From Dastarcus helophoroides (lineage: Eukaryota > Arthropoda > Insecta > Coleoptera > Bothrideridae), in NCBI GenBank assembly GCA_028583605.1, contig CM053335.1:12379553-12443552 (forward strand): DNA of 64,000 bases, read 5' to 3'. The notes under the pieces were generated by a model. It did not search any database. It was not told the origin of the DNA and worked only from the letters and a program-made list of their open reading frames with translations. A program made the translations under genes and the position numbers. This document shows positions 1 through 64,000 of the stretch, piece after piece (the first letter of the stretch is position 1; each line of letters begins with the position of its first letter).

Positions 1-2250
1 GTATCTATTTTGTATGATTGTATTTTGTATGATAGTATTTCGTATGATAGTATTTCGTATAATAGTATTTTGTATAACAGTATTTTATATGATTGCATTT
101 TGTATGATCGCATTTTGTATGATTTCATTTGTGTATGATTTGTATTTTGTATGATTGTTATTTTGGTATTGTGTTTATTTTTGTACGATTTTATTTTGTC
201 ATGATTGTATTTGTGTGATAGTTATTTTGTATGATTGCATTGTTGTATGATTGCATTTGGTATGACTGCATCTTTGTATTACTTTGTTTTGTCTCATTGT
301 ATTTTGTAATGATTGTATTTTGTCTGATTGGTATTTTGTATGATTGAATTTTGTATGATACTGTTTTGTATGATAGTATTTTGTATGTTAGTATTTCGTA
401 TGACAATGTTTTGTATGATAATATTTTGTATGATTGAATTTTATGTGATTGCATTTTGTATTATTGCATTTTGTATGATTGTATTTTGTATGATTGTATT
501 TTGTATGATTTTATTTTGTATAAGTGTATTTTGTATGATTTTATTTTGTATGTGTGTATTTTGTACGATTTTATTTTGTATGATTGTATTTTGTATGATA
601 GTATTTTGTATGATTGCATTTTGTATGATTGCATTTGGTATGACTGCATTTTGTATGATTTTATTTTGTTTAATTGTATTTTGTATGATTGTATTTTGTA
701 TAATCGTATTTTGTATGATTGAATTTTGTATGATAGTATTTCGTATGATAGTATTTTGTATGATAGTGTTTCGTATGACAATATTTTGTATGATAATATT
801 TTGTATGATTGCATTTTGTATGATTGCATTTTGTATGATTGCATTTTATATGATTGCATTTTGTATGATTGCATTTTGTATGATTGCATTTTATATGATT
901 GCATTTTGTATTATTGCATTTTGTTTGATTGTATTTTGTATAATTGTATTTTGTATGATTGTATTTTGTATGATTGTATTTTGAATGTTTTTATTTTGTT
1001 TCATTTTATTTTGTATGATTGTATTTTATATGATCATATTTTGTATGATTGAATTTTGTATGATAGTATTTCGTATGATAGTATTTTGTATGACAATATT
1101 TTGTATGATAATATTTTGTATGATTGCATTGGATTTTGAATGATTGCATTTTATGTGATTGTATTTTATAAGATCGCATTTTGTATGATTGCATTTTGTT
1201 TTATTGTATTTTGTATGATTGTATTTTGTATGATTTTGCTTTGTATAATTGTATTTTGTAAGATTGTATTTATATGATTTTGTTTTGTATAATTGTATTT
1301 TGTATGATTGTATTTTCTATAATTGCATTTTATATGATTGCATTTTGTTTGATTGTATTTTGTATGATTGTATTTTGTATGATTGTATTTTGTATGATTG
1401 TATTTTGTATGATTTTATTTTGTATGATTGTATTTTGTATGATTGTATTTTGTATAATGGTCTTTTGTATGATTGTATTTTGTAGGATTGTATTTCGTAT
1501 GTTTTTATTTTGTATGATTGTATTTTTTATGATTGTATTTTATATGATTGTATTTTGTATGATAGTATTTGGTATGATAGTATTTCGTATAATAGTATTT
1601 TGTATGATTGTATATGTTATGATTGTATTTTGTATGATTGTAGTTTGTATGTTGTATTTTCTATGATTGTATTTTGTATGATTGTATTTTGCATGATTGT
1701 ATTTTGCATGATTGCATTTTATATGATTGCATTTTATATGATTGTATTTTGTATGATTGTATTATGTGTGATTGTATTTAGCATGATTGTATTTTGCATG
1801 ATTGTATTTTGTATGATTGCATTTTGTATGATTGTATTTTGTATGATTGTATTTTGTATGATTGTATTTTGTATGATTGCATTTGGTATAATTGTATTTT
1901 GTATGATTGTATTTTGTATGATGTATTTTGTTTGACTGTGTTTTGTATGATTGTACTTTGCATGGTTGTATTTTGTATGATTGTATTTTGTATGATTGTA
2001 TTTTGTATAATTGTATTCTGAATGACTGTATTTTGTATGATTGAATTTTGTATGACTGTATTTTGTATGATTGTATTTTGCATTATTATATTTTGTATGA
2101 TTGCATTTTGTATAATTGCATTTTATATAATTTTATTTTGCATGATTGTATTTTTTTGGCTGTATTTTGTATGATTCGATTTTGTATGATTGTATTTTGT
2201 ATCATTGTATTCTGTAGGAATGTATTTCGTATTTCGTATTTTGTATTTTA
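1..2250. repeat. 15-bp minisatellite array, truncated by the window edge
   Basis: The stretch is built from a 15-bp unit, roughly ATTTTGTATGATTGT, with single-base variants. Because 15 is divisible by 3 the array stays open in several frames and encodes repeats such as CILYD and MIVFC; these are not proteins. A diagnostic variant block (GACAAT followed by GATAATATT) occurs near 402, 777 and 1092, spacings of 375 and 315 bp, both multiples of 15, so longer blocks have been duplicated. The right end decays after about 2200 and meets a dispersed repeat at 2258. Confidence 0.95.
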
Positions 2251-2257
2251 GCTTATT

Positions 2258-2332
2258 GGTAACGCGAAACAATACGTTTACCCCTTATCTAAAATTGTTA
2301 AATGCTCCTACAGAAATTTTCACTTCAAAAAA
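2258..2332 (+). repeat. Dispersed repeat D, copy 1
   Basis: About 75 bp that aligns by eye with 20653-20726. Shared landmarks in order: ACGCGAAACAA, TTACCCC or TAACCCC, GCTCC, and TTTTCACTTCAAAAAA. It lies just beyond the right edge of the 15-bp minisatellite. The family is not recognised. Confidence 0.5.
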
Positions 2333-2365
2333 TATTGTAGTACGCGAATTTTTTAAATATAAGCA

Positions 2366-3502
2366 AAAAATTGGAAATTTGAATTTATTATTATTATCCA
2401 AAATTTGCTGGCCCCAAAAAAAATGTTGACATCAAGATCTTAAGACTAGAAACTTGGAGCTTTAATTTGTTATTTTTTAATTTTTTCTATGATTATTATT
2501 CATTGAGTTACAAATTCTTAAGAATTACCTCAAAATTTAGGATCCTTTCGAATCCCTTAATTTACGCGCATAGTATACTTAATTGTACTTTATTCTACTT
2601 TTTAATACAAATGAAAAAAGTAGTATACAATTATATATCAAAAACGGGTTAGTGAAACCAAGAATATATCAGCAAGTGGCCAATGAAAGTTATTTTTTTG
2701 AGTTAATAATCCCATTCGGCGTTGTCAGAAGTGAGATGTTGAGTCAAGCTGTTGGCAAGTTATTAAGTTGAATATGCGACAATGCAATTTGTAATGAATA
2801 CGTGGGGCTTATTCACAGTGCACCTGCGATTCTCCAAATTGGTAATTAGCGGGTGTAGTCGGTGTGAAATCCGCCGCAGTTCTCACAGTCGAACGGACAA
2901 TAATATAATCGCGCTCAGATGGGGAGAGACTGCTAAACTGCCAGCTAACGAAGGACGAAGTTGCGCCCCGTCTGTCTTCCACCTAAGCGAAAGTCTATCC
3001 CCTTTTGGAACATTCAATTTTTGACGCCGAGGGTGAATAATGTGTTAAAAATTTTTCATATGAGGCGTATTTTTCCCATATAGAATACAAAAATGTTAAG
3101 ATGGAACTCCAATGACATGATAACTATGTGGACCTAGCTTAAAAAGTAAAAGGAACAGATAAAATTCGGCCAAATTATTTTATATAATAATTTAGAATTG
3201 AGGTCATTTTAAGTTAGAGAAATCGTCAGATACTTACGTACTTACCTAAAATAATAATATTTTACCTGCTATTATAGCACGTATTATAACAGCTATGAAG
3301 AAAATATATCTACTTAATAAATGTGTAAGTTTTTGTGCCCTATCCTTAAGATGGTTAATAAACAAAATTGCTGTGGGGAATTTTATTAAAATAATGCCAA
3401 ATTAGGCTAAAAAAATTGTGAAGAAGTAAATATTCTTACGAAATATATAAAAAATAATTTTCTGGCACTTAGATACTAGTTATTTGATTAAAAGGATATC
3501 AA
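2366..3502. other. Non-repetitive intergenic DNA
   Basis: AT-rich single-copy-looking sequence. The part at about 2780-3020 is less AT-rich and holds an 80-codon open frame at 2782-3024 that resembles no family I know and has no clear splice or start context. I see no firm gene, and the richer part could be regulatory. Confidence 0.4.
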
Positions 3503-3509
3503 GACCGTG

Positions 3510-3520
3510 TGGCCTAATGG
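3510..3520 (+). promoter_or_regulatory. tRNA internal A box
   Basis: TGGCCTAATGG fits the Pol III A-box pattern TRGYNNANNGG. It spans the junction of the acceptor stem and D arm of the tRNA-Arg gene. Confidence 0.9.
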
Positions 3521-3553
3521 ATAAGGCGTCGGACTTCGGATCCGAAGATTGCA

Positions 3554-3564
3554 GGTTCGAGTCC
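3554..3564 (+). promoter_or_regulatory. tRNA internal B box
   Basis: GGTTCGAGTCC fits the B-box pattern GGTTCRANNCC and forms the T arm of the tRNA-Arg gene. Together with the A box it would recruit TFIIIC. Confidence 0.9.
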
Positions 3565-3580
3565 TGTCACGGTCGTTACA

Positions 3581-3588
3581 TTTTTTTT
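3581..3588 (+). terminator. Pol III T-run terminator of tRNA-Arg
   Basis: Eight consecutive T residues on the coding strand begin 6 nt after the last tRNA base, an ordinary distance for a eukaryotic tRNA gene. Confidence 0.9.
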
Positions 3589-3722
3589 ATTATTTAATTT
3601 AATACGCTGTTCTGTAATAATAGCAGTAGACGAAAGTAAATATAGAAAACAACATTTAGAATCCAAAAACTGTATTAAATTATTTTGTCTTCAAAATTTG
3701 AAATAATACACGGTGTTGAACT

Positions 3723-3931
3723 TTAATTTTGTTTGTTGACATTTCTGCGACCCATTTTGGAAATATTTAAACTTTTAGTGATGAAAGTTAACAATATTTT
3801 AAGACATTTTTCGAAATATCGCTAGGTAATATCATATTTCGAAAAATGTTTCAGAATATTGTGCTTTTGTTATCGTTACTAAAAATTTATATATTTCAAA
3901 ACTGGGTCGCGGAAATGTTAAATAAAATTAA
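3723..3931. mobile_element. Family A element, palindromic (fold-back) copy
   Basis: The left half and the reverse complement of the right half match over roughly 95 bp each around a short centre near 3822-3832. The arms contain GACATTTCTGCGACCCA on the left and TGGGTCGCGGAAATGTTA on the right. Each arm is a diverged version of the 3' end of family A, seen at 6776-7018, 55934-56074 and 58528-59214 (GGCCCAGTTTGGAAATATTTAAA core). Similarity to the 6.8-kb copy continues rightward to about 3985. It reads as two family A ends joined head to head. Confidence 0.65.
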
Positions 3932-3985
3932 TCAAGCTAATGTTTCCGATCTACAAGAGTCTACTTTGAAGAATAAACTTTAATT

Positions 3986-4291
3986 TATACAAATTTTAAC
4001 CACTAAGAACGTCCACAAAGCGATGATGCTCAACTTGGAAAATTGTGTAAAATATGATTCGAGTTTATCCCCGAAGGGTATTTTTTAAATCATAATTTAT
4101 CACATTACTAAAATTTCGATAGGAAAATTTGGATTTTCGTTAATGACGTCATAACAGTTTAAAAAATTGCCCTTATTAAATTTTGTCACAAGCATTGCAC
4201 GTGCACAAAAATTCTAAATATTCCATTATTGAATGTGGGCGACATCGAGTGCACTCTTCCGAAACTAAAAATTGCTGCTATAACTACTTTC
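3986..4291. other. Intergenic DNA, nothing recognised
   Basis: AT-rich sequence between the palindromic element and the 275-bp satellite. An open frame at 4183-4443 runs into the satellite and is not supported as a gene. Confidence 0.5.
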
Positions 4292-5395
4292 TAAGAGATG
4301 ACACTGCGTTATTAAATTTTATATTTAATTGTTTGGGTGCATTTAATGCAATAAATCGTAAGAATATAAATGTAATGATAAATGGTTACCTGTTTTATTT
4401 GTTTATTGCTGTAATAGTTAACTTAATCTTGCATTACGTTTAAAATAGCCTCACGTGATTTTAGCGACATCTACTATTAAATAACCTAGGTAGGGAAATT
4501 GACGCGAATAACTATAGTTGCATTTGATATCCAAGAGATGTCGCTGCTGTGTGTAATAAATTTATTCCGAATTAATTATTATAATTTAAATATAAATTTT
4601 ATATTTCTTTGGGTGCATTTGATGCAATTTATAGTTAAAATGAAAATGTTATAATAAACGGTTACCTTTTTTATTTGTTCATTGCTGTAATACTTAACTT
4701 AATCTTGCATTACATTTAAAATAGCGTCACGTAATTTTAGCGACTTCTAGTATTAAATAACCTAGGTAGGGAAATCCACGCGGATAATTTATAGTCGCAT
4801 TTGATATCCAAGAGATGTGGTGCTGTGTAATAAATTTATTCTGAATTAATTATTATAATTTAAATATAAATTTTATATTTGTTTGGGTGCATTTGATGCA
4901 ATATATTGTTAAAATAAAAATGTAATAATAAATGGTTACCTTTTTTATTTGTTCACTGTTGTAATACTTAACTTAATCTTGCATTACATTTAAAATAACC
5001 TCATGTAATTTTAGCGACATCTACTATTCAATAACCTAAGTAGGGAAATCCACGCGGATAATTTATAGTCGCATTTGATATCCAAGAGATGTGGTGCTGT
5101 GTAATAAATTTATTCTGAATTAATTATTATAATTTAAATATAAATTTTATATTTGTTTGGGTGCATTTAATGCAATATATCGTAAAAATTAAAATGTAAT
5201 AATAAATGGTTACCTTTTTTATTTATTCGTTGCTGCACGAGTTTACTTAATCTTGCATTATATTTAAAATAGCCTCATGTAATTTTAACGACATCTACCA
5301 TTAAATAACCTAAGTAGCGAAATCAACGCGGATAACCTATAGTCGCATTTGATATCCAAGAGATGTCGCGCTGTGTAGTAAATTAATTACGTGAT
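4292..5395. repeat. 275-bp satellite, about four tandem copies
   Basis: The landmark GGTTACC recurs at 4384, 4660, 4934 and 5208, giving periods of 276, 274 and 274 bp. Each monomer also carries GGGTGCATTT-ATGCAAT, CTTAATCTTGCATTA, and a spaced inverted pair: AGCGACATCT near its middle and AGATGTCGCT further on. In the first monomer the pair is perfect over 10 bp (4463-4472 and 4536-4545); later monomers have point changes in one or both arms. Confidence 0.9.
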
Positions 5396-6320
5396 TTACG
5401 TTAATTTATTAACACCCTGAAATATATATTCTATAATTCAATTAGTAATGGGTGAAACTAGATGTAAGCACGTTGTATACTTTTCAGTCAAATCGAAATC
5501 ATTGCTGAGTCACTCCTTTTTATACTTTTGATCCTGAAATTTCGGTATTAACGAGTCAATTAGATTTTAAATACGGAGACCTTAATTTTAAATCCTAATT
5601 TTAGTCAATTGGAATTTTTTTAAATCATTTAAGGGAACTGTGTCTGTGTTCGGCGATAATACCTTTTTCAGCAGAACTACGTTCTGAGTTTAATTGTGAA
5701 TTAATTGAGACGAATTATTCTTTACTCTCTTTAACATACGGAGTTTGATCCTATTATCAACATCTCTTAGAGCATCAATCAAAAATCCAAGAAGACTCCT
5801 TTTATTAAAACCAAAAGAGGAACACTGACTACTGAATTGCATAAAGTTAAATTAAAGAAGAAAAGAATTCCCCGTTTCTGAATGGTGTTGTATCTTTGCA
5901 GCATCTATCGAAAACTATCCGAAGTTCCAACCCTTTAGCAGATTCCACGCGTAGTGCTAGACGGAAATTTCTATTACCCAACAGAGGTCGCCCATTTATC
6001 AATTTTAAATTATAACTATAAGCCTAGATTTCATTGGTGTGTCGTGTTTTTTATGATCAGATGAGACATGGAATGCGATTTTTTTTTTAGATTTCAACAC
6101 CAAGTCGCTGTAAACGAGTATTAACAATTTTGCTTTCTTCCGTAGTGTATTTAAAAAATAATTTCGCGAAGAGAAAAATTAAAAAAATTGACATTTTGAA
6201 ATTCCGGCATTTTTAAAGTGAAAAATTCTTTGGGGGCGTTTAGCAATTTTGGATAAGGGATAAATTGATCGTTTTGCATTAGTTAAAAACAATAAAAAAT
6301 ACAAAGTACAACCTAATAAA
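5396..6320. other. Intergenic DNA, no gene seen
   Basis: AT-rich, non-repetitive by eye, with no supported open frame and no RNA gene recognised. Confidence 0.5.
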
Positions 6321-6324
6321 GTAC

Positions 6325-6775
6325 AAATATCACATATACGGATATAGCGAATATGCGATTATACGGATATGCGAGTATACGATATGACGCATGATACGAT
6401 ATACGGATATACTGATATACCGATATTACCGATATACGAATATACAGATGTATACGGATATACCGATTAACACGATATAAACGATGTACGAATAAGTAAC
6501 GAATATACGAATATACAATATAGCGATATAACGATATACGATATACGATAATACGATATACGATATACGAATATACAGATATACGATATACATATACGAT
6601 ATACGATATACGATATACGACCGTCCGCATATAACGATATACGTATACGATATACATATACGATATACGATATACGATATACGATAATACGATATACCAT
6701 ATAAGATATACCATATACATATACCATATAACAATTAAAAAGATATACGATATACGATATACGATATACGATATA
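6325..6775. repeat. 7-bp array, CGATATA unit
   Basis: Tandem CGATATA with many single-base variants. Twenty-one bases encode seven residues, so minus-strand frames read YRISYIV repeats, which are artefacts. The right end stops where family A element A2 begins. Confidence 0.9.
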
Positions 6776-7018
6776 CAAAAAAACAAAAATTTTTATTTTT
6801 TCCATATCTAATTTTTGGTCTCCTATTTTTCATTATTCCTATTCTATGTAAAATAAAATAATCTCTTAATTTGTGAACTGTCATGAAGTGACATTTTCAA
6901 TAAATTTAAATGTCACGTAGTCGCATTTCAAAAACTGTTTAGAAAATTGTCAACAAACCATAAAAATTTAAACATTTCCAAACTGGGCCGAAGAAATGTT
7001 AAATAAATTGAAGAAAAA
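6776..7018 (+). mobile_element. Family A retroposon copy A2, 5' truncated
   Basis: The plus strand matches the reverse complement of the 58.5-kb element over its last 240 bases or so. Landmarks are TTTTTGGTCTCCTATTTTTC, AACTGTCATGAAGTGAC, ACAAACCATAAAAATTTAAA, GGGCCGAAGAAATG and the A-rich end AAATAAATTGAAGAAAAA. The 5' part, including the hammerhead, is missing and replaced by the CGATATA array. Similarity to the 3.9-kb element continues to about 7055, where the next 7-bp array starts. Confidence 0.75.
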
Positions 7019-7055
7019 CATAATATTTCCGGTCAATAAGGGTCTACCATGAAGA

Positions 7056-8165
7056 ATATACAACATACAACATACAACATGCAACATGCAACATACAACA
7101 TACAACATACAACATACAACATACAACATACAACATACAACATACAACATACAACATACAACATACAACATACAACATACAACATACAACATACAACATA
7201 CAACATACAACATACAACATACAACATACAACATACAACATACAACATACAACATACAACATACAACATACAACATACAATATACAAGATACAATATACA
7301 ACATACAATATACAACATACAACATACAACATACAATATACAATAAACAATATACAACATACAATATACAATATACAACATACAATATACAACATACAAT
7401 ACAATATACAATATACAATATACAATATACAATATACAATATACAATATACAATATACAATATACAATATACAATATACAATACACAATATACAATATAC
7501 AATATACAATATACAATATACAATATACAATATACAATGTACAATGTACAATATACAATATACAATATACAATATACAATATACAATATACAATATACAA
7601 TATACAATATACAATGTACAATGTACAATATACAATATACAATATACAATATACAATATACAATATACAATATACAATATACAATATACAATATACAATA
7701 TACAATATACAATATACAATATACAATATACAATATACAATATACAATATACAATATACAATATACAATATACAATATACAATATACAATATACAATATA
7801 CAATATACAATATACAATATACAATATACAATATACAATATACAATATACAATATACAATATACAATATACAATATACAATATACAATATACAATATACA
7901 ATATACAATATACAATATACAATATACAATATACAATATACAATATACAATATACAATATACAATATACAATATACAATATACAATATACAATATACAAT
8001 ATACAATATACAACATTCAATATACAACATACAACACACAACACACAACACACAACACACAACACACAACACATAACACACAACACACAACACACAACAC
8101 ACAACACACAACATACAACATACAACATACAACATACAATATACAACATACAATATACAATATAA
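7056..8165. repeat. 7-bp array in zones (ATACAAC, ATACAAT, ACACAAC)
   Basis: A 1.1-kb array with one 7-bp register and changing variants: ATACAAC to about 7275, mixed to about 7390, almost pure ATACAAT to about 8010 with rare ATGTACA interruptions near 7537 and 7614, ACACAAC at about 8030-8110, then mixed again. All six frames are open and encode YNIQYTI or CILYIVY style repeats, up to 425 codons; none is a gene. Confidence 0.97.
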
Positions 8166-8255
8166 AACATACAAAATACAATCATACAATATAAAATCAT
8201 ACAATATAAAATCATACAGAATACAATCATAGAATATACAATCATACAAAATACA
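8166..8255. repeat. 15-bp minisatellite, inverted relative to 1-2250
   Basis: About six units of the type AATCATACAATATAA or AATACAATCATACAA. They are the reverse complement of the 15-bp unit that fills 1-2250. They lie between the 7-bp array and family B copy B1. Confidence 0.8.
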
Positions 8256-8256
8256 C

Positions 8257-8421
8257 ATCAGAGGTCGTCAAGCTATCATCTTCAGTATCTCTCTGAAGAT
8301 GATAGCTTGGCTATTCGAAACGAATTAGAGCAACCTCTGTTGTGTCTTTTAATCTTCTTGGTTTCAGGGGACAAGATTTGTATTTTAATTTATGAAGATA
8401 ACCAAGGACCAGTCCGTTCCC
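8257..8421 (+). mobile_element. Family B element B1, small central hairpin
   Basis: The right half is complete: CTGAAGATGATAGCTTGGC, GAAAC, TTAGAGCAACC, GGTTTCAGGGGACAAG, then AAGATAACCAAGGACCAGTC. The left half is reduced to CAAGCTATCATCTTCAG, forming a local hairpin with the right half. The helix II region carries an extra T (CTATTCGAAA) compared with other copies. Confidence 0.8.
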
Positions 8422-9394
8422 TAAAAAAAGCTTTAAGCCTTTAATATTTCAAGCCTTTTCTTAATTCCTTGATTTTACATGGGAGCAGCTAGATTTTTTT
8501 CCAGGGGAGCAAACTGGGGAAACGATATTTGTTAGGTGGCCAAGAAGCTCTGCAAGGTGGACCTTTGATGCATTACAAGTATAAAGTCGATTTTTCTAGG
8601 GTGGGCACTGTCCACCTGTGCCACTCCTAGCTACGCTAATGTGACTTACATTTGGCTTTTACTCTAATTTCGAGTTTTTTTTAAAAGAATCTTCAAAAAA
8701 GGTATTTCTAAAAAACCATTTATAGGAAAAAATCGGGATTTCACGAAAAAAACCTTTGCGAGTAGGAAGTTTTTTTTAATAAAAAAATATATTTCTTTAA
8801 ATGACTGGAAATTTCCAAAAAAGTGCATCAAATAGTTATTAAAGTATTTGAGAGAAGCCAAAATTTCATGGCAAAGACGACGTTTTTAGATGTAGAAATT
8901 ATAGACAAATTCCGAAAAAAAGGGGAAGGTATTATGGAAATTCCTCAAAGGAAATTATGACACTTATAGTTTTTTATCAAAATTTCGACTTTTTTCTCAA
9001 ACTTTCAACTTGTCTTTACCAAATATTTTTTATAGAAATATAAAATTTATTTTTAAATTTCTAATTTTTCGTGTTAGGAGCTTTTTCTCCAATTAATTAA
9101 AATGTTAGGTCGAACTGTATTCAGATTTTTAATGCATTTAATTTACAATTTAATTAGAAAATTAATTATTACAGAACGAAAATTGCAGAAATGCCCAATA
9201 ATAAATAAATTGTAGACCCTAATTCGAACCTAAGATCTATAATTTTCGAATTAGTTAAAATCTTAGGTCATTTTTGAATAAATTTAAATTTATTAAATTT
9301 AACCTACAATTGGAGCCTTTAGGTCGAACCTAAGATCCATAATTAGAGCTTATCTTGAAATTGCAACTATAAATCGAATTTAGATTATGATAAA
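8422..9394. other. Degenerate AT-rich DNA, no gene
   Basis: Mostly loose repeats of AAATTTCGA and TTTTTTC motifs, with near-repeats of GGTCGAACCTAAGATC at about 9225 and 9325. No gene is supported. Confidence 0.5.
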
Positions 9395-9720
9395 ATTATA
9401 TAAGTGTTTGTCTGTCTGTCTGTCGACAGATCTGTTGTCCGGGATAATCTCGGAAACTGCTGAATCGTTTTTAATGAAACTTCTGCTAAAAAGTAGATGA
9501 TCTTTAGGGCTACCTTTTAGGATATTTTTATTCCATTAAAACTCAACCTCTCGCTTCTAAAAACTAAACTGTGCTAATTTTATTTTGAGGTTATAACACA
9601 GAGCATATGAGAGGGAAACCAGACCGCAATGTTTATGGCTGATATAATATTGGGAGGCCACCTACAACTCTAACGGATACTAGAATATGGAGGGTGTAAA
9701 TTTGAATCTATTATTCTATT
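9395..9720 (+). repeat. Probable interspersed repeat with TGTC run
   Basis: A short TGTC run is followed by CGGGATAATCTCGGAAACTG and AATCGTTTTTAATGAAACTT. From memory this phrase style is common in dispersed arthropod repeats. No coding potential is seen and the boundaries are not defined. Confidence 0.35.
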
Positions 9721-11739
9721 AAAATCAAATGAGAAATTATTTTATTTTAAAATATTACGTCATTAGACTTTGGGTAGACGAGGTTGATAAGAGTCAGCTA
9801 GTTTCACATATTTCTTAATAACGAAGACACTTTAGAGAGGTCTCGAATGCACACCTGCATATGGGACATTTCATTCCTCCCCAATAATTGTCCGGTAAAT
9901 CCAGGAACAAATATAATTCGAACTTTCAATTTTTTGTAGGTGATAAAAAGGGCTTAAGTTATTTACTTAAAATTGCAATAATCAGCTCCATTTCGGATTG
10001 AAATTTGTAAAATTGTTTATTAATCCTTTTACCCACTCTTAAATCAAAATGCAACCAAGTGTAGTAATAATAATAAATAATAAATATAAGTATAAAAAAT
10101 AATTTTTTTAAGAAACTATTACCCAACAGTCTAAATTCAAATAACCCCAATTACCATTTACCAAATACCTATTTGTTCACACAACGAATCCAAATCGTGT
10201 CTTTTATTCACTTTAATGAAATTTTCCAATCGGGCCTTCCCTTTTAAAAGTCGGAAACAAAAACCCTTTTGTATAGTTCAGAGAATGAGCAGAGAACGCA
10301 GAAAAGCTCGACGGGAATGCGACGAATTTTATTATCGGGGAGTAAATTTGAATCTTTTTAAGTGAAAATAAATCGTCGTCGAGTTACAAATATGTGGAGG
10401 CCGGTCGTCTGCCTCCCTTCATTGCGATTCCCGAAGAGTGACCGCAGATAGGCGGAGAAATGCAACCTGAATATTAAGTAAATTCTGGGACGTTGGGGGA
10501 TCTCTCGGAGCGGAGCCATTTTTATTTGTCAACAATGAGGTGAAATCCCGTGGAAATTTAGCGGATTTACCGAGTGAGGAGCATTTTTTTCTGTGGCTTT
10601 TTCGTGTATTAAATAAAATGGGGACAGGTGGGTTTTAGAATTAAATTAATTTTTTATCACTGAGGAATTTTTAGAAATATTGTAAAAAACTGTGAAGTTA
10701 AAAGCTGTTTATTAGATACTTATATTTATAAACTATTAGAAAACCATTAGGGAGAAACACAACCGAGAAATTACTTATAGATTCCAGACATTTGTTTAAT
10801 GATTACAAGTAATTAGGGCCACTACGGAGATACGTAATTTTTGTTAAGACTTTGAGAGATCGAATGTTCTTTTAAGTATGGAGCACCAATATGAGGCAAC
10901 AGTTGGTCCCCAAGTTGGTCAGTTGATTAAATTAAGTAGGTTTTTTAATCACCAGTTTACTAAATTTCCACAGAATTACGCTTATAGGAAGAAGTTGTTC
11001 TTTTAAATAAAAGTATTAAAATTCAGAGTCTTTTCAAGAATCAGATATTAATTTATAGATCAAAATATACAACCAGTGTAACACTAATACTGAATAAAAT
11101 TCTTTTTCAAATTTTTCTCTATAAAAGGGATTTAAATTTCGTCTCATTTTTGACCGCAGACACTTATAAAAGTTTCGATAAGTTTGTAAAAGTTTCCTCA
11201 ACTAAAAAACCACCATATGGTGCCCACCTAATTTCTATTCATCCAATTCCTAGGTGCCCATTCGACGACATACGCCCCAAATCAGGTTTATGTAAAATAA
11301 TTGACAATCGATTTACCAAAGTTGGGCCAAAGCGACTATTACAATAAATTTTAGGTTGTTAGGAAATGTAACTGGAAAGCTTTGTAAATTACCCGAATTT
11401 AGACTGTTTTCCCTTGAAACGCAAATGCAGTAAATATCCATTACGGCTCCGGGCGCAAGACAGATTCATGGAACAGACGTGATTGAAAACGGAACAACGC
11501 CGTTTTATCAAACGAAAAGATCGTAAACTTAGTGTCAGTGCATGTACAGTGTTTCGTATTTAATTGGATGCATAAATATTTGAAAGTGATTTTGATTCAT
11601 TATGACACAAGAAATTAAATCTTGTGCCTACAGGACCTAAATTAGTAAAAAAATAATAATATGTCGACTGAAGTAAAATTTACAATAAAAGTGTATGAAA
11701 GGGCCAAAATGGCCATATTTTCGAAGTATGGCATACTAA
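9721..11739. other. Non-repetitive intergenic DNA
   Basis: No gene recognised. The part at about 10150-10620 is less AT-rich and less repetitive than its surroundings and could be regulatory. A 65-codon frame at 11150-11347 matches no family I know. Confidence 0.35.
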
Positions 11740-11835
11740 ATAACTTGGTTAAGACGTCGCGATGCCTCGTGCTCTAATGTCAAAAACGCGAGAGTCACTA
11801 GTTCGATTTGTCGTCTGCTAACCTTCTTTTTTTAC
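11740..11835 (+). repeat. Possible tRNA-derived sequence (SINE head or tRNA relic)
   Basis: TTGGTTAAGACG resembles an A box, and GTTCGATTT at 11801-11809 resembles a B box with a changed last base. They are about 55 nt apart and a T-run follows near 11827. I cannot draw a full cloverleaf, so this is not called a tRNA gene. Confidence 0.25.
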
Positions 11836-11961
11836 ATATCTCTTTCACTCAGTGACGGAGCTAGCGACCAACAGGTTCTTGTGCAAGAAAGTAAAAGGTC
11901 CCTTACTTTAAACTTAACTTAACGTAACTTAAATAAGAAAAATTAAATTAGGAATTTCAGG

Positions 11962-12782
11962 AAATACGTTCCCAGTTCAAGTTTATCTCAAAATATCGAC
12001 CCTAATTTCTAGATTTTATAATTAACCTAGAATACTCGACTTTTTTTTTTGGAAATTTCGATCTTGAAACAAATTCAAGCGAGTTGCAGAAAACATTCAA
12101 CTTGGAAATTATAGGAAACGAAAAAGCTTGAAAAAAAGCAATCCAAATCACGAGAAAAATTCGAGTATCGAAAAAATCGAATTTTGTGACAAATACCCAG
12201 AAATCGGTCGAATTTTGGGATTTAAACTATGAATTTCTAGATAAAAGTCGGGGAAGGTTATTTAAAAAGTGGTTAAACATTCTAGAGAAAAATAAAATGT
12301 TGACGTCCAAACTCAAAACTATACTAAGAAAATTGAATTCACTTTTTTGAAAAAAAACACGTTATTTTTTGCTGGAAAGGACTGGTCCTTGGTTACCTTT
12401 AAAATTTAAAATACAAAGCAGTGTTTTTTACTCCTTCTTGGCATCAGGGCACAAGATTTGTATTTCAATTAAAAAAAAATACGTTACCAGTTCAAGTTCA
12501 TCTCAAAATATCAACCTTAATTTCCATATTTTATAATTAACCCAGAATACTCGACTTTTTTTTAAGAATTTCGAGCTTGGAACAAATTCAAGTGAGTTAC
12601 AGGAATTCAACTTTGAAGTATTAGGAAACGAAAACGTTCAAAAAAAAGAAATCAAATTACGAGAGAAATTCGACCAACGAGAAAATCGAGTTTTAGGTCA
12701 AATTCTCAGAATTCGGTCAAATTTTGGGATTTAAACTAGAAATTTCTAGCTAAAAGTCGAGGAAAGTTGTTTAAAAAATGTG
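11962..12782. repeat. 516-bp direct duplication of AT-rich DNA
   Basis: Two copies of a block of about 310 bp start at 11962 and about 12478. Shared landmarks in order: TACGTT-CCAGTTCAAGTT, AGAATACTCGACTTTTTTTT, AGGAAACGAAAA, and TTTTGGGATTTAAACTA. Family B fragment B2 sits just before the second copy. No gene is seen. Confidence 0.75.
12373..12475. mobile_element. Family B fragment B2, centre deleted
   Basis: The left terminus (GGACTGGTCCTTGGTTACC) and the right segment (GCATCAGGGCACAAGATTTG) are present, but the hammerhead-like middle is missing. Confidence 0.65.
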
Positions 12783-12956
12783 ACTCTTTTTTACGTGTCG
12801 AGGTTTCAACAATTTCGAAATTTTTGAAAACTTGGACTTTTTAAAGTTCAGATTTTTAAAAATTTCGATTTTTTGAAAATCCCAACTTTTTTGGCAATAT
12901 TGACATGATAAAAAATTTCGATTTTTAGTTAATGGTTTTTAATTTATTTTTTTTTT

Positions 12957-13022
12957 GGTGGAGCGAACTGGTCTTTGGTTATCTTCAAAAATTGAAATAC
13001 AAATCTTGTTGCCTGAAACCTT
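12957..13022 (-). mobile_element. Family B fragment B3, one terminus
   Basis: Carries CTGGTCTTTGGTTATCTTC, AAATACAAATCTTG and CTGAAACC only. It lies about 70 bp left of the GAAN array. Confidence 0.65.
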
Positions 13023-13089
13023 ATTACAAAAAGTTGGCTTCTTTTCAAAATTTCAATTTCTTCAAATTTGAGTTTGAAAGTTGTAACCA

Positions 13090-16000
13090 TTTGCGAAGGA
13101 AGAAACAAAGGAAGAAACGAACGGACGAAGGAACAAAAGGAGGAAAAAACAAAAAAAGGAACGACCGAAGCAAGGAACTAACGAGGAAACGAACGACTAA
13201 AGTACGACCGAAGGTAGCAAAAAAGAAAGAAAAAAAGAAAGAAATGTGCTAAGGAAGAAACTAACGAAGGAACGAACGAAGGAACGAACAAAGGAACAAA
13301 CGAAGGAACGAATAAAGGAACGAACGAACGAAAAAACGAAAGAACGAACGTAGGAAAGAGCAAATGAAGAAACAAAGGAAGAAACGAATAATTGAATGAA
13401 CGAAAGAAAGAAGGAACGAAGAAAGAAACGAACGACGGAAGGAAGGAACAAAGGAACAAGCAAATCATTTAACGAAGGATAGAAAACAAACGAACGAAGG
13501 AACAAACAAAGGAACAAACGAAGGAACGAACAAAGGAACAAATAAAGGAACGAATAACCGAACGAACGAACGAAAAAACGAAAGAACGAACGTAGGAAAG
13601 AGCAAATGAAGAAACAAAGGAAGAAACGAATAATTGAATGAACGAAAGAAAGAAGGAACGAAGAAAGAAACGAACGACGGAAGGAAGGAACAAAGGAACA
13701 AGCAAATAATTTAACGAAGGATCGAAAACAAATAAACGAAGGAACAAACAAAGGAAAGAAAGGAGGAAAAAACGGACGTAGGAAAAATCGAAGGAAGGAA
13801 GGAACAAAAAAGGAAATAACGAACAAATCAGGAAATCAAAGAAGGAAGAAACAAACGTAGGAAGGACCAAATGGAGAAATAAACAAACGAAGGAAGAAAC
13901 GAAGGAAGGAATGAAGGAAGAAACGAAGAAAGAAACAAAGGAGGGAATAAACGAAGAAAGGAAGGTATAAAGGTAGGAACGAACAAAAGAAGGAACGAAC
14001 GAAGAAAGTAATGAACAAAAGAACGAACGAAGGAACGAGCAAATGATAGAATAAACCAAGAAATTAACGAAGACAAACAAACACATGAACGAAAGAACGA
14101 AGAAGCGAACAAACGAAAGAGCGAACCTAGGAAAGAGCAAATTAGGAAACAAAATAAGAAATAAACGATTGAATGAACGAAAGAAGGAAGGAACGAAGGA
14201 AGGAACGAAAAAAGAAACGAAGAAAGAAACAAAGGAGGGTATAAACGAAGAAAGGAAGGAATAAAGGTAGGAACGAACAAAAGAAGGAACGAACGAAGAA
14301 AGTAATGAATAAAAGAACGAACGAAGGAACGAGCAAATGATAGAATAATCAAGAAACTAACGAAGACAAACAAACACATGAACGAACGAACGAAGAAGCG
14401 AACAAACGAAAGAGCGAACCTAGGAAAGAGCAAATTAAGAAACAAAATAAGAAAGAAACGATTGAATGAACGAAAGAGGAAAGGAACGAAGAAAGAAACG
14501 AACGACGGTAGGAAGGAACGAAACAACGAACGAGGGAAAGAACAAACGAAGGAATGAACGAAAGAACAAAGGAAGGAAGAAACAAACGAAAGAAGGAACT
14601 AACGTAGGGAGGAACTAACAAAGAAACGAACGACTAAGGAACGAACGAAGTAAGAAACGAACAAAGGGAGGGACAAACGAAGGAACGAAAGAAGACAAAA
14701 AAAACGAACGAAAGAAAAACAACAAACGAAGGAGTAAAAGAAGGATGGAACAAACGAAGGAACAAATAAAGGAACAAACAAAGGATCGGATAAACGAACA
14801 AACAAAGAAAAAAGAACTAAGGAACGAATGAAGAAAGAAGCGAAAGAGAAATAGAAGAAGACAAGAAAGAAATAACGAACGTAGGAACAAACAAAGGAAG
14901 AAACGAAGAAAGAAACGAATAAAGGTAGGAACGAACGAAAAAAGAAACCAACAAAGGAACAAGCAAACGAAGAAACGAAGAAACGAAAACAAACGAACGA
15001 AGGAACAAACGAAGGAACCAACGAAGAAATGAACGAAGGAATGAACGAAGAAAGGAACGAAGGAAGAAACGGATGAAGGAAGAAACGAAGGAAGGAAGGA
15101 ACAAAAAAAGGAAATAACGAACAAATCAAGGAAGGAACAAAGGATGAAACAAACGAAGGAAGAAACGAAGGAAGGAACGAAGGAAGGAACGAAGGAAGGA
15201 ACGAAGGAAGAAACGATGGAGGGAATAAACCAAGAAAGGAACGAATAAAGGCTAGAACGAACAAAAGAAGGAATGAACGAAGAAAGTAACGAACAAAAGA
15301 ACGAACAAAGGAACGAGAAAATGATATAATGAACGTAGAAACGAACGAACACAAACACAGGAAGAAACAAAGGAACGAACGAACGAAGAAGCGAACAAAC
15401 GAAAGAACGAACGTAGGAAAGAGCAACTGAAGAAGCAAAATAAGAAAGAAACAATTGAATGAACGAAAGAAGGAAGGAACGAAGAAAGAAACGAACGGCG
15501 GAAGAAAGGAACGAAGAAAGAAATGAACGACGGAAGGAAGGAACGAAGGAATGAACGAAGGAAAGAACAAACGAAGAAACGAACGAAAGAACAAGGGAAG
15601 AAAGAAATGAAGAAAAGAACAAAGGAAGAAAGGAATGAACGAAAGAAGAAACTAACGAAGAGAGGAAACAACAAAGAAACGAACGACTAAGGAACGAACG
15701 AAGAAAGAAACGAACAAAGGAACGAACTAACAAAGGGAGAGGTAAACGAAAGAATGAAAGAATAAAAAAAACGAACGAAAGAACGAAAGAAGAAAAAACG
15801 AATGAACAAATGAAAGAAGGAAGTAACGATCGAGGAAACAAACAAAGGAACGAACAAAGGATCGGATAAATGAACAAACAAAGAAAAGAATGAACGAAGG
15901 AACGAATAAAGAAACAAACGAAAGAAGAAATGGAAGGAAACAAGAAAGCAATAACGAACGTAGGAACAAACGAAGGAAGAAACAAATAAAGGCAGGAACT

Positions 16001-19000
16001 AACGAAAGAAGGAACAAACAAGAAAAGAAATGAACAAAGGAACAAGCTAACGAAGAAACGAAGGAACGATAACAAACGAACGAAGGAACAAACGAAGGAA
16101 CGAACGAAGAAATGAACGAAGGATAGAACAAAACAAGGAACGAAGAAAAGAAGGAACGAACGAAGGAACGGGGGAAGAAACGGGTGAAGGAAGAAACGAA
16201 GGAAGAAAGGAACAAAGAAAGAAAATAATGAACAAATCAAGGAACGAACGAAGGAAGAAACAAACGTAGAAAGGAACAAATGGACGAAGGAACAAATGGA
16301 CGAAGGAAGAAACGAAGGAAGAAACGAAGGACGGAACGAAGGCAGTAAGGAAGGAAGAAACAAAGGAGGGAATAAACGAAGAAAGAAACGAATAAAGGTA
16401 GCAACGAACAAAAGAAGGAACAAACGAACAAAGTAATGAACAAAAGAACGAACGAAGGAATGAGCAAATGAAGGAACGAAGGAAGAAAAAAACGAACGAT
16501 AGAACGAAAGAAGGAAAAAACGAACGAAGAAATAAAAGAAGGAAGGAACGAACGAAGAAACAAATAAAGGAACAAACAAACACAGAAACGAACGAAGGAA
16601 CGAACGAACGAAGAGGCAAATAAACGAAAGAACGAACGTAGGAAAGAGCAAATATAGAAACGAAATAAGAAAGAAACGATTGAATGAACGAAAGAAGGAA
16701 GGAACCAAGAAAGGAACGAACGACGGAAGGAAGGAAAGAGGAAACGAACGAGGGAAAGAACAAACGAAGGAACGAACGAAAGAACAAACGGAGGAAGGAA
16801 TGAACGAAAGAAAGAACTAACGAAAGGAGGAACTAACAAAAAAATGAACGAAGAAAGAAACGAACAAAGGAAGGGCAAACAAAGAAACGAAAAAAAAAAG
16901 AAAGAAACGAAAGACAGAAAGAAGAAAAAACGAACGAAGAAATGAAAGAAAGAAGGAACGAACGAAGAAACAAATAAAGGAACGAACAAACAATCGGATA
17001 AATCAACAAACAAAGAAAAGAACGAACCAAGGAACGAATGAAGAAAGAAACGAAAAAGAAATGGAAGGAGAGAAGAAAGAAATAACCAACGTAGGATTAA
17101 ATGAAGGAAGAAACGAATAAAGGCAGGAACGAACGAAAGGAGGAACGAACGAAAAAAGGAATAAACAAACGAAGAAACGAAGGCACGAAAACAAACGAAC
17201 GAAGGAACAAACGAAGGAACGAAGGAAAGAACAAAAGAATGAAAGAAGGAACGAACAAAGGAAGGAACGGAGGAAGAAACGGACGAAGGAAGAAACGAAG
17301 AAAGAAAAGAATAAAAAAAGGAAATAACAAACAAATCAAGGAACGAACGAAGGAAGAAACAAACGCAGACAGGACCAAATAAAGGAAGAAACAAACGAAG
17401 GAGGGAACGAAGGAAGGAACGAAGGAAGAAATGAAGGAAGAAACGAAGGAAGAAACGAAGGAGGGAATAAACGAAGAAAGGAACGAATAAAGGCAGGAAC
17501 GAACAAAAGAAGAAACGAACGAAAAAAATAATGAACAAAAGAACGAACGAAGGAACGAGCAAATGGTAGAATAAACGAAGGAACGAACGAAGATAAATAA
17601 ACACAAGAACGACAGAAGGAACGAACGAACGAAAAAGCGAACAAACGAAAGAACGAACGTAGGAAAGAACAAATAAAGATCCAAAATAAGAAAGAAGCGA
17701 TTGCATGAACCAAAGAAGGAAGGAGTAAAAAAAGGAACAAATGACGGAGGAAAAAAAGTAAGAACGAACGAGGGAAAGAAGAAACGAAGAAATGAACGAA
17801 AGAACAAACGAAGGAAGGAATGAATGAAAGAAGGAACTAACGGAGGGAGCAACTAATAAAGAAATGAACGACTAGAGAACGAACAAAGAAAGAAACGAAC
17901 AAAAGATGGGACAAATGAAGGAACGAGAGAAAAAAAACGAGCAATAGAACGAAAGAAGAAAAAAACGAACGAAGAAATGAAAAAAGGAAGGAACGAACGA
18001 AGAAACAAATAAAGGAACAAACAAAGGATCGGATAAACGAAAGAAGAAATGGAAGGAGACAAGAAAGAAATAACGAACGTAGGAACAAACGAAGGAAGAA
18101 ACGAAGAAAGAAACGAATAAAGGCAGGAACCAACGAAAGAAGGAACAAACGAACAAAGGAACAAGCAAACGAAGAATCGAAGGAAGGAAGACAAACGAAC
18201 GAAGGAACAAACGAAGAAACGAACGAAGAAATGAACGAAGGAAAGAACAAAGAAGGAACCAAGGAACGAACGAAGGAACGAACGAAGGAAGGAATAAATC
18301 AGAACAAAACGAAAGAAAAACGAACGAAAACAAAGAAGAAGAAAAACGAAGAGAAACGAAGGAAAAACGAAGAAGAACGAAGAAAAAACAAGAAGTAAAT
18401 GAAGAAAGAAGAAGAACACAGGAACGAACGAAAGAGAACGAACGAAGAGAAGAAAAAACGAACGAAGGAAACGAAGGAGAAGAAGAACGAACGAAGGAAC
18501 AAACGAAGGAACGAAGGAAGAACAAAAAGGAAACGAAACGAAAGAAAAACGAACGGAAGAAGAAAGAAAAAGGAAGAAACAAACGAAGGAAGAAAGAAGG
18601 AAGAACGAAGAAGAACAACGGAAAAGAAAACAATAGAACGAAGAAGAAGAACAAACAGACAGACAAACGAAGGAAGAAAAACGAAGAAGAACGAAGAAAG
18701 AAGAAGGAACAAACGAAGGAAGAACGAAGGAACGAACAAGGAACGAACGAAAAGAACGAAAAGGAAACGAAAACGAAGAGAAACGAAGGAAAAACGTGGA
18801 AGCGAACGAATGAAAGAAAAACGAACGAATGAAGGAAAGAAAAAAGGAATGAACAAAAAAAGGAATGAAAAAAGGAAGGAACGAACGAAGGAACAAACGA
18901 AAGAAACAATGAACGAAGGAAGGAACAAACGAAGTTACCAACGAAGGAACGAATAAACATATAAACGAACGAAGACAAACGAAGGAAGGAACAAACGAAG

Positions 19001-19160
19001 GTACGAACGAAGAAACGAACGAAGGAACGAACGAAAGAACGAACGAAGTAACGAACGAAGGAACGAATGAACGAAGAAACAAACGAAGGAAGGAACGAAG
19101 AAAGAAACCAATCAAATAAGGAACGAAGAAAGGAACGAAGTAAGAAAATAAATAAATAAA
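13090..19160. repeat. 6-kb GAAN tetranucleotide array
   Basis: Nearly every 4-bp step is GAAC, GAAG or GAAA on the plus strand, giving purine-rich DNA. Minus-strand frames read FVPSF or FVRSF repeats, up to 697 codons, and are artefacts. A non-tetrameric signature, TAGGAAAGAG, recurs at 13351, 13593, 14129, 14421, 15414, 16639 and 17660, so blocks of 0.24 to 1.2 kb have been copied. The part at 18300-18800 is richer in GAAGAA. Confidence 0.97.
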
Positions 19161-19169
19161 ATAAAAGTT

Positions 19170-20290
19170 GGACATATAACCCTTTAATAAGGAAAAACTT
19201 TAAATCTCTGAAAAAGACATAATTTATATAAAAAAAATTATTTAATTTTCAAAGAATAATAAAATATTTTCAGAAGAGTCAAAATTTATTTAAAACGATG
19301 AACCTTATTGAAAAAAAAATATAAGGTAGGACTTCAAATTGTTAAATTTCACAGATATCCCTGTTTACATTCGAAATTTCGAAGAAAATCAATGTCAATT
19401 TGAAAAAATATACTCGAAACCTGCAAAAAATTTCAAATTCATAAATTGATAGTAAACATAAAAGTTAAAAGTAAAATTAAAACTGTGAGGGAATGGTCAA
19501 AGTTTGATAAAACTAAATCTGAATTTATTTAAAAAAATCCAATTCGATTTCAAGAAATCGAAATTCTTCAAAAAACTTCGACTTTAGGACAGAAAAAGGA
19601 CAAAAAATAAAAACTAAACTCCAAATTTTGGAAAAAGTTGAAATTAACAACAATAAAATTACATGAAATTTGAAAAAAGAGACTCGACAAAAATTTGGTC
19701 TTAAACTGCAAACGACCTAAACATCGAAATTTTGAAAATAGGATCTACATTTTAAGATAAGATTTTTAAAATAAAAAAAAATGAACTTTTGGTTTGTTTC
19801 TATTTTAAGAAGAAAGTTGAAACCAATTTATAAAAAATAAAAATCTTGAAATTTCATAATTTATAAGTTGTAAAAAAATATATTTTTGTTTACACTTGAG
19901 ACTTCGAAAAAAAAACTAACAATGGTAAAATTCCAAATAAAATCTAAAATGTATAAAAAAAAATTATTGGAATTCTAGAGTTCAGAGCCAAAATTATAGC
20001 TATAATTAAAATATACTTAAAGAGAAACTCCTACTTATAAGAAAAATAGTAGAAATTTGAAAAAACCAAATCAAAATTCTTAAAAAGTCAAATTTAAATT
20101 CCACATTTCGAAAGAGGTTGAAATTTTACAAAAAGTGTTAACATTCTGTTAAAAAAGATGGAGCTTCGTCTTCGATAGAAAATTTTGGAACACTAAAAAA
20201 TAAACAATAGAAACTCCCACACTTGGGATTTATAATAATGAGAAGTGTCTAAATTTAAAAAAAAATAATCACTCTTGTAGATGTCCGGAA
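19170..20290. other. Degenerate AT-rich DNA, no gene
   Basis: Loose AAATTTGAAA and TTCGAAA motifs throughout. Nothing coding is supported. Confidence 0.6.
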
Positions 20291-20490
20291 CATGTTAGAA
20301 TATTGGAAATATTTGAAAATTAAAGTTGTCAAATTGATCTACTTTTTTATTAAAAAAAAAGATTGGAGATAGCTGGCAGAAGTGAAAACTTAAAACTGGG
20401 AAATATCTAGGGTACCCACATTAGTAAACATGTCAGAATACTGGAAATATCTGAAAATAAAAGTTGTCAAACTGATCTACTTTTTTATAT
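20291..20490. repeat. 138-bp direct repeat, two copies
   Basis: CATGTTAGAATATTGGAAAT at 20291 recurs as CATGTCAGAATACTGGAAAT at 20429. Both copies are followed by AAAGTTGTCAAA and TGATCTACTTTTTTAT. Confidence 0.75.
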
Positions 20491-20652
20491 TTGTGGTATC
20501 GTGTGGCAACGAATCTGATATTTATTGATATACTCTTTAATGTGCTTCAACATTAATAGTAAAATAATTCTTTAACATTAGGGCACTAGTGGTGCTAGTG
20601 GTACCAATACCGGTGGTAAGGCATGATAGTCACGCGTATGGTCACTCGTGAT

Positions 20653-20726
20653 GGTCACGCGAAACAAGTTAACCCCTCTTCAAAATAGCTCCACGCGTCT
20701 AAAGAAGTTTTCACTTCAAAAAAACT
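20653..20726 (+). repeat. Dispersed repeat D, copy 2
   Basis: Matches 2258-2332 over CACGCGAAACAA, TTAACCCC, GCTCC and TTTTCACTTCAAAAAA. The preceding 40 bp contain short alternations of GGTCAC and GTCACGCG. Confidence 0.5.
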
Positions 20727-20729
20727 AAA

Positions 20730-22010
20730 AAAAAATTCATTTTTAACTTTAACTCGAAACTTAAAAATTGAAGTTTTCAAATTAAGGTCAAAACTTTAAA
20801 AATGAAGTCAAATTTGGGCAAAAATTGAATTGAAATTTTTTATTTGCTTTAATAATGACTGACCAACAAAAATTGAAAATTCACTGGGTTTAGACTTGAA
20901 CTTTGGATAAAATTTTCCTGAATATTAAAATTTATACAAATTTATAAAAAATAAATTACAAATTCCGAATATAAATGGCGATTTGATAAAATGTAGTTGG
21001 TGAAATCTTTATTAAAATATCTCAAGTTCTTTCACTGTTTAAGAGAAAAATATCTTTTATTTGACACACTCGGGTGGAAAAAATTGTTCCCAATTTGATA
21101 AAATCGAGACATTTTGGAAGAACTGGCACCGTTGGCAAACTTTTGGTAAACGTAGGCGTTAGAGCTGCTTAACAATTTAACACAGTTCGCAAAATAGCTG
21201 TGAAGCTCGACGTTTTAATCTTATGCAAATAAATCTGCAAGTTGTGATGAATGTTCTCCACGAAAATTTATTTAATCTGTGCCAATGGCAAAGTACTTAT
21301 TTTCGTATGTCAGTTTGTTTACAACCAGGCGTCTAGTACTCCACATTTTGACAAAAACCCGAAAACTGAAGATTTATATTTTGTTTATCGGCTCAATGAT
21401 ACAACCTGAAAGAATCCAAATAAATATTTCATCCTTTCGCTTACATCTTAAATATTTTAAACTTCATGATTAATTGTAGAGCATTAAATCAACTAGTGGG
21501 GCGTTACAACGGAGCCCTATCACCTATTCATACGTTTTATAATTGTAAACAAATTCTTGACTTTCAGAAATTGAAATTTCGGTCCCAGTCGTACCTGCAT
21601 TTTGTAAATATTAAAAGCCGCATTAAATCTAAATGGGGCGTAATTGCATTTGCGCTATCACTCGTGTCTATCGGGGTTGAAATATGAGTAAAAGCCGCCG
21701 GCAGATGAATCCCTCTGATTAATGAAGAGAGACAAATATTTGCACCAGCCGATAGCCTCTACTCCTTTTTTTAGGCCACCAAAGCTAATGGCCCCATGTT
21801 TCAACCTGATGACGCACGTCGTCTCGTTAAATAAAATGCGAAAATTGATAATTAGCATTTCAGCGACGCAACTGCTAAAAATTTAGTGTATTTGGTCTCT
21901 AGCATTGCGCCCCACTGATTGGGAGGTCTTGCTAGAAACCAAATAGAAGATCTACATTAAAGTAGATTAAAGAGATTATAAGGAATCTTATGATGACATT
22001 TTTCCCTTTT
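20730..22010. other. Non-repetitive intergenic DNA, possible regulatory region
   Basis: The part at 21250-21950 is less AT-rich and lacks the degenerate TTTCGA motifs. Two short open frames (21279-21473 and 21466-21687) have no recognisable domains. No gene is called. Confidence 0.3.
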
Positions 22011-22621
22011 TGTATTTCGACTTACCTTCAATTCTTTCAAAATTTTTACTTTTTCGAAATCTCTATTTTTATATTGAACCAAAGTAAAGAAATCATAAGG
22101 GGTCTCTCTCTCTTTTAATATTTCGACTTTATTTCCATTCTTTCAAAATTTCCACTTTTTTGAAATTTCAACTTTTTCGAAATTTTTATATTTTGAAATT
22201 TTCTACATTTTTGAAATTACTACATCTTCCTAAGTTTTTCGTTTCCAAAATGTAGATTTTTCGAAAATTTTCAAAATTTAAATTATTGAAAATTTCCACT
22301 TTTTCCAAAACTGTGTGAAAATGTTGATTTTTTTTAAAATGTTAGATCAATGCAATGGTTTACCAAATTTTCGAGTTTTCAGAAAAATTGTGTACTTATT
22401 TCAACACTTCGACTTTTTTCCAAAGTTTTGGCTTTTTTTTTCAATATTTCGACTTAATTAATTAGTTTGGCTTCGGCGTCTCCTCAGAATTTCGACTTCA
22501 TTAATTCCATTTCGAAAGTTGTAATCTTTTAATTTTTTACTTTTCAATCTTTTTTTGAAAATGCCTAGGTTTGGAAAAGTAAAATTTTTTTCAAAATCTC
22601 GATATTATTTCAAAATTAGGT
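22011..22621. other. Degenerate AT-rich DNA with TTTCGAC motifs
   Basis: Repeated variants of AAATTTCGACTTTTT, the same vocabulary as the blocks at 36-42 kb and 55-61 kb. No gene. Confidence 0.6.
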
Positions 22622-22740
22622 TTTCTTCAGTATCTCTCTGAAGATGAGAGCTTGGCTATTAAAAGGCGTTAAAGCAACCTTTGTTGTATTTTTTAATCTT
22701 CCTTGGTTTCAGGGAACAAGATAACCAAGGACCACTCCTT
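22622..22740 (+). mobile_element. Family B fragment B4, right half
   Basis: CTCTCTGAAGATGAGAGCTTGGC, then a changed core, AGCAACCTTTGTTGT, TTGGTTTCAGGGAACAAG and GATAACCAAGGACCA. An internal deletion removes the segment between ACAAG and ATAACC. Confidence 0.75.
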
Positions 22741-22894
22741 TTTTCACTTCTTTTTTCAAAATTTAAAATTGGGAATTCTTTAAAATTTTCATATTTTTCC
22801 TAGAATTTCGATGTTTCTCAAAAGTTCTTTTCTAAAATTTTGACTTCTGTAAGTGTCCATATTTTTAAAACTTTCGACTTTTTTGAAAATATGT

Positions 22895-24095
22895 CAATGG
22901 AAGAGAAGAGAAGAAAAGAGAAAGGAAGAGAAAAGAAGAGAAGAGATGGAAGGGAAAGAAAAATGAGGAAAGAAAAAATGGGAACGGAAAAAGAATAGAA
23001 AAAAGAGGAGAGAAGTGAAGGGAAGAAAAGAGGAAGAGAAGAGAAGGAAAGAGAGAGAGAAGAGAAGAGAAGAGAAGAGAAGAGAAGAGAAGAAGAGAAG
23101 AGAAGAGAAGAGAAGAGAAGAGAAGAGAAGAGAAGAGAAGAGAAGAGAAGAGAAGAGAAGAGAAGAGAAGAGAAAGAAGAAGAGAAGAGAAGAGAAGAGA
23201 AGAGAAGAGAAGAGAAGAGAAGAGAAGAGTAAGAGAAGAGAAGAGAAGAGAAGAGAGAGAAGAGAAGAGAAGAGAAAGAGAGAGAGAAGAGAAGAGAAGA
23301 GAGAAGAGAAGAGAGAAGAGAAAGAGAAGAGAAGTAGAAAGAGAAAGAGAAGAGAAGAGAAGAGAAGAGAAGAAAAGAGAAGAGAAGATAAGAGAAGAGA
23401 ATAGAAAGAGAAGAGAAGAGGAAGAGAAGAGAAGAGAAGAGAGAGGAGAAGAGAAGAGAAGAGAAGGAAGGAGAAGAGAAGAGAAGAGTAAGAGGAGAAG
23501 AGAAGAGAAAGAGAAGAGAAGAAGAGAAGAGAAGAGAAGAGAAGAAGAGAAGAGAAAGAGAAGAGAAGAGAAGAGAAGAGAAGAGAAGAGAAAGAGAAGA
23601 GAAGAGAAGAGAAGAGAAGAGAAGAAGGAAGAGAAGAGAAGAGAAGAGAAGAGAAGAGAAGAGAAGAGAAGAGAAGAGAGAGAGAAGAGAAGAGAAGAGA
23701 AGAGAAGAGAAGAGAAGAGAAGAGAAGAGAAGAAAAGAGAAGAGAAGATAATGAGAAGAGAAGATAAGAGAAGAGAAGAGAAGAGAAGAGAAGAGGAGAA
23801 GAGAAGAGAAGAGAAGAGAAGAGGAGAGAAGAGAAGAGAAGAGAAGAGAAGAGAAGAGAAGAGAAGAGAAGAGAAGAGAAGAGAAGAGAAGGAAACAAAA
23901 CAGAGGAGAAGAGAAGAGAAGAGAAGAGAAGAGAAGGAAACAAAACAGAGGAGAAGAGAAGAGAAGAGAAGAGAAGAGAAGAGAAGAAAAGAGAAGTGAC
24001 GAAAAGGGAAAGGGAGAAGGGATGGAAGGTAGGAAGGAAATAGAAGGAAGAGAAGGGAAAAAATGGAAGGGAAGGGTAAAGAAGAAAAGAGAAAC
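22895..24095. repeat. 5-bp purine array (AGAAG on plus strand)
   Basis: Nearly pure AGAAG from about 23040 to 23995, with looser GGAA-rich edges. A 46-bp step repeats GGAAACAAAACAGAGG at 23891 and 23937. The frames read REEKR or SSLLF repeats and are not genes. Confidence 0.97.
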
Positions 24096-24109
24096 TTTTA
24101 AAAATATCC

Positions 24110-25912
24110 AATTCTATTTTGAAAATTCCGAAATTTTGGCACTCTTTTTATAATTTTGACTTTTTCTTTCAAATTTTCGCTTCCTTTTGAAATTAGCTTT
24201 CAATATTTTGATTTATTGCGAATTTTTTCCTAATTTCGAATTCTTTTAAAGAATTTGATTATTTAAATTATAAGCTTTCAGTTAAATATCGTAGCTTTTA
24301 AAATTTGAACTCAACAAAATACATTCAACATTCAGTAGTGCCACCGATTTTTTCGCATGGGCCCCATAGTGGTGAACCTAAAAAGAGCTCAGTTTCCGAA
24401 TACTTCTCCTCGATGTGAATCTAACAAGCTTTGCCCTCATATAAGCTCTTTATGTTTCATTTGTTCTTAATAAAGACTCTTATTCTTAAAGCCCAACAGT
24501 TCTGAAAGAAAGTCGATGTTTTCGACATTGAGTTGCTCTTCATTAAGGTAAAAAACGTGTTGGTTGTGGCAACATTGTCGCTATGTTCAGCCACTCGAGT
24601 GAATCTGTTCAAAAATAAATGGTATCCAGACGCTGCAAAAGCATGTAAGTGTGGTGATGTTATATTTAAACAACAAAAACGCGGCGTTTCTTTAGATTCT
24701 TACTCTAATAATACGTTGTTCTCTTCAGTGGTTGTGTTCAGTTGTGTTCATTCAACGAGTGATTTAGACGAATTAAGGTAGGTAAGGAATTTCTTATTAA
24801 ATTTTTATTGTGGCCATGGATTGTATCGTATTGAAGCTTATTTTTTCCAAAATTGTGTTAGTGCATGACTGAATAAATGGAAATTCCAAACACATGCTTA
24901 CTTCTTCAGCTGATCTATAGATTTTGTCCCAAAATAAAACTAACAGCAAATTTCCTTTTCATTTTCCCCATTTTAATGAAGATGCAAAACTGAAACATAA
25001 GGCTCGTTCACATTAAATTTAATGTAAGGATTAGATGCTGATAGAAATTTTTACAAGGTTTGGTAAAAGTTTGCTTAGAACAGAAGGAGTAACTCCCTTT
25101 TTTCTTTTCCCCTAGAAGGTGCTCCTTTCTTTTTCAGTTACTTGGGGTTGTTACAGAAGAACCAAAAAACAAGATAATCTTAAACATCTTGATTATAAGG
25201 CTCTAAATTTCATGTAACGTCTTCGAGAATTATGTGCTTTTGAATTATATTTTTGAATTTTGAATATCATTTTTTTATGGATTTGATGCATATTTTGGCA
25301 GAAAATCTTCTTAGAAAATAATTTTTTTCTTTTGTAGATCAGTTAGCTTTCTTCTTTTTATGCAGTAAATTTTGTTGACTGCAGTTTGTACTTTGAAGGA
25401 AAAATATTTTGCAGAAACGATGTTTTGTTTAGGAAAAGTATTCTCACATCAACTATGGCCCTCAAGAAATAGTCCTTTCTTTCTGTCAAAGAATAGTGAC
25501 TATCTTTTCTGTGTGGGAAAATAGCTTGCCTCCTTCTTCTGTAGGAAAATATATGGTACCTCTTTTTCTCTTTGTTGTCCTTCAAGACCACCAATTCAGG
25601 TGGCTGGTGAAGTTAGAGCTTATTGTAGGATGAGAACCTGGAATACTGTTCCAGGAGAGTAATTGTCTCTGGATTTTTTATAGATATGAGGTCGATTTTA
25701 AAAGGATTCCTTCCATGTGGTCTATGTTTTTTCTAATGGCTTTCTTATTTTGCTGAAGAATAAAGGGCTCTTCAATTCTAGAGGACAAAACTGCTTCTTT
25801 TATTCTGCAGATTGTAGACAGAAAAAAAAAATAATTTATTTATTTCGCAGAAGAAGAGAGTGATTTTCTTTGTGAGGAATAAAACTGAATTGTTATCTTG
25901 TTCTTTATAGGC
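24110..25912. other. Non-repetitive segment between purine and pyrimidine arrays
   Basis: About 1.8 kb of ordinary AT-rich DNA. An 82-codon frame at 24533-24781 ends at AAGGTAGGTAAG, which looks like a splice donor, so it could be an exon, but its peptide resembles nothing I recognise. No gene is called. Confidence 0.35.
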
Positions 25913-28900
25913 TCTCTCTCTCCTTCTTCTCTCTTCTCTTTCACTCTCCCTCTTAATAGCCTGTAAATTGTATTTTCTCTCTTCTCTCTTCCCTCTTCTC
26001 TCTTCTTTCTTTTCTCTTCTCTGTTCTCTCTTCTCTCTTCTCTTTTCTCTCTTCTCTCTTCTCTCTTCTCTCTTCTTTCTTCTCTGTTTATCTTTTCTCT
26101 TTTCTCTTCTCTGTTCTTTTTTCTCTCTTCTCTCTCCTCTCTTATCTCTTTTCCCTTTTCTCTCTTCTCTTCTCTTCCTATTTCTCTTATTTCCTATCTT
26201 CGTCTTCCCTTCCCTTCTCTTATTTTCTCTTCTCTATTCTTCTCTTTTCTTCTCTTCTCTCTTCTCTCTTCTCTCTTTCTCTCTTCTCTCTTCTTTCTTC
26301 TCTCTTCTCTCTTCTCTCTTCTCTCTTCTTTTCTTCTTCTCTCTTCTCTCTTCTCTCTTCTCTCTTCGCTCTTCTTCTCTCTCTTCTCTCTTCTCTCCTT
26401 CTCTCTTCTCTCTTCCTCTCTTCTCTCTTCTCTCTTCCCTTTTCTCTCTTCTCTCTTCTCCTTCTCTCTTCTCTATCTATCTTCTCTCTTCTCTCTTTCT
26501 TTTCTTCCTGTCTCTCTTCTCTCTTCGCTCTTCTGCTCTTCTTCTTCTCTCTCTCTCTTCTCTCTTCTCTCTTTCTTCTCTCTTCTCTCTTCTCGCTTCT
26601 CTCTTCTCTCTTCTCTCTTCTCTCTTCTCTCTTCTCTCTTCTCTCCTTCCTCTCTTCTCTCTTCTCTCTTCTCTCTTCTCTCTTCTCTCTTCTCTCTTCT
26701 CTCTTCTCTCTTCTCTCGTCTCTCTTCTCTCTTCTCTCTTCTCTCTTCTCTCTTCTCTCTTCTCTCTTCTCTCTCTCTCTTCTCTCTTCTCTCTTCTCTC
26801 TCTCTCTTCTCTCTTCTTCTTCTCTCTTCTCTCTTCTCTCTTCTCTCTTCTCTCTTCTATCTTCTCTTATCTATTCTCTCTTCTCTTCTTCTCTCTTCTC
26901 TCTTCTCTTCTTCTCTCTTCTCTCTCTTCTCTTTCTTTTCCCTTCTCTCTTCTCTCTTCTCTCTTCTCTCTTCTCTCTTCTCTCTTCTCTCTTCTCCCTT
27001 CTCTCTTCTCCGCTTCTCTCTTCTCTCTTCTCTCTCTCTACTCTCTCTCTCTCTCCTTCTCTCTTCTCTCTTCTCCTTCTCTATCTTCTCATTTCTTCTC
27101 TCTTCTCTCTTCATTCTTCTCTTCTTCTTTCTCTTCTCTCTCTTCTTCTTCTCTCTTCTCTCTTTCTCTTCTCTCTTCTCTCTTCTCTTTTCTTTCTCTC
27201 TTCTCTCTTCTCTCTTCTCTTTCTCTCTTCTTCCTCTCTTCTCTCTTTCTCTCTCTCTTCTTCTTATCTCTTTCTTTCTTTTCTTCTCTTCTTCTTCTCT
27301 TCTCTTTTCTCTCTTCTATCTTCTCTTCTTCTTTCTTCCCTTCTCTCTTCTCCTTCTCTCTTCTCCTCTCTCTTCTCCTTCTCTCTTTCTTTCTCTCTTC
27401 TCTCTTCTCTCTTCTCCCTTCTCTCTTCTCTCTTCTCGTCTTCTCTCTTCTCTCTTCTCTCTTCTCTCTTCTCTCTTTTCTTCTCTCTTTCTCTCTTCTC
27501 TTCTTTTTCTTTTCTCTCTTCTCTCGTTCTTCTCCTTCCTTCTCTCATTCTCTCTTCTCTTCTTCTCTTCTTCTCTCTTCTCTCTTCTTTTCTTCTCTTT
27601 CTCTTTCCTTCTCTCTTCTCTTCTCTTCTCTATTTTTTCTTTCTCTTCTCTCTTCTCTTCTCTTTCTTTTCTCTCTCTTCCTCTTCCTCCTTCTTTTCTT
27701 CCTTCTTCTCTCTTTCTCTTTTCTTTCTCTTCTCTCTCTCTCTTCTCTTCTTCTCTCTTCTTTTCTTCTCTTTCTCTTTCTCTCTTCTCTTCTTCTCTCT
27801 TCTATCTCTTTCTCTTCTCATCTTCTTCCCTTCTCTCTCTTCTCTCTTCTTTTCTTTCTCTCTTCTCTAGCTCTTTCTCTTCTTCTCTCTTCTCTCTTTT
27901 CTTTCCTTCCTTCTCTCTTCTCTCTTCTCTCTTTCTTTTCCTTTCTCTTTCTTTTCTCTCATCTCTCTACCTTCTTTTCTTCTTTCTCTTCTTTTCTTTT
28001 CCTATTCCTTCTCTTTTATCCTTTCTTTTTATTTTCTTCTCTCTTCTCTTCTATCTTCTCTCATCTCTCTCTTTCTCTCTTCTCTCTTTACTCTTTTCTA
28101 CTTTTCCCTTTTTCTTTTCTTTTCTCTTCTCTTCCTTTTCTTTCATTTCCTATCTTATCTTCCATTTCCTTCTCTTATTTTCCCTTCTCTATTCCTTCTC
28201 TTTTCTTCTCTTCTCTCTTCTACTCTTCTCTCTTCTCTTCTTCTCTCTTTCTCTTTCTCTTTTCTCTTCTCTCTTTCCTTCATCCTTTTCTTCCTATCTT
28301 CTCTCTTCTCTTCTCTCTCTTTCTCTCTTTCTCTTTTCTTTCTTTCTCTTCATCTTCCTATTTCTTTTATTTCCTATCTTAGCTCTTCCATTTCCTTCTC
28401 TTATTTTCCTTCCCTATTCTTTTTTTTCTTCTCTTTCTCTTCTCCTCTTCTTTCTTATATCTTCTCTCTTCTCTCTTCTCTTCTCTCTCTCTCTTCTCTT
28501 CTCTATCTCTCTTCTCTCTCTCTTCTCTCTTCTCTCTTCTCTTCCTCTCTTATCTCTTTTCCCTTTTCTCTCTTCTCTTCCTATTTCTTTTATTTCCTAT
28601 CTTCGTCTTCCCTTCCCTTCTCTTATTTTCTCTTCTCTATTCTTCTCTTTTCTTCTCTTCTCTCTTCTCTCTTCTTTGTTCTCTCTTCTCTCTGTTGCTC
28701 TTTTCCCTTTTCTCTCTTCTCTTCTCTTCCTATTTTTTTCTTTCCTTTCTGCGTCTTCCCTTCTCTTCTCTTTTCTCTCCCCCTTCCTTCCTCCCCCTCT
28801 CTATCTTCCCATCTATTTTTTTTCCTTCTTTTCTCTTCTCGTCCCGTCTCGTCTCTTCTACTGTCTTCTTGTCTCTTTTTGTTTTTTCTTATCCTGTCTC

Positions 28901-30112
28901 TCTTCGTTCTATCTCTTTCCTTCCCAACTCTTCCCTTCCTATCTCTTCTTTTCTTTTTTCTTCTCTTCCTAGCTTTTCCCTTCTTATCTCTTCTCTTTTC
29001 TTCGCTTCTCTTCTCTTATCGTTTCTTTTCTTTGCTTTCTTTTTCCCATCTCTTCTACTCTCTTCTTTTCTCTTCTTTTCTCTTCTTTTCTATTTTCTTT
29101 TCTTCTCATCTCTTCTCTTTCTAACTCTTTTGTTTTTAACTCTTTCTTTCTCATCTCTTCCCGTCCCATTTTTTCTCTTCGCATCTCTTCTTTTTCCATC
29201 TCTTCTCTTCATTTCTCTTCTCTTTATTTTGCTTCCTATCTTTTCACTTCCTTTTCCTTCTCTTTCCTTTCCATCTCTTCCATTTCCATCTTTTCTCTTC
29301 CCTTTCCTTCTTTTCCCTTCTCTTCTCTTCTCTTTTTTTCTTCTGTTCTCTTCTATTTTCTAGTCTTTCTTTACTTCGGTTCCTAAGTTTTCTGTTTCCT
29401 TCTCCTTTCTTTCCTTTCCATCACTTTTCTTCCTATCTCCCCTCTTCTCTTCTCTGCCTTGTCTTCTCTTCTTATCTTATCTCTTCTCTTTCTATTTTTT
29501 CTTTCCTTCCCATCTCTTTCCATCTCATCTCTTTTCTTCGCATCTCTTCCTTTTCCATCTCTTCTTTTCTATTCTCTTCTCTTCACTTCTCTTTCCTTCT
29601 CCTCTCTTCTCTTCCCTTCTCTTTTCTTTTTTTTGTTCTCTTCTATTATCTTTTTTAGTCTTTTTTTCTCTTTACTTTGCTTTACAATTTTTTTCTTTCA
29701 TTCTCATTTCTTTCCTTTCAATTTCTTCCCTTTCCTTCACATTTTCTCTTCTTTTTTTTCTGTTTTCTTTTCTTCTCTTCTTTTTTTCTCTTGTTTTCTC
29801 TAGTCTTCTCTTCTCTAGGCTTTTTTTCTCTTCCCTAGTTCTCTCCTTTCTTCTGTTTTTTACTCATTTCTTTTCTTCTGTTTTCTTTTTTTCTCTAGCC
29901 TCCTCTTTTCTTTTCTTTTTTTTTCTAGTCTTCTCTTCTCTTCTTTAGCCTTTTCTTCTCTAGTCTTATCTTTTCTTGTTTTTTCTTCTTTTCTCGTTGC
30001 TTCCTATCTCTTCTCTATCCATCTTCTCTTTTTCTATCTCTTCTCTTCACTTCCCATCTGTTCTCTTCTTTTCTCTTCTTTTTTCTTCTCTTCTATCCTC
30101 TTTTCTTTTTTC
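25913..30112. repeat. 4.2-kb pyrimidine array (TTCTCTC, then TTCTC-like)
   Basis: Plus-strand C/T array. From about 25.97 to 28.7 kb the main unit is the 7-mer TTCTCTC; later the unit loosens to TTCTC, TTTTC and CCATCTC variants. An apparent 804-codon plus-strand frame of S, L and F is produced by the repeat. Confidence 0.97.
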
Positions 30113-31539
30113 TTTCCCATTGATAGCCCATAATTTATATTTAAATTTTGTTTGAAAAAGGTTGCGGTGCAAAATTTTGACGCTTTCTCAATTATGGTAA
30201 TCGTTAATTGATTTTGCACTTTGTTCAGTGAATTCAGTGACAACAACATCAAAAAGTTGAATAAGATGAGAATTTCGATAGGACTGCTTTATAAGGTCGC
30301 ATCGTGGTAGTCCTCAACAGAGGTCTAAGCCTTGCTCAAGTAAATACGAGTAGAACCTTACTTTTACTTTATCGGTTCTGGTCATCTCTAACTGAGCTTT
30401 ACCAAAGGAATAATACATCAACCTTTTTAACAACATCCATAAATTGCATACATTTCTAGCTTTAGCAAGCACTAAATCAAATCAGAATCTTCTTATTTTG
30501 GGGCAGTTTTGAGCTCTATGACGATAATTTACATCAAGTTTCGTCCTCTTATGCAGGAGAGCTATGAAATCTCTTGCACCTACTTTTTTAAAACTTTCTT
30601 TTCTACAGGAGGTTTCTTCGATGGTAGCAGCATCCTCTCTGTAAAATCTCGAAGAGTAGTATCTTCTTGAGCTCTAAAGATTTGAAGAGTACTATCTTTT
30701 TGAACTTTAAAATCTTAAAAAGTATTCTTCTACAAATAAACATCAACACGTGTTTTGGGAAACACCAGAATCTTGAAAGATTTTTTGAAAATCACCTCGC
30801 TTTTTCCATTGTTCTGCTAACGTAAAGTTGATATAAATTAATGCCACTAAAAAATTAAACCATTCTGATGGTTTAGGTTTTAAGAAATTGGTCTTCCAAT
30901 TTCTGAAGGGAACTTTGTTAACACGCTAAAAAATTTTTGAAAACGTAGTAATGTTAATGGGGAACAGTCGCGTATTAACATTTTTTAGAGATTTGCAGCA
31001 AAATTGAAGGTACACGTAACACGAACAGTAATAAATTTTGACCTTCATACTAGAGTTAAATGAGTAGAATTTGGTATGCATGTAGTTCAGATGATTTATA
31101 ACGTTTTGTAAATATTTGGAAAAGTTCCAGACAATAAAGATGATTGATGATGTGACGAAAAAGTTAAACTAAAATATACAAGCATTATTCCAACCTATTG
31201 TATGCACGTTTGTTGGACTATTGAGATAAATATTTATTCGGCTATTTCAGAATAGAGATTTCAGTAATAAAACGTTTTTTGTAATAAAATAATCAGGAAA
31301 ACATTTCGATGTCATAAAACGAAAACATTTCCACTTCCTTTGACAATTGAGGTAGAACATAAACCTCCTTAAGGTTGTTATTAGATGCACTCGTCTAGTT
31401 TGGTCGAGACAAGAAAATATCGCCATTTTCATCAATTTTTTTAGACAGTTAAATATGCAAGAAGGAGACGCAGCCTAAAAATGTCGTCATTTTGTCTTTT
31501 AGGTACCTTCCATAACTTCCAAATCTTCTAAAAGTACCA
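30113..31539. other. Non-repetitive intergenic DNA
   Basis: No open frame or RNA gene is supported. Short imperfect hairpins occur, for example AACCATTCTGATGGTTT near 30860. Confidence 0.45.
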
Positions 31540-31549
31540 TCAGAAGACA

Positions 31550-31965
31550 CAGCTTTGTCGAATCGAGGCGTTGGATATCATAAAGGCCTTTGACGAAGTC
31601 TCGAATTAGTCTTTTCACGTAGAACTTCCAAGCTATAGAACTCGTTTCTAAACGGAATTTTCCCCAAAAATAACAACCTATCCTTGTTTGTTTAGGCGGT
31701 TCATCTATCCTTGTTTCCCTATCCTACTCGCAATGCTTTGAAGGCATAATGAGGTTGCCCTTTACAAGTGGATTCAATTTAAAAAAAAATGAATATTTTA
31801 TTGATTTCTATCGGGTATCTGTCATTTGATAATCCAGTTTCCTAACTAATGACTCTCTTCAACTTGTTCAATTTGTTGGCACCTCTCGAGAAGATTAAGG
31901 CAGGGATGCCGCACTGATCTGTTTCGTCCCATCCTTTGTCTCTGTTACTCATAGATGATCTGTTA
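31550..31965 (+). pseudogene. Degenerate LINE (non-LTR) reverse transcriptase fragment
   Basis: Two reverse-transcriptase landmarks appear in order on the plus strand, in different frames. At about 31571-31603 the frame reads LDIIKAFDEV, matching the LD-x-x-KAFD-x-V block around the first catalytic Asp. At 31903-31965 the frame reads GMPH, a stop, then SVSSHPLSLLLIDDLL, matching the GxPQGSxLSPxLFLLxIDDL block. The text just beyond reads VSYVVW, where the YADD box would be expected, so the catalytic motif appears lost. Stops and frameshifts make it a dead copy. The clade cannot be assigned; Jockey/CR1-like is a guess. Confidence 0.65.
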
Positions 31966-32168
31966 GCTTCTATTTACATTACAATAGTTAGCTACGTCGT
32001 TTGGTAGCAGCCTGTTGTCATCTGACAAGTCATTACCCTTTGCTGCTTTGGGCAGTTTAAGGAGGTAACAGATTGGGATCCCGAGATCGTTCTGGAATGA
32101 CCAAAGAAAAATTTGTTTGAATTCGATGCTTCAAAAACTCAGAACGCTGCTTTCTTGAACGTGGATCC

Positions 32169-32297
32169 ACATCATTGTATCTACATCATTTTATCCATAT
32201 CATTGTATCCACATCATTGTATCCACATCATTGTATCCACATCATTGTATCCACATAATTGTATCCACATCATTGTATTTACATCATTGTGTTGGTT
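32169..32297. repeat. 15-bp minisatellite, about nine copies
   Basis: Tandem ATCCACATCATTGTA with a few substitutions, encoding SLYPHHCIH-type repeats. It shares the 15-bp period, but not clearly the sequence, of the array at 1-2250. Confidence 0.9.
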
Positions 32298-32299
32298 AA

Positions 32300-33460
32300 T
32301 CCGCTGTTCTCCTTCTCTAGTTAAAAAGGGTCAAAGTACGAAGTCAGGAAGAATAATAGTGACCTTACGAAAAGTCCTCTTTATCTTTGAAATGTTCTCC
32401 TGATTTTCACGTGTTGTACTGCCAATAATAATAAATATTTCCGAGTGGTGACAAGGTGCGAAGAAAAATCAAAGTGAAACAAATTTTACCGACCGAAAGA
32501 AATGTTAGTGTATTCACCTACGCTTGTTTTTTTGGCTTTTAAATGCGCTTCAGGTTTGCACGTGTTATTGTTGCAAAGTCATCAATAATAAATATTTAAT
32601 TAGAGCCATTAAACACCCACTATCTTTAGAAAAGGTGAAGTTATAAACAAACATGCAAAACTGAATGGATAATAATGAAACGAAGTTTACACTGAAACGT
32701 GCAAAAATTATATTTGGAAATTCTACTGACCACATATCTTCTAAGTCTGATTGGCCTGAAGTCCCTTTTAGGATCAAAGAGATAATAACTGTATTCCGCC
32801 AATAATAATCTATTTCTTGGAGATTTACTGACACTGAAATTTTATTGAGCAGTAAAGGCAGAGAAAACAAATTTAAAATTAAATTTGATCCAGTCATATA
32901 ATGTCAAGTTAATCAGAGCGGATGTGCTTTAGCAATGGAACGTAAATATAACATCTCATGATTTAGAGCTAAAAATATCTCCCAGAATTCACTCCGTTTT
33001 ATTGTGTTTTCAGTCCTTTCCTATATTAAACTTGTGCGTTTTTGATTCAACTAGGTTTCCATTTTGATTCATGCTTTATTGCCTCTTCTTGCCTATTCTA
33101 TTGTCTCTTCTTTTTCCCAAAGATAAAACTCTAAAGTTAGAGCAAAAAAAGAAAGGAAGATTCCTTCGAATTTCCCTATATTTTCATCCATTTAAAGGTT
33201 TTAGACTCCTTATATAAAAAAATTATCCATATTTATTGGTGATGAAGATTTCAGATTTGATTGGTTTAACAAAATTCCAGAAATTTCAATAAAGATATCA
33301 TCTGAATAGAAAACTAAATTTGTGAAAATAAAAGCTTGATTTCTGGTAAGATTACTATATACTGATTTTAATTTTTTGCTAAAGGTCTTGCAATCAAAAT
33401 CAGTGCTTTTAGTTATGAACTGATTCCTCCAGTTACCAATCTTGTGTTTTTGTAATGGTT
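32300..33460. other. Intergenic DNA or upstream intron of the 33.5-kb gene
   Basis: No repeat or convincing exon. It ends in a splice-acceptor-like run (TTTTTGTAATGGTTTTAG, AG at 33463-33464), so at least its right part may be an intron. No first exon was identified. Confidence 0.4.
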
Positions 33461-33464
33461 TTAG

Positions 33465-34001
33465 GTGGTCAAAATGCAACTCTACCTCTGGAACGTCGAC
33501 GACAGACGCGAAGAGCACATATCCCTGAAGCTCCCAGATGGCACCTACATCAGCTACTGGCCTCGCAACGAAAAAGAAAAAACTTTCTGGAAAGTAGGCC
33601 CGGCCCACACCTACAAAGAAGACGTCATCATCGAAGGCCGAAAACCCCACCACACGCTCTATCTCCCCGATGAGATGGCCAGCGTCACCAAGATGAAACT
33701 GTGGTGGTGCAAGTATCGTACCACTTTCGAAAATAACACCAGTAACTCCGCCGAGATCATCAGGCAAGCGTTACTGGAGGGTGGCATTTTGGAACCGACG
33801 AAATTGTCCGAGGATATCAACGCTGGGAATGTGTTCAGTTGGGCTCACGATTGTAAGAAATTTTTTCTGGGCTATTACAAGCCGAAGGTGGTGCTGAAGT
33901 CGAGAGAGACTTTCAAGTCTAGTAGAGCGGGGCATCCGATTTTTACGTCTGTGGGGGCGTCGATGATCGAGAGTTTTTATAAGCGTCAGAGTTCCAAGTG
34001 A
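33465..34001 (+). CDS. Uncharacterised protein exon, possibly papain-like-fold domain
   Basis: This is the one stretch with real coding character: clearly less AT-rich than its flanks, mixed amino-acid composition, an acceptor AG directly upstream, and AATAAA 80 nt after the stop. The first ATG in the exon (33474) gives 175 residues; the exon could also continue an upstream one. Seen in the protein: EEHISLKL with His15, DGTYISYWP at residues 22-30, EGRKPHH near 54-60, a KLWW segment at 75-78, and AEIIRQALLEGG at 93-104. From memory, this order resembles papain-like or NlpC/P60-like domains in which a His strand precedes an N-C-S helix. Here the expected Cys site reads NNTSNS, so a protease would be inactive. 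The function is unknown and the fold is a guess. There is no signal peptide or membrane segment. Confidence 0.75.
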   Translation: MVKMQLYLWNVDDRREEHISLKLPDGTYISYWPRNEKEKTFWKVGPAHTYKEDVIIEGRKPHHTLYLPDEMASVTKMKLWWCKYRTTFENNTSNSAEIIRQALLEGGILEPTKLSEDINAGNVFSWAHDCKKFFLGYYKPKVVLKSRETFKSSRAGHPIFTSVGASMIESFYKRQSSK

Positions 34002-34080
34002 AGGGTCATTGCTGGGGCAATGCTTAGCGTATATTTCTATGAAATGTATTTCGCGTTTTGATGAATTTTGTGTTTAATTA

Positions 34081-34086
34081 AATAAA
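34081..34086 (+). promoter_or_regulatory. Polyadenylation signal AATAAA
   Basis: AATAAA 80 nt downstream of the stop at 34001, a normal 3' UTR length for a compact insect gene. Confidence 0.65.
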
Positions 34087-34099
34087 CATATCAAATGGA

Positions 34100-35027
34100 T
34101 TCGAACTTAACCTGTTCTAAAGTGTATCTTAATTGAAAACTTTTGTCACTAAAATGCTTTGTCTCTTCAGAGTATTAGTTGTGTGTTGCATCTAAATGAA
34201 AAGGAATAGAAAAAATTATAAGACAGAGAATGACGTAAAGGCACATTGCCTAAAAATATTTATGTTTATACAGGATGCATCCAAATTGGGGTGCTCAAAA
34301 ATTTATTCCAGCTAATAAATTATAAAAAATATCTAATAAACAATTGGAACGAATTTTAGTAACCAAAGTGTTCAATTTGTTGTCAGTTTAAAATAAACAC
34401 ATTCTGACTAATTGATCTTATCGGTTTAGTGTAATTTTTGTAATATTTATAACAAATAACTAATAAAAAATGGACTTTTGTAATATTTATAACAAATGTC
34501 TTGAACAGGATGTTTCAGTAATACTGTCATTAATTTTAATTTATTATTATTATTTTTGTGATATTATTTATTATTATTGGTGTGGTATGAATAGGTAATT
34601 AAATTTTTTTTATGTTTTACGCTGAAATAATAATAACATAATTTAAACCCCTTTTCAGTCTTTCACTGACTCCAGGCGGCTTTAACATTTCCAGATAATG
34701 CGACAGTAGTGCCACAGTTTGATATCGGGAATCCAGAGAAATATAGTATTGTTTAGATTAGTGGTTCCCAAACTTTTACGGTTTCTGGGGCTCTAAAAAA
34801 CGACATTTTAATCTAAAATATTAGTTAATAGGGTTATTTTAAAAATACGTAACATAACATAAAGGCAACATGTATTGCAATTCGCAAGCAGTTCATTAAA
34901 TAAACTTATTAAAATAATTACAGTAGGATAAGTAAAGAGATGAACTTGCTCAGCACACAATCTTCCAAGTACTGGAATCTAACTTTATCTGTCCATGGAC
35001 GTAAAAATAGTGAGACAGGACCGCTGA
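34100..35027. other. AT-rich intergenic DNA, no gene
   Basis: Non-repetitive apart from short near-repeats such as CTTTTGTAATATTTATAACAAAT-type phrases near 34435 and 34475. No coding potential. Confidence 0.5.
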
Positions 35028-35031
35028 AGCA

Positions 35032-35096
<65 letters not shown>

Positions 35097-35097
35097 T

Positions 35098-35186
<89 letters not shown>

Positions 35187-35250
35187 TTAAGTAACTCACC
35201 AATTAACCAATAACTAACTAACTAACTAACCAACCAACCAACCAACAAAC
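35028..35250. repeat. AACT tetranucleotide array grading into AACC
   Basis: Almost pure AACT from 35028 to about 35185, then interrupted AACT, then about five AACC steps at 35226-35247. Confidence 0.97.
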
Positions 35251-35263
35251 CAAATAACTAACT

Positions 35264-35536
35264 CAGAAACAAACAAACAAACAAACCAACAAACAGACAA
35301 ACAAACAAACAAACAAACAAACAAACAAACAAACAAACAAACAAACAAACAAACAAACAAACAAACAAACAAACAAACAAACAAACAAACAAACAAACAA
35401 ACAAACAAACAAACAAACAAACAAACAAACAAACAAACAAACAAACAAACAAACAAACAAACAAACAAACAAACAAACAAACAAACAAACAAACAAACAA
35501 ACAAACAAACAAACAAAGAAACAGACAGACAGACAG

Positions 35537-35575
<39 letters not shown>

Positions 35576-35900
35576 AACAGACAAACAGACAAACAGACAA
35601 ACAGACAAACAGACAAACAGACAAACAGACAAACAGACAAACAGACAAACAGACAAACAGACAAACAAACAAACAAACAAACAAACAAACAAACAAACAA
35701 ACAAACAAACAAACAAACAAACAAACAAACAAACAAACAAACAAACAAACAAACAAACAAAAAACACAAAAACAAACAAACAAACAGAGAGACAGACAGA
35801 CAGACAGACATACAGACAGACAGGCAGACAGGCAGACAGACAGACAGACAAACAGACAAACAAGCAAACAATCAAACAAACAAACACACAAACATTCAAG
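35264..35900. repeat. AAAC / AGAC tetranucleotide array
   Basis: AAAC to about 35515, AGAC at 35520-35570, an alternating 8-bp AGACAAAC unit at about 35570-35663, AAAC again to about 35762, then mixed AGAC and AAAC. Minus-strand frames read CLFVCLFV and are artefacts. Confidence 0.97.
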
Positions 35901-35929
35901 GGAATCTTTTCCTAGACAATTTAATTTTT

Positions 35930-37300
35930 ATTTCACTGTTCGCCTTTTTCCCAAAATTTTGAAATCTTTTTTGAATTTCGACTTTTCCTGAATAATTTTT
36001 TAAAACCATCATTTTTTTCCTAAATTCTAAATGCTTTTCTCTAGAAAGGAGGAAGGAAGTTTCAATTTTCTTTGTATTTTTTCTGAATTTGGTTTTAGAA
36101 ACTTCAGTATTTGCATAAATTTGCTGGTTTTTTTAAAAAAATTCGTTAGTTTCGGGTTCAACTTTTTTTTCAAATTTCCTCTTTTTATTTAAAATTCAAC
36201 TTCTTTTCGAAATATTTTTATTTTTCTGAAGGTTTACCTTTTTCTGAAGATTATAAATCCGAATTTAGGAAAGTATTCACCTATTTCCCAAAATTTGCCT
36301 TTTACCAAAAATTTTTACATTTTTTTAACATTCAGATTTTCACGTTTCAGTGAATTTCGATTTTTCCTTCATAATTTATTATTGAAATTTCCACGATTTC
36401 TTAAAATTTCAAATTTTTTTCGAAACTCGTTTTTTTGCTGAAATTTTCTAACTTGGTCAACTCTTCGACAGTTTCGATTTATTTCTGATTTTTCTCGAAA
36501 TTTTTTCACGATTTCTTAAAATTTCAAATTTTTTTCGAAACTCGTTTTTTTGCTGAAATTTTCTAACTTGTTCAACTTTTCGACAGTTTCGATTTATTTC
36601 TGATTTTTCTCGAAATTTTGTTTTTTTAGGCTTTTTGTCTTTATTAATAGAACCCTTAATCCTAAAAATTTTTCATTTTAATGAAAACTAAGGCTTTTCT
36701 AAACATCAACTTTTCAAATTCGTATTTCGGAAAATTTCGACTCGTTTCCGAAAATTTGGCTTTTTTTCCCGAATATTTTCACTTTTGTCTGAAAATTTAA
36801 CCTTTGTTTAATGAAAAAATGTCAATTTTTTCCCCAAATTTGCCTTCTTATAAGAATTTGACTTTTAAAGTTCAATTTTCTTTCGTAATAGCTGTTTTTT
36901 CTAAATCTGGTTTTAAAAATTTCACATTTCTGCATAAATCTTTCTTTTTTTAAGAAGTTTAGTTTTATAGAATGGAGTTTTTCCTGAAGTTTTGATTTTT
37001 TTGTTGAACTTTTTGTCTTTGTTATCAGCATCTTTTTTTTCGAAATTATTCTATTTATTTTTGAAAAGTTAGACTTTTCTGAATATTGACTTCAAAGAGA
37101 GAATTTCAAAAAATATGGACTTGTTTCCCAAAATTGGCCATTTTTTCGAAATTTTTCCACTTTTGTCTCAAAATTCAACCTTCTGGTTTTGAAAATGTCG
37201 AATTTTTCCTCGAAATTCGCCTTTTTATCAAAATTTTGACTCGTTTCCGTTAAAGGTCAACTTTTTTATTTAAAATTTTTATGAAATAATCAAATGTTTT
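35930..37300. repeat. Degenerate AT-rich repeats with a 115-bp tandem duplication
   Basis: Loose variants of AAATTTCGACTTTTTTC. A clean duplication has ACGATTTCTTAAAATTTC at 36393 and 36508, with GAAACTCG and TCGACAGTTTCGATTTATTT in both copies. Confidence 0.75.
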
Positions 37301-40300
37301 TATTGGGATTTGGTCTTTTTTAATTTTGTAAAATATTGATTTATTCTCAAAATTTGTCGTTTTAATTTAAATTTTATTTTCAAAAATTGCATCTTTTAAA
37401 AGAAAAATTTAACTTTTGTGTAAAGATTCAACTTTTTTTTTAGAAATTTCCTCTTTTTCTCAAAATATGTTTTGTTTTCTGAAAATGATTTACCTACTGA
37501 CCTTAACATTCGATATTTTCTTACCTCAGAAATCGATATTTTGTGTTTCTTCGAGTTCTTTCGAGTTCATTTCCAAAAATTGCAATTTTTTTAAAATCTG
37601 ACTTACCATTGCGAAATTCGATTTCTCTTTCAAACTTTTGTTCAAAAGTTCGATTATTTATTTAGAAGATGTTTTACAAATTCGTCTGTTTTTAGAAAGT
37701 TCTTTTTATTTTTTTGAACTTTGATTCTAAGCATTTTTCATTTTTTTTCCCAAATCCGGCTTTCGTCAGAAAGTTGTTTAGAAATCAACTTTTTTCACAT
37801 TTTTTTCTTAAAATTTTGAACATTTGTCCGTCTTTATGAAAGTTCTTTATTTTTCAAAAATTTGCCTTTTTCTAAATATCGTATTTTTAAAGTCGAATTT
37901 CGAAAAAGATTGACTTGTCTCACAAATTTGGTTTCTTTCAAAAATTTGTACTTTTTTCTTAAAATTTATGTTTCCCCAAATGTCGTTTGTTTTCAAAATT
38001 GGCCTTTTTTAGTGAAATTTCAACTTTTTTAATTCAAATTTTTATGGAATAATCAAATTTTTTGATTGGGATTTGGCCTTTTTTAATTTTGTAAAATATT
38101 GATTTATTCTCAAAGTTTGTCGTTTTAATTTGGATTTTATTTTCAAAAATTGCATTTTTTAAAAGAAAAATTTGACTTTTGTGTAAAGGTTCAACTTTTT
38201 TTGTGGAAATTTCCTTTTTTTTTCTCAAAGTGTGTTTTGTTTTCTGGAAATGATTTACCCACTGACCTCAAAATTCGTAATTTTTTCACCTCAGAAATCG
38301 ATATTTTGTGTTTCTTCGAGTTCTTTCGAGTTCATTTCCAAAAATTGCAATTTTTTTAAAATGTGACTTATCATTGCAAAATTCGATTTCTCTTTCAAAC
38401 TTTTGCTCAAAAGTTCGATTACTTATTTGAAAGATATTCTAGAAATTCGTCTGTTTTTTTAAAAGTTCTTTATTTTTTAAAAACTTGACTTTTCCCAATA
38501 TCGACTTTTTAAATCCGAATTTCGAAAAACATTGACTTGTCTCACAAATTTGGTTTCTTTCAAAAATTTGTACTTTTTTCTTAAAATTGATGTTTTTCCA
38601 AATGTCGATTATTTTCAAAATTGGCCTTTTTTTAGTGAAATTTCAACTTTTTTAATTCAAATTTTTTATGGACTTTCCATTGCAAAATTCGATTGTTCTT
38701 TCGAGCGTTGGTTCAAAACTTCGATTATTTATTTAGAAGATATTTTGAAAATTCGTCTGTTTTTTCAAAAGTTCTTTCTTAATATCGACTTTTTAAATTC
38801 GAATTTCGAAAAACATTGACTTGTCTCACAAATTTGGTTTCTTTCAAAAATTTGTACTTTTTTCTTAAAATTTATGTTCTTCCAAATGTCAATTTTTTTT
38901 CAAAATTGGCTGTTTTTTATTAAAGCTTCAACTTTTTTTATTAAAATTTTTATGAAATTATCAAATTTTTTTATTGGGATTTGGCATTTCTTAATTTTGT
39001 AAAATATTGATTTATTCTCGAAATTTGTCGTTTTAATTTGGATTTTATTTTCAAAAATTGCACCTTTTAAATGAAAAATTTGACTTTTGTGTAAAGGTTC
39101 AAGTTTTTTTAGAGTTTCTCTCTTTTTTCTCAAAGTTTGGCTTTTTTCTGGAAATGATTTACCTACTGTCCTTAAAATTCGATATTTTCTCACCTTAGAA
39201 ATCGATATTTTGTGTTTCTTTATCAAAATTTCGAGTTTATTTCTAAAAATTGCAATTTTTTAAAAATGTGACTTTCCATTGCAAAGTTCGATTTCTCTTT
39301 CAAGCTTTTGTTCAAAACTTCGATAATTTATTTAGAAGATATTATGAAAATTCGTCTGTTTTTTCGAAAGTTCTTTACTTTTTAAAAACTCGAACTTTTC
39401 TCAATATCAAAATTTGAATTTTGTGTAGGGGTTCAACTTTTTTTTTAAATTTCTCTTTTTTTTCTCAAAGTTTGGTTTTTTTTATGGAAATGATTTACCT
39501 ACTGTCCTCAAAATTTGATATTTTGTCACCTCAGAAATCGATATTTTGTGTTTCTTTATCAAAATTTCGAGTTTATTTCTAAAAATTGCAATTTTTTTAA
39601 AATGTGACTTTCCATTGCAGAATTCGATTTCCCCTTTAAGCTTTTGTTCAAAAGTTCGATTATTCATTTGGAAGATATTTTAGAAATTCGTCTGTTTTTT
39701 CGAGAGTTCTTTATTTTTTAAAAACTTGACCTTGTCTCAATATCGACTTTTTAAATTCGAATTTCAAAAAAGTTCGACTTGCCGCACAAATTTGGTTTTT
39801 CTCAAAATTTGGTGCGTCTTTTTTAAAATTTAGGTTTCCCCAAACGTTGTCTTTTTTTCTAAATTCGCTTTTATATTGAAGTTTCAACTTTTCTTATTAA
39901 AATTTTTATGGAATAATCAAATTATTTTTATTTGGATGTGACATTTTTAAATTTTTTAAAATACAGATTTATTCTGGAAATTTGTTGTCTTAATTTGAAG
40001 TTTATTTTTGAAAATTGCATTTTTTAAATGAAAAATTTAAATTTTGTGTGGAGGTTCAACTTTTTTTTAGAATTTCTCTCTTTTTTCTCAAAGTTTGGTT
40101 TTTTTCTGGAAATGATCTACCTACTGTCCCCAAAATTTGATATTTTCTCACCTCAAAAATTGATATTTTGTGTTTCTTTATCAAAATTTCGAGTTTATTT
40201 CCAAAAATTGTAATTTTTTTAAAACGTGACTTTGCATTGCAGAATTTGATTTCCTCTTCAAGCTTTTGTTCAAAAGTTCGATTATTTATTTGGAAGATAT

Positions 40301-41500
40301 TTTAGAAATTCGTCTGTTTTTTCGAGAGTTCTTTATTTTTTAAAAACTTGACCTTTTCTCAATATCGACTTTTTAAATTCGAATTGCAAAAAAGTTCGAC
40401 TTGTCGCACAAATTTGGTTTCTCTCAAAATTTGGTTCTTCTTGCTTAAAATTTAGGTTTCCCCAAAGGTCGAATTTTTTTCTAAACTCGCTTTTATATTG
40501 AAATTTCAACTTTTCTTATTAAAATTTTTATGGAATAATCAAATTATTTTTATTGGGAGGTGACATATTTAATTTTTTAAAATATAGATTTATTCTCGAA
40601 ATTTGTTGTTTTAACTTAAAGTTTATTTTCAAAAATTGCATTTTTTAAATAAAAAATTTGAATTTTGTGTAGGTGTTCAACTTTTTTTTAGAATTTCTCT
40701 CTTTTTTCTCAAAGTTTGGTTTTTTTTCTGGAAATGATCTAGCTACTGTCCCCAAAATTCGATATTTTCTCACCTCAGAAATTGATATTTTGTGTTTCTT
40801 TATCAAAATTTCGAGTTTATTTCCAAAAATTGCAATTTTTTTAAAATGGGACTTTCCATTGCAAAAATCGATTTCCCCTTCAAGATTTTGTTCAAAAGTT
40901 GGATTATTTATTTGGAAAATGTTTTGAAAGTTTATCTGTTTTTTCGAAAGTTCTTTATATTTTAAAAACTTGACCTTTTCTCAGTATCGACTTTTTAAAT
41001 TCGAATTGGAAAAAAGTTCGACTTGTCGCACAAATTTGGTTTTTCTCAAAAATTGGTTCTTTTTTCTTAAAACGTTTTCCCAAAAGTCGACTTTTTTCAA
41101 AATTCGCTTTTCTATGGAAATTTCAACTTTTTTTATTAAAATTTTTATGAAATAATCAAATTAATTTTATTGGCATGTGACTTTTTAAAATTTTTTAAAG
41201 TATTGATTTATTCTCGAAATTTGTTTATTTTAGTTTAGTTTATTTTCAAAAATTGTATTTCTTAAATCAAAAATTTTACTTTTGTTTAAACGTTCAACTT
41301 TTCTTTAGAATTTCTCTCATTTCTCTCAAAGTTCGGTTTTTTCTGGAAATGATTTACTTACCTCAAAATTCGATATTTTCTGTTTCTTTTTCAAATTTTC
41401 GACTTTATTTCCAAAAACTGCATTTTTTTAAATGTGACTTTCCATTCCAAAATCCGATTTCTCTCTCAAGCTTTTCAAAAGTTTAATTATTTTTTTATGT
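37300..41500. repeat. Higher-order AT-rich repeat, 620-bp unit
   Basis: The landmark GATTTACCTACTG or a variant occurs at 37487, 38252, 39156, 39492, 40114, 40736 and 41351. The last four are spaced 622, 622 and 615 bp; the earlier ones are irregular (765, 904, 336). Each unit repeats the same order of phrases: TCGATATTTT, ATTTTGTGTTTCTT, CGAGTTTATTTC, TGTGACTT-CCATTGCA, TTCGATTATTTATTTGGAAG. Short open frames are products of the repeat. Confidence 0.85.
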
Positions 41501-41985
41501 TACTCAAGGTTTGACTATTTTTGCAAATGGTTTATTTCAGAATTTAACAAATTTTGTTTCTTAAAAGTTTTAAACGTCGACTCTTTAAATCCACATTTCG
41601 TAAAATTTCGGCTTGTTTCCCATAATTTGCCTTTTTTCAAAAAGTTTTGCGTTTTTCTTTAAATTGAACTTTAAGGTTTCTGTAAATAATGACTTTTTTT
41701 TCGAAATTCATCTTTTTATCGAAATTTCGACTTAATTTCTTAAAATATCACACTTTTTTTTCCAAACTCTTATTTCATGAATCTTGTTTTAAAAATTTTA
41801 CCTTCTTACCAATTTGGCTTTCTCTAGACATTGTCGATGTTTTTAGAAATTAGTTTTTTTTTAGAAATTTTACTTTTTTCTTTAAATTTCGACTTCTTTT
41901 TTAAAATTCGTTGTTTTTTCGTTAATTTATTAACTTTTTTAAACATTTGGCGTGTTCTGAGCATCGAATAAAAAATATATTTTTA
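41501..41985. other. Degenerate AT-rich DNA, no gene
   Basis: Continuation of the TTTCGAC-type vocabulary without the 620-bp order. Confidence 0.5.
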
Positions 41986-41990
41986 TTTTG

Positions 41991-42170
41991 CTGGTACGGT
42001 CTGGTCCTTGGTTATCTTGGAGAATTAAAATACAAATCTTGTCTCCTGAAACCAAGAACGATGGTTTCAGGAGACAAGATTTGTATTTCAATTTTTCAAG
42101 ATAACCAAGGACCAGTCCGCTCCATCGTTCTTGGTTTCAGGGGACAAGATTTGTATTTCTTCAATTTTTA
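41991..42170. mobile_element. Family B element B5, centre-less fold-back plus extra half
   Basis: The left terminus (CTGGTCCTTGGTTATCTT) runs through CTGAAACCAAGAACGAT and then directly into its inverse, GGTTTCAGGAGACAAGA to ATAACCAAGGACCAGTCC, giving arms of about 65 bp with no hammerhead-like core. A second partial right segment (CTTGGTTTCAGGGGACAAG) follows immediately. Confidence 0.8.
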
Positions 42171-42179
42171 ACATAGATA

Positions 42180-45105
42180 TTAGCAATAATTAGAGTAAAT
42201 AAATTTTAAAATAATCTCTATCCACTAGAAATTGTAACAACAGTTAAACCTATACATAAATACTTCGTTTTATTTAATATTCTTTACCCTAGTTATCGGT
42301 ATCTTCGAACTTTGAAAATATTGCATGAACTCAACTTTACGAGATTGTCACACAGTTTCCCACATTTTTAAAGCTTCGGTTCTGAGATGAAAGTCTTCTG
42401 TGAGGAGAAGTTTTCAATAGCAAATCTTTTGTTCCGTTCTCGAGAAGACGCCGTCGACGTCCCGTAAGACGCCCCAGGACGATTCGGTCAGGAAAGTTGA
42501 AATTGCCAACGTTTACAGTTAATGTAATCCGAGGGTATTTTTCAGCCAGACTCGGCGTTAATTGTAGCGGTCCACTGAAACCGTTTTTACAATCTCGCTC
42601 TTACAGTTGTCTTAAGAAGGATCTGGAGGAAATTGGCTTTCGACGGAGAAATATAAGTTTGCTGGAGGTTGATAACACTCGGCTTACGCCACGAAAATCC
42701 TCGGAATTTAACACTTTACTTCCTGAAAAGAGAAGCTAGCAGGGAGGGTGCTTTTACATCCCGCAGTTGCAGGAATGTTGTTGTTAACAGTATTTGTCCC
42801 CATGGGTTAATTCTGATATATTTGGCTTAGTGTCGCGCACTTAACAATTTATCCTCATACGAGCCATCATTATTTATGCAATGCTATCTATTTCGAAAGC
42901 CAAATATATCAATATTTGCCATTTATTAATGTTAATGTTGCTGAATATGCGAATTTCAAATAAAAAAACTGCTGGTAAATCGACGGACGTTAAACATGAA
43001 GCATGTATTTATGGGGCACTATAAATTAGCCTGATAAAACCGCAGATTAAAATCAGATTCTCTAATTGTTAAGCGAACAATGATTGGTTTACTCCCGCGG
43101 GGTGATGGATCACGGCTTTATTACGGAAGACTAACATCGATGCTGGCGAATAATGGGCCGGGGGCGCATTACACTTCCAGGTTATTAATGGGGACGGCGA
43201 GGCGGGTGCTTACATATTTTGGGCCGATTCCTGCAAGGTGATAAATCTTTTTCGACGCGCGCAATTCCAACTGATAAACAATTCGGTTTGAAACTGTTAA
43301 CTGGCACATTTGAATTCAGTCAGATCGAATTAGTGTTAAAATAAATCAGTTGCAATATGCAAGTGGTTGTCCCTCATTGATCCTTTTTTTAACTTAGCTT
43401 CTTCTTTGATTCTATGTCTTTTTACAACACGAAATGTATCTGTATACATACACTACGTATATAAATAAGGGGATATAAAAAATCCAAATTTTTTGGTGAT
43501 TTTCAAAAAACCGTACCTTAAAGAAAAATAGTCATAGAAAAAAATGAAAAAAGAATTTGAAAGCCACAGGACTCTAATTTTAAAATATTGAGGTGGGAGT
43601 TTTTTGATGCCACCAATTTTTGAGTAATTAGAAGAAAACCATGGGGTGGTTATTTTCCAATTTTTTTTAGATTTAGAAAAGCCCATGAACGTCAATAATT
43701 TTTGTTTAGTGATCTTATTACAAGATTCTTCTAGGTGATTTAATTATTGGTAATTTGATTGATCCCCGAGCTCTGCAAGATGATTTTTTCCAGAATTCTC
43801 CTCGTTCAAAGCAAAAAAGTCGTTTTGATTTTTGGTAATCAATTACTAGGGAAATAATTATCATGCTGAAAATGCAACCCAGCTTTTGGAAACTTAAAGT
43901 ATTCTCTACAAGTACCAGTTATTGGTTTTTAATACCAACATTTTGGTATTAACAAATAAATTGATTAAAGAAAAGTTAAAAATTTCGCTAATTAGAGATA
44001 TTTTCCTAACTTGGCATAATTTTGCAGATAATGCATAGACTACACTAACTGTAACTCTTGAATCTAAAAGGACTCTAAAAGAGAATCTAAAAGGATCCCA
44101 AATAAACCCTGAACGATTCTTTAATAAAGTTCCTATATTATGAAAATTATTACTTAGTTTTTCAGTTAATGAAAGAGCTCTCAAAGAAATTCGACTTTTT
44201 AAATTGATGCTTGTGGCCTCAGCCAGGCGTTTTCCCGCAGAGCGCACCAATAAACATCTTGTATAATTTGGGCATGCAAATTGCGGCACAACTCATCTCG
44301 GAGATAATGGGTTGGCACGCTCTAAATAACAGTGAATTATGCAATTAGGCACACAGACACATATAACCAATCTCCTAAGTAATCTAGGTTATGGCTAACC
44401 CATGCACTTTCCGACGAGACAATTATGTCTTCATGTTTGTATGTGCTCATAGATCGCCAAGCAATAATTTCTGTTAATAACACGTTAACCGGCGACACGA
44501 TTGACTGTCACTCCCTCCTGGTAATAGATTCGCAGCAAAGTAGAAGAAATGCAAGCAGTATAAGTGTAACAGTTTAAATTTAAGGGATAGTTTCTGGTTT
44601 CTTGAATGACGTAAGCTAGGTGGTACAATTGCCAAAAAGTGCTTTTTTTACGGCCTCATTAACGATGCCACATCGATCGAAATCTGACGCGTTTTCGAAA
44701 TCATTAAACATTAATCAGAATCTCAGCTAAGAATGGACGAGTTAATAGGAAAAGGAGCAAAGTAAAGAATGGCTAACTCGATAAGAACGTAATTTTAAGT
44801 TTGCATGGAAAAGCCTTGCATAACACAGGAAAGGACAATAGCGCTTCTGTGGCTCAGAATTGAATCAGCGGCTGTTTGATTAAAAACTTCCGCCAACTTC
44901 CGAACTTCACTGCATAGTCAGCTTTAATTGCATCACATCCAGCTTGATTTATTATGCATTTGTTGGGATCGTGCCCGCCGAATTAACTATTCTCTCCGAA
45001 ATGAGGAATTTCTTTGGTTTCAACTAAAAGTGTAATTGAGTACACTTTTTCTTATAATAACTTGTTAATGGGTTAATGAAGTTTAAAAAGTGTGACTCCA
45101 TAAAA
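42180..45105. other. Non-repetitive DNA, candidate regulatory region
   Basis: The longest stretch here without the degenerate AT repeats; it contains less AT-rich patches (about 42420-42780, 43080-43270, 44200-44560, 44930-45000). Open frames at 42497-42739 and, on the minus strand, 43906-44289 match no family I know. Homeodomain-type TAAT sites are plentiful, but so they would be by chance. Confidence 0.3.
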
Positions 45106-45833
45106 CCGATTTTTAGAGCCGTTTACATGTAACTTTGTCATGATTAGGGGGTCATTAAAGGTCGTTAACTATTATTTTCTGATTAAGAATTTAATCAAGA
45201 GACGTCAAGTTAAAAACAAACTGCCGAAAGGAAAATGGTGGATGCGCCGGGTTCTTATTTCAATCACTGGCAATTTTGTAATTTAAAATTATTAGGGAGC
45301 AAATAAATAGGGGGCACTTTCAAATGAAAATATTGATATAAAATTTAATAATGTGTTGTAAATAAATTCGAATAACATTCACGTGAAAAAGATTTACTAA
45401 TTTAAAAATGTAAACAACTTGAACACGTCTGACTTAACTCTTCTCTGATTAAAAGGTTTGAGCAAAATTCTTGATACTTTCAAACTTTTAGGAAAAAATG
45501 TTTCAAGGAAATTTCGATAATTAGGAAAAAAATTGTAGATTTTGGGAAAAACGCGAGATCTTAGGAAAAGTATAAAAGCTTGAGAAAAAATTCAGATTTT
45601 TAACAATTAGAAATTCTAAGAAAATTTCAATGGTCAACATTTAAAAAAATATTGACATTTTCATATAAAAATAAATAGAATAATAAATATAAACTTTCAA
45701 TTAAAAGATTTCCACAAATATAATTCTAAAAAATTTAATTTTTCAAAAAATGTTGTAATTTTAAGAAACAGAAAAAAAATTAGAAATTCTAAGGGAGTTT
45801 GAAGAAATTTAATATGAAAATAAATTGAAAAAC

Positions 45834-46045
45834 AAATTGTGTCACCTGAAACCAAAAGAAATTAAAAAACACCACAAAGGTTGCTCTAATGCGTTTCGAT
45901 AGCGATACTGGTATCTCTCTGAAGATGATAATTTGGCTTTCGAAAAGCGTTAGAGCAACCTTTGTTGTATTTTTTAATCTTTCTTGGTTTCAGAGGACAA
46001 GATTTGAAATTTTTGAAGATAACCAAGGACCAGTCCATCTCATCA
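45834..46045 (+). mobile_element. Family B element B6 in tandem unit C
   Basis: Near-complete fold-back. Left arm from TCACCTGAAACC to TCGATAGCGATACTGG; right arm from CTCTCTGAAGATGATAAT to ATAACCAAGGACCAGTCC. Helix II has drifted (GATAAT/GCTTTC). Confidence 0.85.
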
Positions 46046-46531
46046 AAAAAAAAATTAAAATGAGTTGTTATTTTGAACAATAATTACAATTTCAAACGGG
46101 ACAAAATTTTAAAATAATGTTGAATATTGAAAAATATTTAAATTTAAAAAAAAAGTCAAAATGTTCAAGAAGAGTGGAAAATTTCAAAAGATGCTGATAT
46201 TTTGGAGAAAAATTTATTTTTTTTAATTAAAAAATGAAATCAGAAAAGTCAACATTTTTGGAAAATATTTCTGGATTAATTATTTAAAAATATAATTTCT
46301 TCATGATTAGGGGGTCACTAAAGTTAGTTTACTATTATTTTCTGATCAAGAATTCAATCAAGAGACGTCAAGTTAAAAACAAACAGTCGAGAGAGAAATA
46401 GTGGATGCCCCGGGTTCTTATTTCAATCACTGACAATTTTGTGATTTAAAAATATTAGGGAGCAAATAAATAGGAGGCATTTTTAAATAAAAATATTAAC
46501 ATAAAATTTGGTGATGTTTTGTAAATAAATT

Positions 46532-46639
46532 CGTTTTCTCTCTAAAGATGAGAGCTTGGCTGTCGAAACGCGTTCGAGCAACCTCTGTTGTGTTTTTTAA
46601 TCTTTCTTGGTTTCAGGGGACAAGTTCTGTGTTTCAAAT
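46532..46639 (+). mobile_element. Family B fragment B7, right half
   Basis: CTCTCTAAAGATGAGAGC through GAAACGCGTTCGAGCAACC to GGTTTCAGGGGACAAG. The distal AACCAAGGACC end is missing. Confidence 0.75.
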
Positions 46640-47112
46640 AAATTCGAATTGCAATCAGGTGAAAAAGGTTTACTAATATAAAAATGTAAACAACCTGGAT
46701 ACGTCTGGTTTAACCCTTCTCTGATTATAAAGTTTAGGAAAAATTCAAAATTTTGTATACTTTCAAACTTTTGGGAAAAGATAAGATTTCATGAAAATTT
46801 CGATAATTAGGGAAAAATTTTTAAATTTTGGTAAAAACGCGAGATTTGGGGAAAAAGTATAAAGGTTTAAGAAAAATCCAGATTTTTAACAAAATTAGAA
46901 ATTCTCAGAAAAATTCGATGGTCAAAATTTAGAAAAATATTGACATTTTCATATTAAAATAAATATAATAAATAAATATGAATTTTCAATATAAAGTTTT
47001 CCCAAATATAATTCTAAAAATGTCGATTTTTCAAAAAGCGTTGCAATTTTGAGAAACAGTAAAAAAATTTAAGAATTCTGTAGGAGTTTTGAAGAGATTT
47101 AATATGGAAATA

Positions 47113-47296
47113 AATTGAAAAACAAACTTGTCCCCTGAAACCACGAAAGATTAGAAAACACAACGAAGGTTGCTCTAATAAAGATGCATCGAAATGCGTT
47201 GGAGCAACCTTTGTTTTATTTTTTAATCTTTTTTGGTTTCAGGGGACAAGATTTGTATTTTAATTTTTGAAGATAACCAAGGACCAGTCCATTTCA
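47113..47296 (+). mobile_element. Family B element B8, core deleted
   Basis: The left arm (TTGTCCCCTGAAACCACG to GGTTGCTCTAAT) and right arm (GGAGCAACCTTTG to AACCAAGGACCAGTCC) are present. The hammerhead-like core is replaced by a short AAGATGCATCGAAATGCG. Confidence 0.8.
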
Positions 47297-47440
47297 AAAA
47301 AAAAATTAAAATAAGTTGTTATTTTGAATAATAATCACAATTTCAAACAGGACAAAATTTTAAAATAATATTGAATGTTGAAAAATTTTTAAAAAAGTCA
47401 AAATGTTCAAGAAGAGTGAAAAATTTCAAAAGATGCTGAT

Positions 47441-47533
47441 AGTAAGTAAGTAAGTAATTAAGTAAGTAAGTAAGTAAGTAGTAAGTAAGTAAGTAAGTAA
47501 ATAAGTAAGTAAGTAAGAAATTAAGTAAGTAAT

Positions 47534-47601
<68 letters not shown>
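47441..47601. repeat. GTAA tetranucleotide array
   Basis: Tandem GTAA or TAAG with a few ATTA interruptions. It starts within a family C copy (after AAAGATGCTGATA) and ends directly at the first codon of the Penelope-like fragment. Confidence 0.97.
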
Positions 47602-47949
47602 GATAAAGTAGAGCAAACAGATAAGTCTGGTATTTACCAAATTTCATGTAGGGATTGTCCTCAAAAGTATGTTGGACAAACTAGACGATCTCTTAAAATC
47701 CGACTCAAAGAACATTTGGCTCATTTGAGGTACGGAAGAACTGAGAAGTCAAGTGTGGCTCGACATGCTTTTGAATTAGATCATAGGATAGATAATGATA
47801 TTAAATTGTTAAGAGTAGTTAATAAGAATTATATGTTAAATGCATGTGAGAGCTTAGCCATCCATAAGGCTGGAAACAACCTTATGAATGGTTGCGCTGG
47901 ACCTTTAGGCCATTCATCCCTGTTAAAAATAGTTAAGGTTGATAGATAA
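47602..47949 (+). mobile_element. Penelope-like element, GIY-YIG endonuclease fragment (5' truncated)
   Basis: An open frame of 115 codons ending in TAA at 47947, entered without a start from the GTAA array; an internal ATG at 47716 is not the true start. It reads GIYQISC at residues 10-16, a Cys pair (C16, C19), then KYVGQT at 22-27, R28, R29, R34 and EH at 37-38, and later NACESLAIHK with a candidate catalytic Glu. This is the GIY-YIG nuclease that Penelope-like elements carry after their reverse transcriptase, used to cut target DNA. The reverse transcriptase is absent. The domain itself has no stop or frameshift, so the insertion may be fairly young. The 3' side runs about 115 bp into the family B terminus. 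Confidence 0.88.
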
Positions 47950-48065
47950 GAAATTGTGACACAACGACGTGTATGATTGGATGCGCGTTCGGGTGCGGCC
48001 GATCACACACGAAGTGAATATTCTTAGTATATAAGGGTTAATTTTAAGATTAGATGTTAGTTTCT
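47950..48065 (+). mobile_element. 3' untranslated part of the Penelope-like fragment
   Basis: Sequence between the TAA and the family B terminus, less AT-rich than its surroundings (GATGCGCGTTCGGGTGCGGC) and with a TATATAAGG near 48029. It is not found elsewhere in the window. Confidence 0.5.
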
Positions 48066-48110
48066 CTAATTTGTATTTCAATTTTTGAAGATAACCAAGG
48101 ACCAGTCCAT
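48066..48110 (+). mobile_element. Family B terminus B9, downstream of the Penelope-like ORF
   Basis: TTTGTATTTCAATTTTTGAA and GATAACCAAGGACCAGTCC, the rightmost part of family B only. It is either the shared 3' terminus of the Penelope-like element or the remnant of a B copy it inserted into. Confidence 0.8.
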
Positions 48111-49005
48111 TTCATCAAAAAAAAATTAAAATGAGTTGTTATTTTGAATAAAAATTAAATGGGACAAAATTTAAAATAATGTTGAATATTGAAAAATATC
48201 TATATTTCCTAAAGAAGTTAAAATGTTTAAGAACAGTGAGCAATTTCAAAAGATGCTGATAATTTCGAGAAAAATTTATTTTTTTTAATAAAAAATGAAA
48301 TCAGAAAAGTCAAGATTTTTGGAAAATAGTTCTAGTTTAATTATTAAAAAATGTAATTTCGTCATGATTAGGGTCTCATTAAAGGTAGTTTACTATTATT
48401 TTCCGATCAAGAATTTGGTCAAAAGACGTCAAGTTAAAAACAAACTGTCAAGAGGGAAATGGTGGATGCGCCAGGTTATTATTTAAATCACTGGCAATTT
48501 TGTTATTTATAATTATTAGAGGGCAATTAAATACGGGGCATTTTCAAATAAAAATATTGTCGTAAGGTTTGGTAATGTGTTGTTAATGAATTCGAATAAC
48601 AATCAGGTGAAAAAGATTTACTAATTTAAAAATGTAAACAACTTGAATACGTCTGATTTAACCCTTCTCTAATTATAAAGTTTGAGAAAAATTCAAAATT
48701 TCAAACTTTTAGTAAAAAATGTTTCAAGAAAATTTCGATAATTAGAGAAAACTTTATAATTTTTGGGAAAAAGTATGAAAGTTTAAGAAAAAATCCAGAT
48801 ATTTAACAAAATTAGAAATTCTCAGAAAAATTCGATGATCAAAATTTAGAAAAATATTGACATTTTTATATAAAAATAAATAAAGACATAAATATAAATT
48901 TTCAATAAAAAGATTTCCACAAATATAATTCTGAAAATTTCAATTTTTCAAAAAGAGTTGCAATTTTGAGAAACAGAAAAAAATTTCAGAAATTCTGAGG
49001 GAGTT

Positions 49006-49042
49006 CAATATTTGAAGATAACCAAGGACCAGTCCATTTCAT
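49006..49042 (+). mobile_element. Family B terminus B10
   Basis: TTTGAAGATAACCAAGGACC and CAGTCCATTTCATC only; the rest is deleted in this copy of unit C. Confidence 0.75.
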
Positions 49043-49815
49043 CAAAAAAAAATTAAAACAAGTTGTTATTTTGAATAATAATCACAATTTCAAACAAAAC
49101 AAAATTTTAAAATAATGCTGAATATTGAAAAATATCTAAATTTTCAAAAAAAAAGTCAAAATGTTAAAGAAGAGTGGAAAATTTCAAAAGATGCTGATAT
49201 TTTCGAGAAAAATATAATTCTTTTTGCTGAAAAGGGAAATTGGAAAAGCCAAGATTATGTGATTTAAAATTATTAGAAGGCAAATAAATAGGAAGCATTT
49301 TCAAATAAAAATGTTGACATAAAATTTGGCAATTTATTGTAAATAAATACGAATAAAAATCAGGTGAAAAAGATTTATTAATTTAAAAATGTAAACAACT
49401 TGAATACGTGTGATTTAACCCTTCTCTGATTTTAAAGTTTGAGCAAAAATCTTGATACTTTCAAACTTTTAGGAAAAAATGTTTTAAGGAAATCTCGATA
49501 ATTAGGGAAAAATTTATAAATTATGGGAAAAAGGCAAGATTTTGGGAAACAGTATGAAAGTTTGAGAAAAAATCCAGATTTTTAACAGTGAGAAATCCTC
49601 AGAAAAATTCCGTGGTCAAAATTTGGAAAAATAATGACATTTTCATAAAATAAATATAATAAATAAATATAAAATTTCAATAAAAAGATTTCCACAAATA
49701 TACTTGTGAAAATTTTGCTTTTTAAAAAAGTTGCAATTTTGGGAATCAGTAAAATTTTTAAGAATTGTGAGGGAGTTTTGAAGAGATTTAATATGAAAAT
49801 AAATTAAAAAACTAA

Positions 49816-50032
49816 TTTTCTTCCCTGAAACCGAGAGCGATTAAAAAATAGATCAAAGGTTGCTGTAATGCGTTTCGATAGCGATACTGGTATCTCTCTG
49901 AAGATGATAGTTTCGCTATCAAAACAAGATAGAGCAACCTTTGTTGTGTTTTTCAATCTTTCTTGGTTTCAGAGGACAAGATTTTTATTTCAATTTTTGA
50001 AGATAACCAAGGACCAGTCCATTTCATCAAAA
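49816..50032 (+). mobile_element. Family B element B11 in tandem unit C
   Basis: Complete fold-back arrangement as in B6, with CTCTCTGAAGATGATAGTTTC and GCTATCAAAAC in the core, so the GAAA has become CAAAA. Confidence 0.85.
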
Positions 50033-50951
50033 AAAAATTAAAATGAGCTGTTATTTTGAATAATAATCACAATTTCAAACAGGACAAAATTTTAAAATAA
50101 TATTGAATAATGAAGAATTGTTTAAAAAAGTCAAAATATACGAGAAGGGTGAAAAATTCCAGAAGATGCTGCTATTTTCGAGAAAAATTTAATTTTTTTC
50201 ATTAACAAACGAAATCAGCGAAGCAAAGATTTTTGGAAAATAGTTCTAGTTTAAATATTAAAAAATGTAATTTCGTCATAATTAGGGGGTCATTTAAGTT
50301 AGTTTACTATTATTTTATGATCAAGGATTTAATCAGGAGCTGTCAAGTTAAAAACAAACTGTCGAGAGGGAAATGGTGGATGCGCCGGGTTCTTATTTCA
50401 ATCACTGGCAATTTTGTAATTTAAAATTATTAGGGGGCAATTAAATACGGGGTATTTTTAAATAAAAATATTGTCATAAAGTTTGGTAATGTGTTGTTAA
50501 TGAATTCGAATAACAATCAGGTGAAAAAGATTTACTAATTTAAAAATCTAAACAACTTAAATACGTCTGATTTAACCCTTCTCTAATTATAAAGTTTGAG
50601 AAAAATTCAAAATTTCAAACTTTTAGGAAAAAATGTTTCAAGAAAATTTCGATAATTAGGGAAAACTATAATTTTTGGGGAAAAAGTAGGAAAGTTTAAG
50701 AAAAAATCCAGATATTTAACAAAATTAGAAATTTTCAGAAAAATTCGATGGCCAAAATTTAGAAAAATATTGACATTTTTATATAAAAATAAATAAAGAA
50801 ATAAATATAAATTTTCAATAAAAAGATTTTCACAAATATAACTATGAAAATTTTGATTTTTTTAAAAAAAGTTGTAATTTTGAGAGACAGTAAAAAATTC
50901 CAAGAATTCTGAAGGAGTTTTGAACAGATTTAATATGAAAATACCTTGAAA

Positions 50952-51169
50952 AACAAATCGTCTCACCTGAAACCAAAAAGAGATTAAAAAACACAACCAA
51001 GGTTGCTCTAATGCGTTTCGATAGCGATACTGGTATCTCTCTGAAGATGATAGTTTGGCTATCAAAAAGCATTAGAGAACCGTTGTTGTGTTTTCTAATC
51101 TTTCTTGGTTTCAGGGGACAAAATTTGTATTTCAATTTTTAGAGATAACCAAGGACCAGTCCGTACCAT
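50952..51169 (+). mobile_element. Family B element B12 in tandem unit C
   Basis: Complete arrangement: GTCTCACCTGAAACC, CGATAGCGATACTGG, CTCTCTGAAGATGATAGTTT, GGTTTCAGGGGACAAAA, AACCAAGGACCAGTCCG. The core GAAA is changed to CAAAA. Confidence 0.85.
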
Positions 51170-51615
51170 AAAAAAATGAAAATAAATTATTATTTTGAAT
51201 CATAGGCACAATTTCAAACAGGACAAACCTTTAAAATAATGTCAAATATTGAAAAATATCTAAATATTTAAAAAAAGTCAAAATATCCAAGAAAAGAGAT
51301 AAATTTTAAAAAATGCTGATATTTTCGAAAAAAATTTAATATTTTTTTAGTAGAAACCGAAATGAGAAAAGCCAGTATTTTTGGAAAATAGTTCTAGTTT
51401 GACTAATAAAAAATGTAATTCTGAAAACGTTAAAATTTGCATAAAAAACTGATAATTTAAGAAATGGTCAAACATTTCAAAAATAAGTAAAATTTTGAAA
51501 AAATGTTGCGATGTGAAAAAACTAAATTTAAAAAAAAATCAATTTTTAAAATAATGTAACGCAATGTAAATAGTTAGAATAGAATTGTAGAATTTAGTAA
51601 ATAAAAAATAAACGT

Positions 51616-51780
51616 TTCTAGAAGGTTCTGATAAGAGGAAAGCGGCCGCGATAACGAAACAAACGGCAGATAAGCGTTCCAGAAATTTCGGCAAACGATA
51701 AGCCTTATCTGCCGAAAATTCTAGAAGCCGCGGGTCAAAACTATAAAAAGGCGGTTAGCTTTCCCTCGAGTCAGTCAGTT
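51616..51780 (+). promoter_or_regulatory. Heat-shock-type Pol II promoter with no coding gene
   Basis: Three perfect three-unit heat-shock elements: TTCTAGAAGGTTC at 51616-51628, TTCCAGAAATTTC at 51677-51689, and GAAAATTCTAGAA at 51714-51726. A TATA box (TATAAAAAG, 51742-51750) is followed 31 bp from its first base by an initiator TCAGT whose A is 51773. An 11-bp inverted pair, CGGCAGATAAG and CTTATCTGCCG (51664-51674, 51704-51714), brackets the second element. This is the textbook layout of an insect Hsp70-class promoter bound by HSF trimers. Downstream there is no chaperone frame; the ATG at 51920 gives 14 codons. It may drive a non-coding RNA, be the remnant of a lost hsp gene, or belong to a mobile element. 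Confidence 0.8.
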
Positions 51781-51900
51781 AGAAGCCAGTGTAGTTAGTG
51801 GGTTAGCAATTAGTAAATAAGCACTGAGTTACTGTTCAGTCGAAGTGTGCCGGGAAAATTCGAAAATTTTTATCATAAAGCGAAAGGTTCAGAAGGTTCC
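51773..51900 (+). other. Presumed 5' leader of the heat-shock transcript
   Basis: From the predicted start A51773 the text is balanced in base composition (TCAGTTAGAAGCCAGTGTAG onward) to about 51870, then fades into degenerate AT-rich DNA. No splice donor or open frame is convincing. The extent of the transcript is unknown. Confidence 0.35.
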
Positions 51901-52419
51901 AAATTTTGGAATTTTAAAAATGTCGGAAAAAATCAAAATTTTGAAAAAGAAATTAAAATTTTGAAGAAATTAAACGTCGGAATTTAAAAAAAAAAGTTGA
52001 AATTTTCTAAAAAAAATAAAAATCAAAAAATGCAAACTTTTCAAAAAAAGTAAAAACTTTGGAAAAACTCGAACTTTTTAAAAAAGTCTGACTACATTTT
52101 GTAAAATTGCGAAACTTTAAAATATTGAAATTTAAAAAAAAACGAAGGTTTTGAGAAAATATCGAATTTCGAAAATTTTTCAAGTCCTACTAATTATCAA
52201 AAAAAGTTAACAATTTAAAAAGTAAAATTTTTCAAATAAAAAATTCGAAATTTTTTAAAAAACAAAATTTCAAAAAAATTACTAGAGCTTACCTCAAAAC
52301 TCTTATCGCTTACTAAAATGCTTCAAAGGTCCACTAGTGTTGGGTACGGACCAGGTTGACTGATTTAAAGGTTACATGTTGTGATTACTAATAAAATATT
52401 CTTATATTAGTAGGTTTGA
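51900..52419. other. Degenerate AT-rich DNA, no gene
   Basis: AAATTTTGAAAAA and TTTCGAAA variants to about 52290, then a short ordinary stretch. Confidence 0.5.
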
Positions 52420-52562
52420 AATGCAAATCTGGTCCCTTGAAACTAAGAAAAATTAAAAAACAGAACAGAGGTTGCTCTAATCTTTTAATCTTTTTTGGTT
52501 TCAGGGGATAAGATTTACATTTCAATTTTTGAAGATAAGCAAGGACCAGTCCGTTCCACCAA
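52420..52562 (+). mobile_element. Family B element B13, core deleted
   Basis: Left arm (CTTGAAACTAAGAAAAATTA to GGTTGCTCTAAT) joined directly to right arm (CTTTTAATCTTTTTTGGTTT to GCAAGGACCAGTCCGTTCC). Confidence 0.8.
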
Positions 52563-52579
52563 AATTACTAAGTTTGTTG

Positions 52580-53639
52580 CATTATTATCCTAGTTATCTC
52601 CATCTTATTTCCTTTACATTTTCGTCTTTGAGTCCTTAATATTGAATAAAAAATCTGCCGCAAACAACTCGATGTCGGCGCGCCGCCCCCGACGTATATC
52701 TTCGCCGATTGTTCCCTTGTTTGCGACAGGTATTGCGAATTTCGAACGCCGCCAGTTGTTTATTTTGGTGCGTAAGAAAAGGATAAAGTAAACGGAATTC
52801 CGCATAAATCACCGGATTTTATGCGACGCTGAAAGAAAACGAGAGAGAGTTTGAAATCGGTTTATGGTGCTCGGGTGTGCTGTGGCCCTCGTAAAATGCT
52901 GATTGGTGACAGTTTGGTAGGCTGCGAGATGACAAATGGTGGTTGGGAGCTCCCGGCTCGATCTCCTTCGGAAATTGTCTCGTTCGAGATGAGTCTTGGG
53001 CCGCGTGAGGTTCACAAATCTCGAATTTTTGTTGTGAGATATCGGTGGAAGATAATTAGTCATTAGAGGTTTCTGTTTGGGGTTTAAATCTAACAATCGC
53101 TTGTCTGAGAGGACGTTGTTATGACGTGGTTGTTGTCAGGAATCTTTGGAATAATAATCTCGTCTTGGTAATATTAATGATATAAGGGATAAAGTGGGTT
53201 TTGATTTCGGACGATTAAGGCGCTTACTGAAATGGAGAGGGAATGCACATCAACGTCTCGAAAAACACGAAACGGGACAAGGAATTTAAGGATTACGTCA
53301 CTGCCAAACGGCATTAACAAGGATAACAAAGAACCCTGGCGGCTTTCGGGGGACGACAAGAGTGAATCGGATAAAACTAAAGCAAGACAATCGAGAAGGA
53401 TCAGGAAAATTTGCCATTAATATCGTTTAAATATATTATTTCGCTTCATCAAGCGGATATCATCAGGGAAGAGTGAAATCAGACGTAATTAAGTTGTTTA
53501 GATTTTAAATTTTTTACGTCTTTCTCACATGAATGTTATTCTCAACATTTGAGCTTCATTTTATTGCAATATACCAAATTTTATGTCAATAATTTTGTCT
53601 GAAAACTAGCCATATTTATTTGATGTGGCAACAAAAACT
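52580..53639. other. Non-repetitive, CpG-containing DNA; no gene assigned
   Basis: Clearly less AT-rich at about 52650-53420, with CG-rich phrases such as GTCGGCGCGCCGCCCCCGAC. Overlapping short frames occur on both strands (52851-53066 plus, 52809-53096 minus, 53232-53420 plus), none recognisable. It could be an exon-proximal or regulatory segment. Confidence 0.3.
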
Positions 53640-53649
53640 TTACTTTCAA

Positions 53650-53800
53650 ATCATAATATTGTCAGTGCTTGAAATTGGAACCCGTCGCATCCACCATTTT
53701 CTGTTCGACGGTTTGTTTTGAACGTGACGTTTCTGGATCAATCTGGATCAATCAATAACAGTCAACTATCTCTTATGTTATTATACATTTTCCCCAAAGT
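53650..53800 (-). repeat. Inverted outlying copy of part of unit C
   Basis: The reverse complement of the GGTGGATGCG part of unit C: CGCATCCACCATTTTCTGT, GACGGTTTGTTTT, GACGTTTCTGGATCAATC, CAGTCAACTA. It lies outside the tandem array, so this segment is also dispersed. Confidence 0.75.
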
Positions 53801-54071
53801 TTTGCATTTCTTCTAAAATATCAAAATTTTCCCATATACATTTTTCCCCAAAGTTCAAAATTTCCTTAAAATTTAAGTATTCTTGAATTTGGAATGATTC
53901 TCAAAATTTGAAATGATTCCCAAAATTTATGTTTCCCGAAATTTCCAATTTTCCTTAAAATCTCGATTCTTCGCTCTAAATTTCGGACTTTTCTCAAAAT
54001 TTGGGATTTTTTCCGGAATTTAAAAATATTTTCCCGAAATTCAAATATTTTTTAAATTATTCTTTTTTTTT
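53801..54071. other. Degenerate AT-rich DNA, no gene
   Basis: Variants of CCCAAAATTTGAAATG and TTCTCAAAATTT. Confidence 0.5.
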
Positions 54072-54262
54072 GATGGAACGGACTGGTCCTTGGTTATCTT
54101 CAAAAATTGAAATACAGAACTTGTCCCTTGAAACCAAGAAATATTAAAAAACACAAGAAAGGTTGCTCTAACGCGTTTCGACAGCCAAGCTGTCATATTA
54201 AGAGAGAAACTCAGTTTCTCTCTTTCCTGATTTCAGAAAACAAGTAATGTATTTCAATTTCT
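54072..54262 (-). mobile_element. Family B element B14
   Basis: Complete left arm (GGAACGGACTGGTCCTTGG to GACAGCCAAGCTGTCAT) and a shortened right arm lacking the core. In the minus orientation the helix II pair is GACAGC/GCTGTC. Confidence 0.8.
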
Positions 54263-54544
54263 AAATTATTGATTTAATTTCAGAATTTTTCGAGGGTTCC
54301 CTTGATTTCATGTTTTTCTTAAATTAAATATCTTCCTCCAAATTTCGAAATTTTGTTGCAATTTCATTTACCTAAAATTTGGGATGTTATCGAAAATTTT
54401 AAACTTTTCCATTTTTCTAAAATATCTAAAATCCTAATTTTTTTTCCAAATTTTTGAATATTTGTCCAAAATGTTGGGTTTCTCAAATATTACAAATTTT
54501 TCTCCAAATTTTGAAATTTCCCAAAAATTTTATTTATCTAAACA

Positions 54545-54990
54545 TTGAAATGTTTTTTTTTTATGAAACGAACTGGTCCTTGGTTATCTTCAAAAATTGA
54601 AATATACATCTCAGTATCTCTTTGAAGATGATAGCTTGGCTATCGAAACGCGTATACTCATTTTCCGAGTGTCTGTCAATTCAAGGTCTTTAGGAGAATT
54701 TAAAGAGCCGCAATTGTATTTTAAAAGAGCCTCATGTGGCTTGCCAGCCGTGGTTTGCCGACCCCCTGCCTTAGAGCAACCTTTGTTGTGTTTTCTAATC
54801 TTTCTCTGTATCTTTCTGAAGATGATAGCTTGGCAATCGAAACGCGTTAGACCAACCTTTGTTGTATTTTTCAATCTTTCTAGTATCTCTCTGAAGATGC
54901 TAGCTTGGCTATCGATACGCATTAGAGCAACCTCTGTTGTATTTTTTAATCTTTCTTGGTTTCAGGGGACAAGATTTGTATTTCAATTAT
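54545..54990 (+). mobile_element. Family B element B15, three tandem hammerhead-like monomers
   Basis: Left terminus (CTGGTCCTTGGTTATCTTC), then three successive copies of a unit of about 75 bp running from T/CTGAAGATG through AGCTTGGC, the GAAAC region, AGAGCAACC and TTTGTTGT to AATCTTTCT. The cores begin at 54622, 54816 and 54891. The first is split by a 117-bp insert; without it the first step is 77 bp and the second is 75 bp. The last monomer continues to GGTTTCAGGGGACAAG. Confidence 0.8.
54654..54770. mobile_element. Probable hAT transposon end inserted in B15
   Basis: 117 bp absent from sister copies. Read on the minus strand, the right end begins CAGGGGGTCGGCAAACCACG, followed by GGCTGGCAAGCCACATGAGG and CTCTTT. 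This is the terminal style of Charlie-like hAT elements as I remember it. A matching left terminus and the 8-bp target duplication are not visible, so it is a fragment. Confidence 0.5.
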
Positions 54991-54999
54991 TGAAATGTT

Positions 55000-57835
55000 T
55001 CCAAAAATTTTGAATTTCTACCAAAATTTCTCCAAGAGCGTGAATTTTTGCTCTAAATTTCAAACTGTGACGAAAATTTTGTATTTTTATTTTAGAATTT
55101 AAAATCATTTTCCCGAAGTTGAAATTTTTTCCAAAATATTGACTTTTTTCCAGACCTTAAATTTTGGAATTTTTCATAAAAATTTGTGTTATTTCCAAAA
55201 ATATAAATCTCTTCGTCAAATTTTATTACCTCTTAAAATTTTGAATATTTTTCAAAATTCAAAATCCTCCTTTCCAAAACTTATAAATTTATTTAATCGA
55301 ATTTTTGCGAAAAATTTGAAATTCAAATTTTGAAAAATTGAAATCTCCTTAAAATTTAATTTTTTCCTAAAATTTTGAATGTTTCTCAAGATTTCAAATT
55401 TTTTTCAAAATTTATAAATTTTTTCCAAAGTTTCACAGTTTCTCTAAAAGATATCAAATTTCTTTAAAAATTTCTAGTTTTGTTATCTCGATATTTTATG
55501 AAAATTTCAGATTTTTCTCAAAGTTTTAAATTTTTTCATAAAATCTCACGTTTCTTCCAAAGCTTATAAATTTGTCCCATAGGTTCAAAATGTTAAAATA
55601 TTTCAAATTTCTCCCAACATTTCTAATTTTGCTAAAAATCTCGATTTTTTATACAAAATCTTGATTTTTCACACAAAATCTTGATTCTTTATACTAAATC
55701 CTGATTTTTTATAAAAAATCTTGATTTTTTTAATACAAAATCTCGATTTTTTTTATACAAAATCTCGATTTTTTTTGTAGAAAATATTGATTTTTATACA
55801 AAATCTTGATTTTTATACAAAATCCTAATTTTTTCCCAAAAATTCAGACGTTTTTTCAAAGCTTTGTATTTGTTCATAAGATCTCACCTTTTTTCCAAAG
55901 CATATAAATTAGTCCCAAAGTTTAAAAATTTCGTTTTTTTCAATTTATTTAACATTTCTTCGGCCCAGTTTGGAAATATTTAAATTTTTATGGTTTGTTG
56001 ACAATTTTCTAAACAATTTTTGAAATGCGACTACGTGATATTTAAAATTTATTGAAAACGTCACTTCAAGACAGTTTAAAAATTTCGTTAAAATATATAG
56101 AATTTGTCTCAAAGTTTCTAATTTTAATAAAAATATCGATTTTTTCTCAAAACTTCGTATTTTTGCTCAAAATATTACGTTTTTCCCAAAATTTATAAAT
56201 TTTTCCCAACGTTTCTTTAAAATATATCGAATTGTAATTTCCACTTTTGTTAATTCTCCTTAAAATCTTAATCTTTTGCTCTTAATTTCATACTTTCCCC
56301 AAAATTTCCATTTCCTTCCAGAATTTAAAAATATTTTTCCGAAATTTGAATTTTTGTCTAAAATATTTATTTCTCCCAAAATCCCAAACTTTTTCCAAAA
56401 TTTCGAAATCTTCATAAAATTTCGCTTTTTTCTAATTTTGCTAAAAATCTCGATTTTTCATACAAAATCTTGATTTTTCACACAAAATCTTGATTCTTTA
56501 TACAAAATCCTGATTTTTTATAAAAAATCTTGATTTTTTAATATAAAATCTCGATTTTTTTTATAGAAAATATTGATTTTTATACAAAATCTTGATTTTT
56601 ATACAAAATTTTGATTTTTTTCCCAAAAATTCAGACTATTTTCAAAGCTTTGTATTTTTTCATAAGATCTCACGTTTTTTCCAAAGCATATAAATTAGTC
56701 CCAAAGATTCAAAATTTCGTTAAAATACATAGAATTTGTCTCAAAGTTTCTAATTTTGTTAAAAATATCGATTTTTTTTCAAAACTTCGTATTTTTGCTC
56801 AAAATCTTACGTTTTTCCCAAAATTTATAAATTTTTCCCAACGTTTCTTTAAAATATATCGAATTGTAATTTCCATTTTTGTTAATTCTCCTTAAAATGT
56901 TAAGCTTTTGCTCTTAATTTCATACTTTTCTCAAAATTTCCATTTCCTTCTAGAATTTAAAAATATTTTTCCGAAATTTCGAATTTTTGTCTAAAATATT
57001 TATTTCTCCCAAAATCCCAAATTTTTTCCAAAATTTCGAAATCTTCATAAAATTTCGCGTTTTTCTAATTTTGCTAAAAATCTCGATTTTGCTAAAAATC
57101 TCGATTTTTCATACAAAATCTTGATTTTTCACACAAAATCCTGATTTTTTATAAAAAATCTTGATTTTTTTAATACAAAATCTCGATTTTTTTAATAGAA
57201 AATATTGATTTTTATACAATATCTTGATTTTTATACAAAATCTTGATTTTTATACAAGATCTTGATTTTTATACAAAATCTTGATTTTTTCCCAAAAATT
57301 CAGACTTTTTTCAAAGCTTTGTATTTGTTCATAAGATCTCACGTTTTTTCCAAAGCATATAAATTAGTCCCAAAGTTTCAAATTTTCGTTAAAATATATA
57401 GAATTTGTCTCAAAATTTCTAATTTTGTTAAAAATATCGATTTTTTCTCAAAACTTCGTATTTTTGCTCAAAATCTTACGTTTTTTCCAAAATTTATAAA
57501 TTTTTCTTAACGTTTCTTTAAAATATATCGAATTGTAATTTCAACTTTTGTTAATTCTCTTTAAAATCTTAATCTTTTGCTCTTAATTGCATACTTTCCT
57601 CAAAATTTCCACTTCCTTTCAGAATTTAAAAATATTTTTCCGAAATTTCGAATTTTTGTCTAAAATATTTATTTCTCCCAAAATCCCAAATTTTTTCCAA
57701 ATTTTTGAATTCTTCATAAAATTTCGCATTTTTCCAAAAATTAATCTTTGTAAAATTTCACTTTTTGTCAGACTTTTAAATGTTTTCCAAAATTTCGAAT
57801 TTTTTCCAAAATTTATAAATTTTTCCGAAAATGTT
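55000..57835. repeat. AT-rich higher-order repeat, 630-670-bp unit, about three copies
   Basis: The landmark GTTTCTTTAAAATATATCG occurs at 56211, 56843 and 57512 (steps 632 and 669). Each unit also holds a run of AAAATCTTGATTTTT-AT-AC repeats (about 55640-55830, 56450-56620, 57070-57290) and CATATAAATTAGTCCCAAAG. The first unit is interrupted by retroposon A3. Open frames such as 56611-56895 and 57262-57510 are the same repeat. Confidence 0.85.
55921..56087 (-). mobile_element. Family A retroposon copy A3 with target duplications
   Basis: A perfect 13-bp duplication (TTTAAAAATTTCG at 55921-55933 and 56075-56087) flanks a 141-bp insert. The insert begins with T7 on the plus strand, so on the minus strand it ends in AAATAAATTG followed by A7. 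Sister repeat units at about 56701 and 57375 lack the insert and show the uninterrupted site. It carries only the 3' end of family A and lacks the hammerhead. The poly(A) end, 5' truncation and variable-length duplication are typical of target-primed retroposition. Confidence 0.85.
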
Positions 57836-57842
57836 TGTGTTT

Positions 57843-57988
57843 GGTGGAACGGACTGGTCCTTGGTTATCTTCAAAATTTGTAGTATCTCTCTGAAGATGA
57901 CAGCTTGGCTGTCGAAACGCGTTAGGGCAACGTTTGTTGTGTTTTTTAATCTTTCTTGGTTTCAGGGGACAAGTTCTGTATTTCAATT
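57843..57988 (+). mobile_element. Family B element B16, best-preserved hammerhead-like core
   Basis: Short left terminus, then CTCT (57887-57890), CTGAAGA (57891-57897), an extra T, GACAGC-TTG-GCTGTC (57899-57913), GAA (57914-57916), ACGCGT (57917-57922), T, AGGG. This is the hammerhead order: helix I strand, CUGANGA, helix II, GAA, helix III, UH, helix I strand. Departures are the extra T at the base of helix II and a helix III too short to fold alone, although ACGCGT is self-complementary between two molecules. The right side runs to GGTTTCAGGGGACAAG. Confidence 0.75.
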
Positions 57989-57989
57989 A

Positions 57990-58510
57990 TTCCGAAAATT
58001 TCAAATTTTCTTTTAAAAATTTCAAATCATTACCAAAACTGAATTTTTCCCGAAATTTTGTGTTTTCCCAAAATTTGAAAATTCCTTGAAGTTGTATGTT
58101 TTCCTAAACTTTTGAATGTTTCCCAAAATTTTAAATTTTTCCCAACATTTCCAATTTTCTTTAAAATCTTGAATTTTGTTAAAAAATTCAAATTTTTCTG
58201 AAAATTTCAAATGTTTTTCGGAATTTATTTTGAATTTTTTTCTAAAATTTTGGTTTTTTACCAAAATCTCAGTTTTTTCCAAATTATCGATGTTTTTCCA
58301 AAATTTAAAATTTTTTCTGATAATTATAATTTTACTCCAAATTGCGAATTTTTCTTATTATCTCATTTTCCCACAATTTGAAATGTTTCCCAAAATTTCG
58401 AATTATTGCCAAAATTTCCAATTTCCCTTAGACTCAATTTTATTTTCTAAATTTCAAACTGTTTAAAATTTCGTATTTTTTGGACATTTTAAAATATTTT
58501 CTCGAAATTT
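57990..58510. other. Degenerate AT-rich DNA, no gene
   Basis: Variants of TTCCCAAAATTTCGAAT and similar. No gene. Confidence 0.5.
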
Positions 58511-58514
58511 CAAG

Positions 58515-59227
58515 TTTAATCTAAAGTTTTTTTCAATTTATTTAACATTTCTTCGGCCCAGTTTGGAAATATTTAAATTTTTCTGGTTTGTTGACAATTT
58601 TCTAAACAGTTTTTGAAATGTGACTACGTGATATTTAAATTTATTGAAAACGTCACTTCATGACAGTTCACAAATTAAAAGGTTAGTTTATTTTACATAG
58701 AATAGGAGTAATGAAAAATAGGAGACCAAAAATTAGATATGGAAAAAATAAAAATTTTGTTTTTTTGATAAATTAGGAAAATATAAATAAAAAATACATA
58801 AAAAGGTTGTAGCACTGGACATCGATGTTTCGCTCTCATTTAAGCTCGTCAGCAGTGCATAACATGGAAAGGAAACAATGAGGAAGAAATACTTAAAATT
58901 AAAAAATTTTTTTAAAATATAAAAAAGAAAAATAAAGAAATTTAACATGAATAGACGTTTCATCATCAATTTACTGTGTTAAAAATTTACTGTGTTAAAA
59001 ATTTAAATATTTGAAGCCCGATCCACAAGAAACAACTACTCCGAGGGCTAATACCCCTTCCGGCATTGAACTACACTTGTGGGTCGAACTTATATGCTCT
59101 TGGTGACTACTGTTCCTAACCGCTGAAATCTATTCAGCTTGGTAGTTAGAAGCACTCACCATTTGCGGAGTCCGTTCGTTCCGTTAGAGGAATAGGTTTA
59201 TTCTTCATGAAGAATTTAATCTAAAGT
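58515..59227 (-). mobile_element. Family A retroposon A4, full-length copy with hammerhead
   Basis: A perfect 13-bp target duplication, TTTAATCTAAAGT, at 58515-58527 and 59215-59227 flanks 687 bp. Read on the minus strand, the element starts TCTTCATGAAGAATAAACC. It continues through a structured, less AT-rich 5' third with GTTCGACCC (B-box-like) and a 7-bp pair CCACAAG/CTTGTGG, then the hammerhead, then the 3' part shared with copies A1 to A3, and ends in a short A-run. It has no long open frame, so it must move with borrowed enzymes. A near-exact tandem pair of TTTACTGTGTTAAAAA lies at about 58970-59003. Confidence 0.88.
58806..58867 (-). ncRNA. Type I hammerhead ribozyme
   Basis: Minus strand, 5' to 3': helix I strand GCACUG (58858-58853), core CUGACGA (58852-58846), helix II GCUU-AAAUGA-GAGC (58845-58832), GAA (58831-58829), helix III ACAUCGAUGU (58828-58819), cleavage-site C (58818), helix I strand CAGUGC (58817-58812). 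All conserved core residues are present: C3 U4 G5 A6, G8 A9, G12 A13 A14, and a GUC cleavage triplet. Helix I is 6 bp and resumes with UGU/ACA beyond an internal loop, where tertiary contacts usually lie. Helix III is short (3 bp with loop UCGA), as known for Penelope-like and retrozyme hammerheads. Predicted cleavage is between 58818 and 58817. Confidence 0.9.
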
Positions 59228-59529
59228 ATTGATTTTTTCCAAAATCCCCAATTTCAAATTTTTCTGAAATTTCGTTTTTTCCAAAAATTATAAATTTTTT
59301 CGTAAAATTCCATTTGTTCCTAGAATTATCAGTATTTCTCAAAATTTAAATTTTTTTCTAAAATTTCTACTTTTGTTTTCAAAATTTCCAACTTTCTCCT
59401 CAAAATTTAAAATTTTCATCAAAATATCGAATTTTTCCCAAAATTGGAAGTTTAAATAAAATTTTGTTTTTTTTCTAAAATTTTCAATTTTTCTCAAAAT
59501 TTCGAATGTTTCCCAAAATTTAGAAATTT
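59228..59529. other. Degenerate AT-rich DNA, no gene
   Basis: Same vocabulary as the blocks either side of the A4 insertion; nothing coding. Confidence 0.5.
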
Positions 59530-61400
59530 TTCCCAATTCCAATAATTTAATAATTTAATTTTGATTTAAAGTGTGTCTGTTAAAATTTTGACTTTTTCGA
59601 AAACTTTGTTTTTTAAAAAACTGAATTATGAATAATTTTCAAAATTCGACAATTTCCCAAAATGTTGCTTATTTGACAATTCCAACTTTTTGAAGCTTTA
59701 AATTTTACAAAACTTTCCCGACTTTTTTGCAAAGGGTTTTATCAAAATTTTGACTTTTTTTCAAAGACCTGAAATTCTTTGAAAATTTTGATTCTTTATA
59801 AAAATTTCAAAATTTTCAAAATTTAGCCATTTTCCTTAATTTTTGAAGTAACTTAACGTTTTAATTTATTTTTCGAAATTTCGAATGTTTCCCAAGTTTT
59901 AGAAATTTTTCCAAATTCATATAATTTAATTTTGATTTAAAATGTGTCTGTTAAAATTTCGCCTTTTTCAAAAATTTCGTTTTTTAAAAACTGATTTATT
60001 TTGACAAATCTTTCAAAATTCGACAATTTCTCAAAATGTTGCTTTTTTGAGAATTCCAACTTTTTAAAGCTAAACATTTTACAAAATGTTCCCGACTTTT
60101 TTGCAAAGAGTTTTATCAAAATTTCGACTTTTTTTCAAAGACCTGAAATTCTTTGAAAATTTTGATTCTTTATAAAAATTTCAATATTTTTCAAAATTTA
60201 GCCATTTTCTTTAATTTTCGAAGTAACTCAAGGTTTTAATTTATTTATCAAAATTTCGAATGTTACCCAAGTTTTAGAAATTTTTCCAAATTCAAATAAT
60301 TTAATTTTGATTTAAAATGTGTCTGTTAAAATTTCGACTTTTTCGAAAACTTCGTTTATTAAAAACTGAATTATTTTTACAAAATTTTCAAAATTCGACA
60401 ATTTCCCAAGATGTTGCTATTTTTGAGAATTCCAACCTTTTGAAGCTTTACATTTTACAAAATGTTCCCTGACTTTTTTGCAAAGGGTTTTATCAAAATT
60501 TCGACTTTTTTTCAAAGACCTGAAATTCTTTGAAAATTTTGATTCTTTATAAAAATTTCAATATTTTTCAAAATTTAACGATTTTCTTTAATCTTCGAAG
60601 TAACTCAAGGTTTTGATTTATTTATCAAAATTTCGAATGGTTCCCAAATTTTAGAAAAGTTTCCCAATTCAACTCATTTAATTTTGATTTAAAAGGTGTC
60701 TGCTAAAATGTCGACTTTTTCGAAAACTTCGTTTATTAAAAACTGAATATTTTTACAACATTTTCAAAATTCGACAATTTCCCAAAATGTTGCTTTTTTT
60801 GACAATTCCAACTTTTTGAAGCTTCATATTTTACAAAATTTTCCCTACTTTTTTACAAAGAGTTTTATCAAAATTTCGATTTTTTTTCAAAGACCTGAAA
60901 TTCTTTGAAAATTTTAATTCTTTATAAAAATTTCAATATTTTTCAAAATTTAATATTTTCTTTAATTTTCGAAGTAGGTTTAAATTTATTTATCAAAATT
61001 TCGAATGTTTCCCAAATTTTAGAAATTTTTCCCAATTCAAATAATTTAATTTTGATTTAAAATGTGTTTGTTAAAATTTTGTCTTTTCGAAAATTTCGTT
61101 TTTTAAAAAACTGATTTATTTTGACAAATCTTTCAAAATTCGACAATTTCTCAAAGTGTTGCTTTTATGACAATTCCAACTTTTTAAAGCTACACATTTT
61201 ACAAAATTTTCCCGACTTTTTTGCAAAGAATTTTAGCAAAATTTCGATACTTTTTCAAAGACCTGAAATTTTTTGAAAATTTTAATTCTTTATAAAAAGT
61301 TCAATATTTTTTTAAAATTTAGCCTTCCTCTTTAATTTTCGAAGTATCTCAAGGTGTTACTTTATTTTTTGAAGCTTTGACTTTTTTAATAACATTAAAA
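59530..61400. repeat. AT-rich higher-order repeat, 372-bp unit, five copies
   Basis: The landmark GTGTCTGTTAAAATTT or a variant occurs at 59573, 59944, 60319, 60696 and 61064 (steps 371, 375, 377, 368). Each unit repeats the order AATTTAATTTTGATTTAAA, TCGACAATTTC-CAAAATG, TTTGCAAAG-GTTTTATCAAA, CAAAGACCTGAAATTCTTTG. Confidence 0.9.
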
Positions 61401-61677
61401 TTCATTTATTTTTCAAAATTCCAAAATTTTGTGTTAAACCAAATTTTATTTTTATAAATTTAATATTTTGCCGAAATTTAAACTTTTTCTTTAAATTTGG
61501 AGTTTAACCTTGAATTTTTATCTAAAATTCGATCCTATTGCAAAAATATGTGAGACTTAAGTGGAAAATTTTAAAAATTTTGAATTTAGTTTTTCAATGT
61601 TGAAGTTTTTCTCTAATGTAGGACTGTAATCCCAAAATGTCTACTTGTTTTGAAAATTTTAATCTTTAAAATTTGAT

Positions 61678-61932
61678 TTTGATGGAACGGACTGGTCCTT
61701 GGTTATCTTCAAAAATTGAATTACAGAACTTGTCCCCTGAAAGCAAGAAAGATTAAAAAACACATCAAAGGTTGCTCTAACGCGTTTCGACAGCCAAGCT
61801 GTCATCTTCAGAGAGAAACAGTTTCTCTCTGAAGATGACGGCTTGGCTATCGAAACGCGTTAGAGCAACCTTTGTTGTGTTTTTTAATCTCTTTTGGTTT
61901 CAGGGGACAAGTTCTGTATTTCAATTTCTAAA
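61678..61932. mobile_element. Family B element B17, near-complete fold-back
   Basis: The left arm runs from GGAACGGACTGGTCCTTGG to CTGTCATCTTCAGAGAGAAAC, the right arm from GTTTCTCTCTGAAGATGACG to GGTTTCAGGGGACAAGTTCT and GTATTTCAATTT. The arms are inverse copies over about 110 bp around a centre near 61820, so the transcript could fold back along nearly its whole length. Both arms carry a hammerhead-like core, one per strand. Confidence 0.85.
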
Positions 61933-61939
61933 TTTTGAG

Positions 61940-63520
61940 TTTTAAGTCAACATTTAGATGACATGAGTAAATAAAAAAATGTGTAAATTTAGAAGGAAAA
62001 TTATTGTCATTGATAAAAAAATTAGGCACAGAAAGGCCATAAATTAAAAAAAAATGGTTTAGAACCTTTGAGTTAAAAGTCGAAATTCCGACTTTTACCT
62101 CGAAATGACGACTTTTTCTGGAAGTTGAAGGTTAAAGTCAAAATTTCGATATTAATCTCAAAATTATGACTCTAATCTCGGAATTTCGACTGGTTTCGTG
62201 AAATTTCGACTCTTATCTCTAACTTCGACTTTAACCTAAATCTTTCGAGAAAATAGTCAAAATTTTGGTTATTAATAACTGAAATTTACTGAAATTTTGG
62301 TTTTTTATAATTGAAATTACTGAACCCACTCTACTGTCAACTGTCAATATTATACGGTAAGGGATGTGGTGGGGCGCAATTTTTATGTTTTATTTTGTTA
62401 CTGAAATGTAATTTCAATAATTTTTGACACACGCATCGACTCATCCATTGAGATTTGAACCAACAGTTGTATTATTAATAAGGAAATAAAACAGACAGCG
62501 AATGAATTAATAATAACCGAAACCAAAAGTGAAACGATGGCAAGAATCCTGACCAAACGTCACGCCTTTTTTAAAAGAAAAATCTGAATTATCAATTTGC
62601 CTACACCCAATTCAGGGTACGTAATAAGCATTTGAGAAATTAGCTCCAAAGAATAAAGACTTTCTTGCGACTTGTTTGCTACCTTTTAACAAAATTAATG
62701 GCTGTGCTGAGGAACTCATTAAATAAGTTGACAGGAAGAAGAATTTTCATTATTGTTGAAGGAAACTTTAAACCGGGTTATATTAAAAAACTTGGGCATT
62801 GTTTTTAATTTCAGCCGGACGCATTTTCTTTAGTTTCTTTGTCTTTCAGACAACCTTAATTATTTTTCTTATTTCGTCGTTTTACGCTGCATTCCTCTTG
62901 TCTTTGCCGAGTTCGGGTCCTTTATTTGCACAAACAAATAAAACAGTTTCGCCATCTAAACGATTAAATTTCAAGCTGCTTAATTCCAACTTTCATATAA
63001 CATTGAATATGGTCGATAGTATTATATCTATTAGCAAAATGAGGAGCTTTAGTGGAAATTAATTCGATATTTTATTGTCTCAAACATTATCTTTGGCACG
63101 AGCATTATAAATACTGTTAGTTGACTTAAATATCTTCATATTTCGAGTTTTTTTCAATATTTCTAGTTCCATAACGAAGTTCTTCGAACTAGAACAATAG
63201 TATATTGTATATCTAGTAGTAAGAGCAAAACATTCCCGAACGACGATGTAAATTGTGGCCAAAACGTTAACCGAAGCTGACAAACATCGAAGTACGGGAA
63301 TATGCTTTTACTAAGAGGTACACGTACTATTTTTTTCTGAAATTGCAATCAATAATAATTAAATAAAGATATTTTTATAAATTCATGACAGTTTTCATTG
63401 TCATTTAATTTTTTAGGAAATCGTTTCCTTGAGAATCACTTTTTGTTTCTTGTATCTGATATAGGAAAGTTATCTCTCGGCCTAAGACGAAAAAAAATTT
63501 TCGGTCTCGGTCTTTTTTTT
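61940..63520. other. AT-rich then non-repetitive DNA, no gene assigned
   Basis: Degenerate TTTCGACT motifs to about 62300, then ordinary sequence. An 87-codon frame at 62799-63062 follows an acceptor-like AATTTCAG but its peptide is unrecognised. Confidence 0.35.
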
Positions 63521-63522
63521 CG

Positions 63523-63715
63523 AACGGACTGGTTCTTTGCTATATTCAAAAATTGAAATACAAATTTTGTCTCCTGAAACCAAGAAAGTTTAAAAGATAA
63601 AAGGTTGCTCTATTAAAAAGCACAATAAAGGTTGCTCTATTATTATTAGAGCAACCTTTTTTGTGTTCTTTAATTTTTCTTGGCTTCAGGCGACAAGATT
63701 TGTATTTCAATTTTC
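63523..63715. mobile_element. Family B element B18, fold-back without core
   Basis: Left arm from CGGACTGGTTCTTTGCTAT through CTCCTGAAACCAAGAAAG to AAAGGTTGCTCTATTA, inverted into TTAGAGCAACCTTTTTTGTG, CTTCAGGCGACAAGATTTG and TATTTCAATTTTCTGG. The hammerhead-like middle is missing. Confidence 0.8.
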
Positions 63716-63799
63716 TGGGTCTGTTTTGTGATGATTCCTTGGCAAGGGACTGAAGTAACGTATTACTGGACCTGAAATCGCGCCTACAAATAGGCATTC

Positions 63800-64000
63800 T
63801 CGACCGATTTCAGAAAAAAAAAGATTTTTTTAATTCTGCATGTTTGAAATTTCCAAGCTTTCTTCGAAATAAAAATAACTTTCCAATTTTTTAATCGAAT
63901 TTTAACTTTAAATTTTTATTTTTATTTCAAACTATCATTTTCTTCAACAGTTAGACATTTTTTGCACTTTAACTACAATATATTCACTATCTACTCAGAA
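63800..64000. other. AT-rich DNA at window edge
   Basis: Low-complexity T- and A-rich sequence; nothing recognised. Confidence 0.4.

Follow-up and report, generated by a model that had tools for sequence, protein, structure and literature searches.

A protein-less hammerhead repeat family in Dastarcus helophoroides: a probable retrozyme-like satellite of Penelope-type machinery

Introduction

The described systems closest to the family reported here are Penelope-like elements (PLEs), retrozymes and an insect satellite. According to the accessible text on the Anolis PLE (PAc), reverse transcription begins at two adjacent internal sites, the stretch between which is the genomic tail of 30-40 bp; the enzyme cuts and extends both strands, the hammerhead cleaves only with protein, and in vitro PLE work found no start-site difference between the strands (PMC11167929). 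The PLEs of Adineta (A. vaga) are reported to carry inverted pseudo-LTRs (pLTRs), one of which bears a 31-bp tail, and to show duplications of 8-10 bp (PMC3846280). Authors working on retrozymes proposed PLEs as their likely mobilisers, on the basis of shared type I hammerheads and co-occurrence (PMC7229834, PMC7761336), and double-hammerhead cleavage was proposed for pDo500 of Dolichopoda cave crickets (PMC2837043).

Here, we analyzed a repeat family of the beetle Dastarcus helophoroides, starting from one copy in a 64,000-nucleotide stretch of contig CM053335.1 (the window), in which an earlier note made from the letters alone had placed a type I hammerhead ribozyme inside a non-autonomous retroposon. 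The family resembles the PLEs of Anolis (PAc, PMC11167929) and Adineta (Pen, PMC3846280) in its partial tandems, inverted truncated arms, tail of 30-40 bp at one end and duplications, and the Anolis element also in having the hammerhead in the repeated part (PMC11167929). It differs from PLEs in that its unit lacks an ORF for reverse transcriptase and GIY-YIG, and in the position of the cut, 292 nt upstream of the SHORT end (see below). A further difference concerns the hammerhead, in which helix III is 3 bp long and the helix I loop is HH9-like; the hammerheads of PLEs have been described as minimal (PMC7761336). Like the metazoan non-LTR retrozymes, as far as these are characterized in the accessible text (PMC7229834, PMC7761336), it is non-coding and AT-rich, contains a type I hammerhead, stands head-to-tail and has duplications of >4 bp; however, its unit of 712 nt exceeds the ~150-450 nt given there, and inverted arms and a two-ended tail are not among the retrozyme features described in that text. 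It shares with pDo500 the presence of a hammerhead in an insect repeat, but pDo500 is a satellite and the present family consists of dispersed two-ended insertions (PMC2837043). By end structure the family would be placed with PLEs, and by content (non-coding, type I hammerhead, head-to-tail) with retrozymes. No description of such an element was found in the openly accessible literature (mainly titles and abstract openings).

The hammerhead motif in the window

The minimal motif occupies 58812-58858 on the minus strand, where the earlier note had located a hammerhead with a complete core, and each part named there could be seen in the sequence. Read from 58858 to 58812, it has a helix I of 6 bp (GCACTG/CAGTGC) followed by the core CTGACGA, a helix II of 4 bp (GCTT/GAGC) followed by the core GAA, and a helix III of 3 bp (ACA/TGT) with a UCGA loop, together with the triplet GTC (GUC in the RNA). 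Helix II closes with a U.G pair, in contrast with the C-G pair of most sampled family copies. An outer GUU/AAC stem with an internal loop lengthens the motif to 58806..58863, and the predicted cut, 58818|58817, coincides with that of the note.

At gathering thresholds, Rfam reported no hammerhead across the window, only a tRNA. A full-sensitivity scan of 1001 b matched RF02275 (Hammerhead_HH9) at 58867-58795 with 35.7 bits and E 4e-7. The Rfam check that the note had suggested for the minus strand thus gave a match with a low E-value but a score under the gathering score of 52. The alignment spans all 77 model positions, including the non-core loop residues UUA and UAC. Across the family, 28 such matches were distributed over all 18 loci searched, at 30.3-40.3 bits and hence all below gathering; core, helix sizes and the UUA/UAC helix I loop are those of HH9, whereas these scores and the genomic setting are not. 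The setting of HH9 is vertebrate.

A coincidental resemblance to a hammerhead, in a repeat of some unrelated kind, is very improbable as an explanation. A lax, type I-only descriptor found a single site in the window and 4 matches in 300 simulated windows, so that the chance of the motif alone is ~1 in 75 per window, and the fold is not favoured thermodynamically (see below). By itself the motif is therefore suggestive. Against coincidence stand the HH9 E-value of 4e-7 per kb, with loop residues beyond the core included, the recognisable motif in diverged relatives and, above all, its conservation in many copies: 54 of the 65 examined, the window copy included, retain every core position, the three helices and the NUH triplet (GUC). 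These 65 come from 40 fetched loci, 4 overlapping loci being left out; nine are changed (five in core or triplet, four in helix I) and two have indels, one of them outside the minimal motif. On the basis of the copies the window hammerhead is genuine as a predicted motif, and a core substituted in all other copies, an outcome that the note had raised, is not what was found.

Family copies and the 712-nt unit

In a search of the 538.9-Mb assembly (50 contigs), 2646 first-look candidates were obtained, and the 40 that were scored, a biased sample, yielded 87 matches. Among them were 46 near full-length matches at 95-98% identity, including the window's own at 100%, which bears out the expectation of further genomic copies. 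The 35 full copies averaged 97.3% identity, with a best pair at 100%; they come from the best-scored matches and are biased to young copies, and within that bias they agree with the recent activity suggested by the note. Same-strand neighbouring units are 28-31 nt apart in regular cases, the linker being mostly (AC)ATAATATTTCCGGTCAATAAGGGTCTAC, which gives a family unit of 684 + 28 = 712 nt. Units occur singly, as partial tandems and with inverted 5'-truncated arms; in the largest array examined (L031), a 17-nt duplication encloses five units, of which three share one strand and two lie on the opposite one. Flanking ORFs, inspected by eye, give an insect-like impression. No match was obtained when viral and prokaryote contigs were scanned for patterns.

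The window copy comprises 684 nt of the unit (58526..59209, minus strand, delimited by the near full-length matches) and lacks the 28-nt linker that completes the unit in tandem copies; the 687-bp span given in the note is correct for this copy. The longest stop-to-stop stretch in its unit is 81 codons, with no reverse transcriptase plus GIY-YIG ORF, and an exact 13-nt duplication, TTTAATCTAAAGT, lies at 58515..58527 and 59215..59227, the first copy overlapping the SHORT end by 2 nt. Both observations are in line with the non-autonomous retroelement with target duplications that had been proposed. The SHORT end (..GAAAAAAAC), a putative start of reverse transcription, is at 58526..58534 on the minus strand. 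At the other side, CATGAAGAAT (59206..59215, plus strand) was compared by eye with the LONG ends of other arrays and would be a 10-nt inverted LONG-end remnant, sharing with the unit its initial 4 nt via the palindrome CATG.

Three further pieces were recognized in the window. Copy C (55933..56084, minus strand, 95.4%) is a 5'-truncated copy of the 3' part and has a duplication of 17 nt (55919-55935 and 56073-56089); copy B (6776..7057, plus strand, 94.4% over 6776-7027) is 5'-truncated as well and retains the linker and the LONG end. The older relative A (3730..3975) has an inverted arm at 3736-3832 and a direct arm at 3881-3974 that reaches the LONG end, and is flanked by AACTTTAATTT at 3719 and 3976. 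The window also contains long simple-sequence arrays, several of them strongly strand-skewed (6-2246, 7055-8255, 13254-19100, 22900-24093, 25973-30115 and 35032-35894), and a 178-aa ORF (33465-34001) without a Pfam match, for which a protein search of 33465-33998 gave no homologue.

The 5' part of the window copy (59014..59209, minus strand) is a structured region with two predicted stable hairpins (z -3.35 for 59014-59214), within which weak tRNA-like A and B boxes are found at 59130-59081. Schistosome Sm-alpha is a tRNA-derived SINE that holds a hammerhead, and a tRNA-derived SINE mobilised by a LINE, with an incidental hammerhead, would account for the box pair, the structured region and the 13-nt duplication. 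However, the A box has two mismatches (the B box core is exact), pairs of this quality came up at 0.7 per window in 60 simulated windows, and Rfam gave no tRNA match there at E<=5. We know of no LINE or SINE pattern that fits inverted arrays that are two-ended and carry a 38-nt tail. Given the two-ended SHORT/LONG arrays and the duplication statistics presented below, we give this explanation hardly any credence.

Paired ends and target duplications

We examined the outward ends of 39 arrays, leaving out L011, L014, L015 and L019, which overlap with L031 and L012, and arrays that were shorter than 500 nt or reached to within 50 nt of an edge of their locus (L036). Two kinds of end were distinguished, SHORT (..TTGAAAAAAAC; strict limits 680-694) and LONG (..GTCTACCATGAAGAAT; 716-727), the latter ~38 nt longer. 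Both outward ends fell in the strict ranges in 27 arrays, and every one of these 27 combined one SHORT with one LONG end in inverted orientation; neither SHORT+SHORT nor LONG+LONG occurred. With loose limits (any end <=694 as SHORT, any end >=716 as LONG), there were 29 SHORT/LONG arrays, one LONG-LONG (L016) and one SHORT-SHORT (L035), the last two resulting from inverted scraps that end inside the unit. The 12 arrays without two strict ends comprised four with a SHORT and a directly truncated end (L001, which is the window copy, L006, L007 and L034), two with a LONG and a truncated end (L002 and L023), five with one strict end and a 3' end elsewhere (L016 and L035, together with L042, L043 and L044, whose ends at 669, 731 and 696 are just outside the strict limits) and one with neither (L025). 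It should be noted that the second end of the window copy was scored as 5' by the script because its 10-nt inverted arm is too short to be detected.

The best exact duplication was at least 12 nt long in 22 of the 39 arrays, versus 8 of 975 random boundary pairs, and at least 8 nt long in 29 arrays, versus 44 of 975; in L002, the 8-nt match falls in the element's own end. The combination of inverted SHORT and LONG ends with duplications is the published tail signature of PLEs. The earlier note had named PLEs and retrozymes as possible settings, and the insertion signature turned out to be Penelope-like.

A resident autonomous PLE as control

The window itself contains a 5'-truncated copy of a resident PLE (47604..48067, plus strand), made up of an ORF end with GIY-YIG (47593-47946; Pfam E 4.3e-6) and the 3' region. 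Its DNA has 2276 candidates in the genome, and among the 45 matches listed, 41, the window's own included, cover at least 464 bp at 100% (rounded); judging from these sequences, the resident autonomous PLE family is very young. One locus (L085) has an 824-codon stop-to-stop stretch with RVT_1 (1.5e-10) and GIY-YIG (4.4e-5), and L085 and L086 are head-to-head inverted PLE copies of ~4.5 kb. Of 22 resident PLE loci, four had arrays that ran past the edge and nine of the other 18 were two-ended; all nine paired a SHORT with a LONG end, the tail measuring 33 nt and the best duplications 11-18 nt. Since this PLE encodes RVT_1 and GIY-YIG, the end rule is valid for a true PLE in the same genome.

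No PLE sharing the ends of the hammerhead family was found: the resident PLE has a different tail (33 nt) and 3' region, for which reason it is at most a candidate partner, and comparison of the family with the two full PLE loci gave no match with E <0.03. A hammerhead of canonical layout was not found in L085 and L086. Pieces from the termini of the resident PLE (CTGAAGATGAYAGCTTGGCTGTCGAAACGCGTTAG.., ..GAAGATAACCAAGGACCAGTCC) are scattered in both orientations at 45850-46010, 46540-46630, 47110-47260, 54770-54960, 57843-57990 and 61680-61930; by eye, they contain a CTGAAGA...GTCGAAAC that resembles a hammerhead, but helix II is preceded by an additional base and GUC is missing. The PLE fragment of the window starts directly at an AGTA microsatellite (47441-47601), which is perhaps an addition at the 5' junction.

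Conservation and predicted folding of the hammerhead

Over the 53-column hammerhead stretch, divergence was 0.75%, compared with 2.16% elsewhere, and 9.5% of equal-width stretches were as low; the hammerhead is not significantly better kept than the remainder of the unit. Relatives were sought with a query holding the LONG end, which explains why they end at the LONG site (1012 candidates, 20 fetched). In six of the 20, segments 74-86% identical to the window unit extend to the hammerhead. Eight stretches from these six were aligned, six with the whole motif bearing substitutions and two with its 3' part only; L050 and L052 are near twins. A descriptor for an intact core had no match in the 20 relative loci. 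The substituted motif in diverged relatives indicates that the hammerhead is older than the young expansion and has decayed in these older copies. Beside one diverged relative, a minus-strand arm of L064 carries the structured 5' region (unit 29-179) in inverted orientation at 86%, a hint that this region may be common to several subfamilies.

Relative to the ensemble, the predicted hammerhead fold is less favourable by 8.0 kcal/mol in the 684-nt unit, linear or circular, and by 4.1-7.4 kcal/mol in shorter contexts, and by computation it competes with an upstream UGUUUC..CUUUC pairing. The stretch upstream of the hammerhead (58826-58880) can pair with GAGAGCGAAACA inside it, and it is possible that such pairing blocks self-cleavage. 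Helix III is a 10-nt palindrome, ACAUCGAUGU (ACATCGATGT), for which a duplex energy of -12.9 kcal/mol was computed, and the palindrome ACATCGATGT would allow double-hammerhead cleavage of dimers.

Origin and proposed mobilisation of the family

The paired ends, the duplications and a resident PLE following the same rule together point to a non-autonomous retrozyme-like element with PLE-type insertion, and we consider it likely that this 712-nt, protein-less hammerhead family is a satellite of Penelope-type machinery. What speaks against this reading is that no PLE with matching ends came to light, that two strict ends are lacking in 12 of the 39 arrays, that the predicted hammerhead fold is energetically unfavoured, that every Rfam score is below gathering, that the low divergence over the hammerhead is not exceptional, and that the sample of copies is biased. 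A Penelope-type reverse transcriptase-endonuclease would cut the two target strands ~12-15 nt apart; copying of the element RNA would be initiated from the SHORT site (..GAAAAAAAC) on one strand and, 38 nt further, from the LONG site (..CATGAAGAAT) on the other. The resulting pair of cDNAs would then run toward each other and be joined, which would account for the inverted arms, the head-to-tail units and the duplications. The hammerhead would most likely turn multi-unit transcripts into unit RNA, with uncut multi-unit RNA or circles remaining as template. Had cut linear RNA usually served as the template, truncations would be expected to cluster at unit position 392/393, where the cut lies; only one of 52 truncation points was there (at 392), suggesting that copying usually proceeds from RNA that is uncut or has been re-ligated (circular).

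A different origin, to which we assign an appreciable but minority probability, is that the unit is the pLTR (plus ORF start) of an autonomous PLE after loss of the ORF, the hammerhead being a hitch-hiking remnant without a role in the spread. The indifference of truncation points to the cut would agree with this, as would the relatives, which carry ATGTTAAATAAA.. directly before the tail, where PLE ORFs begin, with 22 codons open in copy A; the pLTR plus tail of A. vaga is described as holding the first 12-22 codons (PMC3846280), and hammerhead mutants of the Anolis PLE are reported still to insert in vitro (PMC11167929). However, no long ORF follows the ATGTTAAATAAA start within the element in the translations of L001-L032 and the window (25 commonest) or in the 20 relative loci, and the intact hammerheads in 54 of 65 young copies also speak against a mere remnant, although the motif is not significantly better kept than the remaining unit.

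Within the satellite reading, which we prefer, a broader scheme may be put forward tentatively, although we regard it as less likely than not: animal retrozymes in general would be Penelope satellites, a hammerhead-made RNA circle being copied by the PLE enzyme from two reverse-transcription start sites, one per cut strand. Circles would produce arrays of several full units and no 5' ends at the ribozyme cut, and copying from two fixed starts would give every insertion one SHORT and one LONG end.

Implications

In this genome, many loci carry a non-coding hammerhead element with the PLE end signature, and a young autonomous PLE family obeying the same rule resides alongside it. If the family is accepted as retrozyme-like, its structure would provide more direct evidence for the mobilisation of retrozymes by PLEs. 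In addition, the strict SHORT/LONG pairing, seen in 27 of 27 arrays of the family and 9 of 9 of the resident PLE, bears on the use of two reverse-transcription start sites by PLE enzymes.
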